Assembly (NCBI RefSeq): GCF_003651245.1
Contig: NZ_RAPE01000001.1
Location: 1,364,001-1,428,000, forward strand
DNA from: Roseovarius spongiae
GTDB taxonomy: Bacteria > Pseudomonadota > Alphaproteobacteria > Rhodobacterales > Rhodobacteraceae
Length of the DNA stretch: 64,000 bases
Reading direction: 5' to 3'
The notes beneath the pieces are model-generated. The model had not been told where the DNA came from. It saw nothing but the letters and a program-made list of their open reading frames with translations, and searched no databases. How positions within the stretch are numbered: the stretch's first letter is position 1; every line of letters begins with the position of its first letter. The position numbers were made by a program, and so were the translations under genes. This document shows positions 1-64,000 of the stretch, piece after piece.

Positions 1-382
1 GCATGTAGGGGCGGCTGAATTGCAGGCCGATCTCGGTGTCTCGGCCGAGGGTCCACCCGGTGGCCTTGATCACGAGATCGACATCGCCCGATTGCACGGC
101 GGGCCAGCGTTGTGCCCAGCTCAGAGGCAGGATGTCGAGATGGCCTTCCTCGGTGCCGAAGATGGCGGTCGCGAATACCTTGCACAGAGTGACGTCGAAG
201 CCCTTCCAGTTGCCCTGGTCGTCGAGTTCGGCCAGCCCGGGATAGGAACCGTTATGGCCGGTGCAGTTGAGCTTGCCGCGGTCTTTCACGGATTGCAGGG
301 TGTCGCCATTCTGGGCTTGCGCCGCGGGGGCGCAAAGAGCCGCGGCCATGGCCGCACAGGTCATCAGGTTGAAGAATTTCAT
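1..382 (-). CDS. Amino-acid ABC transporter substrate-binding protein (AapJ-like), 3' end outside window
   Basis: Periplasmic binding protein of the family that feeds general L-amino acid ABC importers. The first about 127 residues are present. They begin with a signal peptide (MKFFNLMTCAAMAAALCAPA, cut probably after AQA) and continue with the family's typical opening, a LNCTGHNGSYPGL block followed by GNWKGFDVTLC and a WAQRWPAVQSGDVDL segment. The start at 382 is preceded by GGAGAGG six bases upstream. The gene runs off the left edge, so permease partners cannot be seen. Substrate is inferred from resemblance to AapJ only; other polar amino acid binders of the same family are possible. Confidence 0.85.
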   Translation of the reverse strand, partial: MKFFNLMTCAAMAAALCAPAAQAQNGDTLQSVKDRGKLNCTGHNGSYPGLAELDDQGNWKGFDVTLCKVFATAIFGTEEGHLDILPLSWAQRWPAVQSGDVDLVIKATGWTLGRDTEIGLQFSRPYM

Positions 383-809
383 TTCACCTCTCCGGTTGGT
401 TCAGTTGGGATTTAGGATTTTTATTGGACCGTCGCGATGCTTGCTTTGGCCTTGTGGTCTGGTCGCTTGTTGCGGCCTCGGCATCGGTCTCCTTGGTTTT
501 CGAATCATGGCCATCGTTGTTGAGCATCACAAAGATGATTTCACAAATCAAGTTCCTAATGGAACTAATTTGTTATGAGTGATTTCCGGGAATGGGTAGG
601 TTTTTCCTAGCCTAAATCTTGAGATGATCAGGCAAAAAGGCCCCGGAATTGGCATGAGTTCGTTAAAAATAAATAGGTTTATCAATATCGTGTATAAATG
701 CACTGGCGATCAGGGGAATTCGGGTTCCGGGTGCGCTAAGGGCGGTTGACAGTCCTCGAAAGTATTGTTCATTTAAATGAACAGCTGCACGAAATTAAGA
801 GGATGCGTG
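383..809. other. Divergent intergenic region, A+T-rich
   Basis: 427 bases between the divergent binding-protein gene and the acetoacetate-decarboxylase-family gene. It is clearly richer in A+T than the surrounding coding DNA, especially at 530-720. It must hold the promoters of both genes. A TTGACA -35-like box at 746-751 and a perfect palindrome at 766-783 are listed separately. I see no convincing small gene or RNA. Confidence 0.6.
746..783 (+). promoter_or_regulatory. Likely promoter with an 18-bp palindromic operator
   Basis: TTGACA at 746-751 is followed by the perfect palindrome TGTTCATTTAAATGAACA at 766-783, which covers the place where a -10 element would lie and ends 26 bases before the preferred start codon at 810. 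A repressor bound here would block RNA polymerase. The most obvious candidate binder is the XRE-cupin regulator encoded at 2348-2926, but that link is inference; I did not find the same palindrome in front of the regulator gene. Confidence 0.5.
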
Positions 810-1523
810 ATGACTCGCCCGTTTTCTACGCCGCACGTGGCGCCACTCTACAAGGCACTGCCCTACCAGTATCTGGGCGTTCGCAAGATCAGCGCGTATT
901 GCCGTTGCGACCCCGACGCATTGCGGGCATTTCTGCCCGATGAATTCGAGCTTCTTGGCGATGTCTGCGAGGTATTTCAACTGGAGGCACCGGATGCCGG
1001 GCCGTTGGGCCATTACAGCGAATCCGGGGTCGTGATTCCGATGACGTTCGACGGGACACCCGGCGCGCATGTGGCGCTGGAATATGTCTCGTCCGACGAT
1101 TCGCTGGCGGCCGGGCGGGAGATCTGGGGCTATCCGAAGAAAATGGCGGAGGTTCCGTTTCGCAGCCTCGAGAACGGTGGCTTCGAATCCTCGACGATTC
1201 GGCGCGGGACCACGATCATCAGCATGAAATTCACCCCCGGCGGGGACGCATTCGAGAAACCGGTCATGCAACCGCGGTTCCAGATCAAGACATTCGCGAC
1301 GGCTGATGGCACCGGATGGGATCTTTACCAGGTTATCCGGAACGATCTGGCGAATGTCGAGGTCAGGGACCACCAGTTCGGGACCGTGGAGTTGGAGCTC
1401 AAGGGCAGCGATGACGACCCGCTTGACCGATTGGGGGTTGAGTCGGTGATCGGTGCGGAGTCGACCCTGATCGACTTCCTGCTTCAGGGCGGACGGATAT
1501 TGAAATCGCTCGATGCGGCGTGA
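810..1523 (+). CDS. Acetoacetate decarboxylase family protein
   Basis: About 237 residues, close to the usual length of the family. The segment GREIWGYPKK carries the paired lysines that in clostridial acetoacetate decarboxylase form the Schiff-base lysine and its pKa-lowering neighbour. Typical reaction: acetoacetate to acetone plus carbon dioxide, but many family members act on other beta-keto or aldehyde substrates, so the reaction is not settled. I chose ATG 810 because AAGAGGA lies six bases upstream; an in-frame ATG at 777 lies inside the palindromic operator and is less likely. The SDR gene starts 41 bases downstream, suggesting one transcription unit. Confidence is high for family, moderate for function. 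Confidence 0.85.
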   Translation: MTRPFSTPHVAPLYKALPYQYLGVRKISAYCRCDPDALRAFLPDEFELLGDVCEVFQLEAPDAGPLGHYSESGVVIPMTFDGTPGAHVALEYVSSDDSLAAGREIWGYPKKMAEVPFRSLENGGFESSTIRRGTTIISMKFTPGGDAFEKPVMQPRFQIKTFATADGTGWDLYQVIRNDLANVEVRDHQFGTVELELKGSDDDPLDRLGVESVIGAESTLIDFLLQGGRILKSLDAA

Positions 1524-1564
1524 CCCGGCGGGCCTGAAACACGGCAGATGAAGGACGTTTTCCA

Positions 1565-2326
1565 ATGCATATCGATCTGACCGGCCGTACCGCCCTGGTC
1601 ACCGGAGCCGCCGGGGGGCTGGGGGTGCAGCAGGTTCTTGCACTGGCCGGGGCGCGCGCGCATGTAGTGGCCACCGACCGAAACGAGGCGCAGATTGTCG
1701 CCGCGCTTGGCAAGGCGGGCAAGGTGGCCGACATTACGGCGCGGGTGCTTGACGTGACTGACGCCGATGAGAACGAGGCGCTGGTGCAGGAGCTGGCGAC
1801 CGCCGGGCGTGGGATCGATATCCTGGTCAACAATGCCGGGATTTCGATTCCCGGATCGGTTTTGGACTACCCCGAGGACAGTTTCGACCGAACCTTGTCG
1901 GTCAATCTGCGCGGGCTTTACCTGTTGAGCCAGACCGTGGCCCGTTCGATGGTGGCGCGGGGTACGGGCGGGGCGATCGTGAACCTTGCGTCGATCGGCG
2001 GGATGATCGTCGACGGGCCGGTGTCATCGGCCTATGACGCCACGAAGGCCGCCGTAATCCAGCTTACAAAGAACTTCGCGGTCGAACTGGCCCATACGGG
2101 TATTCGGGTCAACGCGGTGGCGCCGGGGTATATCGCCACCGAAATGACGCGCCGCTATCTGGAGAACCCGGATTACTTGGCGGATCTTCTGAAGCACAAG
2201 ATTCCGATGGGCCGCGTCGGCCTGCCGGAAGAGGTGGCGCAGGCGATCGTTTTCCTTGCCTCACCCGCGGCGGCCTACATTACCGGGCATACGCTCAACG
2301 TCGATGGCGGGTGGGTTGCAATCTGA
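1565..2326 (+). CDS. Short-chain dehydrogenase/reductase (SDR) family oxidoreductase
   Basis: A 253-residue classical SDR. The Rossmann glycine motif TGAAGGLG is near residue 14, NNAG near residue 90, the catalytic Ser-Tyr-Lys set is in [11 protein letters not shown] (YxxxK), and the C-terminus has the usual NVDGGW. These enzymes interconvert hydroxyl and keto groups with NAD(P)H. Its place just behind an acetoacetate-decarboxylase-family gene suggests a beta-keto or beta-hydroxy acid substrate, which is inference. A convergent regulator gene ends 21 bases beyond its stop. Confidence 0.88.
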
Positions 2327-2347
2327 TTTCGGCGCAGAGCGGACGGG

Positions 2348-2926
2348 TCACTGCGCGGAATATTGCATCGTCAGCAGGGCCCGCGCTGCGCCGCCCCGGC
2401 ACCAGTAGCTATGGGGTTCGCCCCCGGGAATCGAGATGGTTTGCCCCAGCTCCAGATCCGTCGGCGCGTCGGTCGGGCCGGCGGTCAGCCGCCCTTCCAG
2501 CAATTGCAGGTATTCGATGCCGTCGTGCAGCGCAGAAACGATCGGGTCGGACGTGCTGGGGATGGTGACCTCGTAGAACTCCCACACGCAGGGGGCGGGG
2601 GGGCCTTCGCTTCGCGTGCTGCGCAGGAAGCGCATGCTCATTTGCGGGCCCGACAGTCGTTTGAGGGCGTCGTAGCCGAGGCGGCTTTCGGGGTCGATGA
2701 GCGCGCTCGGGGTGGTCGAGAGCGGACCCGACAACGCCGCAAGCGTCATGATTGTGGGATTGCCGCCCCCCGCTTCGAGGATCGAGATCGTCCCCTTGGC
2801 TACGCCGGAAAGTTCCGACAGGCGCGCGAGGGATAAGTTGGCATGCTGACGCAGGCGCCGTAGCCTTTGGCCGACCTCGGCCGGGAAATCGTTTTCGGGT
2901 TTGTTCGGGCCGCCGGTGTACACCAT
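2348..2926 (-). CDS. XRE-family transcriptional regulator with C-terminal cupin domain
   Basis: About 192 residues: an N-terminal helix-turn-helix (GQRLRRLRQHANLSLARLSE then GVAKGTISILEAGGGNPTI) and a C-terminal cupin sensor with an IPGGEPHSYW segment. This layout is common in regulators of small-molecule catabolism. Start 2926 is chosen because AGGAGAG lies about seven bases upstream and because the longer version adds a proline/arginine-rich stretch unlike a DNA-binding domain. It is convergent with the SDR gene and probably controls the decarboxylase/SDR pair or its own promoter; the ligand is unknown. Confidence 0.85.
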   Translation of the reverse strand: MVYTGGPNKPENDFPAEVGQRLRRLRQHANLSLARLSELSGVAKGTISILEAGGGNPTIMTLAALSGPLSTTPSALIDPESRLGYDALKRLSGPQMSMRFLRSTRSEGPPAPCVWEFYEVTIPSTSDPIVSALHDGIEYLQLLEGRLTAGPTDAPTDLELGQTISIPGGEPHSYWCRGGAARALLTMQYSAQ

Positions 2927-3595
2927 GGGTCGGCTCTCCTGCTGACCGTGTTTGCCGAGGTTCTTAATTCTTTCGCGGGGGCTTGGAAACCGGGGCGGCG
3001 GGCCTGATCGGCTGCCGTCCTGCAGATTATCCGCTGCCAGTCGATTCACGGGGTATGGATCGAGAACAAACCCCTAGCCTCAATTAGTTTATCGTCAGTT
3101 TCCAGATTTTTTTACTACATTTCCATCAGACCCGGTTGTGTGTCCCATGTTCTTGCAGATAGGACGGAGCTGTCATGTGTGACGTATATGGACCCTGCTT
3201 GATTGCAACGGTCTGGTTAGGTCTGGCTTGGCGAACACGATTGCTGACGTATATCCGTTTTCAGAGCGTCCCGATACTTCGTCGCCGCGAGCCCCGATGG
3301 ATTTCCGCGCGCTTCTCCCTCATCGGCTCCAAGGCATAGGCATTGGCCTTGCCGGTCCACACATCAGGTTCAAGAAGCAACGGGTCGTATCCCTTCACCA
3401 TCTCCTGGCAGGTTGCTGCAATATTCTGGGGAAAGTCCTCGTCGTCCTGGTTGTTTCGCTGCTGGCGTCAGCTGGGCGGCCGAGCGATATGACTCGCCTC
3501 GTGACATCGCCATAAGGGTCATATCATGGCAACCGATTGCCGGGTGCTTCCAGACGAATTCGAACCAGTCTCAGCAAGGGCGGGGTAGCTGTCCC
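2927..3595. other. Long non-coding stretch with a decayed gene fragment
   Basis: 669 bases between the XRE-cupin regulator and the IS6 transposase remnant. The part at 3050-3200 is A+T-rich and probably carries the regulator's promoter. No intact gene is visible; one minus-strand stretch at about 3266-3471 reads like the tail of a lost gene and is listed separately. Possible IS ends were sought near 3570-3595 without a convincing result. Confidence 0.5.
3266..3471 (-). pseudogene. Unrecognised C-terminal gene remnant
   Basis: On the minus strand an open stretch of about 67 codons lies between two in-frame stops and contains protein-like sequence, for example NQDDEDFPQNIAATCQEM then VKGYDPLLLEPDVWTGKANA. 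There is no start with a ribosome site and the upstream coding part is missing, so it looks like the 3' end of a gene broken by the neighbouring mobile-element activity. I do not recognise the family. It could also be chance open frame. Confidence 0.3.
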
Positions 3596-4295
3596 TTATG
3601 CCATGCAAAGACCGCGCCACTCGGCGAGCGCGGCGGCGCGGTTCAGCTTGAAATTTGATCTTGAGTAGAGGCTGCGCCCCGAGTCGAACAGATTGTAGAC
3701 CGAGGCGTGGACGGCGGCGAATTTCTGCAAACTTCGCAATCGCCGGAAGCGCAACATCGCCCGCTCACGCCTTCGGAACAACAGATGCGAATTCTCGGCG
3801 CGATTGTTCAGCCAGCGCCCGGTTTCCTGTCGATCGGCATTGCCGATCTCCTTCAACGCGGCGCCGTACGAACGCAGTCGGTCTGTGACAATCACTTCCG
3901 GGCGCCCGTGCTTGCGCATTGCTTTCTTTAAGAATTTCAGTGCCGCCTTCTTGTCGCGGGTTTTAGTCACGAAGCTCTCTAGGATTTCACCTTCGTGATC
4001 CACTGCTCGCCAGAGGTAGTGTCTCTCGCCGTTCGTCTTCACGAACATCTGGTCCAAGTGCCAGCGCCAGCGGCTGGATTTCATTCCGGAAACTCGGCGC
4101 TTTTTGATCTCCGCCGCGAAGAGGGGTCCGAACCGATGCCACCAATACCGCACCGCTTCGTGGCTGACATCGATGCCTTATTCATAAAGCAGGTCCTCGA
4201 CGTTTCGCAATGACAGCGGAAACCGCACATACAACGGCCAGGCGGACGATTTCACGGCTGGTTTTGAAATACTTGAATGGATCGCGTTTTGTCAT
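3596..4295 (-). pseudogene. IS6-family transposase, disrupted by a frameshift and a stop
   Basis: Matches the IS6/IS26 transposase layout. The start MTKRDPFKYFKTSREIVRLAV (read as two parts) is at 4295; the frame is then lost near 4230, and the continuing sequence (YVRFPLSLRNVEDLLYE) meets a TAA at 4178-4180 where arginine is expected. After that the DDE domain is intact: D in WHLDQMFVK, D in VIVTDRLRSY and E in NNRAENSHLLF, through to the natural end at 3596. With two lesions it is presumably inactive unless a sequencing error is involved. Clear terminal inverted repeats were not identified. Confidence 0.85.
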
Positions 4296-4347
4296 CCGGG
4301 CAGGGTAGGGCGGCGTCGAATGCGCCTCAACCCGGTTTCCTCTGACA

Positions 4348-4924
4348 ATGCCCCCGGTGGTCATCGTGAAGCCGCTCAAGGTGCGGTCCAAGGGCTTTCA
4401 TACATGGTCAGAGGAGGAAATCCAGATGTTCTACGCGAAGCACAAGTTCGGCACAGTGGCGCATACGGCGATGACGCTGATGCTTTACACGGGGGCGGCA
4501 AGGGCTGATGTGGTCAAGCTTGGACGAGGTAATGTCGATGGAGATCGGATCAGATACAGACGCCAAAAAAACGGCGGACAATGGGGGTGTTCTCATCGAC
4601 ATCCCCATACATCCGCAGCTGCGACTCGTCTTGGACGCCCTCCCGAAAGACACGTTCACGTTCCTCGAGACCCGACATGGAAAAAGCCGCTCACCGAATG
4701 GACTCGGGAACATGATGCGCAAATAGTGCGACCAAGCAGGGCTACCAGAAAGCACCTCGCACGGCCTAAGGAAAGCGATTGCCAGGCGCTTGGCCGAAGC
4801 GGGTGCACCACCCCAAGAGATCATGGCCGTGACCGCTCACGCGACGCCTGCGGAAGTGACCCGCTACACACGCGATGCAAATCGTCCTAACATGGCAGAC
4901 GGAGCCATGACGCGTTTGAAGTAG
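4348..4924 (+). pseudogene. Tyrosine recombinase/integrase remnant, frameshifted and with internal stop
   Basis: Reading in one frame gives VKPLKVRSKGFHTWSEEEIQ and an LMLYTGAARADVVKLG segment that carries the first catalytic arginine. The frame then shifts near 4580-4597 and continues as GVLIDIPIHPQLRLVLDAL and further, crosses a TAG at 4724-4726 where tryptophan is normal, and ends with TSHGLRKAIARRLAEAG and ATPAEVTRYTRDAN, which carry the second arginine region and the nucleophile tyrosine. The N-terminal domain is missing; the gap faces the IS6 remnant. It reads toward the 3' end of tRNA-Ser 93 bases away, the usual place for an island integrase. Confidence 0.85.
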
Positions 4925-5017
4925 AACGCCGCACGAACAAAACCTTGGCGAACCTATGGAAAAGGTTAGCCAGAAAAACCACCAAACCCCTGTAACAAAA
5001 GGAGAAAAAAATGTGGG

Positions 5018-5107
5018 TGGCGGAGACGATGGGATTCGAACCCACGAGACCCTTCCGGGCCTACTCCCTTAGCAGGGGAGCGCCTTCGACCACTCGGCCA
5101 CGTCTCC
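5018..5107 (-). tRNA. tRNA-Ser (anticodon GCU)
   Basis: On the minus strand the acceptor arm GGAGACG (5107-5101) pairs with CGTCTCC (5028-5022), followed by discriminator G and an encoded CCA (5020-5018). The anticodon stem-loop reads CTCCC CT GCT AA GGGAG, giving GCU for serine AGC/AGU codons. A long variable arm and GGTTCGAATCC T-arm fit a class II tRNA-Ser. A run of seven T follows about 10-15 bases beyond the 3' end. The 3' end faces a decayed integrase, consistent with use as an integration target. Confidence 0.95.
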
Positions 5108-5625
5108 GCTGACGCGTATAGCCAAGCAAACACAGGGATTACAAGGCGAAATTGGCTTTGTGCGAAAAAACCCTCCTGCGCGCAAAAGCGGGCTCAGATG
5201 GCGCCGACAGGCATGGAAGGGCGTCCGGTTTTGGCGCCAAATTCGGGCGATCTTCTGTCCAGCGAAAGCGCCCGCGCACGCAAGCGGGTTTTGAGACGGC
5301 ATAGAACTAACGCTTTATTGAGCCCGCGACCGTCATTGCCGGCCAGGCTCGCACGATCCGATCTCCTTCCCGCTCGGCTCGAAACCGCTTCCGTATCCGT
5401 TGAAACGGGGAGGCCGATTCAGTTGGTTCGCGCGGCGATTGGTAGAGAGGAGCGGGAAGGGGACTTTCGCTGCAGGCGCTTGAGAACGGACATCCAGAGC
5501 ATGTTTGGCCCGATCGGCGCAGTTTGCACCGGCGGCAGCAGTGCGCAGATGGGGTGTTTGAAGAGCGAGAAAGACCAGCACCGCGATGCTGGCCTTTCGA
5601 CGGTCAGGCTGACGAGGAGGGGGCG
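5108..5625. other. Intergenic region, no credible gene
   Basis: 518 bases between tRNA-Ser and the creatinase gene. Open frames exist on both strands (up to about 170 codons) but none has a ribosome site or recognisable protein features, and they overlap one another. The only element I can support is the creatinase terminator at 5575-5592. The upstream part should contain the tRNA promoter. Confidence 0.5.
5575..5592 (-). terminator. Probable terminator of the creatinase gene
   Basis: Inverted repeat CCAGCA / TGCTGG with a six-base loop, followed in the minus direction by TCTTTCTCG. It lies 33 bases beyond the creatinase stop. The stem is short and the T-run interrupted, so strength is uncertain. 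Confidence 0.45.
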
Positions 5626-6840
5626 TCAGTTCTTGATGACGTTGTGTTCGGGGCCGAAGGGAAAACCCGTGATGTTCTTCGCGTTGTCCTCACCGATGAC
5701 GAGAATGTCATGCTCTCGATAGCCGCCGGCGCCGGGGTTGCCTTCGGGGATCATGACCATCGGCTCCATCGAGACCACCATGCCCGGCTCCAGCACCGTG
5801 TCGATATCCTCGCGCAGCTCCACGCCGGCCTCGCGGCCGTAATAATGGCTCAGAACGCCAAAGCTGTGACCGTAACCGAATGAGCGATACTTGAGCAGAT
5901 CCCATTCGCGATACATCTCGTTCAGCTCGATCGCGACGTCCATGCACCGCGCGCCGGGCTTGAGCAACTCCAGCCCGCGCTCGTGGACCTTGACGTTCTT
6001 TTCCCAGATATCGAGGCTGGCATCATCCACGTGATCGCAGAACATCGTCCGCTCGAGAGCGGTGTAATAGCCGAAGATCATCGGAAAGGTATTGAGGCTC
6101 AGGATATCGCCCGACTGCACGATCCGGTTCGTCACCGGGTTATGCGCGCCATCGGTGTTTATGCCCGACTGAAACCACGTCCAAGTGTCCATCAGTTCAA
6201 CGAACGGGAATGATTTCGCGATCTCGCGGATCATCGCGTTGGTGCCGGCGATGGCGACCTCATGTTCGGGCGCCCCGGCCTTGACCGCGCCGGCCACGGC
6301 CCAGCCGCCGACGTCGCAGATACGCGCGCCTTCCGTGATCAGCTCGATCTCTTCGGCGGACTTGATGGTGCGCATCCACATGGACGGCTTGCCGACGTCG
6401 ACAAATTCGACATCCGGCAAGGCGTCCTGCAACAGCTGACGATATTCGAGCGACACGTGATCGAATTCGATCCCGATGCGTTTGGCCCCCGGGGTCAGCT
6501 GCTGGACGGCGCGATAGAAATTGTCGCGGCGCCAGTCCGTATAGGTGACATTGTTGCCAAAGCTCCGGCGCCACGGCTGACCGCCATCAATGCCTGCAGA
6601 GATCGTGGTCGCGTTCTTCTGGTCGATGACCATGCCGTATTTGCGGCCGAAATAGCAGTAGAGCCAGCCACTGTAATAGTTGATGCAATGATATGAGGTG
6701 AACAGCGACGCATCGACATCGTTCTTACCCATCCATTCTCGCAACTCATTCTGCCGACGGGCCATTTCGCTATCGGAGAACGGCGAGTATTCCTTGTCGC
6801 CGTTGTGCCATTCCATGACGTGAAGCATGTCGTCCAGCAT
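5626..6840 (-). CDS. Creatinase (creatine amidinohydrolase)
   Basis: 404 residues, the length of Pseudomonas creatinase, and very close to it in sequence: FTSYHCINYYSGWLYC, SAGIDGGQPWRR, MDTWTWFQSGINTDGAHNPV, YGHSFGVLSHYYGREAG and LEPGMVVSMEPM are all present. It belongs to the pita-bread (M24) fold but is a metal-free hydrolase; the catalytic histidine corresponds to H233 in GAHNPV. It converts creatine plus water to sarcosine and urea in the cytoplasm. The start is supported by AGAGGA seven bases upstream. With the creatininase gene across the regulator it forms a creatinine to sarcosine route; no sarcosine oxidase or urease is in the window. Confidence 0.95.
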   Translation of the reverse strand: MLDDMLHVMEWHNGDKEYSPFSDSEMARRQNELREWMGKNDVDASLFTSYHCINYYSGWLYCYFGRKYGMVIDQKNATTISAGIDGGQPWRRSFGNNVTYTDWRRDNFYRAVQQLTPGAKRIGIEFDHVSLEYRQLLQDALPDVEFVDVGKPSMWMRTIKSAEEIELITEGARICDVGGWAVAGAVKAGAPEHEVAIAGTNAMIREIAKSFPFVELMDTWTWFQSGINTDGAHNPVTNRIVQSGDILSLNTFPMIFGYYTALERTMFCDHVDDASLDIWEKNVKVHERGLELLKPGARCMDVAIELNEMYREWDLLKYRSFGYGHSFGVLSHYYGREAGVELREDIDTVLEPGMVVSMEPMVMIPEGNPGAGGYREHDILVIGEDNAKNITGFPFGPEHNVIKN

Positions 6841-6951
6841 TGGAAATCCTCTCTGCAGGTGCTTGTCTGCACAGGGTTACCAGCAAGGTGTGAGTAAGAG
6901 AAATTAATTGGAATGATTTATGCATTAACAACGCAAATTATGATGTTTCGG

Positions 6952-7848
6952 CTATTTGCGATGGGTGAGGGTCGTGGACCGGAAGGATTCTACGCCGTGG
7001 GTGATCTGCTCGATAAGTTTCAGTGCGGCATCCGACATCTTGATATGCTTGTAGAACAGGCCGACATGAACGTTGGCCAGTCGCGCGAACCCTTCCTTTG
7101 GCGACAGGATGCGCATGCCTGGCAGCAAGGTTTTCTTGGTCAGCGCCGTCACGCCCATCCCCGCCACGACAGCGTGCTGAAGGGCCGAAATTCCCGGGGT
7201 CTCGAAGGAGACGTGCCAGTCGCGCCCATCGGCATTCAGCGCGTCGATCATTCTCTTGCGGTAAAAACATCCGTCGGGATGGGCGATGAGCTTGATCGGG
7301 CTGTCGGGATCGATCCGGTAGTTGCGTCCGCAGACCCAGACAGGATGCTCGGACCAATAGAGCGAGACATAGGGCGCCGGCATCACATCGGTGATCGCGA
7401 TGACCATGTCGAGATCGTCAACGTGGAGAGAGGCCAGCAGATCACTGCTTCGATTGCAGCGAATATCCAGCAGAACCTGCGGGTTGGCGTGGGCGAACTC
7501 GACAATGATGCTTTGGAAATATTCGATGGAATAGTCGATCGGCAAACCGATACGCAGGGTGCCGAGCAGTTTCGCGCGCTGAAGGTTGGCGATGGCGCGG
7601 TCATTCAGGCGCAGGATTTCGCGCGCATATCCCAGCAGGGTCTGCCCATCTGCGGTCAGTTCGATCTTCTTGCCGCGGTGCGACAAGAGCTGAACGCCCG
7701 TCAGTTCTTCGAGCCGCTTCACCTGCAGGGAAATCGCCGGTTGCGTCCGTCCTAGGGCGACGCCCGTCTCGGTGAAGTTGCGCAGATCGACCACCGTCAC
7801 GAATGTCCGCAACAGATCGGTCTGCAGATTGGTGAAGCGTTTCATCAT
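6952..7848 (-). CDS. LysR-family transcriptional regulator of the creatinine cluster
   Basis: 298 residues with the usual layout: an N-terminal winged helix-turn-helix (TDLLRTFVTVVDLRNFTETG, then GRTQPAISLQVKRLEELTG) and a substrate-binding domain. It starts 81 bases from the divergent creatininase gene and lies just upstream of creatinase on the same strand, the classic position of a LysR activator that binds the shared intergenic region. The inducer is probably creatinine or creatine, which is inference. Two adjacent ATG codons are possible starts. Confidence 0.9.
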   Translation of the reverse strand: MMKRFTNLQTDLLRTFVTVVDLRNFTETGVALGRTQPAISLQVKRLEELTGVQLLSHRGKKIELTADGQTLLGYAREILRLNDRAIANLQRAKLLGTLRIGLPIDYSIEYFQSIIVEFAHANPQVLLDIRCNRSSDLLASLHVDDLDMVIAITDVMPAPYVSLYWSEHPVWVCGRNYRIDPDSPIKLIAHPDGCFYRKRMIDALNADGRDWHVSFETPGISALQHAVVAGMGVTALTKKTLLPGMRILSPKEGFARLANVHVGLFYKHIKMSDAALKLIEQITHGVESFRSTTLTHRK

Positions 7849-7938
7849 TAGGATCCCTTATGTCGTCATTGCTACTATGAATTATGCGTATGCTGCAAGG
7901 CGGCTTAGGCTTCATCAAAAGGGGATGGAGTGGACCGA

Positions 7939-8742
7939 ATGCTGGGTAGTACTGTTTTTGCCGCAGAGATGGCTTGGCCTGACTATCAACGCCGGGTGAA
8001 AGATGGGGATGTTCCAGTTCTCATCCCGTTGGGTTCGATGGAGCAGCATGGCCACCACATGCCGATGCATGTCGATGTCCTGCTTCCGACCGAGTTCGCG
8101 CGGCGTGCGGCGGAACAGACCGGCGCCTTGGTCGCACCTCCGTTTACCTACGGCTACAAGTCGCACCAGAAATCGGGCGGCGGGAACTTCTTTCCCGGAA
8201 CGACAAGCCTAGACGGGGCCAGCCTCGTCAACGCGCTCAAGGATGTGGTCAAGGAATTCGTGCGTCACGGTGTGCGCAACCTGTGCATCGTCAATGGCCA
8301 TTTCGAGAACTCGTGGTTCATCACCGAGGGCATCGACCTGGCGCTGCGTGAATTGAACTGGGCAGGGATCGATGACGTCAAGGTCATGGTCCTTTCCTAT
8401 TGGGATTTCGTGGACCAGGCGTCGATCGAGAAACTCTACCCCAAAGGTTTTCTGGGCTGGGATATCGAACATGGCGGGGTGCTCGAGACATCCCTGATGT
8501 TGCGTCTGCACCCCGATCTCGTCTCGCTGAAAGACGCGGTGGAGCATGCGCCCGCGACCTTCCCGCCCTACGATATCTACCCGGCCAAGCCCGAATGGAC
8601 CCCCGCGAGCGGATCGTTGTCTTCTCCGAGGGAAGCCACGGCCGAGAAGGGGGACATCTTGCTCGATGTCTGCACCAAGGGCATTGTGACCGCGATCAAT
8701 GCCGAATTTGCGCGGCCCCGCGCGCTGTCTGCGGCGCGGTAG
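7939..8742 (+). CDS. crnA: Creatininase (creatinine amidohydrolase)
   Basis: About 267 residues, similar along its length to Pseudomonas creatininase. Metal ligands are all visible: E35 and H37 in GSMEQHGHHM, D46 in HVDVLLP, H121 and E123 in VNGHFEN. YGYKSHQKSGGGN, FPGTTSLDGA and YPKGFLGWDIEHGGVLETSL are also family hallmarks. It interconverts creatinine and creatine. ATG 7939 is preferred over GTG 7930 because GGAG lies eight bases upstream and the protein then begins at the same point as the Pseudomonas enzyme. The transporter genes follow on the same strand. Confidence 0.95.
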   Translation: MLGSTVFAAEMAWPDYQRRVKDGDVPVLIPLGSMEQHGHHMPMHVDVLLPTEFARRAAEQTGALVAPPFTYGYKSHQKSGGGNFFPGTTSLDGASLVNALKDVVKEFVRHGVRNLCIVNGHFENSWFITEGIDLALRELNWAGIDDVKVMVLSYWDFVDQASIEKLYPKGFLGWDIEHGGVLETSLMLRLHPDLVSLKDAVEHAPATFPPYDIYPAKPEWTPASGSLSSPREATAEKGDILLDVCTKGIVTAINAEFARPRALSAAR

Positions 8743-8794
8743 ATTGTCCCCGGACAAAAACAATAATGCTGTCAACCAACAAGGAGAGAAGACA

Positions 8795-9913
8795 ATGACT
8801 GACACCCGGATCAATCCCAGCCGGCGCAGGCTGCTGACCATGACCGCGGGCGCAGCGCTGGCGACGCCATTCCTGTCAATCCGTGCGGCGGCGCAGACGA
8901 CGAACCTGTCGATGCTGGCGTGGTATGGCCATGCGGAGCCCGATATCGTCGGCGAGTTCGAAGAGGAGAACAACGTCAAGTTCACGCCGAAATACTATAC
9001 CGGCGGCGACAACATGCTGGGCCTTATCGCACAATCCCCGCCGGGCACCTATGACGTGATCCTGTCGGACGGCGAATATGTGCAGCAGCTGAACGCCGCC
9101 GGTTACATCCAGGAGCTGGACCCGGCGGATTACCCGTTCGACGACTTCTTCCCCGAGTTCCAGAAATTCCCGGGCCACTGGAAGGACGGCAAGCTCTACT
9201 CGGTCATCACGCGCTTCGGCTTTCTCGGCGTCGCCTATAATACCGACGAGTTCAGCGAAAAGGAGGCGTCGACCTATGGCGTCTATGCAGACAAGAAAGC
9301 CACGGGAAAATTGGGACATTTCGACTGGCACCTGCCCAACCTCGGACAGATGAGCCTGTGGGAGGGCAACCCGTCGCCCTACGACATCGACGAGGCGGCA
9401 TGGCAGGCGGTGCAGGACCGCACGATGAGCCTGCGCCCCCAGGTTGGCGGGTTCTTCGATTACGGCGGCACGTTCTCGTCGCTCAAGAGCGGCCAGATGA
9501 CCCTTTTCGCCGGTATCGGGGACTGGATTACCGGCACGCTGGAGAGAAGCGGCGCCCCGGTGCGCAGCGTCATCCCCGAGGAGGGCGGGCTGCAATTCAC
9601 CGAATCCTTCTCGATCGGCAAAGGCACGAAGAAATACGACATGGCCAAGAAGTGGATCCAGTACATTACCTCACCCAAAGGTCAGGCGAAATCGGCCACA
9701 ATGGCGGCTTATCCCTGTCTGATCCCCAGCAAGCCGGGCTGGGAGGTGCTGAACGAAACCGACCCCGCAGAGGCCAAGCGCCAGAAAATGGTCCTGGGTG
9801 AGAGGAACGTGATGGACATGATCCGCGAAGGGTTGATCCAGTATCGCCAGTTGCCGGTCCAACAAGACCTGAGCACGTGGAACGACTTCTGGTCGGATTA
9901 CAAGGCGGCCTGA
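8795..9913 (+). CDS. Polyamine-type ABC transporter substrate-binding protein, Tat-exported
   Basis: 372 residues. The N-terminus SRRRLLTMTAGAALATPF is a twin-arginine signal ending near AAA-QTT. The mature part has the PotD/PotF-like opening (LSMLAWYGHAEPDIVGEFEE) and an FGFLGVAYNTDEF segment, typical of spermidine/putrescine-type binders that also take other cationic nitrogen compounds. RBS AAGGAGA lies seven bases before ATG 8795. Position right behind creatininase and ahead of two permeases and an ATPase suggests uptake of creatinine or creatine; this substrate is inferred from context only. Confidence 0.9.
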   Translation: MTDTRINPSRRRLLTMTAGAALATPFLSIRAAAQTTNLSMLAWYGHAEPDIVGEFEEENNVKFTPKYYTGGDNMLGLIAQSPPGTYDVILSDGEYVQQLNAAGYIQELDPADYPFDDFFPEFQKFPGHWKDGKLYSVITRFGFLGVAYNTDEFSEKEASTYGVYADKKATGKLGHFDWHLPNLGQMSLWEGNPSPYDIDEAAWQAVQDRTMSLRPQVGGFFDYGGTFSSLKSGQMTLFAGIGDWITGTLERSGAPVRSVIPEEGGLQFTESFSIGKGTKKYDMAKKWIQYITSPKGQAKSATMAAYPCLIPSKPGWEVLNETDPAEAKRQKMVLGERNVMDMIREGLIQYRQLPVQQDLSTWNDFWSDYKAA

Positions 9914-9921
9914 AACCGACG

Positions 9922-9952
9922 CGCGCCGGGGCCAGGGGTTGGCCCCGGCGCG
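9922..9952 (+). terminator. Intra-operon hairpin between binding protein and permease genes
   Basis: A perfect 12-base-pair stem (CGCGCCGGGGCC with its complement, loop AGGGGTT) followed by TTTCTG. It lies between the binding-protein gene and the first permease gene. Such hairpins commonly act as partial terminators or 3' stabilisers that keep the binding protein more abundant than the membrane parts. No long T-run, so read-through is expected. Confidence 0.6.
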
Positions 9953-9977
9953 TTTCTGCCCATTTGACGGATGTGAA

Positions 9978-10823
9978 ATGACCAAACGCCCGAGCCTTTT
10001 CTCGCTTGTCCTGGCCTTGCCGCTACTGGTCTGGCAGCTCGCGTTTTTTCTGTTCCCGCTGATTTTCCTCGTCGCCATCAGCTTCTGGACGGTCAAGATG
10101 TTCCAGATGCAGCCCGACCTGAATTTCGGCAACTGGCAGCGGATATTGACCCGCGGCATCTTCTGGGACGCCTATCTGCACACGATGATATTGGCGGCTT
10201 CCGCCTCCGCGCTGACCAGCGCAATCGCATTTCCGGCGTCCTACGCCATTTCCTTCAAGCTGAGCGAGACCGCAAAACGTTGGCTGATCTTCGTGCTGAT
10301 CATTCCCTTCTTCACGAGCTACCTGGTGCGGGTTTATTCATGGCAGGTGTTCCTGACTGACGCGGGCATCATCAATACGGCGCTCGGCTATATCGGGTTG
10401 GGGCCTTTTGCGATGCTGAACAACAACTTCGGGACGTTGGTCGGGATGATCACGCTCTGTCTGCCGCTGGTCATCCTGTTGCAGACGTTCAGCCTGAATT
10501 TCGTCAATCGCGACCTGATCGAGGCCGCGCATAACCTGCGCTGCGGGCGGTTGCGCACAGTCTTCGCGGTCATCGTGCCATCGGCCAGGGTGGGGCTGGT
10601 GATCGCGGCGCTCTTCGCCTTTATCCTGTCGTTCGGCGATTTTGTCAGCCCGCTCTACCTGGGCGGGGGCAACCCGCCGACGCTCTCTATCATGATCACC
10701 GACATCACCAAATCCGGCCAGCAATGGCCACGCGCCGCCGTGGTGGCGATCATGATGATCGCCACGCTGATGACCGTCGCGTTGGGCGCGATCACCTACG
10801 CCTACAAGGAGCGGGGGAAATAA
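9978..10823 (+). CDS. ABC transporter permease, PotB type
   Basis: 281 residues, hydrophobic, about six membrane segments beginning with LVLALPLLVWQLAFFLFPL. The cytoplasmic EAA loop is visible as LIEAAHNLRCGRLRTVFAVI. Together with the next gene it should form the membrane channel of the polyamine-type importer. ATG 9978 is the natural N-terminus (MTKRPSLFS); the longer frame begins inside the preceding hairpin. Its stop overlaps the start of the second permease (TAATG). Confidence 0.9.
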   Translation: MTKRPSLFSLVLALPLLVWQLAFFLFPLIFLVAISFWTVKMFQMQPDLNFGNWQRILTRGIFWDAYLHTMILAASASALTSAIAFPASYAISFKLSETAKRWLIFVLIIPFFTSYLVRVYSWQVFLTDAGIINTALGYIGLGPFAMLNNNFGTLVGMITLCLPLVILLQTFSLNFVNRDLIEAAHNLRCGRLRTVFAVIVPSARVGLVIAALFAFILSFGDFVSPLYLGGGNPPTLSIMITDITKSGQQWPRAAVVAIMMIATLMTVALGAITYAYKERGK

Positions 10824-11620
10824 TGGGCAACGAGAACCGGATTATCAACGGCTGGCTGATGGTCCACATCGCGCTGTGCCTCATCTTCATCTTCGCGCCG
10901 ATCGCAGGCAGCTTTGTCTTTTCGCTGAATTCGGACCGCTTCCCGTCGCTGCCCCTGGGCGAATTCTCGTTCAAGTGGTACCGCTTGATCTACGAGGATC
11001 CTCTCGTCTGGGCCGGCCTGTTCAACACCGTGGTCGTGGGCCTGACGGTGGCCGTAATCGCGACGGTGCTGGGCTTCGGCGGCGCCTATACGGATTTTCG
11101 ATACAACTTCTTCGGCAAGTCGATCTACCTTGCGCTGGCGCTGCTGCCGCCGACGATTCCGGTGGTCATCATGGGCCTTGCGATGTTGGCGTTCCTGTCG
11201 CGCATTCACCTGTCGGGCAGCACGATATCCGTCATCATCGCGCATGGCGTAATGTGCAGCCCGTTCGCCATGGCCATTATCCGACTGCGCCTGTCACAGA
11301 TGGATCCCGACCTGGAAGCCGCGGCATGGAACCTTGGCGGAAACGAATGGGCGACGCTGCGCCATGTCATCATTCCCTTCACCAAGCCCGCGATCTTTGC
11401 CGCGCTTTTCATTACGATGGCCGTCTCCTTCGACGAGTTCGCCGTCGCATGGTTCGTTTCCGGCCTGAACGAGACGCTGCCCGTCAAGATCCTCGGGTTC
11501 CTGCAAGGACAGGTGAGCCCGCGCATCAACGCCATCGGCTCACTGTCGTTCCTTCTGTCGATCACGCTGATCGTGCTGGCCCAACTGTTGCTGCGCAACC
11601 CCGAAGCAGAAAAGAAATAG
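10823..11620 (+). CDS. ABC transporter permease, PotC type
   Basis: 265 residues with about six membrane segments (first IALCLIFIFAPIAGSFVFSL). The EAA loop reads LEAAAWNLGGNEWATLRHVI followed by IPFTKP, characteristic of PotC-like subunits. The start codon shares bases with the previous stop, so translation is probably coupled. RBS-like AAGGAGCGGGG lies just upstream. Partner of the preceding permease. Confidence 0.9.
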   Translation: MGNENRIINGWLMVHIALCLIFIFAPIAGSFVFSLNSDRFPSLPLGEFSFKWYRLIYEDPLVWAGLFNTVVVGLTVAVIATVLGFGGAYTDFRYNFFGKSIYLALALLPPTIPVVIMGLAMLAFLSRIHLSGSTISVIIAHGVMCSPFAMAIIRLRLSQMDPDLEAAAWNLGGNEWATLRHVIIPFTKPAIFAALFITMAVSFDEFAVAWFVSGLNETLPVKILGFLQGQVSPRINAIGSLSFLLSITLIVLAQLLLRNPEAEKK

Positions 11621-11622
11621 GA

Positions 11623-12723
11623 ATGGACGGCTCCATGACATCATCCCCCATCGTCAAGTTTGACAATGTGGTCAAGAAATTCGGCGATTTTACCGCCGTC
11701 GAGAAGGCGGACTTCGAAATCGGCCGGGGCGAATTCCTCGCGATCATGGGTTCGTCCGGTTGCGGCAAGACGACCACCCTGCGGATGCTCGCCGGTCTCG
11801 AAGATCCGACCAGCGGCAACATCTACCTGGACGGCGAACGCGTGAACGGACGCGCCACCTGGGATCGCGATACGCCGATGGTGTGGCAAAGCCTTGCGCT
11901 GTTCCCGTTCCTGACGGTGCAGGAGAATGTCGAATTCTCGTTGAAGATGCGTGGTGTGGCCAAGGCCGAACGCGCCGAGCGGGCGCGCAAGTGGCTGGAC
12001 AAGATGCAGATCACCGAATTCGCCAATCGTAACATCGCCCAACTCTCGGGCGGGCAGCGGCAGCGCGTCGCGCTGGCCCGAGCCCTGGTGACAGAGCCCA
12101 AGATCCTGCTGCTGGACGAGCCGCTGTCGGCGCTTGACGCGCATCTCAAGGTGCGCATGCAGGCCGTGCTGTCGAACCTGCAAAAGGATCTCGGCATCAC
12201 CTTCGTCTACGTCACCCACTCCATGTCCGAAGCCTTCTCCATGGCTGACCGGGTCGTCATCATGAGCCGCGGCCGGATCGAGCAGATCGGCACGCCGGTG
12301 GAAATCTACCGCGAACCGAGAAACCGTTTCGTCGCCGAGTTTCTCGGCTCGGCCAATATTTTCGAGGCCACCGTCGAGGAGGAGATCGCGGAGGGTTGGA
12401 AAGTCATCCACGAGGAGGGCCGCGCCATCATCCCGGCGAGCGAATTGCCGGACGCCAAGACGGGCGACAAGATCACCTTTATCGTCAGCGCGGAGAACAT
12501 GCAGCTGAGCGCGCCCGACAGCGAGCAGGATGGAATCGAGGCGACCGTCGCTGGCGACGAATTCGTCGGCGGCACGGCCATGATCTTTCTTGAAACCGCG
12601 AGCGGCAAGGAACTCAAGGTACAGAAATCCCATGAGGAGTTGAGCACCTTGAAACGTAAGGCCGGATCGAAGTTGATCGTCAGTTGGAGCGCGGAGCACT
12701 GCCATGTTCTGCCGGATGAATGA
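11623..12723 (+). CDS. ABC transporter ATP-binding protein, PotA type
   Basis: 366 residues. Walker A GSSGCGKTT, Q-loop WQSLALFP, signature LSGGQRQR, Walker B ILLLDEPLSALD and the switch histidine in VTHSM are all present, so it should be active. After about residue 240 comes the TOBE-type regulatory extension usual for PotA/MalK-class ATPases. It starts three bases after the permease stop; an alternative in-frame ATG at 11635 would shorten it by four residues. It is the last gene of the creatinine-cluster operon. Confidence 0.92.
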   Translation: MDGSMTSSPIVKFDNVVKKFGDFTAVEKADFEIGRGEFLAIMGSSGCGKTTTLRMLAGLEDPTSGNIYLDGERVNGRATWDRDTPMVWQSLALFPFLTVQENVEFSLKMRGVAKAERAERARKWLDKMQITEFANRNIAQLSGGQRQRVALARALVTEPKILLLDEPLSALDAHLKVRMQAVLSNLQKDLGITFVYVTHSMSEAFSMADRVVIMSRGRIEQIGTPVEIYREPRNRFVAEFLGSANIFEATVEEEIAEGWKVIHEEGRAIIPASELPDAKTGDKITFIVSAENMQLSAPDSEQDGIEATVAGDEFVGGTAMIFLETASGKELKVQKSHEELSTLKRKAGSKLIVSWSAEHCHVLPDE

Positions 12724-13165
12724 ACCTGAATTCACGCGCAAGGCGTTGCCGAACCGTCCCGTCAGCTGGAACTGCTTTGGGTAATAGAGGGCTGAACCGC
12801 CCCTGGTTTACCAAAGAGTTTCTGGTTCAATGATCAGACTGCGCCGGATATCGGGGCTGCCGCGTTACCATTGCATTTCGGAAAATTTCGCGACTGGTTG
12901 GGTTTGCTCATGTCGGCTTGCTTCCGAAGACGTTTCAAAAACCTTCAAAAACAACCTGGCTTGCCCTTACCTTGGGATGTTTCGGTCGCATTGTCAGTGC
13001 ATCGTGGTCTAGACTTCACCTCATTTATCGGCTTGGCCTCACGCGGCATTGCTGGTGACGTCGGATCGCCATGCCGTTCGCAGGAAACGAACGCCGGTTT
13101 CGCGTCCGCTACGCTGGCGCGGAACGGTCGTCCGCTCCATATGAAGGGCATGGAAGGAGATCATC
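12724..13165. other. Intergenic region at the accessory/core boundary
   Basis: 442 bases between the transporter ATPase and the VOC dioxygenase-like gene. No gene or RNA could be supported. It should carry the terminator of the upstream operon and the promoter of the VOC gene. Base composition is lower in G+C than the genes to the right, and it marks the point where the sequence becomes uniformly G+C-rich. Confidence 0.45.
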
Positions 13166-14107
13166 ATGGACCTGACTGGCATTCACCACCTGACCGCGAT
13201 CACCGCAGATGCGCGCGCAAACAAGCGGTTCTATACCGATACGCTGGGTTTGCGACTGGTCAAGAAGACCGTGAACCAGGACGACACCTCGGCCTATCAC
13301 CTGTTCTATGCCGACGGGGTGGCCGCGCCCGGCACGGACCTGACGTTCTTCGACTGGCCCGCGGCGCCCGAGAAGCGCGGGACGCGCTCGATCAGCCGCA
13401 CGGGGCTGCGGGTGAGCGAGGCCAGCCTCGATTTCTGGGCCGGACGCCTGGCCGACGCGGACCTGCCGCGCGGCGAGATTGCCGTGCTCGACGGGCGCGC
13501 GACACTCGATTTCGAAGACCCGGAGGGGCAGCGGTTCCGGCTGACGGCGGACGCCGCCGGCGCGGCGCATCCGTGGGAGAAAAGCCCCGTGCCGGCCGAG
13601 CATCAGATCCGCGGCCTCGGGCCGATCACCATCTCGGTTCCCGATTTCCCCCCGACCAAAGAGGTGCTGACCGACGTGCTGAACATGCGCGAGACGCGCG
13701 ATTACGCCAGCCCGGATGGCGCCGGAACCGTGCATGTGTTCGAGATGGGGCCGGGCGGGGCCGCGGCGGAACTTCATGTCGCGGTGCAACCCGACCTTCC
13801 CGTCGCGCGGCAGGGGCGCGGCGGCGTGCATCACGTCGCCTTCCGCACGCCCGATGCAGAGACGAGCCGCGGCTGGCTGCGCCGCCTGAACGAGCATCGC
13901 ATCCCGAACTCGGGCGAGGTTGAGCGCTATTATTTCCAGAGCCTCTATTTCCGCGAACCGGGCGGAAACCTGTTCGAGATCGCGACCGACGGGCCGGGTT
14001 TCGCGGTGGACGAACCGATGGAGCGCCTGGGCGAAACGCTGTCTCTGCCGCCGTTCCTCGAAGATCGGCGCACGCAGATCGAGAAGGGGCTGAAACCGCT
14101 TGACTGA
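13166..14107 (+). CDS. VOC-family ring-cleaving dioxygenase-like protein (MhqO type)
   Basis: 313 residues made of two glyoxalase/VOC halves. The N-terminus MDLTGIHHLTAITADA and the second-half GGVHHVAFRTPD give metal-binding histidines, and YYFQSLYFREPGGNLFEIAT supplies the acidic ligand. Family members include extradiol dioxygenases and quinone-detoxifying proteins such as Bacillus MhqO; the substrate here is unknown. GAAGGAGA lies seven bases upstream of the start. It stands alone, with trkA about 90 bases downstream. Confidence 0.85.
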   Translation: MDLTGIHHLTAITADARANKRFYTDTLGLRLVKKTVNQDDTSAYHLFYADGVAAPGTDLTFFDWPAAPEKRGTRSISRTGLRVSEASLDFWAGRLADADLPRGEIAVLDGRATLDFEDPEGQRFRLTADAAGAAHPWEKSPVPAEHQIRGLGPITISVPDFPPTKEVLTDVLNMRETRDYASPDGAGTVHVFEMGPGGAAAELHVAVQPDLPVARQGRGGVHHVAFRTPDAETSRGWLRRLNEHRIPNSGEVERYYFQSLYFREPGGNLFEIATDGPGFAVDEPMERLGETLSLPPFLEDRRTQIEKGLKPLD

Positions 14108-14199
14108 AGGGACGGCCGCGCGGCGGCGACAATTGAATTGACCCGCCAGCGGCCCTCTGCCATGCCTATGATCCGGTCGAGAAGACAGGACGGGAACCC

Positions 14200-15576
14200 A
14201 TGAAGGTCATCATCTGCGGCGCGGGCCAGGTCGGCTGGCAGATCGCCCGGCACCTGTCCGGAGAGCGCAACGACGTCACCGTCGTGGACAGCAATCCCGA
14301 TCTCGTGCGCCGCGCGACCGACACGCTCGACGTGCAGGGACTCGCCGGGTTCGCGAGCTACCCGGACGTGCTCGACCGGGCGGGGGCGCGGGATGCGGAC
14401 ATGATCATCGCCGCGACGCATTCGGACGAGGTCAACATGGTGACCTGCCAGGTGGCGCATTCGGTGTTCTCCATCAGCCGCAAGATCGCGCGGCTGCGCA
14501 GCCAGTCCTACCTAGACGCGATCTACGCCGATCTCTACCGGCGCGACCACATGCCCATCGACGTGGTGATCAGCCCCGAGAAGGAAGTCGCCGAGGCGGC
14601 GTTGCAGCGGCTGGACGCGCCCGCGGCCTTCGACACCGAGAAGTTCTTTGACGGCAAGGCGCAGCTCATGGGGCTGCGGCTGGACGATGACTGCCCGGTG
14701 GTGAACACGCCCCTGCGCCAGTTGAGCGACCTGTTCTCGACGCTGCGCGTCGTGGTGCTTGCGGTGCGCCGCGACGGAAGGCTGTTCGCGCCCGAGGCGG
14801 GCGACCAGCTTTTCGTCGGGGATGAGTGCTATGTCTTCGCCCCGAACGAGGACATCCCCCGCACGCTCGAGGTGTTCGGCAAGACCGCGCACAAGCAGGA
14901 GCGCGTCGTCATCCTCGGCGGGGGCAATGTCGGCCTGGCGGTGGCGCATGCGCTTGAGCGCAGCGGGCGGCGGATGCGGGTCAAGATGATCGAACGCAGC
15001 CGCAGCAGCGCCGAGCGCGCCGCCGACGCGCTCGAGCGGACCATCGTTCTGAACGGCGACGCCCTCGACAGCGCGTTGCTGAACGAGGCGGGCGTTCCGA
15101 AGGCCGACGCGGTGCTCGCGGTGACCGATGACGACAAGACCAACCTGCTGGCCGCCGTGCGCGCCAAGTCCGAGGGCTGCCCATTTGCGATCAGCCTGAT
15201 CAACGATCCCACACTGGTGCCGCTGCTGGAGCCGATCGGCGTGGACGCCTATATCAACCCGCGCTCCACGACCGTGAGTTCGATCCTGCGCCATATCCGC
15301 CACGGGCGGGTGCGCGGCGTCTATTCCATCGGCGACGCCGAGGCCGAGGTGATCGAGGCGCAGGTGATGTCGACCTCCTCGATCGCCGGCGCGGCGATCC
15401 GCGACATCGATTTCCCCGAGGGCGTGCTGATCGGCGCGGTCAGGAAGGGGAACGAAATCAAGAAGCCCACCGGCGCGATGCGCATCGAGGAGGGCGACGT
15501 GATCGTGATCTTCGCGATGGCGTCGGACGTGGCGCGGGTCGAGCAGCTTCTCCAGGTCTCGATTGACTTCTTCTAG
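14200..15576 (+). CDS. trkA: Trk potassium uptake regulatory protein TrkA
   Basis: 458 residues, full length. Two repeated halves, each with an NAD-binding RCK domain: VIICGAGQVGWQIARHLSGE at the start and VVILGGGNVGLAVAHALER near residue 235, each followed by a TrkA-C domain (the second ends EEGDVIVIFAM). It is the cytosolic nucleotide-sensing gate of the Trk potassium channel complex. It overlaps the trkH start and is surely co-transcribed with it. Confidence 0.97.
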   Translation: MKVIICGAGQVGWQIARHLSGERNDVTVVDSNPDLVRRATDTLDVQGLAGFASYPDVLDRAGARDADMIIAATHSDEVNMVTCQVAHSVFSISRKIARLRSQSYLDAIYADLYRRDHMPIDVVISPEKEVAEAALQRLDAPAAFDTEKFFDGKAQLMGLRLDDDCPVVNTPLRQLSDLFSTLRVVVLAVRRDGRLFAPEAGDQLFVGDECYVFAPNEDIPRTLEVFGKTAHKQERVVILGGGNVGLAVAHALERSGRRMRVKMIERSRSSAERAADALERTIVLNGDALDSALLNEAGVPKADAVLAVTDDDKTNLLAAVRAKSEGCPFAISLINDPTLVPLLEPIGVDAYINPRSTTVSSILRHIRHGRVRGVYSIGDAEAEVIEAQVMSTSSIAGAAIRDIDFPEGVLIGAVRKGNEIKKPTGAMRIEEGDVIVIFAMASDVARVEQLLQVSIDFF

Positions 15577-17101
15577 CGCGATATCCCGGCGAATCCTCGC
15601 CTTTCCGCTGCTCCTGCTGCTTGCGGGGATCGCGGCGATGGCGATGTTCCTGCCCGCGCTGCACGCGCTGGTGCATGATGAGCACACCGTTTCGCGCAGC
15701 TTTGCCTATTCGGGGCTCCTCGGGCTGGCGCTGGTCGGGTTGATCGGGCTTGCTCTGGGCGGCAACCCCCGGCGCGAGGCCAGCGATCTGAACAACCTTC
15801 TTTCGCTCTGCCTCGCCTTCGCGGCGCTGCCCCTGTTCCTCGCCATTCCGTTCTATGAAGGATTGCGCACGACGACGTTCCTCAACGCCTATTTCGAAAT
15901 GGTGTCCTCGCTCACCACCACCGGCGCCACGCTGTTCGATACGCCAGAGCGGCTGGTGGACAGCCTGCACCTTTGGCGCGGGATGGTGGGCTGGCTGGGC
16001 GGGCTGTTGATGTGGATCGCGGCGTCGGCGGTGCTCGCGCCGCTCAACCTCGGCGGATTCGAGGTCACGGCGAGCGCGGAGCCGGGGCAGGGGGACATGC
16101 GCCTCGACCGGTTCGAGCGCGCCAACACCGGCAGGCGGGTGGCGCAGACGGCCTTTGCGCTGGCTCCGATCTACGCGGCGCTGACCGGGGCGCTCTGGCT
16201 TTTCCTCGTGGTTGGCGGCGACCGGCCGCTGGTGGCCTTCGTGCACGCCATGTCGACGATGGCGACCAGCGGGATTTCGCCGGTCGGCGGCGTGCAGAAC
16301 GCGGGGTCGGGCATTGGCGGGGAAATCGTCATCTTCTTCTTCATGACCTTCGCGCTGTCGCGGCTGACGTTTTCCTCCGACACGATCACCACGGCGCGTC
16401 CGGGACTGCATAACGACCCCGAATTCCGGCTCGGGATGCTGCTGGTGCTGGGGGTCCCGCTGCTGCTGTTCCTGCGCCATTGGGTCGGGGCCTACGACGT
16501 CGAGCAACTCGAGGAAATTCCCTCGGCGTTCGCGGCGCTCTGGGGCGGCGTGTTCAGCGTGCTGTCCTTCCTCAGCACGACCGGGTTCGAAAGCGCCTAC
16601 TGGGACGCGGCGCAGGGATGGTCCGGGCTCGGCACGCCGGGAATGATCCTGATGGGGCTGTCGCTGGTCGGCGGGGGCGTCGCCACCACCGCGGGCGGGG
16701 TCAAGCTGTTGCGGGTCTATGCGCTTTACCTCAACGGCCAGCGCGAGATGGAGCGCCTGGTGCATCCTTCCTCGGTCGGGCGGGCCAGCGCGGGCAGCCG
16801 CCGGATGCGGCGGCAGGGCGCGTTCGTGGCGTGGATCTTCTTCATGCTCTTCGCGCTGTCGCTGGCGCTGATCACCGTGATCCTGACCGCGCTGGGGATC
16901 AAGTTCGAGCCGGCGATCATCCTGTCCATCGCCACGCTGTCCACCACCGGGCCGCTGACCCAGGTTGCGGGCGAGGCGCCGATCGTGCTGAACCAGATCG
17001 GCGCCTGGGCCAAGCTCGTGTTGTGCGCCGCGATGGTGCTGGGGCGGCTCGAGACGCTGGCGATCATCGCGCTTTTCAACCCCGCGCTCTGGCGCGATTG
17101 A
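15563..17101 (+). CDS. trkH: Potassium uptake protein TrkH
   Basis: 512 residues, highly hydrophobic. The four-pore-loop architecture is visible: SSLTTTGATLF, SGISPVGG, LSTTGFESAYW and LSTTGPLTQVAG carry the selectivity-filter positions. The best start is a TTG at 15563, which overlaps the last 14 bases of trkA, suggesting translational coupling; the first internal ATG would remove part of the first membrane helix. Works with TrkA for potassium uptake across the inner membrane. Confidence 0.93.
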   Translation: MTSSSAISRRILAFPLLLLLAGIAAMAMFLPALHALVHDEHTVSRSFAYSGLLGLALVGLIGLALGGNPRREASDLNNLLSLCLAFAALPLFLAIPFYEGLRTTTFLNAYFEMVSSLTTTGATLFDTPERLVDSLHLWRGMVGWLGGLLMWIAASAVLAPLNLGGFEVTASAEPGQGDMRLDRFERANTGRRVAQTAFALAPIYAALTGALWLFLVVGGDRPLVAFVHAMSTMATSGISPVGGVQNAGSGIGGEIVIFFFMTFALSRLTFSSDTITTARPGLHNDPEFRLGMLLVLGVPLLLFLRHWVGAYDVEQLEEIPSAFAALWGGVFSVLSFLSTTGFESAYWDAAQGWSGLGTPGMILMGLSLVGGGVATTAGGVKLLRVYALYLNGQREMERLVHPSSVGRASAGSRRMRRQGAFVAWIFFMLFALSLALITVILTALGIKFEPAIILSIATLSTTGPLTQVAGEAPIVLNQIGAWAKLVLCAAMVLGRLETLAIIALFNPALWRD

Positions 17102-17261
17102 GCGCAACACGCCCCGACGCATCCCGGCCGTGCAGGGCGCGCCGCCGGGCGCGCCGATTTTTTGGCTGGAAACTCCGCGCCGGGCGCGACATACTTGATC
17201 GGATAACGGCACACACGGCGCGGGATCGCCGCGTACGAAAGAACAAAGGCTTTGGAAATAA

Positions 17262-17501
17262 ATGGCTTCTGACCGTCAAAACCTACAGGATGCGTTCCTC
17301 AACCAGGTCCGCAAGACCAAGACGCCGGTGACGGTGTTCCTGATCAATGGGGTGAAGCTGCAAGGCGTCATCACGTGGTTCGACAATTTCTGCATCCTGC
17401 TGCGCCGCGACGGGCAGTCGCAGCTTGTCTACAAGCACGCCGTCAGCACGATCATGCCGTCGCAGCCGATCAACCTCTACGACGGTGACGATTCCGAGTG
17501 A
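17262..17501 (+). CDS. hfq: RNA-binding protein Hfq
   Basis: 79 residues with the two Sm motifs intact: [11 protein letters not shown] and [13 protein letters not shown], then [19 protein letters not shown], including the YKHA segment of the RNA-binding pore. Hexameric chaperone for small RNA-mRNA pairing. Short alphaproteobacterial version without a long C-terminal tail. Its stop overlaps the start of hflX (TGATG), the conserved hfq-hflX arrangement. Relevant to the candidate small RNA at 29110-29185. Confidence 0.98.
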
Positions 17502-18778
17502 TGGATCACGCCCCCGTGGACACCCGCGCCTGGGTTCTGCATCCTGACATCCGCTCGCGCGACGCGGAGGCGCGCGATCCTGACCGCGCGCTGGAAGAGG
17601 CGGTGGGCCTTGCCCATGCGCTTCCGGGGCTGGACACGCGCGGGGCAGGCGTGGTCAGGCTGCCCAAGGCGCATCCCGGGGCGCTGTTCGGCAAGGGCAA
17701 GATTGAGGAGTTGCGCGCGCTGTTCGAGCGCGAAAAAATCGAGCTGGTCCTGATCGACGGCCCGGTCACGCCGGTGCAGCAGCGCAACCTCGAAAACGCG
17801 TGGAAGCTCAAGGTTCTCGACCGCACCGGGCTCATCCTCGAGATTTTCAGCGACCGCGCCGCAACGCGCGAGGGCGTGTTGCAGGTCGAGATGGCCGCGC
17901 TGTCCTACCAGCGCACGCGCCTCGTGCGGGCCTGGACCCACCTTGAGCGGCAGCGCGGCGGCGTCGGCTTTGTCGGCGGTCCCGGCGAAACCCAGATCGA
18001 GGCGGACCGTCGGGCCATCGACGACCAGCTCGTGCGCCTGCGCCGCCAGCTTGAAAAGGTGGTGAGGACGCGCAGCCTGCACCGCGCCGCCCGCGCCAAG
18101 GCGCCGTTCCCCATCGTCGCGCTCGTGGGGTACACGAACGCCGGGAAATCGACGCTGTTCAACCATCTGACCGGGGCCGAGGTGATGGCGAAGGACATGC
18201 TGTTCGCGACGCTCGACCCGACGATGCGGCGCGTGGAGCTTCCCGGCGGCGGCCCCGAGGTGATCCTGAGCGACACGGTGGGCTTTATCTCGGACCTGCC
18301 GACCGAACTGGTCGCCGCCTTCCGCGCCACGCTCGAGGAGGTGCTGAGCGCCGATCTCATTTGCCACGTGCGCGACATCTCCCACCCCGAGACCGAAGAG
18401 CAGAAGGCCGACGTGGAGGCGATCCTCGAGAACCTGAAGGTGCCCGAATCGACCCCGCGCATCGAGATCTGGAACAAGATCGACCTGGTGGACGCGGACG
18501 CGCGCGCGGCGCTCCTGACGCGCGCCGCGCGCAAGGACGAGGTGCAGGCGCTGTCTGCGGTCACCGGCGAGGGCATGGACGCGCTTGTGGAGCGGATTTC
18601 CGCCGCGCTGACGGCCGGCACGCGGGCCGCGCATCTGCATCTGCGCTTTGACGAGGGGCGCAAGCGCGCATGGCTGTTCGAACGCGGCCTGGTCGAGCAT
18701 GAGGAACAGACCGAAACGGGTTTCGCGCTCGACGTGCGCTGGTCGGCGCGCGACGCCGCGCAGTTCGCGGAGATCTGA
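17501..18778 (+). CDS. hflX: Ribosome-associated GTPase HflX
   Basis: About 425 residues. The N-terminal HflX domain contains HPGALFGKGKIEEL and the GGVGFVGGPGETQIEADRR glycine segment; the GTPase core has G1 GYTNAGKST, G3 DTVGF and G4 NKID. HflX splits stalled or stressed ribosomes. ATG 17501 overlaps the hfq stop; an upstream GTG adds one residue only. Convergent with the penicillin-acylase-family gene, whose stop is 18 bases away. Confidence 0.96.
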   Translation: MDHAPVDTRAWVLHPDIRSRDAEARDPDRALEEAVGLAHALPGLDTRGAGVVRLPKAHPGALFGKGKIEELRALFEREKIELVLIDGPVTPVQQRNLENAWKLKVLDRTGLILEIFSDRAATREGVLQVEMAALSYQRTRLVRAWTHLERQRGGVGFVGGPGETQIEADRRAIDDQLVRLRRQLEKVVRTRSLHRAARAKAPFPIVALVGYTNAGKSTLFNHLTGAEVMAKDMLFATLDPTMRRVELPGGGPEVILSDTVGFISDLPTELVAAFRATLEEVLSADLICHVRDISHPETEEQKADVEAILENLKVPESTPRIEIWNKIDLVDADARAALLTRAARKDEVQALSAVTGEGMDALVERISAALTAGTRAAHLHLRFDEGRKRAWLFERGLVEHEEQTETGFALDVRWSARDAAQFAEI

Positions 18779-18796
18779 CGCAGGCGCGCCGGGCGC

Positions 18797-21268
18797 TCAC
18801 TCCGCTGGGAGGAGCTCTGTCACCCCGACCGCCGCGGCCCGTGCGAGTTCGGGATCAAGCGACATCGGGATATATTCGCCCCGCCGCCAGAGTTGGGCCA
18901 TGTCATCGTAGTGGCGGCTTAGGAAATGCCCGGACTGGCCGGTCGAGATGATGAACACGCTGCTGTCGGGATCGGAGAAGTCGTAGACCCCGCGATACCC
19001 CGCGCCATGCACGTTCTCGAACGGGTTGGGCCCCGTGCCGCTCGTGCGGCCCCGCATCAATGTGTGATCGCCGCCCGAAGTGGACTGGCGGATATTCACG
19101 AAATACCGCAGCAGACGCACGTCGCCCAGCACCGGGTGATCCTGCGTCGCCTGGTGCACATCTCCCCAGCGCAGCGACTCCAGCGCCGTGCCGTAGCGTT
19201 CGGTGATCCAGACCAGCGCATCGTCAAGCGCCATCCGCGCGATGTCGGTGCAGGTCTCCTTGGGGCCCGACTGCACCACGTCGCACCAGGCGGCGGCGCC
19301 GTCCACGTCGCGGTAGACCCGTTCGATGAAGACCGGGTCAGCATGGGTGAACTCGGCGTTGAGAGGCCCGAGTTCATCGCGCGCCAGCCGGTCCTGGAGC
19401 GCGCGCAGCCAGGCGGCGTAGATCAGCGGTTCGGGGCGGTGTTCGTTCATCTCGCCGTTCCAGTCGGCGAGCAGCGCCAGCGCGCGCTGGCGCAGGCGCT
19501 CGGGCGTGCCTTCGGGCGCGCTTTCGCCGGTGAACCACAGGTCGGCGCCGATCAGCGGCAGCAGGGAGCGCGCGGTGAAGCTCACGGTGTCGAGCTGCGC
19601 CTCGATAAAGCTGTCGCGGGTATGCACCTCGCGGTTCTGCATCAGGCGCTGCCAGCGGTGGATGCGCTGCGTGTCGCCCCAGAGGTAGCTGACATGCGCG
19701 GGGAACGGGCGGTCCACCGTCTTGTTGTTGGTGTTGCCGAGTATACCGCCCGGAGGGTTGATGAATTCCGGGTTGGCCGAGTAGGGGTAGGTTCCCTGCC
19801 AGCGGTTCGCCTCGATCCAGCCGCGGGTCGGCATCCGGCCCTTGCTTTCGTGCTCCGCGTCGCGCCGCGGCATGGCGCCCACCAGTTTCATCGCGATATG
19901 TTCGCGATCCGCGACGACGAGGTTCTGCGCCGGCGCCACGAACAGCGCGCCGGCCTCGATCGCCGCCTCGACCGTGTCCGCGCGCATCAGCGCCATCGCG
20001 GCGCTCACCGTGGTGTCGCGCGGGCTGAGCGCGGTCCAGGCCACCGTCGCCACGTGGCCGGCGGGCGTCACCGCGCCGAGGTTGTAACGCGATCCGGGCA
20101 GGACCGGGCCGTTGTCGGTGGCGCGCAGCGTCATGGTGACCGGGTCCTCGTCCGCGATGCGGATGATGCTGCGGCGGGTTTCGAACGGCTTGTAGCCGTC
20201 CGGGGTCAGGTATTCCTCGGGGTTGTCGGGGTTCAGACGTTCGATATGCACGTCCTGGTCGTCCAGATAGGCCGAGGTGATCCCCCAGCCAAGCCGGTCG
20301 CTGCGCCCGGTCAGCACCACCGGCACGCCGGGGATGGTCGCGCCGATCACGCCGCCGGCGGCGAGGTCGAGCCGCGCGAGATACCAGACCGCCGGGGCGG
20401 TGAACCCAAGATGCGGATCGTTGGCGAGCAACGTGCCCCCCGCCGCCGAGCGGGACGGCGCGGCGGCCCAGGCGTTTGACGCGCCGGCCAGTTCTGGCGG
20501 ATGGAACGGCGACAACGGGTGCTGCGGCGGCGGCGCGACGGCGGCGTGACGCGGCAGTTCGGTTCCCGGCATGAGCGCCGCGTAATCCGGGAGCGCGGCG
20601 ATCCCGCTGCCCGGCGCGTCGGGCATGATGTCCTTCAGCCGCGCGTCGTCATCAAGCGCAAGAGACACCCGCGCGCGGCGCACCTCATTGGGCAGTTGGG
20701 CGGATAATTGCACCGCCATCAGCTTGATCAGGGCGATGCTGTCAGCCGCCGCCCAGGGCGAGATGGGCGCGTTGAAGATGAACATCTCGGGCGCGCCGCG
20801 CCCCAGCGCGGCGCTGTTGATCTCGGCCACGCGCGCATTGACGCCCGCCGCGTAGGCGTCGAGCGCCGCGCGCGCCTCCGGCGTCTGCGCGGCGACCGAG
20901 TCGCGCGCGGCGCCGTAGATGTCGTAGCGGCGCATCAGCCTGTCGATGGGGAGGGTGCGTTTGCCGAACACCTCCGACAGCCGCCCCTGCGCGGTCCGGC
21001 GCAGGATCGTCATCTGCCACAGACGATCCTGCGCATGGGCGTAGCCGAGGCCGAAGAACACGTCCGTATCCTGCGTGCCGAAGATATGCGGCACGTTGGC
21101 GTTGTCCCGTACGATCTGCACCGGCGCCGCCAGTCCCTTCACGTGCAGCGTCTTGTCGTAATCGGGCAAGGAGCGTGACAGCAGAAAATAGAGCGCGATC
21201 ACGGCGACGAGGCCAAGCACGACCAGCGCGCCGGCAATCCGCATCAGCCATTTGAATAGCATCGCCAT
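18797..21268 (-). CDS. Penicillin acylase family hydrolase
   Basis: About 823 residues, the usual size for the family. One membrane segment near residues 11-30 (IAGALVVLGLVAVIALYFLL) acts as signal or anchor. After the alpha-subunit region the sequence GASNAWA gives Ser264 as the likely autocatalytic N-terminal nucleophile, followed by ANDPHLGF typical of the beta subunit. Substrates may be beta-lactams, acyl-homoserine lactones or other amides; none can be assigned. No clear RBS; in-frame ATGs at 21304, 21268 and 21262 are all possible. The gene is divergent from the dehydrogenase at 21363. Confidence 0.88.
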   Translation of the reverse strand: MAMLFKWLMRIAGALVVLGLVAVIALYFLLSRSLPDYDKTLHVKGLAAPVQIVRDNANVPHIFGTQDTDVFFGLGYAHAQDRLWQMTILRRTAQGRLSEVFGKRTLPIDRLMRRYDIYGAARDSVAAQTPEARAALDAYAAGVNARVAEINSAALGRGAPEMFIFNAPISPWAAADSIALIKLMAVQLSAQLPNEVRRARVSLALDDDARLKDIMPDAPGSGIAALPDYAALMPGTELPRHAAVAPPPQHPLSPFHPPELAGASNAWAAAPSRSAAGGTLLANDPHLGFTAPAVWYLARLDLAAGGVIGATIPGVPVVLTGRSDRLGWGITSAYLDDQDVHIERLNPDNPEEYLTPDGYKPFETRRSIIRIADEDPVTMTLRATDNGPVLPGSRYNLGAVTPAGHVATVAWTALSPRDTTVSAAMALMRADTVEAAIEAGALFVAPAQNLVVADREHIAMKLVGAMPRRDAEHESKGRMPTRGWIEANRWQGTYPYSANPEFINPPGGILGNTNNKTVDRPFPAHVSYLWGDTQRIHRWQRLMQNREVHTRDSFIEAQLDTVSFTARSLLPLIGADLWFTGESAPEGTPERLRQRALALLADWNGEMNEHRPEPLIYAAWLRALQDRLARDELGPLNAEFTHADPVFIERVYRDVDGAAAWCDVVQSGPKETCTDIARMALDDALVWITERYGTALESLRWGDVHQATQDHPVLGDVRLLRYFVNIRQSTSGGDHTLMRGRTSGTGPNPFENVHGAGYRGVYDFSDPDSSVFIISTGQSGHFLSRHYDDMAQLWRRGEYIPMSLDPELARAAAVGVTELLPAE

Positions 21269-21362
21269 GCCGCTCTGCGCCTGCCCCGCCTTTTGCGCTT
21301 GCATCCCAAGGCGGGGATAGTCAGAAATCCGGACCAAGACAATGGCAAGCGGAGGAAAGAAC

Positions 21363-22235
21363 ATGAGCGATTTGGCATTCCTGGGGCTGGGGGTCATGGG
21401 CTTTCCGATGGCCGGGCATTTGCAGGCCGCGGGCCATTCCGTGCGCGTCTACAACCGCACCGGCGCGAAGGCCGAGGCCTGGGTCAGCGAACACGGCGGC
21501 GCCAGCGCGCCGACCCCGCGCGAGGCCGCCGAGGGCGCCGATTTCGTGATGGCCTGCGTCGGCAACGACGACGATCTGCGCGCGGTCTGCCTTGGCGAAG
21601 ATGGCGCGTTTGCAGGCATGAAGCCGGGCGCGATCTTCGTTGATCACACCACGGTCTCCGCCAAGGTCACAGCCGAGCTCTACGACGCGGCGCGCGAGGC
21701 GGGGCTGAATTTCGTCGACGCGCCCATCTCTGGCGGGCAGGCGGGCGCCGAGAACGGGCAGCTCTCGATCATGTGCGGCGGCGATACGGACGCCTATGCC
21801 GCCGCCGAGCCGGTGATGGAGATCTACGCCAAGCTGTGCCGCCGCATCGGCGACAGCGGCGCGGGCCAGGTCACGAAGATGTGTAACCAGATCGCCATCG
21901 CCGGGCTGGTGCAGGGGCTGAGCGAGGCGCTGCATTTCGCCGAGAAGGCCGGGCTTGACGGGCGCGCCGTCACCGAGGTGATCAGCCAGGGCGCGGCGGG
22001 CAGCTGGCAGATGGTCAACCGCTACGAGACGATGCTCGATGATGAGTTCGAGCATGGGTTCGCGGTGGACTGGATGCGCAAGGATCTGGGAATCTGTCTC
22101 GACACGGCGAACGAGAACGGCGCGTCGCTGCCGGTCACCGCGCTGGTCGACCAGTTCTACAAGGACGTGCAGAAGATGGGCGGCGGGCGCTGGGACACGT
22201 CGAGCCTGATCAAGCGGTTGCGCGCGATGGGGTGA
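21363..22235 (+). CDS. NAD(P)-dependent beta-hydroxyacid dehydrogenase (3-hydroxyisobutyrate dehydrogenase family)
   Basis: 290 residues. Rossmann opening FLGLGVMGFPMAGHL, substrate-binding motif DAPISGGQAGAENGQLSIM and catalytic lysine in GAGQVTKMCNQI, all typical of the 3-hydroxyisobutyrate dehydrogenase / tartronate semialdehyde reductase family. Exact substrate is open. ATG 21363 has GGAGGAAAG directly upstream, so this start is firm. It is followed by a palindromic repeat element and a convergent mechanosensitive channel gene. Confidence 0.92.
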   Translation: MSDLAFLGLGVMGFPMAGHLQAAGHSVRVYNRTGAKAEAWVSEHGGASAPTPREAAEGADFVMACVGNDDDLRAVCLGEDGAFAGMKPGAIFVDHTTVSAKVTAELYDAAREAGLNFVDAPISGGQAGAENGQLSIMCGGDTDAYAAAEPVMEIYAKLCRRIGDSGAGQVTKMCNQIAIAGLVQGLSEALHFAEKAGLDGRAVTEVISQGAAGSWQMVNRYETMLDDEFEHGFAVDWMRKDLGICLDTANENGASLPVTALVDQFYKDVQKMGGGRWDTSSLIKRLRAMG

Positions 22236-22241
22236 GGGGGG

Positions 22242-22318
22242 CCAAGACTTTTCGAGAAAAGTCTTGGCAATGTTCTTCGAAGAACATTGCGCGCCGCCGG
22301 AGCGCGGCGTCCGCCGGA
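22242..22318. repeat. Multi-hairpin palindromic repeat, copy 1
   Basis: A row of hairpins between convergent genes. First, CCAAGACTTTTC with its perfect complement (22242-22267). Directly after it a 22-bp perfect palindrome whose arms are CAATGTTCTTC and GAAGAACATTG (22268-22289). Then come two G+C-rich stems, CGCCGC/GCGGCG and CGTCC/GGACG, up to about 22318. The first two hairpins have counterparts at 46788-46837. The first could act as a terminator for the dehydrogenase gene. Confidence 0.8.
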
Positions 22319-22355
22319 CGCGGTGGGGGTGTTCCACCCGAAGAAGTCCGAAAGT

Positions 22356-23273
22356 TCACTTTTCGCTGTCGTCAGCGCGGGTGGTCAGCGGTTCCTTGAA
22401 TGTGAGCGTGCGGTAGGGGAAGGGGATCTCGATCCCCGCGTCGTCGAGCGCGCGCTTGACCGCCGCGACCACCTTGTCACGGGACTCGCGGATGTCGAGC
22501 GGGCGTGAACCGGTCCACCATGTCACCTCGAAGGTGATCGCGCTGGCGGCGAACTCATTGGCGAAAATCTGCACGTCCTTGACGTCGTTGCGCACCGAAT
22601 CGACGCCGCGCACCGCATCGGCGATCACCTCGCGCGACTGGTCCACATCCTCACCATAGGCGACGCCGCACATGATCGTCGTGCGGCGCAAATCGCCCGA
22701 GGTGCGCACGGTGACCGGGTTCTTGAACAGGAAGCCGTTGGGGGTCACCACGAGTTGCCCGTCGGTGCGGCGCAGCCGGGTGTCGCGAACGGTGATCTTC
22801 TCGACCTGGCCCTCGATGCCTTCGCATTCGATGAAGTCGCCCTTCGCGAATGGTTCGCGCAGGAGCACGAGGATGCCGGCGAAAAAGTTCTCGAACGTGT
22901 CCTTGAAGGCGAGGCCGATGGCGATGCCGCCGACCCCGAGCGCGGTGAGCGCCTTGCCCGGCGTAACCGTCGGGAAGATGATCGTCGCCGCGATCAGGAG
23001 GCCGGCGAACCACATCAGCACGGTCAGCAGCATCACCGAAACATCGACCAGTGCAGCGCGCATCCGGGCCCGGCGCAACGCCTTGGGCAAGAGCCAGCGC
23101 ATCAGGGTGATGGCGATCCAGACGACGACCAGGAAGACGATCGCCGCGACCAGTTGCGGCAGCACCGCCCAGAACCCCGCGACATGTGTCGCGACCGTTT
23201 CGCGCATCGGCCCGGGCATGATCTGCCAGAGCCCACCCATCAGGTCGCTCGCCGTCGCGGTGGTCTTGTCCAT
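22356..23273 (-). CDS. Small-conductance mechanosensitive channel (MscS family)
   Basis: 305 residues. Three predicted membrane helices in the first about 130 residues (LVAAIVFLVVVWIAITLM, then VSVMLLTVLMWFAGLLIAAT), with the pore-lining helix around ALTALGVGGIAIGLAFKDTFENFFAG, then the soluble beta domain with FAKGDFIECEGIEGQVEKIT. Relieves turgor on osmotic downshift. Minus strand, about 120 bases downstream of icd with the icd terminator between, so it probably has its own promoter. Confidence 0.93.
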   Translation of the reverse strand: MDKTTATASDLMGGLWQIMPGPMRETVATHVAGFWAVLPQLVAAIVFLVVVWIAITLMRWLLPKALRRARMRAALVDVSVMLLTVLMWFAGLLIAATIIFPTVTPGKALTALGVGGIAIGLAFKDTFENFFAGILVLLREPFAKGDFIECEGIEGQVEKITVRDTRLRRTDGQLVVTPNGFLFKNPVTVRTSGDLRRTTIMCGVAYGEDVDQSREVIADAVRGVDSVRNDVKDVQIFANEFAASAITFEVTWWTGSRPLDIRESRDKVVAAVKRALDDAGIEIPFPYRTLTFKEPLTTRADDSEK

Positions 23274-23340
23274 GTGGTCTCATCCCTGCTGTGCGCATGT
23301 GCGAACGCGCCGGCGGGAAGGACGGTTCCCGAACGAAAAG

Positions 23341-23364
23341 ACGGGGGCCCGCGAGGGCCCCCGT
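23341..23364 (-). terminator. icd terminator
   Basis: Perfect 10-base-pair stem ACGGGGGCCC / GGGCCCCCGT with loop GCGA, followed in the minus direction by CTTTTCG. Lies 27 bases beyond the icd stop and ahead of the mscS start. Confidence 0.75.
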
Positions 23365-23390
23365 TTATCATCCAAAAGGCAGGGCGTATC

Positions 23391-24605
23391 TCAGCCCTGA
23401 AGCGCCTTGTTCAGGTTCTCGTCCACCTTCTCGAGGAAGCCCATCGTGGTGAGCCAGCCCTGGTCGGGCCCGACGAGAAGCGCGAGGTCCTTGGTCATGT
23501 GGCCCGCCTCGACGGTTTCGACGACGACCCGCTCCAGCGTTTCCGCGAAATTCTTGAGCTCCGCGTTCTCGTCCAGCTTCGCCCGGTGCTTCAGCCCGCC
23601 GGTCCAGGCGTAGATCGACGCGATCGAGTTGGTCGACGTCTCCTCGCCCTTCTGGTGCTGGCGGTAGTGACGAGTCACGGTGCCGTGCGCCGCCTCGGCC
23701 TCGACCGTCTTGCCATCCGGCGTCATCAGCACGGATGTCATCAGCCCGAGCGAGCCGAAGCCCTGCGCCACGGTGTCGGACTGCACGTCGCCGTCGTAGT
23801 TCTTGCAGGCCCAGACATAGCCGCCGGACCATTTCATCGCCGCCGCGACCATGTCGTCGATCAGGCGGTGTTCGTAGGTGATGCCGGCCGCTTCGAACTT
23901 GTCCTTGAATTCCTCGTCAAAGACCTTCTGGAACAGGATCATGAACTGGCCGTCGTAGTTCTTGAGGATCGTGTTCTTGGTCGAGAGATACACCGGCCAG
24001 CCGCGTTGCAGGCCGTAGTTCATCGAGGCGCGGGCGAAATCCTTGATCGACTCATCGAGGTTGTACATGCCCATGTAGACGCCCGAGGAGGGGGCCTTGA
24101 ACACTTCCTCTTCGATCACCGTGCCGTCCTCGCCGACGAACTTCATGCTGAGCGTGCCGGGGCCGGGGAATTTCATGTCCGTCGCGCGATACTGGTCGCC
24201 ATAAGCGTGGCGCCCGATCACGATGGGTTTCGTCCAGCCGGGGACAAGGCGCGGGACGTTGTCGCAGATGATCGGTTCGCGGAAGACGACGCCGCCCAGG
24301 ATGTTGCGGATGGTGCCGTTGGGGCTGCGCCACATCTTTTTCAGGCCGAATTCCTCGACCCGGCCCTCGTCCGGCGTGATGGTCGCGCATTTGACGCCGA
24401 CGCCGTGTTCCTGGATCGCGTGCGCCGCGTCGACGGTGATCTGGTCGTCAGTCTCGTCGCGCGACTGGATGCCGAGATCGTAATATTTCAGATCGATGTC
24501 GAGATAGGGCAGGATCAGCTTCTTCTTGATGAAATCCCAGATGATCCGGGTCATTTCGTCGCCGTCGAGTTCGACGACGGGGTTTTCCACCTTGATCTTG
24601 GTCAT
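23391..24605 (-). CDS. icd: NADP-dependent isocitrate dehydrogenase
   Basis: 404 residues, the length of the homodimeric eukaryote-like bacterial [27 protein letters not shown] opens the protein; [14 protein letters not shown] carries isocitrate-binding Ser/Asn/Arg residues; [16 protein letters not shown] is another hallmark; the metal-binding aspartates lie around [19 protein letters not shown]-cycle step isocitrate to 2-oxoglutarate, giving NADPH. It has its own terminator at 23341. Confidence 0.97.
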
Positions 24606-24706
24606 TGGCCAGCCTTTCGCGTGACGTGAATCGGAATTGAGGTGTCTCTACCGGATAACCCCGGTAATGGAAAGTCGGCATGCAAAGGTATACAAACGTC
24701 GGCCCA

Positions 24707-25351
24707 TCACTCGGCGGCGGCGATCTGGGCGTTGATATCCTCGATCACCTGGACCCAGAGCGCGGTGTCCTGGCAGCCGGGCACGGCATGTTTGCCGTTG
24801 ACGATGAATGTCGGGACCGAGGTTATGCCCATTTCGCGGAACTGCGCCTCGCGCGCGAGGATGGCGTCGCGATCCGCGTCGCTGGCCAGCAGTTTCTGCA
24901 CGATCGCGGCGTCCATGCCGACATGATCGGCGATGTCGGCCAGCACCTCGGCGTCGCCGATGTCGCGGCCCTGCTCGAAATAGGCGGCGAAGAGCGCCAT
25001 CGCGACTGGGTCTTGCGCGCCTTCGATCCCGGCCCAGTGCAGCAGGCGATGCGCGTCGAGCGTGTTGGGCGTGCGTTCCATCGCCTCGAAATCGAGGTTG
25101 AGACCCGCGTCCGTGGCGCGCGCAAGCACCGGCGCATAGGCGCGCACCGCGCCCTCGCGACCGCCGAACTTCGCCTCGAGATAGGCGCGCCGGTCCATGC
25201 CCTCAACCGGCATGTCGGGGTTGAGCTGGAAGGGGTGCCATTCGATCGTGAAGGGATGATCCGGGCGCTGTTCCAGCGCCGCGTCAAGGAGCGTCTTGCC
25301 GATATAGCACCACGGGCAGATCGGATCGGAAATGATATCAAGTTTCACCAT
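24707..25351 (-). CDS. DsbA family oxidoreductase (FrnE-like)
   Basis: 214 residues, thioredoxin-fold DsbA family with the active-site CPWC in ISDPICPWCYIGK and a late VPTFIVNG cis-proline loop. No signal peptide, so likely cytoplasmic, as for FrnE-like proteins. ATG 25351 is chosen because the protein begins MVKLDIISDP at the start of the fold; a longer frame only adds sequence overlapping the preceding gene. It overlaps the end of the acyl-CoA ligase gene by 14 bases, so the two are co-transcribed. Confidence 0.9.
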   Translation of the reverse strand: MVKLDIISDPICPWCYIGKTLLDAALEQRPDHPFTIEWHPFQLNPDMPVEGMDRRAYLEAKFGGREGAVRAYAPVLARATDAGLNLDFEAMERTPNTLDAHRLLHWAGIEGAQDPVAMALFAAYFEQGRDIGDAEVLADIADHVGMDAAIVQKLLASDADRDAILAREAQFREMGITSVPTFIVNGKHAVPGCQDTALWVQVIEDINAQIAAAE

Positions 25352-26864
25352 TCGGGGCCTCGTAGAGTTGCGCCAGCGCGCGGCGTTGCAGTTTGCCGTT
25401 GGCCCCGGTCGGCAGGGCGTCGACATGGACGTAGCCGCGCGGGCGTTTGTAGGCGGCGAGCGCCCCATTCATGTGGCGGTCGAGCGTTCCCGCGTCAACC
25501 GGTGCGGGGGCGGTGTAGAAAGCCATGATGACCCGCACGTCGGCGCGCACCTCGATATCGGTCACGGCGCAGGCGGTGATTCCGGGGCAGGTGGCGAGCA
25601 CCGCTTCGACCTCGAGCGGGGAGACGCGCAGCCCTCCGGCGTTCATCATGTCGTCGTCGCGCCCGAGATAGGTGATCGCCCCGTCCGCCTCCATCTGCCC
25701 GAGATCGCCGGTGCAGAACCAATCGCCCTGCATCCGCCGCGCCGTCGCCTCGGGCGCGTCGTGATAGCCGAGCATCAGGCCGGGATCGCCGCGGTGCACC
25801 GCGATCACGCCGGGCTGGCCGCGCGGAACGGGGCCCTCGGGGCCGAGCAGCGCCACCCGCCGACCCGGCTGCGGATAGCCCAGCGTGCCGGGCGGGGCGG
25901 TGCGCGCGGGGCTTGACGACAGGAAGGTCGAGCATTCGCTGAGCCCGTAGGCCTCGTGCACCGGCGTGCCGGTCGCGCCCTCCCATGCCGCGCGGATGCT
26001 GTCCGGCATCTTTTCTCCGGCCGAGAGGCCGTGGCGCATCCTGGGGAGGTCGAGCGCGCGGCCGGACTTCAGGAGTTTGCGGTAAACCCCCGGCGCGGCG
26101 GCGAATATCGTCGCCTCGTGCCGTCGCAACAGATCGGGAAGCTGCGCCGGTTCCGTGCCCGGCGCAGGGATCAGCGCGGTCGCGCCCACGCTCCACGGGT
26201 CCATAAGGCCGGTGCCGAGCGTGAAGGTCCAGTTGAACGCGCCGGCGTGCAAGAGCCGGTCATCTTCGCGCAGGCCGGTCCAGCCTTTGACCATCATCCG
26301 CCGCGCCCAGATCGCGCGATGCGCATGCACCACCGCGCGCGGCGCGCCCGAGGTGCCGGAGGTATAGACGATATAGGCCGGCCGCGCCGGATCGCCCATC
26401 TCCCATTCGGCGGGCGGACCGGACCACATTTCGCGCAGGGCGTCGGCGCCGATCACCGGCGTCCGCGTTTTGGGGCAGGCGACGTCGGCGTTGCGCAGGA
26501 TGAGCGCGGGTTCAAGATGGGCGATGATCTTGTCGACCTCGGGCTCGGTCAACTGCGTCGAGGTCGGGACCGGCGTCAGCCCCACGGCGATCGCGCCGAG
26601 ATAGGCGATCGGAAACTGCGCCGTGTTGCCCAGCCGCAGCAGCACACGGTCGCCGGGCCGCGCCCCATGCTCCAGCAGACCTGCGCCGGTCCCAAGGACA
26701 GCCGCGCGGAGCGCGCCATAGCTCCAGTCCTCGGTCCCCTCGGGTCCGATCACCGACAGCGCCAGTTTCTCCGGCACGCGCTCGGCGGCGGTCAGCACGT
26801 GGGCGGCAAGGTTGAAAGGTGCGGGGCAGGGCGGGCTGGCGCCCGTATCGTGGATCGAGAGCAT
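25338..26864 (-). CDS. AMP-binding acid-CoA ligase
   Basis: 508 residues of the adenylate-forming superfamily. The phosphate loop reads YTSGTSGAPRAVVH, followed by YGLSECSTF and FCTGDLGQMEADGAITYLGR. The catalytic lysine is in LPTGANGKLQRR near the C-terminus. The pattern resembles benzoate- or other carboxylate-CoA ligases, but the acid cannot be named. Upstream lies an unrelated small lipoprotein gene; downstream it overlaps the DsbA-like gene. Confidence 0.88.
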   Translation of the reverse strand: MLSIHDTGASPPCPAPFNLAAHVLTAAERVPEKLALSVIGPEGTEDWSYGALRAAVLGTGAGLLEHGARPGDRVLLRLGNTAQFPIAYLGAIAVGLTPVPTSTQLTEPEVDKIIAHLEPALILRNADVACPKTRTPVIGADALREMWSGPPAEWEMGDPARPAYIVYTSGTSGAPRAVVHAHRAIWARRMMVKGWTGLREDDRLLHAGAFNWTFTLGTGLMDPWSVGATALIPAPGTEPAQLPDLLRRHEATIFAAAPGVYRKLLKSGRALDLPRMRHGLSAGEKMPDSIRAAWEGATGTPVHEAYGLSECSTFLSSSPARTAPPGTLGYPQPGRRVALLGPEGPVPRGQPGVIAVHRGDPGLMLGYHDAPEATARRMQGDWFCTGDLGQMEADGAITYLGRDDDMMNAGGLRVSPLEVEAVLATCPGITACAVTDIEVRADVRVIMAFYTAPAPVDAGTLDRHMNGALAAYKRPRGYVHVDALPTGANGKLQRRALAQLYEAPNGET

Positions 26865-26973
26865 CCATTCCGGGTAGGGCGCTCAAGCGCGCAATGCAAG
26901 ACCCCACCGACCGGCGCGCGGTCGGGGCGTGCGCCGGATCATGCCCGAGACGGATGTTGCGACGTCGCTTGCG

Positions 26974-27087
26974 TCAGAACCAGCTTTGCACTCCGCGCGC
27001 CGCGCCGGAAATGTCCTGGCCGACGCCGTCGACCGTGGCGCAGCCCGCGACGACGGCCAGCATCGCGATTACGATCAGGTGTTTCAT
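26974..27087 (-). CDS. Entericidin-like small lipoprotein
   Basis: Only 37 residues. MKHLIVIAMLAVVAGC is a lipoprotein signal with lipobox VAGC, followed by ATVDGVGQDISGAARGVQSW, which matches the entericidin A/B pattern (GxxxDIxxA-G). AAGG lies ten bases upstream of the start. Entericidins are membrane lipoproteins linked to stress or envelope stability; role here unknown. It sits between the YejA-like gene and the CoA-ligase gene on the same strand. Confidence 0.8.
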   Translation of the reverse strand: MKHLIVIAMLAVVAGCATVDGVGQDISGAARGVQSWF

Positions 27088-27138
27088 TCGGTTGCCTTGC
27101 CTGCTCTCTCAATTCCGCTCTGGCACCTGCTGATTTGC

Positions 27139-28995
27139 TCAGTCTTGGGCGCCCGCATCTTCGTCGGCATACCACCAGACTTCGGGCAGGAATCCCACCC
27201 CGTCGCCATAGAGCGGCAGCCGGTCGGCAGGATAGTGCAACTGCCGCTTGTGGGCAATCCGCCCGACTGCATAACTGTGAATCGGGATCACGTAGCGACC
27301 CGAAATCAACACCCGGTCGAGCGCGCGGGTCGCGGTGACGAATTCCTCGTGCGTCCGCGCCGATAGCATCGCGGCGATCATCGCATCCGCGGCGGCGCTT
27401 TTCATGCCCATGAGGTTGCGCCCGCCCGGCGTGTCCGCGCCCTCGGCCCCCCAGTAGAGATACTGCTCGTTGCCGGGGCTGAGCGACAGGTCGCGGCGCA
27501 TGAAGGTAAGGTCGAAATCGAAGCTGCGTTCGCGCTCGGCGTATTGCGCCTTGTCGATGCTCTCGATCCTGAGCGTGATCCCCAGGCGTTCGAGCGCGCG
27601 GGCGTATAGCTCCATGATCGACGTGGCCTGCTGGATCAGCCCGTCCTGTTGCAGCACGACCGTGAGCTCCAGCGGCGCGCCGGCGGCGTTTCTCATCACC
27701 CCGTCCTGCACGGTCCAGCCGGCCTCTTCCAGCATGCGCAGGGCGTGGCGCAGGTTGGCGCGATTGCGTGCGCTCCCGTCGCCCTCGGGCAGCGCGTAGC
27801 CCTCGAGCGCGCCGGGCGGCAGGCTATCGGCGAAGGGTTCGAGCAGCGCCCGCACCTTTGGCGACGCCGGGCCGGGCCGCATGCCCAGCTCCGAGCCCGA
27901 GAAATATGAGGTGATGCGCGGCTGCCGCCCGCCGGTCAGCACGTCGTTGACGTATTCGAAGTTGAACGCATGGATCAGCGCGTCGCGCACCCGCCAGTCG
28001 TCGAGCGGCGCGCGCCGCGTGTTCATCACGAAACCGGTGATGCCCGATGGCTTGCCGTTCGGGATCTCGGATTTCACGATCTCGCCGCGCTGCACGGCGG
28101 GGAAATTATACTGGCTTTCCCATTTCTCGGCGTTGAACTCGCGCACGTAAGATATCTCACCGGCCTTGAAGGCCTCCTTCATCACGGCGTTGTCGCCGTA
28201 GAACTCGATGCGGATCTCATCGAAATTGTTGGTGCCGCGGCGCAGTGGCAGATCCCTGCCCCAGTAATCCGGGTTGCGGCGCAGCACCACGTTGCGGTTC
28301 ACTTCGTAGCTTTCGACCACGTAGGGCGCGCTGCCGATGGGAATGTCGGCAAGGCCGCCATCGGCGAAATCCTTCTCCGCCCACTGCGCCTTCTTGATGA
28401 TCGGACGCAGGCCCACCAACAGCGCGAGGTCGCGTTCGGGCGCGTTGAAGGTGATGCGCAGGCTGCGCGGCCCGGTCTGCTCGGCCTTCGCGACCTTGGA
28501 CCAGAGGTCGCGGTAGCGCAGGTTCCCGACCGTGCCGAGGGTTTCCAGCGACCAGAGCACGTCCTCGACCGTCACCGGGCTGTCGTCCGAGAACCGCGCC
28601 TCGGGGCGCAGCGTGAATTCGACCCATTCGCGATTCGGTCCGACCTCGACCGATTCGGCCAGGAGGCCGTAGATCGTGAAGGGTTCGTCCCAGGATCGCC
28701 CCATCAGCGACTCGTAGGCAAAGAAGCGAAGCTGCCAGGGCGGGCTGCCCGTCAACTGAAACGGGTTGAGCGAATCGAACCCCCCGATATTGCCGGTCAC
28801 TACCGCTCCGCCCTTGGGCGCATCGGGGTTTACGTAAGGCAGCGACACAAAATCCGGTGGCAGGGCGGGGGCGCCGTACATAGCCATGCCATGCTGCTGC
28901 TCGGCGAGGGCTGCTTGCGTCGCCATGAGACCCGGCAAAGCCCAGCACAGAAAGGCGCTGACGCGGCCCATGAGGGGGAAAAAAACTGATCTCAT
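27139..28995 (-). CDS. Extracellular solute-binding protein, family 5 (YejA-like)
   Basis: 618 residues. An N-terminal signal peptide (FLCWALPGLMATQAALA) precedes a long peptide-binding-type domain with GMAMYGAPALPPDFVSLPYV and NPDAPKGG near the start, both typical of YejA-class oligopeptide or microcin C-type binders. No permease or ATPase genes of this system are adjacent, so it is either an orphan or works with subunits elsewhere. Divergent from the candidate small RNA and bdhA. Confidence 0.9.
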   Translation of the reverse strand: MRSVFFPLMGRVSAFLCWALPGLMATQAALAEQQHGMAMYGAPALPPDFVSLPYVNPDAPKGGAVVTGNIGGFDSLNPFQLTGSPPWQLRFFAYESLMGRSWDEPFTIYGLLAESVEVGPNREWVEFTLRPEARFSDDSPVTVEDVLWSLETLGTVGNLRYRDLWSKVAKAEQTGPRSLRITFNAPERDLALLVGLRPIIKKAQWAEKDFADGGLADIPIGSAPYVVESYEVNRNVVLRRNPDYWGRDLPLRRGTNNFDEIRIEFYGDNAVMKEAFKAGEISYVREFNAEKWESQYNFPAVQRGEIVKSEIPNGKPSGITGFVMNTRRAPLDDWRVRDALIHAFNFEYVNDVLTGGRQPRITSYFSGSELGMRPGPASPKVRALLEPFADSLPPGALEGYALPEGDGSARNRANLRHALRMLEEAGWTVQDGVMRNAAGAPLELTVVLQQDGLIQQATSIMELYARALERLGITLRIESIDKAQYAERERSFDFDLTFMRRDLSLSPGNEQYLYWGAEGADTPGGRNLMGMKSAAADAMIAAMLSARTHEEFVTATRALDRVLISGRYVIPIHSYAVGRIAHKRQLHYPADRLPLYGDGVGFLPEVWWYADEDAGAQD

Positions 28996-29074
28996 TTCGG
29001 CGACAATCCCCTTCGGCCCTTGTATGACTGGGGCTGAACCTAGAGACGGTTTTGCGTCTTTTCAAACTTTTAGC

Positions 29075-29103
29075 TTGGATACGGGCGCGAGATTGCTTAT
29101 AAG
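29075..29103 (+). promoter_or_regulatory. Sigma-70-type promoter of the candidate small RNA
   Basis: TTGGAT at 29075-29080 and TATAAG at 29098-29103 with exactly 17 bases between them. This would start transcription near 29110. No start codon with a ribosome site follows before the terminator at 29158, which argues for a non-coding transcript. Confidence 0.65.
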
Positions 29104-29109
29104 GAAGTT

Positions 29110-29185
29110 ACTGCTCGATAGGTTTCTTGCCTGTATGAAACCTGCCTCAATAACTGAACGCCAGCCTAGTGCTGGCGTTTTTTTT
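29110..29185 (+). ncRNA. Candidate small regulatory RNA, about 76 nt
   Basis: Between a 17-bp-spaced promoter and a strong intrinsic terminator. A first hairpin has arms AGGTTTC (29120-29126) and GAAACCT (29137-29143) with a ten-base loop. An unpaired GCCTCAATAACTGA segment follows, then the terminator hairpin. Promoter, 5' stem, A/U-rich single strand and terminator ending in eight T is the layout of Hfq-dependent small RNAs, and hfq is in this window. Targets and conservation are unknown; it could alternatively be a short leader or a fragment of a longer transcript. Confidence 0.6.
29158..29185 (+). terminator. Strong intrinsic terminator
   Basis: Stem ACGCCAGC / GCTGGCGT (29158-29165 with 29171-29178), loop CTAGT, and a run of eight T at 29178-29185. 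It reads on the plus strand although no protein gene lies upstream on that strand, so it must end another transcript. Confidence 0.85.
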
Positions 29186-29276
29186 GTCCTGCCGCAGCGC
29201 GCCGCCCTTCCTGCGCCCCTGACATTCGTCCTTGCAGCATGATATGCAGCGCCTGCAACCAGACGGAGCGCAGAAC

Positions 29277-30050
29277 ATGAGCGTCACGGACAAGACCGCC
29301 ATCATCACGGGATCGACTTCGGGAATCGGGCTGGGCGTCGCGCGCGAACTGGCCCGCGCGGGCGCCGATGTCGTGCTCAACTCTTTCACCGATTCGGAAG
29401 AGGATCACGCGCTGGCCAGCGACATGGCCAGCGAGTTCGGCGTAAAGGCGCGCTACATACAGGCGGACATGTCCGACCCCGACCAGTGCCGCGCCCTGGT
29501 CGAGACCGCCGGCGCCTGCGACATCCTGGTAAACAACGCCGGCATACAGCACGTCGCCCCGATCGAGGAGTTCCCGACGGCGAAATGGGACGCGATCATC
29601 GCGATCAACCTCAGCTCTTCCTTCCACACCACCGCCGCCGCGCTGCCGATGATGCGCAAGGCCGGCTGGGGCAGGGTGGTCAACATCGCCTCGGCCCACG
29701 GCCTGACCGCCTCGCCCTACAAGGCGGCCTACGTCGCGGCCAAGCACGGCATCGTCGGGCTCACGAAGGTCACGGCGCTTGAAACCGCGCGCGAGCCAAT
29801 CACCGCCAACGCGATCTGCCCCGGCTACGTGCTCACCCCGCTGGTCGAGGCCCAGATCCCCGACACGATGGAGAAATACGACATGGACCGCGACGAGGTG
29901 ATCGAGAAGGTCATGCTCGAACGCCAACCGTCCAAGGAATTCGCCACCGTCGAGCAGTTGGGCGGCACCACGCTCTACCTCTGCTCCGACGCCGCCGCGC
30001 AGGTGACCGGCACGACGATCAGCGTCGATGGCGGCTGGACTGCGCTCTGA
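29277..30050 (+). CDS. bdhA: 3-hydroxybutyrate dehydrogenase
   Basis: 257 residues, SDR family. NAD-binding TGSTSGIGLGVAR, NNAG in [17 protein letters not shown], catalytic YVAAK in SPYKAAYVAAKHG, and the substrate-specificity segment ANAICPGYVLTPLVEAQIPD that marks D-3-hydroxybutyrate dehydrogenases. Oxidises 3-hydroxybutyrate to acetoacetate, a step of polyhydroxybutyrate use. ATG 29277 has ACGGAG eight bases upstream. A patatin-like gene follows 84 bases later, a pairing that suggests storage-polymer or lipid turnover. Confidence 0.94.
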   Translation: MSVTDKTAIITGSTSGIGLGVARELARAGADVVLNSFTDSEEDHALASDMASEFGVKARYIQADMSDPDQCRALVETAGACDILVNNAGIQHVAPIEEFPTAKWDAIIAINLSSSFHTTAAALPMMRKAGWGRVVNIASAHGLTASPYKAAYVAAKHGIVGLTKVTALETAREPITANAICPGYVLTPLVEAQIPDTMEKYDMDRDEVIEKVMLERQPSKEFATVEQLGGTTLYLCSDAAAQVTGTTISVDGGWTAL

Positions 30051-30134
30051 GGTGAGGCCCGCCCGCATCTTCTTCTTGCCCCGAATATCCGCACCGGAGG
30101 CGCCTTCTCCGCGCCGCGCGCGCCTGCGCCCGAG

Positions 30135-31148
30135 ATGACGGTGAAACGCATCAACCTGGCCCTTCAGGGCGGTGGCGCTCACGGCGCCTTCACCTGGGGC
30201 GTGCTCGACCGGTTGCTCGAGGACGAAGAGGTAGAGGTCGCGGCGATTTCCGGCACATCGGCGGGGGCGCTGAACGGCGCCGCCTACAAGGCGGGCTGGA
30301 TCGCCGGCGGGCGCGAGGGCGCGCGCGAGAACCTCGACTGGTTCTGGGGCCGGATGGGCGCGGTGCAGGACATGCGGATGCCCGCATGGATGAACGGCTC
30401 GCTCGCCGGCGCGCTCAGCGCGGCGATGGAACAGACCGTGCCGCTGAACGGGCTCGACGCCGTTTCGCGGCTGGTGTCGCCCTATGCATACGGCCCGTTC
30501 TACTCGAACCCGCTGCGCCCCGTGGTCGAGACGTTCTCCTACGACAAGGTCTGCGCCGATCAGGCGCCGCTTCTCTGCGTCGGGGCGACCAACGTGCATG
30601 ACGGCAAGATCCGCGTGTTCACCGGCGCGCAGATCAGCACCGAATCGCTACTGGCCTCGGCCTGCCTGCCGACGCTGTTCCAGGCGATCGAGATCGACGG
30701 CGCGCATTACTGGGACGGCGGCTATACCGGCAACCCGGCGCTGTTTCCGCTGTTCGGCGCCGATCTTCCCCCCGATATCCTGGTGGTGAACATCAATCCG
30801 CTCGAGCGCCCCGAGGTGCCGCGCAGCCCGCAGCAGATCCAGGACCGGATCAACGAGATCAGCTTCAACTCGTCGCTGCTGCGCGAGTTGCGCGCGATTT
30901 CCTTCGCGCAGCGGCTGCTCGACCAGGGGCGTCTGCCCGAGGGCGCGCTCAAGCGGCTTTACGTGCACATGATCGCCGACGACGACCTCATGCGCGAACT
31001 GTCTGTCGCGACCAAGCTGGTGGCGACGCCCTATCTCCTCGGGAGGCTCAAGGCCGCGGGGCGCGCGGCCGCGGAGCGGTTCCTCGCCGCGCACAAGGAC
31101 GATATCGGGAAACGCGGCACGACCGACCTCGCGGAGATGTTCAGTTGA
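30135..31148 (+). CDS. Patatin-like phospholipase family protein
   Basis: 337 residues. Oxyanion motif LQGGGAHGAFTWG, nucleophile elbow GTSAG (serine of the Ser-Asp dyad) and the catalytic aspartate in YWDGGYTGNP. No signal peptide, so cytoplasmic or membrane-associated. Hydrolyses acyl esters; substrate unknown, though its place behind bdhA points to lipid or polyhydroxyalkanoate turnover. It shares a bidirectional terminator with the convergent DUF502 gene. Confidence 0.9.
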   Translation: MTVKRINLALQGGGAHGAFTWGVLDRLLEDEEVEVAAISGTSAGALNGAAYKAGWIAGGREGARENLDWFWGRMGAVQDMRMPAWMNGSLAGALSAAMEQTVPLNGLDAVSRLVSPYAYGPFYSNPLRPVVETFSYDKVCADQAPLLCVGATNVHDGKIRVFTGAQISTESLLASACLPTLFQAIEIDGAHYWDGGYTGNPALFPLFGADLPPDILVVNINPLERPEVPRSPQQIQDRINEISFNSSLLRELRAISFAQRLLDQGRLPEGALKRLYVHMIADDDLMRELSVATKLVATPYLLGRLKAAGRAAAERFLAAHKDDIGKRGTTDLAEMFS

Positions 31149-31152
31149 TGCG

Positions 31153-31176
31153 AAAGCCGCCCGTTCAGGCGGCTTT
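31153..31176. terminator. Bidirectional terminator between patatin and DUF502 genes
   Basis: Stem AAAGCCGCC / GGCGGCTTT with loop CGTTCA. It starts five bases after the patatin stop and overlaps the last codons and stop of the DUF502 gene on the other strand. Confidence 0.75.
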
Positions 31177-31854
31177 GTCTTGCGGTTTCTGCTTTTTCTC
31201 CGGATAGACCAGCCCGGCCGAGATCACGAGCTTGGCCGCGTCCTCGACCGTCATGTCGAGTTCGATCACGTCCTCGCGAGGGAGGAACAACAGGAATCCC
31301 GAGGTCGGGTTCGGCGTGGTGGGAAGGAAGATGCTCATCAACTGGCCGCCGGTTTCGGCCTTCTGGGAAATCTCGCCCTTGGCGGAGGTCGAGATGAAAC
31401 CGATCGCCCATATCCCCTTGCGCGGATACTGGATCAGGCAGGCCTTCTCGAACGAGCGCTCGGTCTGGGCGAAGATCGTCTCGGCGATCTGCTTTACCCC
31501 GGAATAGATCGAACGCACGACCGGCATCCGCTCGACCAATGATTCGGCGAAGCGGATGAAGGAACGCCCGATCAGCCCCTTGGCGACCCAGCCGACGATG
31601 ACGGTGAACACGAGGAACACGATCACGCCGAGGCCGCGCAGGTTGATCCCGATATAGCGTTCCGGGCGAAGCTGATGCGGAATGAACGGCAGTACGACGC
31701 TGTCCACCCAGCCCGCCAGCGCCCAGACCAGCCAGATGGTGAGCGCCACCGGCGCGATCACCACCAGCCCGGTCAGAAAGCTCGCCCGCAGCCGCGCCAG
31801 CAGGCCGGGGCGCGTGCGCGGCGGGATCGGGTCTTCGTCGAAGGGTGTGTTCAT
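31165..31854 (-). CDS. DUF502 family membrane protein
   Basis: 229 residues. Two membrane segments ([20 protein letters not shown] and [20 protein letters not shown]), then a conserved soluble part with FSGVKQ-like [13 protein letters not shown] and [17 protein letters not shown], both diagnostic for DUF502. Function unknown. Divergent from rpsB, with the rpsB promoter between. Confidence 0.9.
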
Positions 31855-31937
31855 GCGTCCGTTCGTCCTGCATCGGCCCGAGCTATGTAAGCGGCTTTCC
31901 GCCTTCCGGCAATGGCGCAGATCCGGTAACAGCCCCC

Positions 31938-31966
31938 TTGCGTCCGCCGGCGCGCCCGTCTATATG
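31938..31966 (+). promoter_or_regulatory. Promoter of rpsB-tsf
   Basis: TTGCGT at 31938-31943 and TATATG at 31961-31966 with a 17-base spacer. It predicts a leader of about 113 bases before rpsB, which contains a small hairpin GAAGC/GCTTC near 32034-32047. A long leader is usual for rpsB and could serve S2 autoregulation; I cannot show a binding structure. Confidence 0.6.
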
Positions 31967-32086
31967 CGCGGCACTGAAATCCGCAGGCGCGGGCGGGTCC
32001 ATGGGGGAGACATCCCTATAGGTCCACCGGTTGAAGCATTCGCTTCTCACCCCGCGCCGAGGCGAAAACCGGAAAAGGAACAAGAC

Positions 32087-32995
32087 ATGGCTCTTCCCGA
32101 GTTCTCCATGCGCCAGCTGCTCGAGGCAGGCGTTCACTTCGGCCACCAGACGCAGCGCTGGAACCCCCGCATGGGCGAGTTCATCTACGGCGCGCGCAAC
32201 GGCATCCACATCATGGACCTCACGCAGACGGTGCCGATGCTCGACGCCGCGCTGAACGTGGTGCGCGAAACCGTGGCCAAGAACGGCCGCATCCTCTTTG
32301 TCGGCACCAAGCGGCAGGCGAGCGCGCCCATCGCCGAGGCGGCCGAGAAATGCGCGCAATACTACATGAACCACCGCTGGCTGGGCGGCACGCTCACCAA
32401 CTGGCAGACGGTGTCCAAATCGATCCACCGCCTGAAGGAGATCGACGAAACGCTGGAAGGCGGCGCTGAGGGTCTCACCAAGAAAGAGCGTCTCGGGCTC
32501 GAGCGCGACCAGGCGAAGCTGGAAGCCTCGCTGGGCGGCATCCGCGAAATGGGCGGCGTGCCCGACCTGCTCTTCGTGATCGACGTGCGCAAGGAGCAAC
32601 TGGCCGTCGCCGAGGCGAAGAAGCTGGGCATTCCGATCGTCGCGGTGGTGGACACCAACTGCTCGCCCGACGGGATCGACTACATCATCCCCGGCAACGA
32701 CGACGCGGCGCGCGCCATCGCGCTTTACTGCGACCTGGTCAGCCGCGCCGCGCTTGACGGCATGTCCGCGCAGCTCGACGCCGCCGGCGTCGATATCGGC
32801 GCAATGGAAGAAGCGCCTGTCGAGGAAGCCGCCGCACCTGAGGCCGGCGTCGAAGTGGGCGCCGTCAGCGAAGAGACCGCGCATGACGACGTCATGAGCA
32901 AGGACGCGCCGCTCGACATCGAGTCGAGCGAAGAGGTCTCGGAAATGGCGCAGCAGGCCGGCGAGGCCGGCAAGGAAGAGAAAGCCGACAGCTGA
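32087..32995 (+). CDS. rpsB: 30S ribosomal protein S2
   Basis: 302 residues. Conserved core from [20 protein letters not shown] through [44 protein letters not shown] and [14 protein letters not shown]. Beyond about residue 235 there is an unusually long acidic tail of some 60 residues rich in Glu, Ala and Val; typical S2 proteins end near 240-260. Start fixed by AAAAGGA before ATG 32087. Followed by tsf in the conserved order. Confidence 0.97.
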
Positions 32996-33072
32996 GCGCC
33001 GTCGCTTCATTCTGACACAAGGGCCCGGCGCGTCCCGCGCCGGACCGCCACGAACATTCGAGGAGAGCCGAG

Positions 33073-33945
33073 ATGGCGATTACCGCTGCAATGGTAAAGG
33101 AACTGCGCGACACCACGGGCGCGGGCATGATGGACGCCAAGAAGGCGTTGACGGAGAACGACGGCGACATGGAGGCGGCGGTCGACTGGCTGCGCACCAA
33201 GGGGCTCGCCAAGGCCGCCAAGAAATCCGGGCGCACCGCCGCCGAGGGGCTCGTCGCGGTCAAGGTCGAGGGCGGCCGCGGCGTCGCGGTCGAAATCAAC
33301 TCGGAAACCGATTTCGTCGCCAAGAACGCCGATTTCCAGGCGATGGTCGCCTCGGTCGCCGACGCGGCTGTCAAGGCCGATGATCTCGAGGCGCTGAAGG
33401 CGTCCGACCTGGGCGGCAAGACGGTGGAAGAGACGATCACCGACAAGATCGCCACCATCGGCGAAAACATGAGCCTGCGCCGCATGGTCTCGGTCAGCGG
33501 AGCCAGCGTTGCGTCCTACATCCACAACGCCGCCGCCGAAGGCATGGGCAAGATCGGCGTTCTCGTCGCGTTCAACGGCGACGAGGCGTTCGGCCGCCAG
33601 GTCGCGATGCACATCGCCGCGACCAAGCCCGCCGCGCTCAACGAGGCGGAACTCGACCCGGCCATTGTCGACAAGGAACGCCAGGTCCAGATCGACATCG
33701 CCCGCGAGAGCGGCAAGCCCGAGCAGGTGATCGAGAAGATGATCGAAGGCCGGATGAAGAAATTCATCGCCGAGGCGACCCTGATGGGTCAGGCCTTCGT
33801 CATGAATCCGGACCTCACCGTCGAGGCGGCCGCCAAGGAAGCGGGAACCGAGATCACCGGGTTCGCGCGGCTCGAGGTCGGCGAAGGCATCGAGGTCGAG
33901 AAAGAGGACTTCGCCGCCGAGGTGGCCAAGGCCGCCAAGGGCTGA
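33073..33945 (+). CDS. tsf: Elongation factor Ts
   Basis: 290 residues. The N-terminal UBA-like part contains [19 protein letters not shown]; the core contains the TDFVAKN motif that contacts EF-Tu. Guanine-nucleotide exchange factor for EF-Tu. GAGGAGA sits eight bases upstream of the start. A terminator follows at 33971-33996. Confidence 0.97.
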
Positions 33946-34313
33946 GGCCCTTCGAACCGGATCGAAAGAAACGGGGCGCTCTTTCGGGCGCCCCGTCTGC
34001 TTTTCGGCTCCGGCATGGCATGTCGGGTCCGCTCCAATTCATCCGAAATCTTCCGGATTTGCCTGACGCGACACGGCCCGTGCATCACAGGGAGAATGAA
34101 CCGCCGACAGCCGAGCCGAAAATTGGCCGGCTGCCGACGACCGGCATTGCCGTATGGGTCGCAAGAGCCCCGTAATCCCGGGGATCGCGATCCAATGTTC
34201 CCGGGCCAGAAGGGCCACCACTCACGGAACAGAAACATGATGCGCCCTTACGTTAAGTAAGGGAAGTCCGGGATTCCTTACCCTGCGGTAAAAAACGCCG
34301 CGCGGGGACGGTT
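33946..34313. other. Intergenic region between convergent tsf and luxR-type genes
   Basis: 368 bases. It contains the tsf terminator (33971-33996), a short stem CCTTAC/GTAAGG near 34250, and on the minus strand a G+C palindrome followed by six T (about 34292-34305), probably the terminator for the regulator gene. Nothing else recognisable. Confidence 0.5.
33971..33996 (+). terminator. Terminator after rpsB-tsf
   Basis: Stem ACGGGGCGC / GCGCCCCGT (33971-33979 with 33988-33996) followed by CTGCTTTT. Lies 25 bases after the tsf stop. Confidence 0.75.
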
Positions 34314-35063
34314 TCAGGAGCTGTGAATCTGGTGCTGGAACGACGCCTTGAGCACCGCCTGCGCTGTGGTCTCCACGTTGAGCGCTTCGCGCGCCAGGCG
34401 TAGGTGTTTTTCGATCGTGGCCGGGGTCAGATTGAGGATCTGGGCGATGTCCTGCACCGTCTTGCCGTCGCCGACCCAGCCCAGCACCTCGCGCTGGCGC
34501 GGGGTCAGCGTGCGGGCCGGGGCGGTGTAGGGCAGCGACAGGATGCGCAGATGGGCGACGGTGGCGATCGCCTGGATATCCGCGCCATGCTCGCGCCAAA
34601 CGGCGTCCACCTCGTCCTGCGTCTTCCCGACACGGGCCGTCAGGGCCATCGCCGCCTTGAGCCGTGGCGAGGTCGAGCGGAAACTGATCGAATACCCCGC
34701 CGTCACGCCGCGACGGGCGTTGAACTCCATCACCTTGCGCTCATCCGCCGTCAGCGTGCCGGTTTCGGCCATCTCGTGCAGCACCGACCACGAGCACGCC
34801 CCGTCATTGTCGAGCGCCCAGCGTACCATCGGCGCATGAAAGTAAAGCGCATCGCCGACGAAACGGTCGGTGTAGGCGCGGTCATGGGTGCTGAGCAGGA
34901 TGAAATCGTCCGGATCGCCCAGCGAGGTTCCTGTGCGGTAGCGAGTCGCGCCGTAGATCAGCCGGTCGAATCCGTGCCGCGCGAACCGGCGGGCGAGCAT
35001 GTCCCACAGGTTCTCGATGCTGGGCGCGTTCAGGAACGCCTGCAGGTCGTCGGTCGGGATCAT
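34314..35063 (-). CDS. LuxR-type regulator with autoinducer-binding domain (no luxI nearby)
   Basis: 249 residues. Residues 1 to about 170 match the autoinducer-binding fold; the C-terminal part is a LuxR helix-turn-helix (LTPRQREVLGWVGDGKTVQD then LNLTPATIEKHLRLAREAL). No acyl-homoserine-lactone synthase gene is in the window, so it is a LuxR solo as far as can be seen. Its start overlaps the aroQ stop (ATGA), so it is expressed from the aroQ transcript. Ligand unknown; plausible signals include acyl-homoserine lactones made elsewhere in the genome or by neighbours. Confidence 0.9.
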   Translation of the reverse strand: MIPTDDLQAFLNAPSIENLWDMLARRFARHGFDRLIYGATRYRTGTSLGDPDDFILLSTHDRAYTDRFVGDALYFHAPMVRWALDNDGACSWSVLHEMAETGTLTADERKVMEFNARRGVTAGYSISFRSTSPRLKAAMALTARVGKTQDEVDAVWREHGADIQAIATVAHLRILSLPYTAPARTLTPRQREVLGWVGDGKTVQDIAQILNLTPATIEKHLRLAREALNVETTAQAVLKASFQHQIHSS

Positions 35064-35503
35064 CCGCCAGCATCCAGATGCCCCGCCAGCGCGTCCATCG
35101 CCAGCGCATATCCCGCCGCGCCGAAACCGCAGATAACGCCAAGCGCAACCGGGGCGATATAGCTGCGATGGCGAAATTCCTCGCGTGAATGGACGTTTGA
35201 GAGGTGAAGTTCAACCACCGGAAGAGCGACGGAGCTGATCGCGTCCCGCAGCGCCACCGAGGTGTGCGTATAGGCGCCGGCGTTCAGGACGATGCCGTCA
35301 TGCGCGCCGCGCGCAGCGTGGATGTGATCGACGAGCGCGCCTTCAAAGTTGCTCTGCTCGAACGCCATGCCGATCCCCATCGCCTCGGCCTTGCGCGCGC
35401 ATTGCGCCTCGATATCTGCCAGCGTGGTGTGGCCGTAGATTTCGGGCTGGCGCGCGCCAAGCAGGTTCAGGTTGGGGCCGTTGAGGATCAGTATAGATGT
35501 CAT
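35060..35503 (-). CDS. aroQ: Type II 3-dehydroquinate dehydratase
   Basis: 147 residues, standard length. ILILNGPNLNLLGARQPEIYG holds the catalytic arginine and Tyr23; ELHLSNVHSREEFRHRSYI holds the active-site histidine and substrate-binding residues. Shikimate pathway step 3. RBS AAAGG lies nine bases upstream of ATG 35503. The last bases overlap the start of a LuxR-type regulator, an unusual partner for a housekeeping enzyme. Divergent from matB. Confidence 0.96.
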   Translation of the reverse strand: MTSILILNGPNLNLLGARQPEIYGHTTLADIEAQCARKAEAMGIGMAFEQSNFEGALVDHIHAARGAHDGIVLNAGAYTHTSVALRDAISSVALPVVELHLSNVHSREEFRHRSYIAPVALGVICGFGAAGYALAMDALAGHLDAGG

Positions 35504-35638
35504 ATGTCTGCCTTTCGGCGGAAAATTAACCCGCGACGCGGGCCCTGTCGAGAACGCTTTGCGCAACGCGTCAATTGCCTGTCGTCGCACCGCGTGCGAA
35601 ACCACCGGCAGGATCGACTGAAGACGAAAGGCGCGACG

Positions 35639-37162
35639 ATGTCCAACCCTCTTTACGACCGGTTCTTCGGCTGTCACGCGGGCCGCGACGCGCCCTTTCT
35701 GATCCTGCCGGGGGGCGGCGCGATCAGCTACGCGGAGTTCCTGGCCCACGCGGCGCGGATCGCGCATGTGCTGGTCGGGGCCGGGCTGGCGCCCGGCGAC
35801 CGCCTTGCCGCGCAGGTGGAGAAATCGCCCGACGCGCTCGCGCTCTACGCCGCCTGCGTGCAGGCCGGCGTCGTGTTTCTGCCGCTCAACACCGCCTACA
35901 CGGCGCCCGAGGCGCGTTACTTCATCGAGGACAGCGGCGCGCGATTGCTGGTCTGCGATCCGCGCGCCGAGGCGGAGTTGCGCGAGGTGGCCGAAGGGCA
36001 GGGCGCGACGCTGATGACTCTCGGCTCGGACGGCTCGGGAAGCCTGGCGGATGCGGCGGCGCAGGCGCCCAACGTGTTCGTCACCGCGCCGCGGGACGAG
36101 GACGATCTTGCCGCGCTGCTCTATACCTCGGGGACGACCGGGCGCTCCAAGGGCGCGATGCTGAGCCAGCGCAACCTGATGTCGAACGCGGAAACGCTGA
36201 CCGGTCTCTGGCGCTTCACCGCCCGCGACGTGCTGCTGCACGCGCTGCCGATCTTTCACACGCACGGGCTTTTCGTGGCGACCAACGTGATGCTGCGCGC
36301 GGGCGGCGCGATGATCTTCCTGCCGAAGTTCGACGCGGGCGAACTGATCCGCCTGATGCCGGGGGCGACCGCGTTGATGGGTGTGCCGACCTTCTACACC
36401 CGCCTTCTGGATGAGGTGAAGTTCACCCGCGATATTGCCGAAAACATGCGGCTTTTCATCTCCGGCTCCGCGCCGCTGCTGGCCGAAACGCATCAACGGT
36501 TCGAGGAGCGCACCGGACACCGCATCCTCGAACGCTACGGCATGACCGAAACCAACATGAACACATCGAACCCTTACGGGGGCGAGCGGCGCGCGGGCAC
36601 CGTGGGTTTCCCGCTGCCGGACGTTGAGCTGAAGATCACGGACCCCGAGACCGGCGCCGAGATAGCGAAGGGCGACACCGGCATCATCGAGGTGCGCGGG
36701 CCCAACGTCTTCCAAGGCTACTGGCAGATGCCCGAGAAGACGGCGGATGAACTGCGCGAGGACGGGTTCTTCATCACCGGCGACCTCGGGCGCATCGACG
36801 GCGACGGCTACGTTCATATCGTAGGGCGGGCGAAAGACCTCATCATATCGGGTGGTTACAACATATACCCGAAGGAGATCGAACAGCTGCTCGACGATCA
36901 GCCCGGCGTGCTGGAAAGCGCCGTAATCGGCGTGCCGCATCCCGATTTCGGGGAAACTGTCCTCGCGATCATCGTCCCGCAGGCGGACGGGGCGCCGGAC
37001 GAGGCGGCGCTGATGCAGGCGGTCGCGGCGCGGCTCGCGCGTTTCAAGCATCCCCGCCGGATCATCCCGCTCACCGCGCTGCCGCGCAACACGATGGGCA
37101 AGGTGCAGAAAAACGTGCTGCGCGAGCGCTACAAGGATGTTTTCGCCCGCAGTGCGGAATGA
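35639..37162 (+). CDS. matB: Malonyl-CoA synthetase
   Basis: 507 residues, adenylate-forming enzyme. LLYTSGTTGRSKGAMLSQRN is the phosphate loop; LPIFHTHGLFVATNV and LERYGMTETNMNTSNP match MatB/ACSF3 enzymes; GRAKDLIISGGYNIYPKEIE is the hinge, and the catalytic lysine is in LPRNTMGKVQKN. Activates malonate to malonyl-CoA with ATP. No malonyl-CoA decarboxylase is adjacent. The five-gene Liv-type transporter follows on the same strand after about 150 bases. Confidence 0.92.
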   Translation: MSNPLYDRFFGCHAGRDAPFLILPGGGAISYAEFLAHAARIAHVLVGAGLAPGDRLAAQVEKSPDALALYAACVQAGVVFLPLNTAYTAPEARYFIEDSGARLLVCDPRAEAELREVAEGQGATLMTLGSDGSGSLADAAAQAPNVFVTAPRDEDDLAALLYTSGTTGRSKGAMLSQRNLMSNAETLTGLWRFTARDVLLHALPIFHTHGLFVATNVMLRAGGAMIFLPKFDAGELIRLMPGATALMGVPTFYTRLLDEVKFTRDIAENMRLFISGSAPLLAETHQRFEERTGHRILERYGMTETNMNTSNPYGGERRAGTVGFPLPDVELKITDPETGAEIAKGDTGIIEVRGPNVFQGYWQMPEKTADELREDGFFITGDLGRIDGDGYVHIVGRAKDLIISGGYNIYPKEIEQLLDDQPGVLESAVIGVPHPDFGETVLAIIVPQADGAPDEAALMQAVAARLARFKHPRRIIPLTALPRNTMGKVQKNVLRERYKDVFARSAE

Positions 37163-37316
37163 TGCGCCCGTGGCGGACGCGTTTCGCGGATAATTTGCGC
37201 CTGCACTCTTCCCTTGGCGCGGAAATTCATCTTTGTTGTGTTGAGCGCGGGCCGCACGCGGCCCGCAGGCGTCCGCGAGAGACGCGCGAGGATTGTTCAA
37301 ACGGGGAGACGGAAGA

Positions 37317-38465
37317 ATGAAATCCACACTGACCGCAGCCGCGCTGGCGGCGGCGCTGGCAATGGGCGCCACGCAGGCCAGCGCCGAGATGAGCGACATC
37401 AAGGTCGGCATGATCACCACGCTTTCGGGCGGCGGCGCGAGCCTCGGGATCGACATCCGCGACGGCTTCATGCTTGCCGTGAAGCAGGCCGGAGCGGGCC
37501 ATGTCGACGTGGTCATCGAAGACGACCAGCGCAAGCCCGAAATCGCCGTGCAACTGGCCGACAAGATGGTGCAATCCGACAAGGTAGACCTGCTGACCGG
37601 CATCATCTGGTCCAACCTGGCGATGGCCGTGGTCCCAAGCGTGACCGCGCAGGGCAAATTCTACCTGTCGCCCAATGCCGGGCCTTCGGCGCTGGCGGGC
37701 AAGGGCTGCAACAAGAACTACTTCAACGTCGCCTGGCAAAACGACAACATGCACGAGGCGGCGGGCGCCTACGCCAATGAGCAGGGCTACAAGAACGTGT
37801 TCATCTTCGCGCCCAACTACCCCGCCGGACAGGACGCGCTGACCGGGTTCAAACGCTTCTACGAGGGCGAACTGGCCGCCGAGATCTACACCACGCTCGG
37901 CCAGCAGGACTATGCCAGCGAGATCGCCCAGATCCGCGCCAGCGACGCGGATGGCGTGTTCTTCCTGCTGCCCGGCGGCATGGGGATTTCATTCCTCAAG
38001 CAATACGCCGACAGCGGGCTAGACCTGCCGCTGATGGGCGCGGCGTTCAGCTTTGACCAGGGCATCCTGCAAGCGGTTGGCGACGCGGCGATGGGCGTGC
38101 GCAATACGAGCCAGTGGAACAAGGACATCGACAACCCCGCCAACAAGAAATTCGTCGAGACCTTCCAGGCCGAATACGATCGCCTGCCGTCGCTCTTCGC
38201 CAGCCAGGGCTATGACACGGCGATGCTGATGATCTCGGCCATGAAGAAGGCCGACGTGAAGGATGCCGACGCCTTCCGCGCCGCACTCGAAGAGGCTGAC
38301 TTCGAGAGCACGCGCGGCAAGTTCTCTTTCGATACCAACCACCACCCGATCCAGGACATCTATGTCCGCGAGGTCATCAAGGAGGGCGACGTCTACACCA
38401 ACAAGCTGATCGGCACGGTGCTGACGGATCACTCCAACGCCTATGTCGACGAGTGCAAGATGTAA
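37317..38465 (+). CDS. Liv-type ABC transporter substrate-binding protein
   Basis: 382 residues. Signal peptide STLTAAALAAALAMGATQAS with cleavage near ASA, then a type I periplasmic-binding fold (KVGMITTLSGGGASLGIDIR, YLSPNAGPSALAGKGCNKNY). Ligands of this family range from branched-chain amino acids to aromatic acids and urea. The GSPSALAG-like pocket region differs from classical LivJ, so substrate is open. GGGGAGACGGAAG precedes ATG 37317. Confidence 0.9.
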   Translation: MKSTLTAAALAAALAMGATQASAEMSDIKVGMITTLSGGGASLGIDIRDGFMLAVKQAGAGHVDVVIEDDQRKPEIAVQLADKMVQSDKVDLLTGIIWSNLAMAVVPSVTAQGKFYLSPNAGPSALAGKGCNKNYFNVAWQNDNMHEAAGAYANEQGYKNVFIFAPNYPAGQDALTGFKRFYEGELAAEIYTTLGQQDYASEIAQIRASDADGVFFLLPGGMGISFLKQYADSGLDLPLMGAAFSFDQGILQAVGDAAMGVRNTSQWNKDIDNPANKKFVETFQAEYDRLPSLFASQGYDTAMLMISAMKKADVKDADAFRAALEEADFESTRGKFSFDTNHHPIQDIYVREVIKEGDVYTNKLIGTVLTDHSNAYVDECKM

Positions 38466-38507
38466 GCTTTGCGCGGCCGGGGCTTCCGTTCCGGCCTTCC
38501 AACCTTC

Positions 38508-38534
38508 CGGGCGGTCCGCATGACGGGCCGCCCG
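38508..38534 (+). terminator. Intra-operon hairpin between binding protein and LivH genes
   Basis: An 11-base-pair stem (CGGGCGGTCCG with CGGGCCGCCCG, one G-U pair) and loop CATGA, followed by TCGTTC. Placed between binding-protein and permease genes just like the one at 9922-9952, it probably gives differential expression. Confidence 0.55.
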
Positions 38535-38553
38535 TCGTTCAACAAGGCGTCGC

Positions 38554-39474
38554 ATGTCTTTGATGTTGCTGATCGAACAGGTGCTGAACGGGCTTCAACT
38601 CGGGGTGATGCTGTTCCTGATGGCGTCGGGGCTCACCCTGGTCTTCGGGGTGATGGGGCTGATCAACCTCGCGCATGGCTCGCTTTACATGGTGGGGGCG
38701 TTTGCGGCCGCCTGGGTGGCGGCGGCGACGGGGTCTTTCCTGCTCGCGCTGGCGGCGGCGCTCGCCGCGGCGGCGGCGGCGGGCGCCATCGTCGAGGTGG
38801 TGGTGATCCGCAGGCTCTATGCGCGCGATCACCTGGACCAGGTGCTAGCGACCTTCGCACTGATCCTGGTCTTCTCGGAGGGAACGCGCTGGATCTTCGG
38901 CTCCTTCCCGCTCTACCTCAACGTGCCGGACTACCTGGCCGGGCCGGTGACCCTGCCGGGGGGGATCGAATACCCGCTCTACCGGCTGTCGCTGATCGGG
39001 GTCGGCGGGCTCATCGCCTGCGCGCTCTACCTGCTGATCGCGCGCACCCGGCTGGGCGTTCAGATCCGCGCAGGCGAAGCGGACCGCGAGATGATCGCGG
39101 CGCTTGGCGTAGATATATCAAAGCTTTACACGGTGGTCTTCGCGCTTGGCGCGGCGCTTGCCGGGCTGGCCGGGGCGCTGGTGGGCACCATCCAGTCGGT
39201 GCAGGTCGGCATGGGTGAGCCGGTCCTGATCCTCGCCTTCGTGGTGATCGTGATCGGCGGCATCGGTTCGATCAAGGGCGCCTTCGTGGGCGCGCTGCTG
39301 GTCGGGTTGACCGATACGCTCGGCGCCTTCCTGCTGCCGCAGCTCTTCGGCGCGTTCATGGATGTCTCTAGCGCGGCGGCGGTCGGCTCGGCGCTGGCGT
39401 CGATGCTGATCTACCTGCTGATGGCCGCGGTCCTCTTCCTGCGGCCCCGCGGGCTTTTCGGAGATACGGCATGA
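38554..39474 (+). CDS. livH: Branched-chain amino acid-type ABC permease LivH
   Basis: 306 residues, about eight membrane segments. LNGLQLGVMLFLMASGLTLV and FGVMGLINLAHGSLYMVGAF are the classic LivH opening; the EAA-like loop lies around IRAGEADREMIAALGVD. It overlaps the next permease gene by four bases (ATGA). Confidence 0.93.
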   Translation: MSLMLLIEQVLNGLQLGVMLFLMASGLTLVFGVMGLINLAHGSLYMVGAFAAAWVAAATGSFLLALAAALAAAAAAGAIVEVVVIRRLYARDHLDQVLATFALILVFSEGTRWIFGSFPLYLNVPDYLAGPVTLPGGIEYPLYRLSLIGVGGLIACALYLLIARTRLGVQIRAGEADREMIAALGVDISKLYTVVFALGAALAGLAGALVGTIQSVQVGMGEPVLILAFVVIVIGGIGSIKGAFVGALLVGLTDTLGAFLLPQLFGAFMDVSSAAAVGSALASMLIYLLMAAVLFLRPRGLFGDTA

Positions 39475-40454
39475 TGCGCGAGCGATACATCAACGCGGCG
39501 CTGCTTGGCGGGCTCCTGCTGGTCGTCTTCTGGGCCTATACCGGGGATGAGCCGTTCACCATCACGCTGGCCACCCGCGTGGCGATCCTGGCGCTGGCGG
39601 GCGTCGGCCTCAACATCGCGCTGGGGCAGGGGGGGCTGGTCAGTCTAGGGCATGCGGTATTCTTTGGCATCGGCGGCTACGCGATGGGCATCCTCGCCAG
39701 CCACGCGCAGAGCTACCAGCCCCTGACGCTCGGGCCGCTGGTGATCGAGGGGACAAAATCCATGCCGCTGATCTGGCTCACGGCGATGGTGGCCTCCGGA
39801 ATCGCCGCGCTGCTGATCGGGCTGGTGTCACTCCGCACGGGCGGGGTCTATTTCATCATGATCACGCTCGCCTTCGGGCAGATGTTTTACTACTTCGCGA
39901 TCTCCTGGCCCGCCTATGGCGGCGAGGACGGGCTGAGCATCTATGTGCGCAACGGCTTTCCGGGTCTGAACACGCTCGATCCGATCCAGTTCTTCGGCCT
40001 GTGTTTCGCGCTGCTGCTCGCCGCGCTGGCCTTCCACGCTGCGTTCAAGCACGCGCCCTTCGGCCTTGCGCTTAACGCCGCGCGCCAGTCGCCGGACCGG
40101 GCGCAAGCGGTGGGACTCGATCCGACGCGGCTGCGGCTGATCGCTTTCGTCATTTCGGGCGTCATCACCGGGCTGGCCGGCGCGCTCTTTGCCGATCTCA
40201 ACCGTTTCGTCAGCCCGACGATGTTCAGCTGGCAGCTTTCGGGCGAGCTTTTGATCTTCATCATCCTCGGCGGCACCGGGCGGCTTTGCGGCCCGGTCGC
40301 GGGCGCGGCGATGTTCATCGCGCTCGAGCACTGGCTGGGCGGGCTCAGCGAGTATTGGCATATCTATCTTGGCGCGCTGCTTCTGGGGGTCGTCCTCTTC
40401 GCGCCCGGCGGACTGATCGGGATCGCGACCCGGCGCGAGGCGGCGCATGACTGA
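39471..40454 (+). CDS. livM: Branched-chain amino acid-type ABC permease LivM
   Basis: 327 residues, hydrophobic, with NIALGQGGLVSLGHAVFFGI typical of LivM and a late LRLIAFVISGVITGLAGALF segment. Forms the channel with LivH. Starts within the stop of livH and overlaps the start of livG by eight bases. Confidence 0.93.
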   Translation: MMRERYINAALLGGLLLVVFWAYTGDEPFTITLATRVAILALAGVGLNIALGQGGLVSLGHAVFFGIGGYAMGILASHAQSYQPLTLGPLVIEGTKSMPLIWLTAMVASGIAALLIGLVSLRTGGVYFIMITLAFGQMFYYFAISWPAYGGEDGLSIYVRNGFPGLNTLDPIQFFGLCFALLLAALAFHAAFKHAPFGLALNAARQSPDRAQAVGLDPTRLRLIAFVISGVITGLAGALFADLNRFVSPTMFSWQLSGELLIFIILGGTGRLCGPVAGAAMFIALEHWLGGLSEYWHIYLGALLLGVVLFAPGGLIGIATRREAAHD

Positions 40455-41196
40455 GCCGGTGATCGAGACCCGCGCGCTTTGCAAGCGCTTCGGCGCGCTC
40501 GAGGCGAGCCGGGATATCTCGCTTGACCTGCGGGTCGGGGAAATTCATGCGGTAATCGGGCCGAATGGTGCGGGAAAATCGACACTTATCAGCCAGATAT
40601 GCGGCGGTCTTCAACCCGATAGCGGCGAAGTTCGGCTGATGGGCCGCGACGTCACCGGCTGGGACGTCGCTGCGCGGGCGCGCGCCGGCATCGGTCGGAC
40701 CTTCCAGGTTTCCGCGCTGGCGATGGAGGACACCGTGCTACAGAACGCGCTGCTCGGCGCGTTCGGGGCGTCGGGCAGGCGGCTCGGGCTGTTTCGCCCG
40801 GCGCTCAGGTATCGCGATCTGAGAAGCCGTGCGCTGGCCGCGCTCGACCGGGTCGGGCTGGCCGGGCAGGCGGCGGCCCCGGCCGCCGAGCTTTCGCATG
40901 GCGAACGCCGTCGGCTTGAGATCGCCATCGCGCTCACGCTTGCCCCGCGCGCCTTTGTCCTGGATGAACCGATGGCCGGGCTGGGAAGCGAGGGAACGAA
41001 GGAAATCACCAACCTTCTGAACGAGTTACGCAGCGAAGCTCCGATCCTCCTGGTCGAACACGACATGGACGCGGTCTTTGCGCTCGCGGACCGGATCAGC
41101 GTTCTGGTCTACGGCCAGGTGATCGCGACCGGCGCGGTCGAGGAAATCCGCGCCAATGCCGAGGTCCGCGCCGCATATCTGGGGGACAGCGCATGA
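40447..41196 (+). CDS. livG: Liv-type ABC transporter ATP-binding protein LivG
   Basis: 249 residues. Walker A GPNGAGKST, signature LSHGERRRLEIA, Walker B FVLDEPMAGLG and switch histidine in LVEHDM. The LSHGE form of the signature is normal for LivG. Stop overlaps the livF start by four bases. Confidence 0.94.
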   Translation: MTEPVIETRALCKRFGALEASRDISLDLRVGEIHAVIGPNGAGKSTLISQICGGLQPDSGEVRLMGRDVTGWDVAARARAGIGRTFQVSALAMEDTVLQNALLGAFGASGRRLGLFRPALRYRDLRSRALAALDRVGLAGQAAAPAAELSHGERRRLEIAIALTLAPRAFVLDEPMAGLGSEGTKEITNLLNELRSEAPILLVEHDMDAVFALADRISVLVYGQVIATGAVEEIRANAEVRAAYLGDSA

Positions 41197-41879
41197 GCCT
41201 GCTGGAATTGCGCAACGTGAGCGCGTCTTACGGGCCGGCGCAGGCGTTGTTCGATGTCTCGCTCGATATCGCCGAAGGCGAGGTTCTCGCGCTCATGGGA
41301 CGCAACGGGATGGGGAAATCCACCACGGTCAAGGCGATCTGCCGGATGCTGCCGACGGGCGGCGTTCTGCGCTTTGCCGGGCATGACCTCGCACCGCTGC
41401 CAAGCCATCGCGCCGCGCGGCTGGGGATCGGCCTCGTTCCCGAGGGCCGCCGCTGCTTTGCGCCGCTGACGGTCGCCGAGAACCTCACCGCCGCCGCGCG
41501 CTCGGGGGATTGGACCATGGCGCGGGTTTGCGAGCTTTTCCCGCGACTTGCAGAGCGAAGCGGTCAGGTTGCATCGACCTTGTCCGGCGGCGAACAGCAG
41601 ATGCTCGCCATCGGGCGGGCGCTGATGACGAACCCGCGCTTGCTGATCCTCGACGAGGCGACCGAGGGCCTCGCGCCACTGATCCGCGCCGAGATCTGGT
41701 CCGCGCTCACGCGGCTGCGGGATGGCTCGGACATGGCGATCCTCGTGATCGACAAATCCCTCGCGGAGCTGCGCCGCGTCGCCGACCGCGCGGTGATCCT
41801 GGAGCGCGGGCGCACGGTCTGGACCGGAACCTTCGAGACGCTCGATGCGGCGACGACCGACCGGTTTCTTGGCGTCTGA
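41193..41879 (+). CDS. livF: Liv-type ABC transporter ATP-binding protein LivF
   Basis: 228 residues. Walker A GRNGMGKST, signature LSGGEQQMLAIGRAL, Walker B LLILDEATEGLAP. Family-typical GIGLVPEGRRCFAPLTVAEN is present. Normally the last helix carries a switch histidine in VEQ/VEH; here the stretch is ILVIDKSLAELR, so the ATPase switch residue is replaced, an oddity worth noting. Last gene of the operon; dif-like site lies 57 bases downstream. Confidence 0.92.
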   Translation: MSLLELRNVSASYGPAQALFDVSLDIAEGEVLALMGRNGMGKSTTVKAICRMLPTGGVLRFAGHDLAPLPSHRAARLGIGLVPEGRRCFAPLTVAENLTAAARSGDWTMARVCELFPRLAERSGQVASTLSGGEQQMLAIGRALMTNPRLLILDEATEGLAPLIRAEIWSALTRLRDGSDMAILVIDKSLAELRRVADRAVILERGRTVWTGTFETLDAATTDRFLGV

Positions 41880-41935
41880 GCAGGGTCTGGCGCGGCGCCA
41901 TGCGGAGCAAGACCGGTATTCGCGGGTAGCAGCGT

Positions 41936-41963
41936 TATTTACATAATATAGATTATGCGAAAT
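41936..41963 (-). other. dif: dif-like chromosome dimer resolution site (XerC/XerD target)
   Basis: Read on the minus strand: left arm ATTTCGCATAA, centre TCTATA, right arm TTATGTAAATA. Against E. coli dif (left GGTGCGCATAA, centre TGTATA, right TTATGTTAAAT) the matches are 8/11, 5/6 and 8/11, together 21 of 28. The inner CGCATAA and TTATGT blocks that the two recombinases contact are unchanged. It lies in non-coding DNA between the convergent livF and fabI genes, and KOPS-like octamers change direction here. No recombinase gene is adjacent, as expected for the host site. A phage-borne dif-like site is the main alternative, but no phage genes surround it. Confidence 0.85.
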
Positions 41964-42068
41964 AGAGACTCATTGCCAAAGCCCCCCGGATACCAGCCCA
42001 GATTGATCGTTTACAACCGCTGCCACGTCCCGCTTCCGCGCGTTCACCCATGGCCGAGCCGCGAACCG

Positions 42069-42869
42069 TCAGAGGTTCCCGGCCTGTGGCATGCCAAGCA
42101 CGTGGTAGCCGCCATCGACGCGGATCACCTCGCCCGTGGTGAAGACGCCGGCGTCGGAGCAGAGATAGACCGCCGTGCCGCCCACCGCCTCGAGCGTGGC
42201 GTTGGCGCGCAGCGGTGCGTTCTCGGCCGTGTGCTTGTAGGTCTTGCGCGCGCCTCCGATGGCCGCGCCGGCCAGCGTCTTCATCGGCCCCGGTGAGAGC
42301 GCGTTGACGCGGATGCCTTCGGGACCCAGATCGTTCGCGAGATAGCGCGTGGTCGACTCCAGCGCCGCCTTGGCGACGCCCATCACGTTGTAGTTCGGCA
42401 CAACCCGGTTGCTGCCCTGATAGGTCAGCGTGAGCAGCGTGCCGCCGTGCTCTTGCATGAGCGGATGCGCGCGGCGCGCGACATCGATGAAGGAATAGCA
42501 CGAGATTTCCAGCGAGTGCTTGAAATTGGCGCGGCTGGTGTTGAGAAACCGCCCCGTCAGTTCCGACTTGTCCGAATAGGCGATCGCGTGGACGAGAAAA
42601 TCGATCGTCGGCCAGCGCTGTCCCAAAGCGCCGAAGCCCGCGTCAAGCGACGCGTCGTCGGTCACGTCCATATCCACGAGGAAGTCCGAGCCGACCGACT
42701 CCGCCAGCGGCGCCACGCGTCTGCCAAAGGCGTCGCCCTGGTAGCTGAACGCCAGCTCCGCGCCCGCCTCATGCATCGCCCGCGCGATCCCCCAGGCGAT
42801 GGAGCGGTCGTTGGCGACCCCCATGATCAGCCCGCGCCGCCCCTGCATCGGTTTGCTCATCGCGTTCAC
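42069..42869 (-). CDS. fabI: Enoyl-[acyl-carrier-protein] reductase (NADH)
   Basis: 266 residues. The FabI-type nucleotide motif [20 protein letters not shown] is at the start; the catalytic YxxMxxxK is in [23 protein letters not shown] and the late [18 protein letters not shown] are typical. Last reductive step of fatty acid elongation. Its ATG overlaps the fabB stop (ATGA), so the two genes are translationally coupled. Confidence 0.96.
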
Positions 42870-44095
42870 CCCCGGAACCTGCTCAGCAACATCGATCCGT
42901 TGGTGCCGCCGAAGCCGAATGAATTGGTCATCACCGTGTCGAGCCCGGCGTCGTCTACCCGTTCGGTCGCGATCTCGGCCGGGGCGAGCGCCGGGTCGAG
43001 GGTCTCGACGTTGATCGAAGGGATGATGAAATCGTCGCGAAGCGCCAGCAGGCAGTAGATCGCCTCCTGCGCGCCGGTGGCGCCCTGGCTGTGGCCCGTC
43101 ATCGACTTGGTCGAACTGATCGGCGGCGTGGAGCCTTCGCCGAAGACGCGGCGCACCGCCTCCACCTCGCCGACGTCGCCGACGGGAGTCGAGGTGCCAT
43201 GCGCGTTGATGTAGCTCACCCGGCGATCCTCGGGCAGCGTGCGCAGCGCGCCGCGCATCGCCCGCTCGCCCCCCTCGCCCGACGGCGCGACCATGTCCGC
43301 GCCGTCGGAAGTGGCAGCGAAACCGGTGACTTCGGCGTAGATCTTCGCGCCGCGCGCCTGCGCGCGCTCGAGGCTTTCAAGCACGACCATCGCGCCGCCG
43401 CCCGAAATGACGAACCCGTCGCGATCCGCGTCAAAGGCGCGGCTGGCCTTCTCGGGCGCGTCGTTGAACCGCGACGACATCGCGCCCATCGCGTCGAACA
43501 GGCAACTGAGCGTCCAGTCGAGTTCCTCGCCGCCGCCGGCGAACATCACGTCCTGCGCGCCGAGCGCGATCTGCTGCGCGGCCATGCCGATGCAGTGCAG
43601 CGACGTGGAGCAGGCCGAGGTGATCGAGAAGTTCATGCCCTTTATCTGATAGGCCGTGGCGAGGTTCGCGCTCACCGTGGAGGACATGGTCTTGGGCACG
43701 GCGAAGGGCCCAATCCGCTTGGTCCCGCCGGATTTCAGCACGGTCTGGTGCGCGCGCAGCATCGCCGATGTGCTGGGGCCGCCCGACCCGGCGATGAGCC
43801 CCGTCATCGGATTCACCACCTCGCCCTCGCCCAGTCCGGCGTCCGCGATCGCCTGCCCCATCGCGATATACGCATAGGCCGCCCCCGGCCCCATGAAGCG
43901 CAGCGCGCGCTTGTCGACATGCTCGGTCACGTCGAGGTCGATGCCGCCGGCCACCTGGCTGCGAAAGCCGTGTTCGGCCATCTCCTCGTTGGCGCTGATC
44001 CCTGACCGGCCCGCCTTGAGCGAGGCCAGCACCTCGTCAGCGCTGTTCCCGATTGACGAGACGATGCCCATCCCTGTGACGACCACGCGGCGCAT
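42866..44095 (-). CDS. fabB: Beta-ketoacyl-ACP synthase I
   Basis: 409 residues. Start [18 protein letters not shown] with AAGGGAG seven bases upstream. Active-site Cys162 in SACSTS, and the two histidines in [11 protein letters not shown] and [10 protein letters not shown]. FabB elongates the unsaturated branch together with FabA. The normal alphaproteobacterial order is fabA-fabB-fabI; here a restriction-modification pair separates fabB from fabA, so fabB and fabI need a promoter in 44096-44294. Confidence 0.96.
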
Positions 44096-44294
44096 GGCAA
44101 ACTCCCTTGGCGTTTCGTCGTCTTGTGTAAGACAGGCCGGCCTTTGGGGGCAAGCAGTTAGCGCAGGCGCGCCGAAACCATTTCCTCTTGAGCGGCCCGC
44201 GATCTGTGTTAACGTTTTGTTCTCATTCGGCCGCACAAGGTGTTGCGGCACGCAAGGCGACGCGGCATATATGTGAGGGAAACGGGAGAACAGA

Positions 44295-44927
44295 ATGACC
44301 CACGCAGCATCGGGCGACTTGCGCAACTTCCTTGGCGGGCAGACGTTTTCGACCGTCATGGCGGATCCGCCCTGGCGGTTCACGAACCGCACCGGCAAGG
44401 TCGCGCCCGAGCACAAGCGCCTTGCACGCTACCCGACGATGCGGCTCGAGGACATCTGCGGTCTGCCGGTGGCCGAGCATCTCAACGACACCGCGCATTG
44501 CTACCTCTGGGTTCCCAACGCGCTCTTGCCCGACGGGCTGAGCGTTCTCAAGGCATGGGGATTCGAATACAAGTCGAACATCGTCTGGCACAAAATCCGC
44601 AAGGATGGCGGATCGGACGGGCGCGGCGTCGGCTTCTACTTCCGCAACGTGACGGAACTGCTCCTGTTCGGCGTCCGGGGGAAGAACGCGCGCACCCTGC
44701 CGCCGGGGCGACGTCAGGTGAACCTCTTCTCGACGCGAAAGCGCGAACATTCCCGCAAACCGGATGAACAGTACGACATCATCGAAGCGTGCAGCCCAGG
44801 GCCGCACCTGGAACTGTTTGGCAGGGGAATACGCAAGAACTGGACGGTATGGGGCAACCAGGCCGATCTCGACTACAAGCCAACCTGGGCCACCTATTCC
44901 TACAACTCCTCCGTCGCGGCGGAGTAA
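44295..44927 (+). CDS. MT-A70 family adenine DNA methyltransferase
   Basis: 210 residues of the MT-A70 family. The catalytic DPPW is at residues 24-27 ([10 protein letters not shown]), followed by [24 protein letters not shown] and the late [20 protein letters not shown], all characteristic. It should methylate adenine N6 and protect DNA from the adjacent endonuclease. GGGAGAACAG lies directly upstream of the start. Convergent with the endonuclease gene, whose end it overlaps by 28 bases. One sampled line of this gene (44521-44580) is 58% G+C against 70% in a sampled line of fabB. Confidence 0.9.
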
Positions 44928-45640
44928 GGACCGGGCGGCTCCCGGAACGGCTGCCCGTTCCATGTCGCGCGGTTGGCGCCAATGATCAGGATCGGGCATG
45001 TGCCCATCACGCCGCGCTTGACGCGCAACGCCGCCTTGTCGAAGGTCGTCGTGGTGGAGGTCGTCAGATCGACCGGCAGCTTGCCGGAACGCTCTGACAT
45101 CGGAAGCCCTTTTTGATAGGCGCCCCAAAGCTCCCTCGCCAATTGCAATAGTTCCAACCGGTTGCGCGTGATGACGACCGCAGCCGAGATCAGCCCCGCC
45201 TCGTGCCACGCGCGATAGGCCGCGAGATCCCTGTCGAGATTGCCGTCCTTGGCCGCCCATTCCACGTCCAGCACGACGCGCCCCTTGAAATTGTCGACGA
45301 GGTAGCCCTCTTGCAGCACCGGCGCCAGTTCCCGGCGTCGGCGGCCGTCCCGGTCGAGGATCAGGCCGCGCGTCTCGAGGTCAAGCCGCGCCTCGATCCA
45401 TCCCCGGTCATGGAATCGCCTGTCGATCTCCTCGGGAATGGCCCCCCTGTTCCCGCCTTTCCTGAGCCATGTCGACGGGTCGAGCCGGTAATGCGTCAGA
45501 ACGTCGACGATATCCGCCCACTCGACAGGACATACGGATTTCAGGATCGCCGAGGCGGAGTTCGTCTCCATGAACTCCCAGGCGTTGCGGGCGCCGCGCG
45601 GCAGGATTGTCGGATCGTCGTAGGTTCGCGTGAGTATCAC
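44900..45640 (-). CDS. BglII/BstYI-like type II restriction endonuclease
   Basis: 246 residues. GGNRGAIPEEIDRRFHDRGW resembles the opening block of BglII/BstYI-type enzymes. The likely nuclease core is D116 with D125-V-E127 in VDNFKGRVVLDVEWAAK, an arrangement like the Asp...Glu-x-Glu set of BamHI, followed by DGNLDRDLAAYR. Family members cut sites built around GATC; the exact site here is unknown. It begins with GTG only nine bases after the fabA stop, on the same strand, so it is probably transcribed from the fabA promoter. The RBS region contains GGATCC. Confidence 0.85.
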   Translation of the reverse strand: MILTRTYDDPTILPRGARNAWEFMETNSASAILKSVCPVEWADIVDVLTHYRLDPSTWLRKGGNRGAIPEEIDRRFHDRGWIEARLDLETRGLILDRDGRRRRELAPVLQEGYLVDNFKGRVVLDVEWAAKDGNLDRDLAAYRAWHEAGLISAAVVITRNRLELLQLARELWGAYQKGLPMSERSGKLPVDLTTSTTTTFDKAALRVKRGVMGTCPILIIGANRATWNGQPFREPPGPYSAATEEL

Positions 45641-45649
45641 CCCGGATCC

Positions 45650-46159
45650 TCAACTTTCGCTCAGCGCCACCTTCATGTCCTTGACCTGGTAGATCACGTC
45701 GCCATCGGCCTCGACGATGCCGTCCGCCACGCCCATGGTCAGCCGCCGCGTCTGCACCGCCTTGGTGAAATCCACCTTGTAGGTCAGCATCTTGCGGTCG
45801 GGGCGCACCATGCCGGTCAGCTTCACCTCGCCCACGCCGAGCGCATAGCCCCTGCCCTGCCAGCCGCGCCAGCCGAGGTTGAATCCGGTGAGCTGCCACA
45901 GCCCGTCAAGCCCGAGACAGCCCGGCATGATCGGGTTGCCCGGGAAGTGACATTCGAAGAACCACAGGTCCGGCGTGATGTCGAATTCCGCCACCACGTG
46001 CCCCTTGCCATGCAGCCCGCCATCGCCCGAGATGTCGGTGATGCGGTCCATCATCAGCATCGGAGGTTCGGGCAACTGGGCGTTGCCGGGGCCGAAAAGT
46101 TCGCCCCGCGCGCATTTCAGCAGGTCGTCTTTTCCGAAACTGCTCGGATAATCGGCCAT
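45650..46159 (-). CDS. fabA: 3-hydroxydecanoyl-ACP dehydratase/isomerase
   Basis: 169 residues, standard length. The active-site His71 is in [14 protein letters not shown] and Asp85 in LGLDGLWQL, matching E. coli H70 and D84. Introduces the cis double bond of unsaturated fatty acids. Divergent from irr, as usual in this group. Immediately followed by the restriction endonuclease gene rather than fabB. Confidence 0.97.
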
Positions 46160-46345
46160 GTAAGGGGTTTCCTTGTCCTGTCGTCGCGTGTTTCCCGCTT
46201 TCCTCTAGCACCCGCGCGCGCGCCGGCGCAAGCCTGCAACACAAGGGCGCAGCACACCGCCACTGCGCCGACATGCCGTGAATTTCATTTGAAATCCCGC
46301 CTCGGCGTCCTTTATATTGCACATGAGAACAGCTTGCAGGTTGCG

Positions 46346-46765
46346 ATGAACTCAAAGGCGATCACGCGCGGAACGGAATGGCTCGCGGAGGGCGGATTGC
46401 GCCCCACCCGCCAGCGCGTCGCGTTGGCGGCGCTGCTGATCGGCGACGGCCATCACCGGCACGTCACCGCCGAGAGCCTCTTCGCAGACGTCTGCAAGGG
46501 CGGCGAGCGGGTGTCGCTCGCGACCGTCTACAACACGCTGCGCGCCTTTTGCGACGCCGGGCTGATGCAGGAGGTCATGGTCGACGGCGCGCGCAGCTAT
46601 TTCGACACCAACACCCACGACCACCCGCATTTCTTCTGGGAGGACGAGGAACGCATTAGCGACGCGCCCGCCGACCAGCTCGAGATCCGGCGCATCCCCG
46701 ACGCCCCTCCGGGCGCCGAGATCGCCTCGGTCGACGTGGTGATCCGCCTGCGCAGCCGCCGCTGA
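46346..46765 (+). CDS. irr: Iron response regulator Irr (Fur family)
   Basis: 139 residues. Winged helix LRPTRQRVALAALLIGDG, HRHVTAESLFADV and SLATVYNTLRAFCDAGLM are Fur-family; the metal/heme region is NTHDHPHFFWEDEE, as in Irr rather than Fur. Irr senses heme and controls iron genes in alphaproteobacteria. Divergent from fabA in the conserved arrangement. It is followed by a palindromic repeat element. Confidence 0.92.
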   Translation: MNSKAITRGTEWLAEGGLRPTRQRVALAALLIGDGHHRHVTAESLFADVCKGGERVSLATVYNTLRAFCDAGLMQEVMVDGARSYFDTNTHDHPHFFWEDEERISDAPADQLEIRRIPDAPPGAEIASVDVVIRLRSRR

Positions 46766-46787
46766 CGGGCCTGCCCGGCGGGCGGAA

Positions 46788-46837
46788 CAATTTTCTTCCG
46801 TGAAGAAAATTGCGAAGGCTTTTGGAACAAAAGCCTT
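46788..46837. repeat. Two-hairpin palindromic repeat, copy 2
   Basis: Hairpin with arms CAATTTTCTTC and GAAGAAAATTG (46788-46812, loop CGT), then hairpin with arms AAGGCTTTTG and CAAAAGCCTT (46815-46837, loop GAA). Compared with copy 1 at 22242 the hairpins occur in opposite order, that is, inverted orientation, and each differs by one base pair exchanged on both arms (G-C for T-A, and A-T for G-C). Confidence 0.8.
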
Positions 46838-46914
46838 GTCCGCGGTCGCGCCCTTGAACCTTGCCTGGGCAAGCGTTTCAACGGACCTCAGATATCAGCA
46901 AAGGAGCCCCGACA

Positions 46915-47904
46915 ATGCGCGCCATCAGCTATGACAGGTTCGGCCCCGCCGCCGACGTCCTGGAACTGGTCGATCTCGACACGCCCGAGCCCGGCCCAGG
47001 CGAGGTGCGCGTGCGGCTCGCCTTCTCGGGGGTGAACCCGTCCGACGCCAAGGCGCGCGCGGGATCGCGCCCCGGCGTGACCAAGCCCGCCTTCCCCCGC
47101 GTCGTGCCGCATTCAGACGGCTCGGGGCGCATCGACGCGGTCGGCGACGGCGTCGACGCCGCCCGCCTCGATGAGCGGGTCTGGATCTGGAACGGGCAAT
47201 GGCAGCGCCCCTTCGGCACGGCCGCCGAATTCATCTGCCTGCCCGCCGACCAGGCCGTCCCCCTGCCCGACGGCGTCTCGCTCGAGGTCGGCGCGACGCT
47301 GGGCATCCCCGGTCTCACGGCGGCGCATACGGTGTTCGGCGGCGGCGACGTCGCCGGGCGCACGCTGCTGATCAGCGGCGGCGCGGGCGCGGTCGGGCAT
47401 ATCGCGGTGCAGCTTGCCAAATGGGGCGGCGCACAGGTGATCGCGACGGCGCGCGGCACGGGCATGCGCCGCGCCGCCGAGGCGGGCGCGCATCATGTGC
47501 TGGATTACACGCATCCCCACCTTGCCGCGCAGGTGATGGCGGCGACGGACGGCGCCGGCGTCGATCGCGCGGTCGAGGTGGAATTCGGGCCGAACGCCGC
47601 CATGCTGGCCGAGGTGATGCGCCCCGGCTGCACGATCTGCGCCTATGGATCGGGCGGGGACATGACGCCCACCCTGCCCTTCGGCCCCTATCTGTTCAAG
47701 GCGCTGACGCTCGATATCGTGTTGATCTACATTCTGGGCGAGGCAGAGCGCAGGGTGGCCATCGGGCGGCTGCACGACGCGCTTGCTGCGGGTGCGCTGG
47801 ACCCGGCGATCGCGGAGATATATCCGCTGTCGCAGGCCGCCGAAGCGCAGGACGCGGTGATGACGCCCGGCCGCGCGGGGGCGGTCCTGCTCGACCTGCG
47901 GTAG
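46915..47904 (+). CDS. Zinc-independent NADPH:quinone reductase-like oxidoreductase (MDR family)
   Basis: About 329 residues. GroES-like N-terminus (MRAISYDRFGPAADVLEL, VNPSDAKARAG), Rossmann segment LISGGAGAVGHIAVQLAKW and no zinc-binding cysteine set, as in quinone oxidoreductases. Reduces quinones or unsaturated carbonyl compounds with NADPH; substrate unknown. AAAGGAG nine bases before ATG 46915 fixes the start. Convergent with the FKBP gene; they share a hairpin. Confidence 0.9.
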   Translation: MRAISYDRFGPAADVLELVDLDTPEPGPGEVRVRLAFSGVNPSDAKARAGSRPGVTKPAFPRVVPHSDGSGRIDAVGDGVDAARLDERVWIWNGQWQRPFGTAAEFICLPADQAVPLPDGVSLEVGATLGIPGLTAAHTVFGGGDVAGRTLLISGGAGAVGHIAVQLAKWGGAQVIATARGTGMRRAAEAGAHHVLDYTHPHLAAQVMAATDGAGVDRAVEVEFGPNAAMLAEVMRPGCTICAYGSGGDMTPTLPFGPYLFKALTLDIVLIYILGEAERRVAIGRLHDALAAGALDPAIAEIYPLSQAAEAQDAVMTPGRAGAVLLDLR

Positions 47905-47925
47905 GGTGGGTTTGAAACCCACCCT
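47903..47925. terminator. Bidirectional hairpin between convergent genes
   Basis: Stem AGGGTGGGTTT / AAACCCACCCT, perfect over 11 base pairs around a single central base. It begins inside the stop codon of the quinone-reductase-like gene and lies 13 bases beyond the FKBP stop. No T-run, so it is either a bidirectional terminator or a dispersed palindromic unit. Confidence 0.6.
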
Positions 47926-47937
47926 GCAGGTTGCGGC

Positions 47938-48366
47938 TCAGTTGACCGCGACCACTTCGATGTCGAAGGTCAGGTCTTCGCCCGCCAGCGCGTGGTTCGC
48001 GTCCAGCGTCACGTGGCTGTCGGTCACTTCCTTCACCGTGACCGGCATCGCCTGCCCGTCAGGCGTCTGCACCTGAAGCTGCGTGCCCGGGTCGAGCGGG
48101 ATGTCGTCGGGGATTCCTTCGCGCGGGACCTGTTGCAGCGCGTTCGGGTCCGGCTGGCCATAGGCCTCGTCCGCGGGGACCTCGACAACCTTCTTGTCGC
48201 CGACGCTCATGCCCGGCAGCGCGTTGTCGAGGCCGGGGATGATCTGGCCCGACCCGACGGTGAACTTCAGCGGCTCGCGGCCCTCGCTGCTGTCGAAGAC
48301 CTGGCCGTCCTGAAGCGTTCCCTTGTAATGAATCTGTACCGTATCGCCCGATTTGATCTCGGTCAT
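47938..48366 (-). CDS. FKBP-type peptidyl-prolyl isomerase (SlyD-like)
   Basis: About 142 residues. SGDTVQIHYKGTLQDGQVFD is the FKBP core; an inserted flap (EAYGQPDPNALQQVP) matches the SlyD chaperone domain. No metal-binding His/Cys tail. Cytoplasmic folding helper. ATG 48366 is preceded by TTGGAGAG; the longer frame is unsupported. Confidence 0.92.
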   Translation of the reverse strand: MTEIKSGDTVQIHYKGTLQDGQVFDSSEGREPLKFTVGSGQIIPGLDNALPGMSVGDKKVVEVPADEAYGQPDPNALQQVPREGIPDDIPLDPGTQLQVQTPDGQAMPVTVKEVTDSHVTLDANHALAGEDLTFDIEVVAVN

Positions 48367-48595
48367 GAACTCTCCAATCCTTGGGGGTTGTTGGCCCCGG
48401 CGCAATTGATCCGGGACGCGGGTGAATGGGCAAGGCCGCGTGCGGCGCGGGTGCTTGCATCGGATTCGGACGCCACGCTAACGCGGCTGGGCGAGCATTG
48501 CAAACGGACGGCGGGATGGGGCGCGCAAGGGGCGGATTTGGCCTTTCCCCTACGCGTTCGGCGTGCCAATCTGCGTTGACCGCAACGGAGCCTTC

Positions 48596-49282
48596 ATGCC
48601 GATCACGACCTGCATCTTCGACGCCTACGGCACGCTCTTCGACGTGGCCGCCGCCGCGCGCGTCGCCGCGTCGGAACCCGGGCGCGAGGATTTCGCGCGC
48701 CACTGGCCGCGCATCGCCGAGAACTGGCGGCTCAAGCAGCTTCAATACACCTGGCTGCGCGCGGTCATGGGGCGGCACGCGGATTTCTGGCAGGTGACGC
48801 AGGACGGGCTGGACTGGGCGCTCGAGGCCGAAGGGCTGGACGGTGATGCGCAATTGCGCGAACGCCTGCTGGCGCTCTACCGCGAACTCGAATGTTTCGC
48901 CGAAGTCCTCGAAATGCTGCGCGCGCTGAAGAAGGTTGGCCACGCGACCGCCATCCTGTCGAACGGCACGCCCGGCATGCTCGACGCCGCGATCCGCTCT
49001 GCGGGGATCGCCGATCTGCTCGACGACGTGCTCTCGGTCGAATCGGTGGGCGTCTTCAAGCCGGCGGCGGCGGTCTATGACATGGTGGGCGCCCGTTTCG
49101 GATGCGCGCGCGAGGAGGTGCTTTTCGTCTCTTCGAATGGCTGGGACGTGGGCGCCGCGGCAAGCTACGGCTTTGCGACCGCCTGGGTCAATCGCGCGGG
49201 CGATCCGGTGGACCGCCTGCCCGCGCGCCCCGATCGCGTGCTGAAAAACCTGCGCGGCATCCCCGCGCTGGCCGGCGCCTGA
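48596..49282 (+). CDS. Haloacid dehalogenase, type II
   Basis: About 228 residues, HAD superfamily. Nucleophile aspartate in IFDAYGTLFDV, ILSNGTPGML, lysine in VGVFKPAAAVYD and FVSSNGWDVGAAASYGF match (S)-2-haloacid dehalogenases. Hydrolyses 2-haloacids to hydroxy acids. ATG 48596 has CGGAG seven bases upstream. Its stop overlaps the start of the next gene (TGATG), first of a three-gene operon. Confidence 0.9.
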   Translation: MPITTCIFDAYGTLFDVAAAARVAASEPGREDFARHWPRIAENWRLKQLQYTWLRAVMGRHADFWQVTQDGLDWALEAEGLDGDAQLRERLLALYRELECFAEVLEMLRALKKVGHATAILSNGTPGMLDAAIRSAGIADLLDDVLSVESVGVFKPAAAVYDMVGARFGCAREEVLFVSSNGWDVGAAASYGFATAWVNRAGDPVDRLPARPDRVLKNLRGIPALAGA

Positions 49283-50118
49283 TGGGCAAGTTCCAGAGCG
49301 CGGACGGGCTCGGCCTGCATTACGAAGATGGCGGCGACGGCCCGCCGGTGCTCTGCCTCTCGGGGCTCACGCGCAACAGCAGCGATTTTCGCTATCTCGC
49401 GCCGTTCCTGCCCGAATACCGGCTGATCCGCCCCGACTATCGCGGGCGCGGCCTGTCGGATCATGCGCCCGACGCCCAGAGCTACACCATCGCGCAGGAG
49501 GCGGCGGACGCGATTGCGCTTCTGGACCATCTCGGGCTGGACAAGGTCACGGTGCTCGGCACCTCGCGCGGGGGGCTGATCGCGATGCTGCTGGCGCATA
49601 CGCATCCCGAACGGTTGAACGGAATCATCCTCAACGACATCGGCCCCGAGGTAACGCAGACCGGCATCGCGCGGATCATGGACTATGTCGGGCGCCCCCC
49701 GACATTCGCCGATTACGCCGAGGCCGCGACCGCGCTCAAGGAGATGAACGAACCCGCCTTTCCGGGCGTCACCCACAACCGCTGGCGCGTGCAGGCGGAG
49801 ATGATGTGGTGCGCGAAGCCCGGCGGCGGGCTTGGCCTGCGCTATGATCCGCGCCTGCGCGACGCGCTTGAGGGCCAGGCGGGCGCCGGTCCCGCCCCGG
49901 ACCTCTGGGCGTTGTTCGACGCGGCCGCCCGCCTGCCGCTCACCGCGCTGCGCGGGGCGAATTCCGACCTGTTGAGCGACGAGACCTTCGCGAAGATGCG
50001 GGATCGCGCGCCGGAAATGCGCGCGGTTATCGTGCCGGACCGGGGTCATGTGCCTTTCCTGGACGAGGCCGAGGCGCTCAAGGCGATCCGCGCCCATCTG
50101 GAGGACCACGGCAAATGA
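49282..50118 (+). CDS. Alpha/beta hydrolase
   Basis: 278 residues. Oxyanion strand VLCLSGLTRNSSDF, nucleophile elbow LGTSRGGL and final histidine in PDRGHVPFLDE. Esterase or related hydrolase; substrate unknown. Overlaps both neighbours by a few bases, so it is translated together with the dehalogenase and the dehydratase. Confidence 0.9.
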   Translation: MGKFQSADGLGLHYEDGGDGPPVLCLSGLTRNSSDFRYLAPFLPEYRLIRPDYRGRGLSDHAPDAQSYTIAQEAADAIALLDHLGLDKVTVLGTSRGGLIAMLLAHTHPERLNGIILNDIGPEVTQTGIARIMDYVGRPPTFADYAEAATALKEMNEPAFPGVTHNRWRVQAEMMWCAKPGGGLGLRYDPRLRDALEGQAGAGPAPDLWALFDAAARLPLTALRGANSDLLSDETFAKMRDRAPEMRAVIVPDRGHVPFLDEAEALKAIRAHLEDHGK

Positions 50119-51098
50119 ATATCGACATGATCCGCGCCGCCGCTCAGCGGCTTGAGGGGCACGCGCGGCGCACGCCGTTGCTCGGCTCGCCCTTCCTCGA
50201 CGAACTGGCCGGGCGGCGCCTGCTGGTCAAACCCGAGTGCCTGCAACATACCGGCAGCTTCAAGTATCGCGGCGGGCGCGCGGCGCTCTCCGCGCTGGAC
50301 CCGGACGTGCGCAAGCGCGGCGTGCTGGCCTATTCCAGCGGCAACCACGCGCAGGGCGTCGCGCTCGCCGCGCGGGAGTTCGGCGCGCCCGCGGTCATCA
50401 TCATGCCCGCGGACGCGCCCCGCTCCAAGATCGACAACACCCGGGGGCTCGGGGCCGAGGTGGTGCTTTACGACCGCGCAGGCGGCGAAAGCCGCGAGGC
50501 GGTGGGCGAGCGGATCGAGGCGGAACGCCGCCTCACCCTCATCAAGCCCTATGACGAACCCGAGGTGATCGCCGGCCAGGGCACGACCGGGCTCGAGATC
50601 GCGGCGCAGGCGGCCGAAATGGGCATTTCGCAGGCGACGATGCTGACCTGCTGCGGCGGCGGCGGGCTGACCTCGGGCATCGCGCTCGCGCTCGAGGCGG
50701 AGGCGCCGGGGATGCAGGTCCGCCCGTGCGAGCCCGAAGGCTTCGACGACACCAAGCGTTCGCTCGCCAGCGGGCATGTCCAGAGCAACGCGACGCAGTC
50801 GGGCAATATCTGCGACGCGATCCTGACGCCCGCGCCGGGGCGGCTCACCTTTCCGATCATGCAGCGGCTCTGCGGCCCCGGCCTCGCCGTGAGCGAGGAC
50901 GAGGCGCTCGACGCGATGGCGCTGGCCTGGCAGCGGCTGCGCATCGTGGCCGAACCCGGCGGCGCCGTGGCGCTGGCCGCCGCGCTCATCCGCAAGGACG
51001 AGATCGAGGGCGATACGGTAATCTGCACCGTCTCGGGCGGCAACGTGGACCCGGGCGTCTTCCGCCGCGCGCTCGACCGGCTGGATGGCGGCGCATGA
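50115..51098 (+). CDS. Threonine/serine dehydratase family protein
   Basis: 327 residues, fold II PLP enzyme. The PLP lysine is in TGSFKYRGGRAAL, the phosphate-binding glycines in CCGGGGLTSG, and SSGNHAQGVALAA binds substrate. Likely threonine ammonia-lyase or serine racemase/dehydratase; it lacks the C-terminal ACT domain of biosynthetic IlvA. Start overlaps the hydrolase stop (ATGA). Confidence 0.88.
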   Translation: MNIDMIRAAAQRLEGHARRTPLLGSPFLDELAGRRLLVKPECLQHTGSFKYRGGRAALSALDPDVRKRGVLAYSSGNHAQGVALAAREFGAPAVIIMPADAPRSKIDNTRGLGAEVVLYDRAGGESREAVGERIEAERRLTLIKPYDEPEVIAGQGTTGLEIAAQAAEMGISQATMLTCCGGGGLTSGIALALEAEAPGMQVRPCEPEGFDDTKRSLASGHVQSNATQSGNICDAILTPAPGRLTFPIMQRLCGPGLAVSEDEALDAMALAWQRLRIVAEPGGAVALAAALIRKDEIEGDTVICTVSGGNVDPGVFRRALDRLDGGA

Positions 51099-51272
51099 TT
51101 TCGCCGCCTCAATCACTGGCGTGAACGTGACCAACCCCGGTCACGATTATCGCCGCTTCCAGAGCTGCATGCGCGCTGAATCAGCCTGAAAGCGACGAAA
51201 CGGGTCGCGCCCGGGCCTGCTTTTCCCGCCCCGCTGGCCAGACTGGATGCGCGATCCCGGAGGGCGCAGGTC

Positions 51273-52196
51273 ATGACCGTCACCACCACCATGCCGCAGA
51301 TCACGCCGCGCCGCGGGCGGGCGATGGGCATGATGGTGTTCAGTTCCGTCACGATCAGTTTCGGCGGGCTGATCCTGCGCTTCATGCAGGAGGCGGACGC
51401 CTGGCAGATTGCCTTCTGGCGGTCCTGGGGCGTGATCGGCGTGATCGGGGCTTTCCTGTTCTGGCGTTACGGCGCCGATGCGCTCGGGCGGGTGCGCGCG
51501 GTCGGGCGACCCGGGCTGCTGGCGGGGCTGATGATGTCGGGCAGCACCATAGGCTTTCTGCAATCCATCACCCACACCACGGTGGCCAACACCCTTTTCA
51601 TGCTGAGCGCGATCCCCTTCGTTACCGCCATTCTCGCCCGCGTCTTCCTTGGCGAGCGGCTGCGCCGGGACACGGCGCTGACGATGGTGGCGGCGATCGT
51701 TGGCGTTGGCGTCATGGTGGCGGGCGGCATCGGGGGCGGCGCGCTCTATGGCAACCTCATGGGGCTGTTCACGGCGGTCTGCTTCTCGGGCTACGCGATC
51801 ATGGTGCGCCGCCACCGCGGGATCGAGATGCTGCCCACCCTTCTCATCGCCGCCGGTATCGTGATCGTGACAAGCGGCGCGATGCGCTGGGGCGACCTTG
51901 CGATCCCGGCGGGGGACCTCGGCCGGTCGCTCTTTATCGGCGGCGTGCTCTCGGCGCTGGCCAACGTGTTGTTCATCGCCGCCGCCAGGCAGCTGGTCGC
52001 GGCCGAGGTCACGCTGTTCATGCTGCTGGAATTTGCGCTGGGGCCGGTCTGGGTCTGGCTGGTCGTGGCCGAGGCGCCAAGCAACCCCACCATCGTCGGC
52101 GGCGTCATCGTGATCGGCGCGGTGACCGCGCGCGCGCTGAGCGAGATCTCCCAGAACCGCCGCCGCCGCCCGGGCGCGCGGCTGCGTCCGCACTGA
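51273..52196 (+). CDS. DMT superfamily (EamA) transporter
   Basis: 307 residues with about ten membrane segments in two EamA repeats, for example TTVANTLFMLSAIPFVTAIL in the first and VLFIAAARQLVAAEVTLFML in the second. Exporter of small metabolites; substrate unknown. The tail is very basic. Stands alone; a CGTGACC/GGTCACG hairpin at 51126-51145 ends the preceding operon. Confidence 0.88.
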   Translation: MTVTTTMPQITPRRGRAMGMMVFSSVTISFGGLILRFMQEADAWQIAFWRSWGVIGVIGAFLFWRYGADALGRVRAVGRPGLLAGLMMSGSTIGFLQSITHTTVANTLFMLSAIPFVTAILARVFLGERLRRDTALTMVAAIVGVGVMVAGGIGGGALYGNLMGLFTAVCFSGYAIMVRRHRGIEMLPTLLIAAGIVIVTSGAMRWGDLAIPAGDLGRSLFIGGVLSALANVLFIAAARQLVAAEVTLFMLLEFALGPVWVWLVVAEAPSNPTIVGGVIVIGAVTARALSEISQNRRRRPGARLRPH

Positions 52197-52270
52197 TCGC
52201 GGCGCGCATTCCTGCTTGAACGGGCGGGCGAATCCGGGTCACTCTGCGGCGAACACCGTGGGAGACGCCG

Positions 52271-53365
52271 ATGCGTTTGATCAAAGCCGCCGTATGCCAC
52301 GCCTTCGGCGCCCCGCTCAAGATCGAGGGGGTGCAGTTGCGCGCGCCCGAGATGGGCGAAGTTGAGGTGGAGATCCACGCGGTCGCAATCTGCCATTCCG
52401 ACATCTCCTACATGGACGGCGCCTGGGGCGGCTCCCTGCCCGCCGTCTATGGCCACGAGGCGGCGGGGCGCGTCACCGCATGCGGCGCCGGCGTGACGGG
52501 CATCAGGCCGGGCGATGCGGTGATCGTCACGCTGATCCGCGCCTGCGGGCAGTGCGCAAGCTGCGGCATCGGGCGCCCAACCGGCTGCCAGACGCCCTAT
52601 GACGGCGATTCGGGACCGCTGAAGACAATTGATGGCGACATGCTGCACCAGGCAATGGCCTGCGGCGCCTTCGCCGAAAGCGTCGTGGTGGACCAGAGCC
52701 AGGTCGCGCCGATCCCCGAAGACATGCCGATGGACGCCGCCAGCCTGCTGAGCTGCGGCGTCATCACCGGCGTCGGCGCGGTGGTCAACGCCGCACGGCT
52801 GCGCGCGGGCGAGGACGTGGTGGTGATCGGCGCGGGCGGCGTCGGGCTCAACGCGATACAGGGCGCGCGGATCGCGGGCGCGCGGCGTATCGTGGCCGTC
52901 GACATGAGCGAGGAAAAGCTCGGGATGGCGCGCGATTTCGGCGCGACCGACGGGGTGCTGGCCACGCAGGACAAGCCGTGGCGCGCCGCCAAGGCGGCGC
53001 TGGGGCGCGGGGCGGATGCGGTGATCGTCTCGGTCGGGGCGCCAGCGGCCTATGACCAGGCGCCGCGCTACCTCGCAGGCGGCGGGCGGCTGGTGATGAC
53101 CGGCATGCCCCCGAGCGGCGCCGAGTCGCGCTATGAGCCGGGCAATTTCGCCGCCGCCGGGCAGGCGATGGTCGGCTCCAAGATGGGCGATACGGTGCTC
53201 AAACGCGACATTCCCTGGATGATCGACCTCTACGGGCAGGGACGGCTCTTGCTCGATGAACTGATCTCGGGGCGCTGGCGGCTGGATCAGGTCAACGAGG
53301 CGATCGCCGACACCCGTTCGGGGCGGGCGCGCCGCAACGTGATCGTGCTCAAGGCGAATGGGTAA
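52271..53365 (+). CDS. Zinc-dependent alcohol dehydrogenase (class III-like)
   Basis: 364 residues. Catalytic zinc ligands in AICHSDISYM and GHEAAG; structural zinc cysteines in CGQCASCGIGRPTGC; Rossmann motif VVIGAGGVGLNAIQGARIAG. Class III-like MDR enzymes oxidise primary alcohols or S-hydroxymethyl thiols; substrate not determined. GGGAGACGCCG precedes the start. Confidence 0.9.
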   Translation: MRLIKAAVCHAFGAPLKIEGVQLRAPEMGEVEVEIHAVAICHSDISYMDGAWGGSLPAVYGHEAAGRVTACGAGVTGIRPGDAVIVTLIRACGQCASCGIGRPTGCQTPYDGDSGPLKTIDGDMLHQAMACGAFAESVVVDQSQVAPIPEDMPMDAASLLSCGVITGVGAVVNAARLRAGEDVVVIGAGGVGLNAIQGARIAGARRIVAVDMSEEKLGMARDFGATDGVLATQDKPWRAAKAALGRGADAVIVSVGAPAAYDQAPRYLAGGGRLVMTGMPPSGAESRYEPGNFAAAGQAMVGSKMGDTVLKRDIPWMIDLYGQGRLLLDELISGRWRLDQVNEAIADTRSGRARRNVIVLKANG

Positions 53366-53425
53366 TCCGCCGCCCCTGCCCCGCGACGGCGCCTGCCCCG
53401 CGGGCGATCAAACAGAGGGGCCGCG

Positions 53426-54094
53426 ATGAAAAAGAAGCAGGGCAACCGCGTTTTCGGCGTCGTCGGGCTGGGAAATTTCGGCAGCACCGTCGCGCAGGAA
53501 TTGCAGCGCTTCGGCAATCACGTGATCGGCGTCGACATCACCCCCGAACGGGTCGCAAGCCATGCCGAAACGCTGAGCCAGGCGATGATCATCGACGCCC
53601 GCGACGACGAGGCGCTGCGCGAGGGCGGGCTTGCCGATTGCGATTGCGGCCTTGTCGCGATCGGCAATGACCTCGAGGCGAGCATCCTCGCCTCGATCAA
53701 TCTCAAACTGATCGGGGTTCCGGTGGTCTGGGCCAAGGCCACGACGCGCACCCATCACCGCATCCTGAGCAAGATCGGCGTGGATCGCGTCATCCACCCC
53801 GAGGTCGAGGTCGGGCAGCATATCGCGCAGGTGCTGCACAATCCGCTGGTGCGGGACTATGTCAGCCTCGGCAACGGGTTTCACGTGGTCAATTTCCGCA
53901 TCCCCGAAAGCCTCGAGGGCGAGAGCCTCGCCGATCTGCCGCATGACGAGGAATTCGGCCTGCGCTGCATCGGCGTGATGCGCGGAACCGAGTTCATCGG
54001 CAGCGACGACGCGCCCTGCCGGCTCGAACATGATGACCTGCTGCTGCTGCTGGGACGCCGGGGCGATCTGCGCGAATTCGCGGCGAGCCTCTAG
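53426..54094 (+). CDS. ktrA: Potassium channel regulatory subunit, KtrA-like
   Basis: 222 residues, one RCK_N and one RCK_C domain: FGVVGLGNFGSTVAQELQRF is the NAD/ATP-binding glycine motif, and the C-terminal part contains LEHDDLLLLLGRRGDL. Single-repeat length fits KtrA rather than TrkA. It binds nucleotide and gates the adjacent membrane subunit, whose gene starts three bases after its stop. Confidence 0.92.
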   Translation: MKKKQGNRVFGVVGLGNFGSTVAQELQRFGNHVIGVDITPERVASHAETLSQAMIIDARDDEALREGGLADCDCGLVAIGNDLEASILASINLKLIGVPVVWAKATTRTHHRILSKIGVDRVIHPEVEVGQHIAQVLHNPLVRDYVSLGNGFHVVNFRIPESLEGESLADLPHDEEFGLRCIGVMRGTEFIGSDDAPCRLEHDDLLLLLGRRGDLREFAASL

Positions 54095-54097
54095 GCG

Positions 54098-55441
54098 ATG
54101 GCCTCCGCCTTCCGCCACGTGCTGGGCCGGCTGAGCGGACTGCACCTGCCGCCGCCCGCGCTCTTGATGGCGTTCTACTTCGGGCTGATCGTGACCGGCG
54201 CGTTGCTCTTGTGGCTGCCGCCGTCGCATCGCGAGGGGCTGACGCTTGCCGACGCGGTGTTCACCTCGACCTCTGCGGTGACGGTGACCGGGCTTTCGGT
54301 GGTCGATACCGGCGCGGCCTTCACCGGGTTCGGGCAGGCGGTGATCGCGGTGCTGATCCAGCTCGGGGGGCTCGGCCTCATGACCTTCGCGGTGCTGGTG
54401 CTGGGCGCGCTCGGGATTCCCGTGGGGATGCCGCAGCGGCTGATCCTGCGCGAGGATCTCAACCAGACGTCGCTCTCGAACCTCACCGTGCTGACGCGCA
54501 TCATCTTCGTCATCGCATTCGCCTGCGAGGCGGTCGGCGCGCTGCTGCTGTGCTTCGTCTTCGTGCCCGAATTCGGCTGGAGCGGCGTCTGGCAGGCGGT
54601 GTTCCACGCGGTCTCGGCCTTCAACAACGCGGGATTCTCGCTGTTTTCCGACAACCTCACGGGATGGGTCGGCGATCCGGTCGTGAACATCGTCGTGCCG
54701 CTGCTCTTCATCCTCGGCGGGTTGGGCTTCATCGTGGTCGGCGACATCTACCAGAAACGCAACTGGCGCGCGCTGACGCTGCATTCCAAGCTGATGCTGA
54801 TCGGCACCGCGCTGCTGATCGCCTGGGGGACGGTGATGTTCGCCCTGCTGGAATGGTGCAACCCGGGCACGCTGGGCGGGCTCACGACGGGCGAGAAGCT
54901 CTGGGCGAGCTGGTTCCAGGGCGTGACGCCGCGCACCGCCGGGTTCAACACGGTGGACACGGCGGCGATGCATGACAGCACGACGATCCTGACCATGACG
55001 CTGATGCTCGTGGGCGGCGGCAGCACCTCGACCGCCGGGGGGATCAAGGTCACGACGCTCTTCGTTCTGGTGCTGGCCACCATCGCCTTCTTCAAGCGGC
55101 GCGAGACGCTGCACGCCTTCGGGCGTTCGCTCGGGCTCGAGGAGGTGATGAAGGTCATGGCGCTCACCACCATCTCGCTGCTGCTGGTGTTCTCGGCGAT
55201 GTTTGTCATCTCGATCAGCCATGACGGAGAATTCACCGACCTCGCCTTCGAGGTGACCTCGGCCTTCGGCACGGTCGGCCTGTCGCGCGGCGCCACGGCC
55301 GAGCTCGACGGGCTCGGCCGCGCGATCGTCATGGCGCTGATGTATTTCGGCCGGGTCGGGCCGCTGGCGCTCGGTTTTTTCTTGGCGACCCGCAGCGTGC
55401 CGCGGGTGCGTTATCCGGCCGGGCAGGTCTATCTGGGCTGA
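54098..55441 (+). CDS. ktrB: Potassium uptake membrane subunit, KtrB-like
   Basis: 447 residues, the shorter KtrB size. Four filter loops are visible: TSTSAVTVTGLSVV, VSAFNNAGFSLF, PRTAGFNTVDTA and TSAFGTVGLSRG, each with the key glycine. Sodium-linked potassium uptake is typical of Ktr. It gives the window a second potassium system in addition to trkA-trkH at 14200-17101. Confidence 0.93.
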   Translation: MASAFRHVLGRLSGLHLPPPALLMAFYFGLIVTGALLLWLPPSHREGLTLADAVFTSTSAVTVTGLSVVDTGAAFTGFGQAVIAVLIQLGGLGLMTFAVLVLGALGIPVGMPQRLILREDLNQTSLSNLTVLTRIIFVIAFACEAVGALLLCFVFVPEFGWSGVWQAVFHAVSAFNNAGFSLFSDNLTGWVGDPVVNIVVPLLFILGGLGFIVVGDIYQKRNWRALTLHSKLMLIGTALLIAWGTVMFALLEWCNPGTLGGLTTGEKLWASWFQGVTPRTAGFNTVDTAAMHDSTTILTMTLMLVGGGSTSTAGGIKVTTLFVLVLATIAFFKRRETLHAFGRSLGLEEVMKVMALTTISLLLVFSAMFVISISHDGEFTDLAFEVTSAFGTVGLSRGATAELDGLGRAIVMALMYFGRVGPLALGFFLATRSVPRVRYPAGQVYLG

Positions 55442-55561
55442 GCTCCGCGTCTGCGGCGGGCGATGGATTTGAGTATTTTAACAAAGAAGAAGCCCGAGTT
55501 TGCCACTTGCGGCCGAGCGGGCGGCAAGGCACGCTGGCGCAATCAAGACCGGAGCCGCCCC

Positions 55562-56791
55562 ATGAAGCTGCAAGACCTCGACATCATCGTGACCGCGCCG
55601 CCGGCGCCCGGCTGGGGCGGGCGCTACTGGATCCTCGTCAAGGTGACGACGGATGACGGGATCACCGGCTGGGGCGAATGTTATGCGGCCAGCGTCGGCC
55701 CCGAGGCGATGCGCGCCGTGATCGAGGACGTGTTCGCACGGCACATGCAGGGCGAAAACCCCGAGAACGTGGAGCTGATGTTCCGGCGCGCCTATTCCTC
55801 CGGTTTTACCCAGCGCCCCGATCTGACAGTCATGGGCGCGTTCTCGGGGCTGGAAATCGCCTGTTGGGACATTCTCGGCAAGGCGCGCGGGCGCCCCGTT
55901 CACGCCTTGCTGGGCGGACGGATAAACGAGCGCATCCGCGCCTATACCTATCTCTACCCCCTGGCCCATCACGACCTCACGGCCTTCTGGTCCTCGCCCG
56001 GGATGGCCGCCGAGAGCGCGACCGCGCTCGTCGATCGGGGGTATACTGCGGTCAAGGTCGACCCCGCCGGCCCCTACACGATGCGCGGCGGGCACATGCC
56101 GGCGCTGCGGGACATCGAGCAATCCGTCGCCTTCTGCCGCGCCATCCGCGAGGCGGTGGGCGTGCGCGCCGACATCCTCTTTGGCACGCATGGGCAGTTT
56201 ACCACCGCCGGCGCGATCCGGCTGGGCCGCGCCATCGCGCCCTATGATCCGCTCTGGTACGAGGAACCCGTGCCGCCCGACAACGTGGCGGCGATGGCCG
56301 AGGTCGCGCGCGCCACCGGCGTTCCCGTCGCGACAGGCGAGCGGCTGACCAGCAAGGCGGAGTTCGCGCCGGTCCTGCGCGCGGCCGCAGCCAGCATCCT
56401 GCAACCCGCGCTGGGCCGCGCCGGCGGCATCTGGGAGGTGAAGAAGATCGCGGCGATGGCCGAAGTCTATAACGCGCAGATGGCGCCGCATCTCTATGCC
56501 GGCCCGATCGAGTGGGCGGCCAACCTGCACCTGGCCGCGTCGATCCCCAATCTCCTGATGGTCGAGACGATCGAGACGGCGTTCCATTCCGACCTGATCG
56601 GCGGGACGATCCGCGTCGAGGACGGGCATGTCGTCCCGCCCGACGCCCCCGGCCTCGGGATCGAGGTGGACGAGGCGCTGGCGCGCGCGCATCCCTATCG
56701 GGGCGAAGGGCTCCACCTCGAGATGCAGGAGGCGCCCTGCAAGTACCACGAGGCGAATTTCTTCGCCGGGGGCGCGCCGCTCAAGACGTAG
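55562..56791 (+). CDS. Mandelate racemase/muconate lactonizing enzyme family protein
   Basis: 409 residues of the enolase superfamily. N-terminal capping domain, then the barrel: the KxD motif is in YTAVKVDPAG, and metal ligands follow as D and E in FGTHGQFTTA, WYEEPVPPDN and ATGERLTS. The general base region AQMAPHLYAGP has a histidine as in the galactarate/gluconate dehydratase branch. Likely a sugar-acid dehydratase; exact sugar unknown. ATG 55562 has GGAG eight bases upstream. Confidence 0.88.
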   Translation: MKLQDLDIIVTAPPAPGWGGRYWILVKVTTDDGITGWGECYAASVGPEAMRAVIEDVFARHMQGENPENVELMFRRAYSSGFTQRPDLTVMGAFSGLEIACWDILGKARGRPVHALLGGRINERIRAYTYLYPLAHHDLTAFWSSPGMAAESATALVDRGYTAVKVDPAGPYTMRGGHMPALRDIEQSVAFCRAIREAVGVRADILFGTHGQFTTAGAIRLGRAIAPYDPLWYEEPVPPDNVAAMAEVARATGVPVATGERLTSKAEFAPVLRAAAASILQPALGRAGGIWEVKKIAAMAEVYNAQMAPHLYAGPIEWAANLHLAASIPNLLMVETIETAFHSDLIGGTIRVEDGHVVPPDAPGLGIEVDEALARAHPYRGEGLHLEMQEAPCKYHEANFFAGGAPLKT

Positions 56792-57206
56792 GCGCGGGCG
56801 GCGGCGGGAACACGACGTCGTAGAGCCAGTTGAACACGAAGGTATAGACCAGGTAGAAGATCGTGAACGATACGTCGAGCAGGAAGGCCTCGACCAGCGT
56901 GAGCTCCAGATACCACATCAGGAACGGCAGCAGGACAATCAGCATCCCCGCCTCGAACAGCAGCGTATGCAGGATGCGCAGGCGGAACGACTTGTCCAGG
57001 TGTCCCGCAAGCCGCAGCATCACCCGGTCGAACAGCCCGTTGAACACGTAGACCCAGGCGGTGGCGATGGCCGAACTGACGGCGGCGACGACGCCGATAT
57101 CCTGCATCGGTTTGCCGAAGCCCAGCGACCAGACGGGAATGATGATGAGAAGCGCAATGATCTCGAACGAGAGCGCGTGGCGAATCCTGTCGGCTGTGCT
57201 GCGCAT
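56781..57206 (-). CDS. PACE-family efflux transporter
   Basis: About 141 residues, four membrane helices arranged as two BTP repeats: RIRHALSFEIIALLIIIPVW carries the conserved membrane glutamate, and LRILHTLLFEAGMLIVLLPF repeats the pattern. Related to AceI, which exports chlorhexidine and polyamines. ATG 57206 is supported by AAGGGAGA nine bases upstream. The 3' end overlaps the end of the convergent enolase-superfamily gene by 11 bases. Confidence 0.85.
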   Translation of the reverse strand: MRSTADRIRHALSFEIIALLIIIPVWSLGFGKPMQDIGVVAAVSSAIATAWVYVFNGLFDRVMLRLAGHLDKSFRLRILHTLLFEAGMLIVLLPFLMWYLELTLVEAFLLDVSFTIFYLVYTFVFNWLYDVVFPPPPAPTS

Positions 57207-57327
57207 GCGGCGTCTCCCTTGCGCGTCGCGCCGGGTCGTCCCGGCGAGTGATCCCACGACGGGGGAGGTCGTCCTCGCCCGGTATCCTTAGCCCGTCCCG
57301 AGGACCCGCCGCAAGGGGGGGCGAGGC

Positions 57328-58257
57328 TCAGGGCAGCAGCGCCATCCAGACCCATGCGCTGAGGGTCGACAGCCCCGTGCCGATCAGCACCGCCGAGGCG
57401 GCGACGCGGCGCGCGCGGCCATAGATGCTCGCGAAGATATAGGCGTTGGCCCCCGGCGCCATCGCCGCCGTCAGCACCGCCGAGCGCAGCGGCCCCTCCC
57501 CCAGCGCCAGCGCGCCGCCCAGGCTGCGGGTAATGAGCGGATGCGCCACCAGCGCCACGAGGCAGATCCACGCGATGACGCGCAGATCGCCTTCGGGGCG
57601 GTATTGGACCAGCACCCCGCCCAGCCCGAACAGCGCCGCAGGCAGCGCCGCCCGCGCGATCATGTCGAGTCCGCCGGAAATCACCGCCGGAAAGGTCAGC
57701 CCCGACAGGTTCACCAGCAGCCCGAGCGCGATGCCGATCACCAGCGGGTTCCGCGCCATCGCCGCGCCGATCCGGCGCGCCACGATCCCCGCCCCGTCGC
57801 CGCCCGCGCGCACCGTCTCCATAGCGGAAATCCCGATGACGTAGCAGAACGGCGCGTGCAGCGCGATGATCGCGTAGTTTGGCGCCAGCGCCGCCGCCCC
57901 GTAGGCCCGTTCGGTCAGGGCGAGCCCCAGCAGCACCGAGTTCGAGAACAGGCAGCAGAAGCCGATGACGACCGCGTCCTCCCAGTCGCGCGCAAAGATC
58001 AGCCGCGCGCCGATGAGCCCCAGCAGGAAACCGGTGAGCGCGCCGGCGTAGAAGCTCAGCAGCAGCCGCCAGTCGAAGCTCTGCCCCAGGTCGAGCCGCG
58101 ACAGGGCGGTGAAAAGCAGGCAGGGAATCGCGAAATCCTGGGTGAACTTCATCAGCCCGTCTACCGCCTGCGGGCTGAACCATCGCATCCATACCGCGCC
58201 GTAACCGGCTGCAACAACGACGAAAACCGGCAGGATCACGTCAAGAAGCGCCTGCAC
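57328..58257 (-). CDS. AEC family transporter
   Basis: 309 residues, about ten membrane segments, beginning LLDVILPVFVVVAAGYGAVW. Auxin efflux carrier family; bacterial members carry organic acids such as malate or malonate. Five bases after the MBL hydrolase stop, so it is the last gene of the long minus-strand operon. Confidence 0.88.
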   Translation of the reverse strand: MQALLDVILPVFVVVAAGYGAVWMRWFSPQAVDGLMKFTQDFAIPCLLFTALSRLDLGQSFDWRLLLSFYAGALTGFLLGLIGARLIFARDWEDAVVIGFCCLFSNSVLLGLALTERAYGAAALAPNYAIIALHAPFCYVIGISAMETVRAGGDGAGIVARRIGAAMARNPLVIGIALGLLVNLSGLTFPAVISGGLDMIARAALPAALFGLGGVLVQYRPEGDLRVIAWICLVALVAHPLITRSLGGALALGEGPLRSAVLTAAMAPGANAYIFASIYGRARRVAASAVLIGTGLSTLSAWVWMALLP

Positions 58258-58262
58258 GCGGC

Positions 58263-59060
58263 TCAGACCTCGTAGGTGATGGTCATGCCGTCATGGGCGG
58301 GCGTCACGTTCGCGGGCAGTTCGTCGCAGAGCGTGCGGTAATCCATGTCGATATGCATGTTGGTGATGATCGCCCGCTTGGGCGCCGCGCGTTCGATCCA
58401 TTTCAGCGTGTTGGCGAGGTGCGAATGGGTCGGGTGCGGCGTGCGGCGCAGCGCGTCCACGATCCAGCAGTCGAGCCCGTCCAGCACCGGCCAGGCCTCC
58501 TCGGGGATCTCCGCGGCGTCGGGTAGGTAGGCCAGGTCGCCGATGCGGAATCCCAGCGCCTCGATAGAGCCATGCGCCACCTCGAAGGGCGTCAGCGTGA
58601 TCGTCCCGCCCTCTCCTTCGATGGTGATGTCCCCGTCGATGGTGTGCATGTCGAGGATCGGCGGATAGGGCGAGGTCTCGGGCTGCATGAAGGCGTAGCC
58701 GAAGCGCGCGTAGATGCCGTTCTGCGTGTCGCCGTCGGCCCAGACCGGCAGCCGCTTGCCGGTGTTGAAGACGATCATCCGCAGATCGTCCAGCCCGTGA
58801 ACGTGATCCGCGTGGTCATGCGTATAGGCCACCGCGTCGAGCGTGCCGACGCCCGCGTCCAGAAGCTGCGCGCGCATGTCCGGCGACGTGTCGATCAGGA
58901 CGCGGGTGGTTCCGTCCTCGCTCTCCTGTTCGATCAAAAGGGAACAGCGCCGCCGCGTGTTGCGCGGCTCATCGGGGTCGCAATCGCCCCAGTGCCCGCC
59001 AAGCCGCGGCACCCCGCCGGAGGACCCGCAGCCAAGGATGGTGAAGCGCCGCAGGGCCAT
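58263..59060 (-). CDS. MBL-fold metallo-hydrolase (PhnP-like)
   Basis: 265 residues. FTILGCGSSGGVPRLGG opening and the metal motif AYTHDHADHVHGLDDLR (HxHxDH) are intact; cysteine and NTRRRCSLLIE near residue 35 resemble PhnP/tRNase Z-type phosphodiesterases. Often found beside tatD in this group, as here; physiological substrate unknown. Start overlaps the tatD stop. Confidence 0.9.
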   Translation of the reverse strand: MALRRFTILGCGSSGGVPRLGGHWGDCDPDEPRNTRRRCSLLIEQESEDGTTRVLIDTSPDMRAQLLDAGVGTLDAVAYTHDHADHVHGLDDLRMIVFNTGKRLPVWADGDTQNGIYARFGYAFMQPETSPYPPILDMHTIDGDITIEGEGGTITLTPFEVAHGSIEALGFRIGDLAYLPDAAEIPEEAWPVLDGLDCWIVDALRRTPHPTHSHLANTLKWIERAAPKRAIITNMHIDMDYRTLCDELPANVTPAHDGMTITYEV

Positions 59061-59866
59061 CAGGCCGCCGCCCTGTATCGCGCGGCCTTGGCGAAGAGCC
59101 GGTCGAAATTCGCCTGCGTCTGCGCGGCGAAAGCGGGCCAGTCCATGCCGAAGGTCTCGGCGCCGACCTGCGCGGTGTGGACGGTGTAGGCGGGTTCATT
59201 GCGCTTGCCCCGGTAGGGCGGCGGGGCGAGATAGGGCGCGTCGGTCTCGACGAGGATGCGCTCGACCGGGGCGGCGGCGAAAATATCGCGTAATTCCCGT
59301 GACTTCGGAAAGGCGGCGATGCCCGACATCGACAGGTAGAACCCAAGGTCGAGCGCCGCCCGCGCCAGCCCCGCGCCCGAGGAAAAGCAATGCATGACGC
59401 AGTTGAAGGCTCCCTGCCCGTGCTCTTCGCGCAGGATGCGGGCCATGTCCTCGTCCGCGTCGCGCGCGTGGATGATGAGCGGCAGACCGGTTTCGCGCGC
59501 GGCGTCGATGTGGATGCGCAGGCTTTGCTGCTGCACATCCTTGCTCTCGGCGGTGTAGTGATAGTCGAGCCCCGTCTCGCCGATGCCGACGAATTTCGGG
59601 TGCCGGGCGAGCGCGACCAATTCATCCACCGTCGCCAGCGGTTCGTCCGCAGCGCTCATCGGGTGGGTGCCGGCGGCATAGAAGACGGGCGCGTAGGCCT
59701 CGGCGATGGCGCGCACGCTCGGCTCGAGCCGCAGCCGCGTGCAGATCGTTACCATCCGCGTCACCCCGGCCTCGACGGCGCGCGCCACGATCTCCTCCCG
59801 CTCGGCGTCGAAGTCGGGAAAATCGAGATGGCAATGGCTGTCGGTGATCTCGATATGTCTAGTCAT
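59060..59866 (-). CDS. TatD-family metal-dependent hydrolase
   Basis: 268 residues. Metal ligands in DSHCHLDFPDF, GETGLDYHY, IHARDADED, CVMHCFSSG and LVETDAPYLAP, all as in TatD nucleases. DNA/RNA exonuclease role in repair or quality control. Follows holB by nine bases and overlaps the MBL gene. Confidence 0.94.
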   Translation of the reverse strand: MTRHIEITDSHCHLDFPDFDAEREEIVARAVEAGVTRMVTICTRLRLEPSVRAIAEAYAPVFYAAGTHPMSAADEPLATVDELVALARHPKFVGIGETGLDYHYTAESKDVQQQSLRIHIDAARETGLPLIIHARDADEDMARILREEHGQGAFNCVMHCFSSGAGLARAALDLGFYLSMSGIAAFPKSRELRDIFAAAPVERILVETDAPYLAPPPYRGKRNEPAYTVHTAQVGAETFGMDWPAFAAQTQANFDRLFAKAARYRAAA

Positions 59867-59875
59867 ATTCGCCCC

Positions 59876-61009
59876 TCAGCGGGCGACGCCCGCCGCCGTA
59901 TCCCGCATCTTCAGCACGGTATCTAGAACCAGCGCGGCAGGGTCAAGGTTGACCGCCAGCCCGTGCCGGGCGCGCGCGCCGACCTCTTGCGCGCAATCCG
60001 CCCATGCGCGCGCGTCGTGCGGGCCGCGGGCAAGGCGCGTCATCGTGCGGCCCTCCTCCGGCGCGGCCTCGAGAGCGGGCGGCGCCCCGAGGCTGCCGGT
60101 GCGCGCCAGCCGCGCCAGCATCAGGTCGATCAGCGTGAACAGGAGGTCGACCCGGTCCTCCGCGCCCCGCGCCGCCGCCGCGTTGGCCAGCTTCAGAGCG
60201 CGCGCACGGTCGAGCCGGGGCATATCGGACAGGATCGCGATCAGCTCGCGGTAGGTTTCCAGCCCGCCGAGATTCATCAGCCGCACCGCCGCGCCCACGG
60301 AACCGGCGGAGAGCGCCGCGAAGGCCTCGGCCTCGGCGCCCACGTCGATGCCCGCCTGCGCGAGCGCCGCGCGCATGTCGTCCGCATCAAGCGGCGGCAG
60401 CCGCAGCGCGCGGCAGCGCGACCGGATCGTCGGCAGAAGGCCGCTTGGCTGATGGCTCACCAGCAGGAAGGTGGTGCGCGCGGGCGGCTCTTCGAGCATC
60501 TTCAGCAGGGCGTTGGCGGCCTGCACGTTCATGTCGTCCGCGCTATCGATGATGATCGCGCGCCGCCCGCCATCCGCGGCGCTGAGGCTCAGGAAACCAC
60601 CCAGGGCGCGCACGTCCTCGGCCACGATCATGTCGCGCAGCCGGCCGGTTTTCTCGTTCTCGGTGCGGGTGACCCGTTTCAGTCCCGGATCCGAGCCGGC
60701 GAGGAAACGCCGCGCGACCGGATGATCCGCGGGAATGTCGAGCGATTCGGGCAGCGCCGGCGCATCGCCGAACAACCCGCCATCCCCGTCCGGGTCGGGC
60801 GTCGCCAGCAAGAAGCGCGCGATGCGCCAGGCCAGTGTCGCCTTGCCGACGCCGCGCGGGCCGATCAGCAACCACGCATGATGCAGACGCCCTCCGTTCC
60901 AGGCGTGCAGGAATTCGGCCTCCGCCGCCCCCTGCCCGATCAGCGCGGGCGTCTCGCGCGGGTGCGGCGCGCCTTCGATCCGGTCGGGTTCGCGCACGGC
61001 GTCGCTCAT
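59876..61009 (-). CDS. holB: DNA polymerase III subunit delta'
   Basis: 377 residues. Walker A LLIGPRGVGKATLAWRIAR, then AANALLKMLEEPPARTTFLL and LPTIRSRC, the clamp-loader SRC motif. The usual zinc-binding cysteine cluster of DnaX/HolB is not obvious here. Part of the clamp loader. Overlaps tmk by four bases. Confidence 0.93.
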   Translation of the reverse strand: MSDAVREPDRIEGAPHPRETPALIGQGAAEAEFLHAWNGGRLHHAWLLIGPRGVGKATLAWRIARFLLATPDPDGDGGLFGDAPALPESLDIPADHPVARRFLAGSDPGLKRVTRTENEKTGRLRDMIVAEDVRALGGFLSLSAADGGRRAIIIDSADDMNVQAANALLKMLEEPPARTTFLLVSHQPSGLLPTIRSRCRALRLPPLDADDMRAALAQAGIDVGAEAEAFAALSAGSVGAAVRLMNLGGLETYRELIAILSDMPRLDRARALKLANAAAARGAEDRVDLLFTLIDLMLARLARTGSLGAPPALEAAPEEGRTMTRLARGPHDARAWADCAQEVGARARHGLAVNLDPAALVLDTVLKMRDTAAGVAR

Positions 61010-61632
61010 GGCAGCCGCGCCTCGACAACGTCGCGCACGTCGCGCGCGACCAGCTCCACGTCGCGCGCGCCGTCGATCACGGTGATGCGTTCGGGCGCTT
61101 CCGCCGCGAGGTCGAGAAAGCCCTGCCGCATTCGCGCCTGCAACGCGCCGCCGAACCCCTCAAAGCGCAACTCGTCCCCGCCCCGCGCCACCGCGCGGCC
61201 AAGGCCGGTCTCCGGGTCGATGTCGATCAGGATGGTCAGGTCCGGCTCCTGCGCGATCATCAGATCATGCAGCCGATCCACGAGCGCGCGCAGATCATCG
61301 CCGCGCAGCCCCTGGTACATGCGCGTCGAATCCGCGAAGCGGTCGCAGATGACGATGCGCCCGGCATCGAGCGCGGGGCGGATCGTGCGCTCCAGGTGAT
61401 CCCGCCGCGCGGCCGTGAACAGCAGAAGTTCGGTTTCGGACGACCAGCGTTCGGCGGCGCCTTCGAGCAGCAGCTTGCGGATGTCCTCGGCGCCGGGGCT
61501 TCCGCCGGGTTCGCGCGTGAGGATCGCGTCGCGGCCCTGCGCAATCAGCGCCTCATGGAGCAGCCGCGCCTGCGTCGACTTGCCCGAGCCGTCGATTCCC
61601 TCGAAGCTGATGAACCGGGCGGCCGCGGTCAA
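61006..61632 (-). CDS. tmk: Thymidylate kinase
   Basis: 208 residues. P-loop FEGIDGSGKSTQ, DR motif in VICDRFADST and LID arginine region are present. Converts dTMP to dTDP. Overlaps dacC upstream and holB downstream by four bases each, the conserved tmk-holB pairing. Confidence 0.96.
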   Translation of the reverse strand: MTAAARFISFEGIDGSGKSTQARLLHEALIAQGRDAILTREPGGSPGAEDIRKLLLEGAAERWSSETELLLFTAARRDHLERTIRPALDAGRIVICDRFADSTRMYQGLRGDDLRALVDRLHDLMIAQEPDLTILIDIDPETGLGRAVARGGDELRFEGFGGALQARMRQGFLDLAAEAPERITVIDGARDVELVARDVRDVVEARLP

Positions 61633-62798
61633 AGCGCGCCCTCTGGCCCCTGTTGCAGCCGCGTGAGAAGCAGGTTCGAGACGGTTTTGATCCGGTTCAC
61701 GAAACCGCCGCGGGCCACGTCCTGTTCGGCCACCAGCGGCACGCGAACCTCGGGCATGCCCTCGGGCGATATGACCAGTTCTGCGATGGCGTCGCCCTTG
61801 GCGACCGGGGCCCGCAGCGGTCCCTCGTAAACCACCTCGGCCTTGACCTCTTCGGCGTCGAGCACCGGGAGCAGCATGTCCACGTCCTGCTCGGACACGA
61901 GGCCGACGCTCTGGGTGTCGCCCATCCAGACATCGGCGCGCAGGATCTCGGTTCCGGCCTCGATCACCGTGCTTTCGACGAACTGGCGAAAGGCCCAGCT
62001 AACGATCGTTTCGGCCTCCTCGGCGCGCTTGGCGGCGGTATCGAGCCCCGAGAGCACGAAGACGATACGCCGGTCCCCCTGCTTGGCGGACCCGACGAGA
62101 CCATAGCCCGCCGCCTGCGTATGCCCGGTCTTGAGCCCGTCCGCCCCGATCCCCAGCCCCAGAAGCGGATTGCGGTTATGAACGTTCTGCGGAGCGCGGC
62201 CGTCGAATTCGAACTCCATCTCGGCGAACATCGGGTAGAACTCGGGAAAATCCTCGATGATGCGAGTGGCCAGCAGCGCAAGATCGCGCATGCTCATCCG
62301 GTGGTTGGGCGCGGGCCAGCCGTTGGAATTGGCGAAGACCGAGTTCGTCAGGCCCATCTTCTGCGCGCGCTGGGTCATGAAGCGGGCGAATCCGGCCTCG
62401 GTGCCGTCGGGGCTCAGCGCCTCGGCGATGACGACGCAGGCGTCGTTGCCGCTCAGCACGATGATGCCGCGCAGCAGGTCCTCTACGCTGACGCGATCGG
62501 TCGTGTCGAGGAACATGGTCGAGCCGCCATAGCTCATCGCGTGGCGCGACACCGGCAGCTTCTCGGACAGCGACAGGCGCCCCTCGCGGATCGCCTCGAA
62601 GGCGACATAGAGCGTCATCAGCTTGGACATGGAGGCCGGCGGCAGCGGCTGATCGGCGTTCTTGCTGAGCAGCACGGTCCCTGTCTTGAGGTCGGTGACA
62701 AAGGCCGCGCGCGCCTGCGTGTCGAACGCGGCGGCGGGCGCCGCAAACAGGCACAGCGCGACGAGCGCATGAAAGAGACGGTTGGCGATGGGCAGCAT
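61629..62798 (-). CDS. D-alanyl-D-alanine carboxypeptidase (penicillin-binding protein 5/6 family)
   Basis: 389 residues. Signal peptide FHALVALCLFAAPAAA; nucleophile S56-M-S-K59 (PASMSKLMT), SGN at 116-118 (VLSGNDACV) and KTG in GLKTGHTQAAG; C-terminal PBP5 domain. Trims peptidoglycan stem peptides in the periplasm. Twelve bases after the SPOR lipoprotein stop, so the envelope proteins are co-expressed. Confidence 0.95.
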   Translation of the reverse strand: MLPIANRLFHALVALCLFAAPAAAFDTQARAAFVTDLKTGTVLLSKNADQPLPPASMSKLMTLYVAFEAIREGRLSLSEKLPVSRHAMSYGGSTMFLDTTDRVSVEDLLRGIIVLSGNDACVVIAEALSPDGTEAGFARFMTQRAQKMGLTNSVFANSNGWPAPNHRMSMRDLALLATRIIEDFPEFYPMFAEMEFEFDGRAPQNVHNRNPLLGLGIGADGLKTGHTQAAGYGLVGSAKQGDRRIVFVLSGLDTAAKRAEEAETIVSWAFRQFVESTVIEAGTEILRADVWMGDTQSVGLVSEQDVDMLLPVLDAEEVKAEVVYEGPLRAPVAKGDAIAELVISPEGMPEVRVPLVAEQDVARGGFVNRIKTVSNLLLTRLQQGPEGAL

Positions 62799-62810
62799 GA
62801 CGGGTCCGGA

Positions 62811-63704
62811 TCAGTTGGTGACGGGATAGGCGTCCGTGAAACCGACGCCCTTGATCTTCTTCAGCAGCGCGGCGCGTTCGGACTTGTTGGCGGCGGGGCC
62901 GACAAGGACGCGCCAGAACTTCTTGCCGCTCGATTCCTGGGCTTTCACGGTCGGAACCATGCCCGCCTGCCGCATGGCGGTGGCGGTGTTCTCGGCGTTC
63001 TGTTCGACGCTGAAGATGCCGATCTGGATGAACGGCTTGGTCAGCGAGGAGGCCTGCCTCGGCGCAGCCGGTTTTGGCGCGGGGGGCGGCGAAACGGCCT
63101 CGGCGGGCGCGGCCGCGCCGTCGCTCTTCTCGGCGGCGTCGATGGCGGCGGCGGCCCCTTTGATCGGGTCGAGCGCGCTTTCCTCGATCTCTTCGGAGGC
63201 GAGCGCCCCGGCGGCCGCGTCCGGCATGGCGGCGGGCGCGGGCGCGGCCTCGCGGCGCAGCGCGGTGACGTTCAGCTGCGCGGGCGCCCCCGCGAGCATC
63301 CCGAGCGCGGCGGCGGCGTCCGAGGACACCTGCAACGCCGGCCCCGGGTTCTCGCGCTCGCGCCTGAACAGCGCGCCGATGACGAACTTGGAGTTGGCGG
63401 TGTTGCGGATGATCACCCGCTCGGGTTCGTCCACGTCGGCATGCGCCACCCAGACGCCGCCCAGCGACGGCCGCCCGTCCCAGAGCCCCATGTCGGTCTT
63501 CTGGAAGACGTCCGGCGCCTCCACGTCGCGCTCGACCAGCCGGACCGAGGACGCATCGCCATCCACCGAACTTGTCGCGCCCGCCTCGGGTTTCGCCTTG
63601 AAGGGGTTCTGCACCTCGTCGCACCCGCCGAGAACCGCCAGCGCCAGCCCCGCGCCCAAAACGATGCGCCAGCTGGCCCCACCGCCTGTCTGAGAGAAAT
63701 CCAT
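62811..63704 (-). CDS. SPOR-domain lipoprotein
   Basis: About 297 residues. Lipobox LAVLGGC at about residue 27, an Ala/Pro-rich middle, and a C-terminal SPOR domain (KPFIQIGIFSVEQNAENTAT to FWRVLVGP) that binds denuded septal peptidoglycan. Probably a cell-division or cell-wall-associated lipoprotein working with the neighbouring carboxypeptidase. ATG 63704 has GGCAGGA just upstream. Confidence 0.88.
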   Translation of the reverse strand: MDFSQTGGGASWRIVLGAGLALAVLGGCDEVQNPFKAKPEAGATSSVDGDASSVRLVERDVEAPDVFQKTDMGLWDGRPSLGGVWVAHADVDEPERVIIRNTANSKFVIGALFRRERENPGPALQVSSDAAAALGMLAGAPAQLNVTALRREAAPAPAAMPDAAAGALASEEIEESALDPIKGAAAAIDAAEKSDGAAAPAEAVSPPPAPKPAAPRQASSLTKPFIQIGIFSVEQNAENTATAMRQAGMVPTVKAQESSGKKFWRVLVGPAANKSERAALLKKIKGVGFTDAYPVTN

Positions 63705-63912
63705 GTCCTGCCCCTTGCCTGTCTGCCCGCGCCTTGCGTGACGCGCCGCGCGGTCGCCGCCGAAACTCAAATCTGCCCCGCGATCATTGCCGCGCTGGCG
63801 CACATTAACCTCATGTCAGGCTCAAGAAAAGCATGCAGGCGCAGGGTCGGCGGATTTCTACGTGAAACCACGGCTTTCAGAATCGTCCGTCAGGTAGTAG
63901 GGACGTCCCGTC

Positions 63913-63999
63913 GGAGGAGTGGCAGAGTGGTCGAATGCACCGGTCTTGAAAACCGACGAGGGTGAAAGTCCTCCGTGGGTTCGAATCCCACCTCCTCCG
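63913..63999 (+). tRNA. tRNA-Ser (anticodon UGA)
   Basis: Acceptor GGAGGAG (63913-63919) pairs with CTCCTCC (63992-63998), discriminator G at 63999; the window ends at the first C of a probable CCA. Anticodon stem-loop CGGT CT TGA AA ACCG gives UGA, reading serine UCN codons. Long variable arm as in class II tRNAs. Confidence 0.94.
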
Positions 64000-64000
64000 C

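Follow-up and report, generated by a model that had tools for sequence, protein, structure and literature searches.

Context of a predicted chromosomal dif site in Roseovarius spongiae and of its counterparts in related genomes

The 28-mer on the minus strand at positions 41936 to 41963 of the DNA analyzed here is almost certainly the chromosomal dif of Roseovarius spongiae, that is, the site of chromosome dimer resolution. It belongs to an already known kind, being a textbook site and an ordinary chromosomal dif found in one more species. The window, by which we mean the whole stretch of 64,000 nucleotides that was analyzed, corresponds to positions 1364001 to 1428000 of contig C1 in a draft genome of 16 contigs (4,053,554 bp, 98.84% complete). 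The sequence of the site, its single copy in the draft, the polarity of the motifs around it, the candidate recombination proteins, and a like site with like polarity in relatives were all observed in the genomes themselves.

RESULTS AND DISCUSSION

Sequence and layout of the site

Read directly, the minus-strand 28-mer is ATTTCGCATAA TCTATA TTATGTAAATA, which gives the XerC arm, the center, and the XerD arm in this order. Its parts are as follows.

41936..41963, minus strand: dif site of 28 bp, with XerC arm, 6-bp center, and XerD arm; 21/28 identity to E. coli dif; single copy in the draft
41953..41963, minus strand: predicted XerC-binding arm ATTTCGCATAA, from the sequence and the 11-6-11 layout as in PMC2731167
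41947..41952, minus strand: central hexamer TCTATA, from the sequence; a TCAGTA site is present in 55/76 matching genomes of the genus
41936..41946, minus strand: predicted XerD-binding arm TTATGTAAATA, from the sequence

The site thus has the two inverted 11-bp Xer arms, the 6-bp center, and the conserved inner cores of a chromosomal dif. Of its 28 positions, 21 are identical to E. coli dif and 7 differ, whereas the top score among 200 Markov-shuffled windows searched on both strands (400 maxima) was 19. A preliminary description of this DNA had claimed the same 21/28 agreement, with the cores CGCATAA and TTATGT unchanged. Both claims are borne out, the first against a shuffled maximum that stays below the observed score, and the second by direct reading of the sequence, in which the two cores are intact.

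The 28-mer and E. coli dif have in common their length of 28 bp, the 11-6-11 layout, the cores CGCATAA and TTATGT, an A+T-rich composition, an intergenic location, and a position at the reversal of GGGNAGGG polarity. They differ in the center, which is TCTATA here and TGTATA in E. coli, and also in the outer arms. GGGNAGGG is KOPS, the motif that orients FtsK (PMC13342612). The predicted dif of chromosome 1 of Rhodobacter sphaeroides, presumably a member of the same order as this genome, is intergenic and lies 1.8 kb from the skew maximum; its center, TCTGTA, is one base off the TCTATA found here, whereas its XerC core is CGGATAA and its outer arms are unlike those of the 28-mer (PMC2731167).

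Copy number and flanking genes

With up to three mismatches allowed, the 28-mer has one occurrence in the whole 4.05-Mb draft, as would be expected of one copy per chromosome, the gaps between the 16 contigs lying outside this search. The preliminary description had proposed this genome-wide search as a check, and a single copy is what it returned. A looser core pattern found dif at zero mismatches, nothing at one or two, and eight places at three, one of which is dif itself on the opposite strand. The reversed core pattern, used as a control, gave 11 places at three mismatches, which puts the eight at chance level. The window holds five other two-core matches with three mismatches each, one of them again dif on the opposite strand, and, within 10 kb of dif, this genome showed no second dif-like site. 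A dif-like place with three mismatches on contig C3 (10512-10533) was set aside, as mechanical ORFs overlap it and C3 carries three GGGNAGGG motifs in all. The contigs that bear RepC (C13, C14, and C16) have no dif core match within three mismatches. Genes for tyrosine recombinases are located close to repC on C14 and C16, possibly as resolution systems of their own.

The site is located in a 189-bp gap (41880-42068) between two convergent genes.

41193..41879, plus strand: ABC-transporter ATPase gene (LivF/UrtE-like), XerD-side flank; best NCBIfam matches UrtE and LivF, below cut-offs
42069..42869, minus strand: enoyl-ACP reductase gene fabI, XerC-side flank; best NCBIfam matches are FabI models, below cut-offs

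The location in a noncoding gap between convergent livF and fabI, as first described, therefore stands, with the sub-cut-off matches listed above for the two names. The ATPase gene is the last of a five-gene ABC-transporter set (37293-41879), which sits between dif and aroQ here and in the relatives G125 and G126. On the XerC side, fabI is followed by a gene for a beta-ketoacyl-ACP synthase and by fabA. The gene aroQ, for a type II 3-dehydroquinate dehydratase, lies 6.5 kb from dif on the XerD side. The chromosomal dif of the Roseovarius relatives shares its inner cores and motif polarity with the R. spongiae site, and aroQ is likewise on the XerD side in 18 of the 21; it was not found in the 20-kb dif-centered loci of G051, G066, and G128. 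In none of the 21 relatives was fabI found within 10 kb of the site. Elsewhere in the window, a tRNA-Ser (GCT) gene stands beside a broken integrase gene (4300-5107), and the G+C content of the stretch from about 1 to 12 kb is below that of the rest; this stretch is likely the remnant of a tRNA-integrated island.

Polarity of the FtsK-orienting motifs

The motifs on the two sides of dif are oriented as follows.

4298..39631, plus strand: left span, 12/13 GGGNAGGG motifs on the plus strand; the motif nearest dif is at 39624
45850..60937, minus strand: right span, 8/9 GGGNAGGG motifs on the minus strand; the motif nearest dif is at 45850

Counted over the window plus a further 2.5 kb, 12 of 13 motifs point at dif from the left and 8 of 9 from the right, a strand bias with a one-sided Fisher probability of about 2e-4 (worked by hand). 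The polarity reverses at dif, the switch falling between 39624 and 45850, within an interval of 6.2 kb that includes dif. Further left on C1, the sum of 20 stretches of 20 kb is 72 motifs on the plus strand versus 11 on the minus strand.

The comparison set comprised 20 relatives with longer contigs, G066, and the window, each represented by 20 kb centered on the presumed chromosomal dif and oriented from the XerC to the XerD arm. Within 10 kb of dif in these 22 genomes, own included, the motifs pointing at dif number 107/113 on the XerC side and 99/105 on the XerD side. For the window and 20 of the 21 relatives, most motifs on each side of dif are aimed at it; the exception is G034, where the XerD-side motifs are split 3 versus 3. 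The same polarity was of no help for ordering contigs C9 to C12, since over 18 stretches it is uniform on part of C9 only and mixed or weak elsewhere.

Terminus and replicon assignment

The GC skew left of dif is weak, being positive in 15 of 20 stretches of C1, and to the right, where only 24.6 kb remain on C1, it is near zero. The cumulative skew of the window reaches its maximum at 59709 (692, versus 651 at dif). Because C1 ends so soon after dif, the skew of the window is taken as uninformative on the site. Two relatives have dif near the skew extremum. In G066 (a contig of 4,101,874 bp with dnaA at 331), the cumulative maximum lies 914 bp from dif, as computed over 220 kb around dif. In G126, the sampled skew changes from positive values at 330-350 kb to negative ones at 385-405 kb, with dif at 370.6 kb; of 20 stretches of its contig C2 (3.86 Mb), 3/3 up to 350 kb are positive, 8/8 between 385 kb and 1.77 Mb are negative, and 9/9 from 1.95 Mb onward are positive again (weakest value, 0.004).

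On the same contig (L194-L213), the skew switch opposite dif falls between 1.77 and 1.95 Mb and dnaA is at 2.71 Mb, so that the origin of G126 seems not to adjoin dnaA. The use of dnaA as an origin marker was dropped because this switch lies away from the gene. As to the contigs themselves, dif is on a contig with full-length dnaA in 16 of 21 relatives, those outside the count being G024, G034, G040, G122, and G128, the last a single contig.

The preliminary description had concluded that the window spans a replication terminus. This conclusion is supported by the single copy in the draft, the GGGNAGGG reversal between 39624 and 45850, and the ordinary flanking genes, and it receives further support from the relatives, in the dnaA-bearing contigs (16/21), the polarity on both sides (20/21), and the change of skew sign in G126. 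It has been noted that FtsK converges at dif and that this point does not in every case coincide exactly with the end of replication (PMC13342612). In this draft dnaA is on C12 and dif is on C1 (1.43 Mb). RepC initiators, the only family searched, are encoded on C13, C14, and C16 and not on C1; as far as RepC goes, the contig of the site lacks the plasmid-type initiator expected of a secondary replicon with a pdif-like site. The site most likely belongs to the main chromosome rather than to a chromid.

Xer and FtsK proteins

Candidates for XerC, XerD, and the FtsK gamma domain are encoded by the host, the Xer proteins scoring below the equivalog cut-offs. The recombinase on C1 has XerC as its top match (306.2 bits; equivalog cut-off, 335.15). 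The recombinase on C9 has as its top match the general tyrosine-recombinase family PRK00283 (338 bits, above the cut-off of 279), followed by XerD (317.2 bits; equivalog cut-off, 329.6). The FtsK gamma domain, encoded on C10, is above its cut-off.

By analogy with the work on E. coli and Vibrio, from which we infer that dif is bound, that FtsK activates the reaction, and in which order the strands are exchanged, recombination between sister chromosomes would give rise to a chromosome dimer. The septum-bound translocase FtsK, steered by the oriented GGGNAGGG, would then pump DNA from both sides to dif, where its gamma domain would activate XerD. Strand exchange by XerD and XerC at the edges of TCTATA would turn the dimer into two monomers.

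Mobile elements in and beside dif

In G125, an insert of 9.4 kb is located at the core of dif (L168, G125:C1:460738-480737, at about 10.0-19.4 kb of the locus); the near-identical G126, with 98.9% identity around dif, has an empty site. One junction of the insert reads CGCATAATCAGTATTAGGTATAA and the other TCGCGTAATCAGTATTATGTAAA, which indicates that the TCAGTA center is kept at both. Among the genes of the insert are one for a coat protein (P2_N and P2_C domains), which was found in 1 of 84 genomes of the genus, and one for an ATPase whose matches are to PHROG packaging and, just below the cut-off, to the HerA domain. The insert resembles the Jorvik-type PM2-like phages; for Jorvik itself, no integrase was predicted and the attachment sites resemble dif (PMC10589892). 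Judged by its sequence, the insert of G125 is a PM2/Jorvik-like prophage in the core of a chromosomal dif, and its natural integration there would be an indirect sign that such sites recombine.

An element of another kind is suggested by nine draft contigs from relatives, which break off close to a dif-like site, seven on the XerC side and two on the XerD side.

L167, about 8.5-9.98 kb, and L115, about 10.03-11.5 kb: insertion-sequence-like end at dif or a dif-like site
L036, L050, L166, L174, L236, L239, L241, L244-L247, L252, and L253: further loci with the end at dif or a dif-like site

The end sequence is common to G026:C45, G045:C8, and G063:C245. In the loci compared and in a scan of the genus, it lies next to a dif-like site at 15 places, spread over 12 genomes; one of these 15 sites has three mismatches. 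Its last bases, TACA, stand 9 to 11 bp before CGCATAA or a variant of it, which corresponds to 5 to 7 bp from the 11-bp arm. In the genus scan, 11 of 12 matches to the end adjoin a dif-like site and the twelfth (G026:C9) is at a contig end; a weaker copy at position 8819 of L177 is without a dif beside it. In G062 and G066, the end is adjoined by open frames of 448 and 463 amino acids, which have helix-turn-helix domains and no Pfam transposase match. In size, side, and spacing, the end and its frames are like the dif-targeting ISAjo2-type elements of Acinetobacter, where the distance to the XerC arm is 5 bp (PMC10132070). A relationship of the dif-adjacent end to the ISAjo2 type may be taken as a lead. 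The titles and abstract openings of the literature surveyed named no such dif-adjacent element in this group.

Alternative readings of the site

Since elements do occur at dif in this genus, as the PM2-like prophage of G125 illustrates, the 28-mer might be a dif mimic, namely the attachment site (intact or remnant) of a phage or integrative element. This is very unlikely. The pair of attL and attR sites that an integrated element would leave is not seen, there being no second dif-like site within 10 kb; the neighboring genes are for fatty-acid synthesis and a transporter, the two inner cores are undamaged, the polarity reversal is centered on the site, and the draft genome would be left without any other dif candidate. 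Still less probability attaches to the site being an imperfect palindrome that acts as a transcription terminator, with an incidental likeness to dif. The 28-mer is indeed palindromic and lies between convergent genes, but its stem, read by eye, is A+T-rich and lacks a G+C-rich hairpin, and a terminator would leave the 21/28 match, the single copy, and the motif reversal unexplained.

A true dif could also belong to a chromid or large plasmid instead of the main chromosome, as the separation of dnaA (C12) from C1 in this draft and the dif-like sites on other contigs of relatives would allow. Against this reading, which is extremely improbable, stand the size of C1 and the XerC-like gene that it carries, the confinement of the RepC initiators to C13, C14, and C16, and the XerD-side aroQ, which recurs in 18/21 relatives, most often on the dnaA-bearing contig. 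Moreover, no other candidate would be left for the chromosome.

The central hexamer across the genus

When 120 relatives were searched with the full 28-mer, three genomes matched, own included; this was too strict, and the core pattern was used instead. Of the 84 genomes in the genus, counting this one, 76 matched the core pattern with up to two mismatches and 8 had no match. Among the 76 (135 sites, from a list copied by hand), the TCTATA center occurs in the R. spongiae genome only, whereas 55 have a TCAGTA-centered site. Several core matches were found in 30 genomes, with 89 sites. A center is repeated within one genome twice, versus 7.7 times after shuffling (P 0.0016), in counts that include chance matches and contig fragments. 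Nonrepeating centers were dropped as evidence, because the same outcome would follow if each genome had inherited one chromosomal TCAGTA. Other contigs of relatives bear dif-like sites with different central hexamers (L174-L191). Around 18 selected sites of this type, the motifs are aimed at the site in 46/48 cases on the XerC side and in 12/15 on the XerD side; such motif polarity on large secondary replicons has already been published (PMC13342612).

The TCTATA-type pattern was found in 48 viral stretches and the TCAGTA-type pattern in 16; some of all these may be chance matches. Xer strand exchange needs matching centers, and an altered center would therefore change the set of compatible phages and replicons. 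It is conceivable, though doubtful, that this lineage changed its dif core from the genus-typical TCAGTA to TCTATA and in so doing altered which XerCD-exploiting phages and replicons are compatible with it, in which case the center may evolve as a compatibility code. The idea that a changed center would mean total escape from phages is weakened by the viral stretches with the TCTATA-type pattern; given such sites in viral contigs, a change of center would shift compatibility rather than abolish it.

Significance

The dif site is a landmark on the terminus side of the chromosome that helps to order contigs and to define the two replichores. The comparison within the genus brings together a dif that is kept, other contigs with sites of other centers, and two kinds of mobile elements in or beside dif, and it thereby makes questions on the compatibility of the dif core testable.
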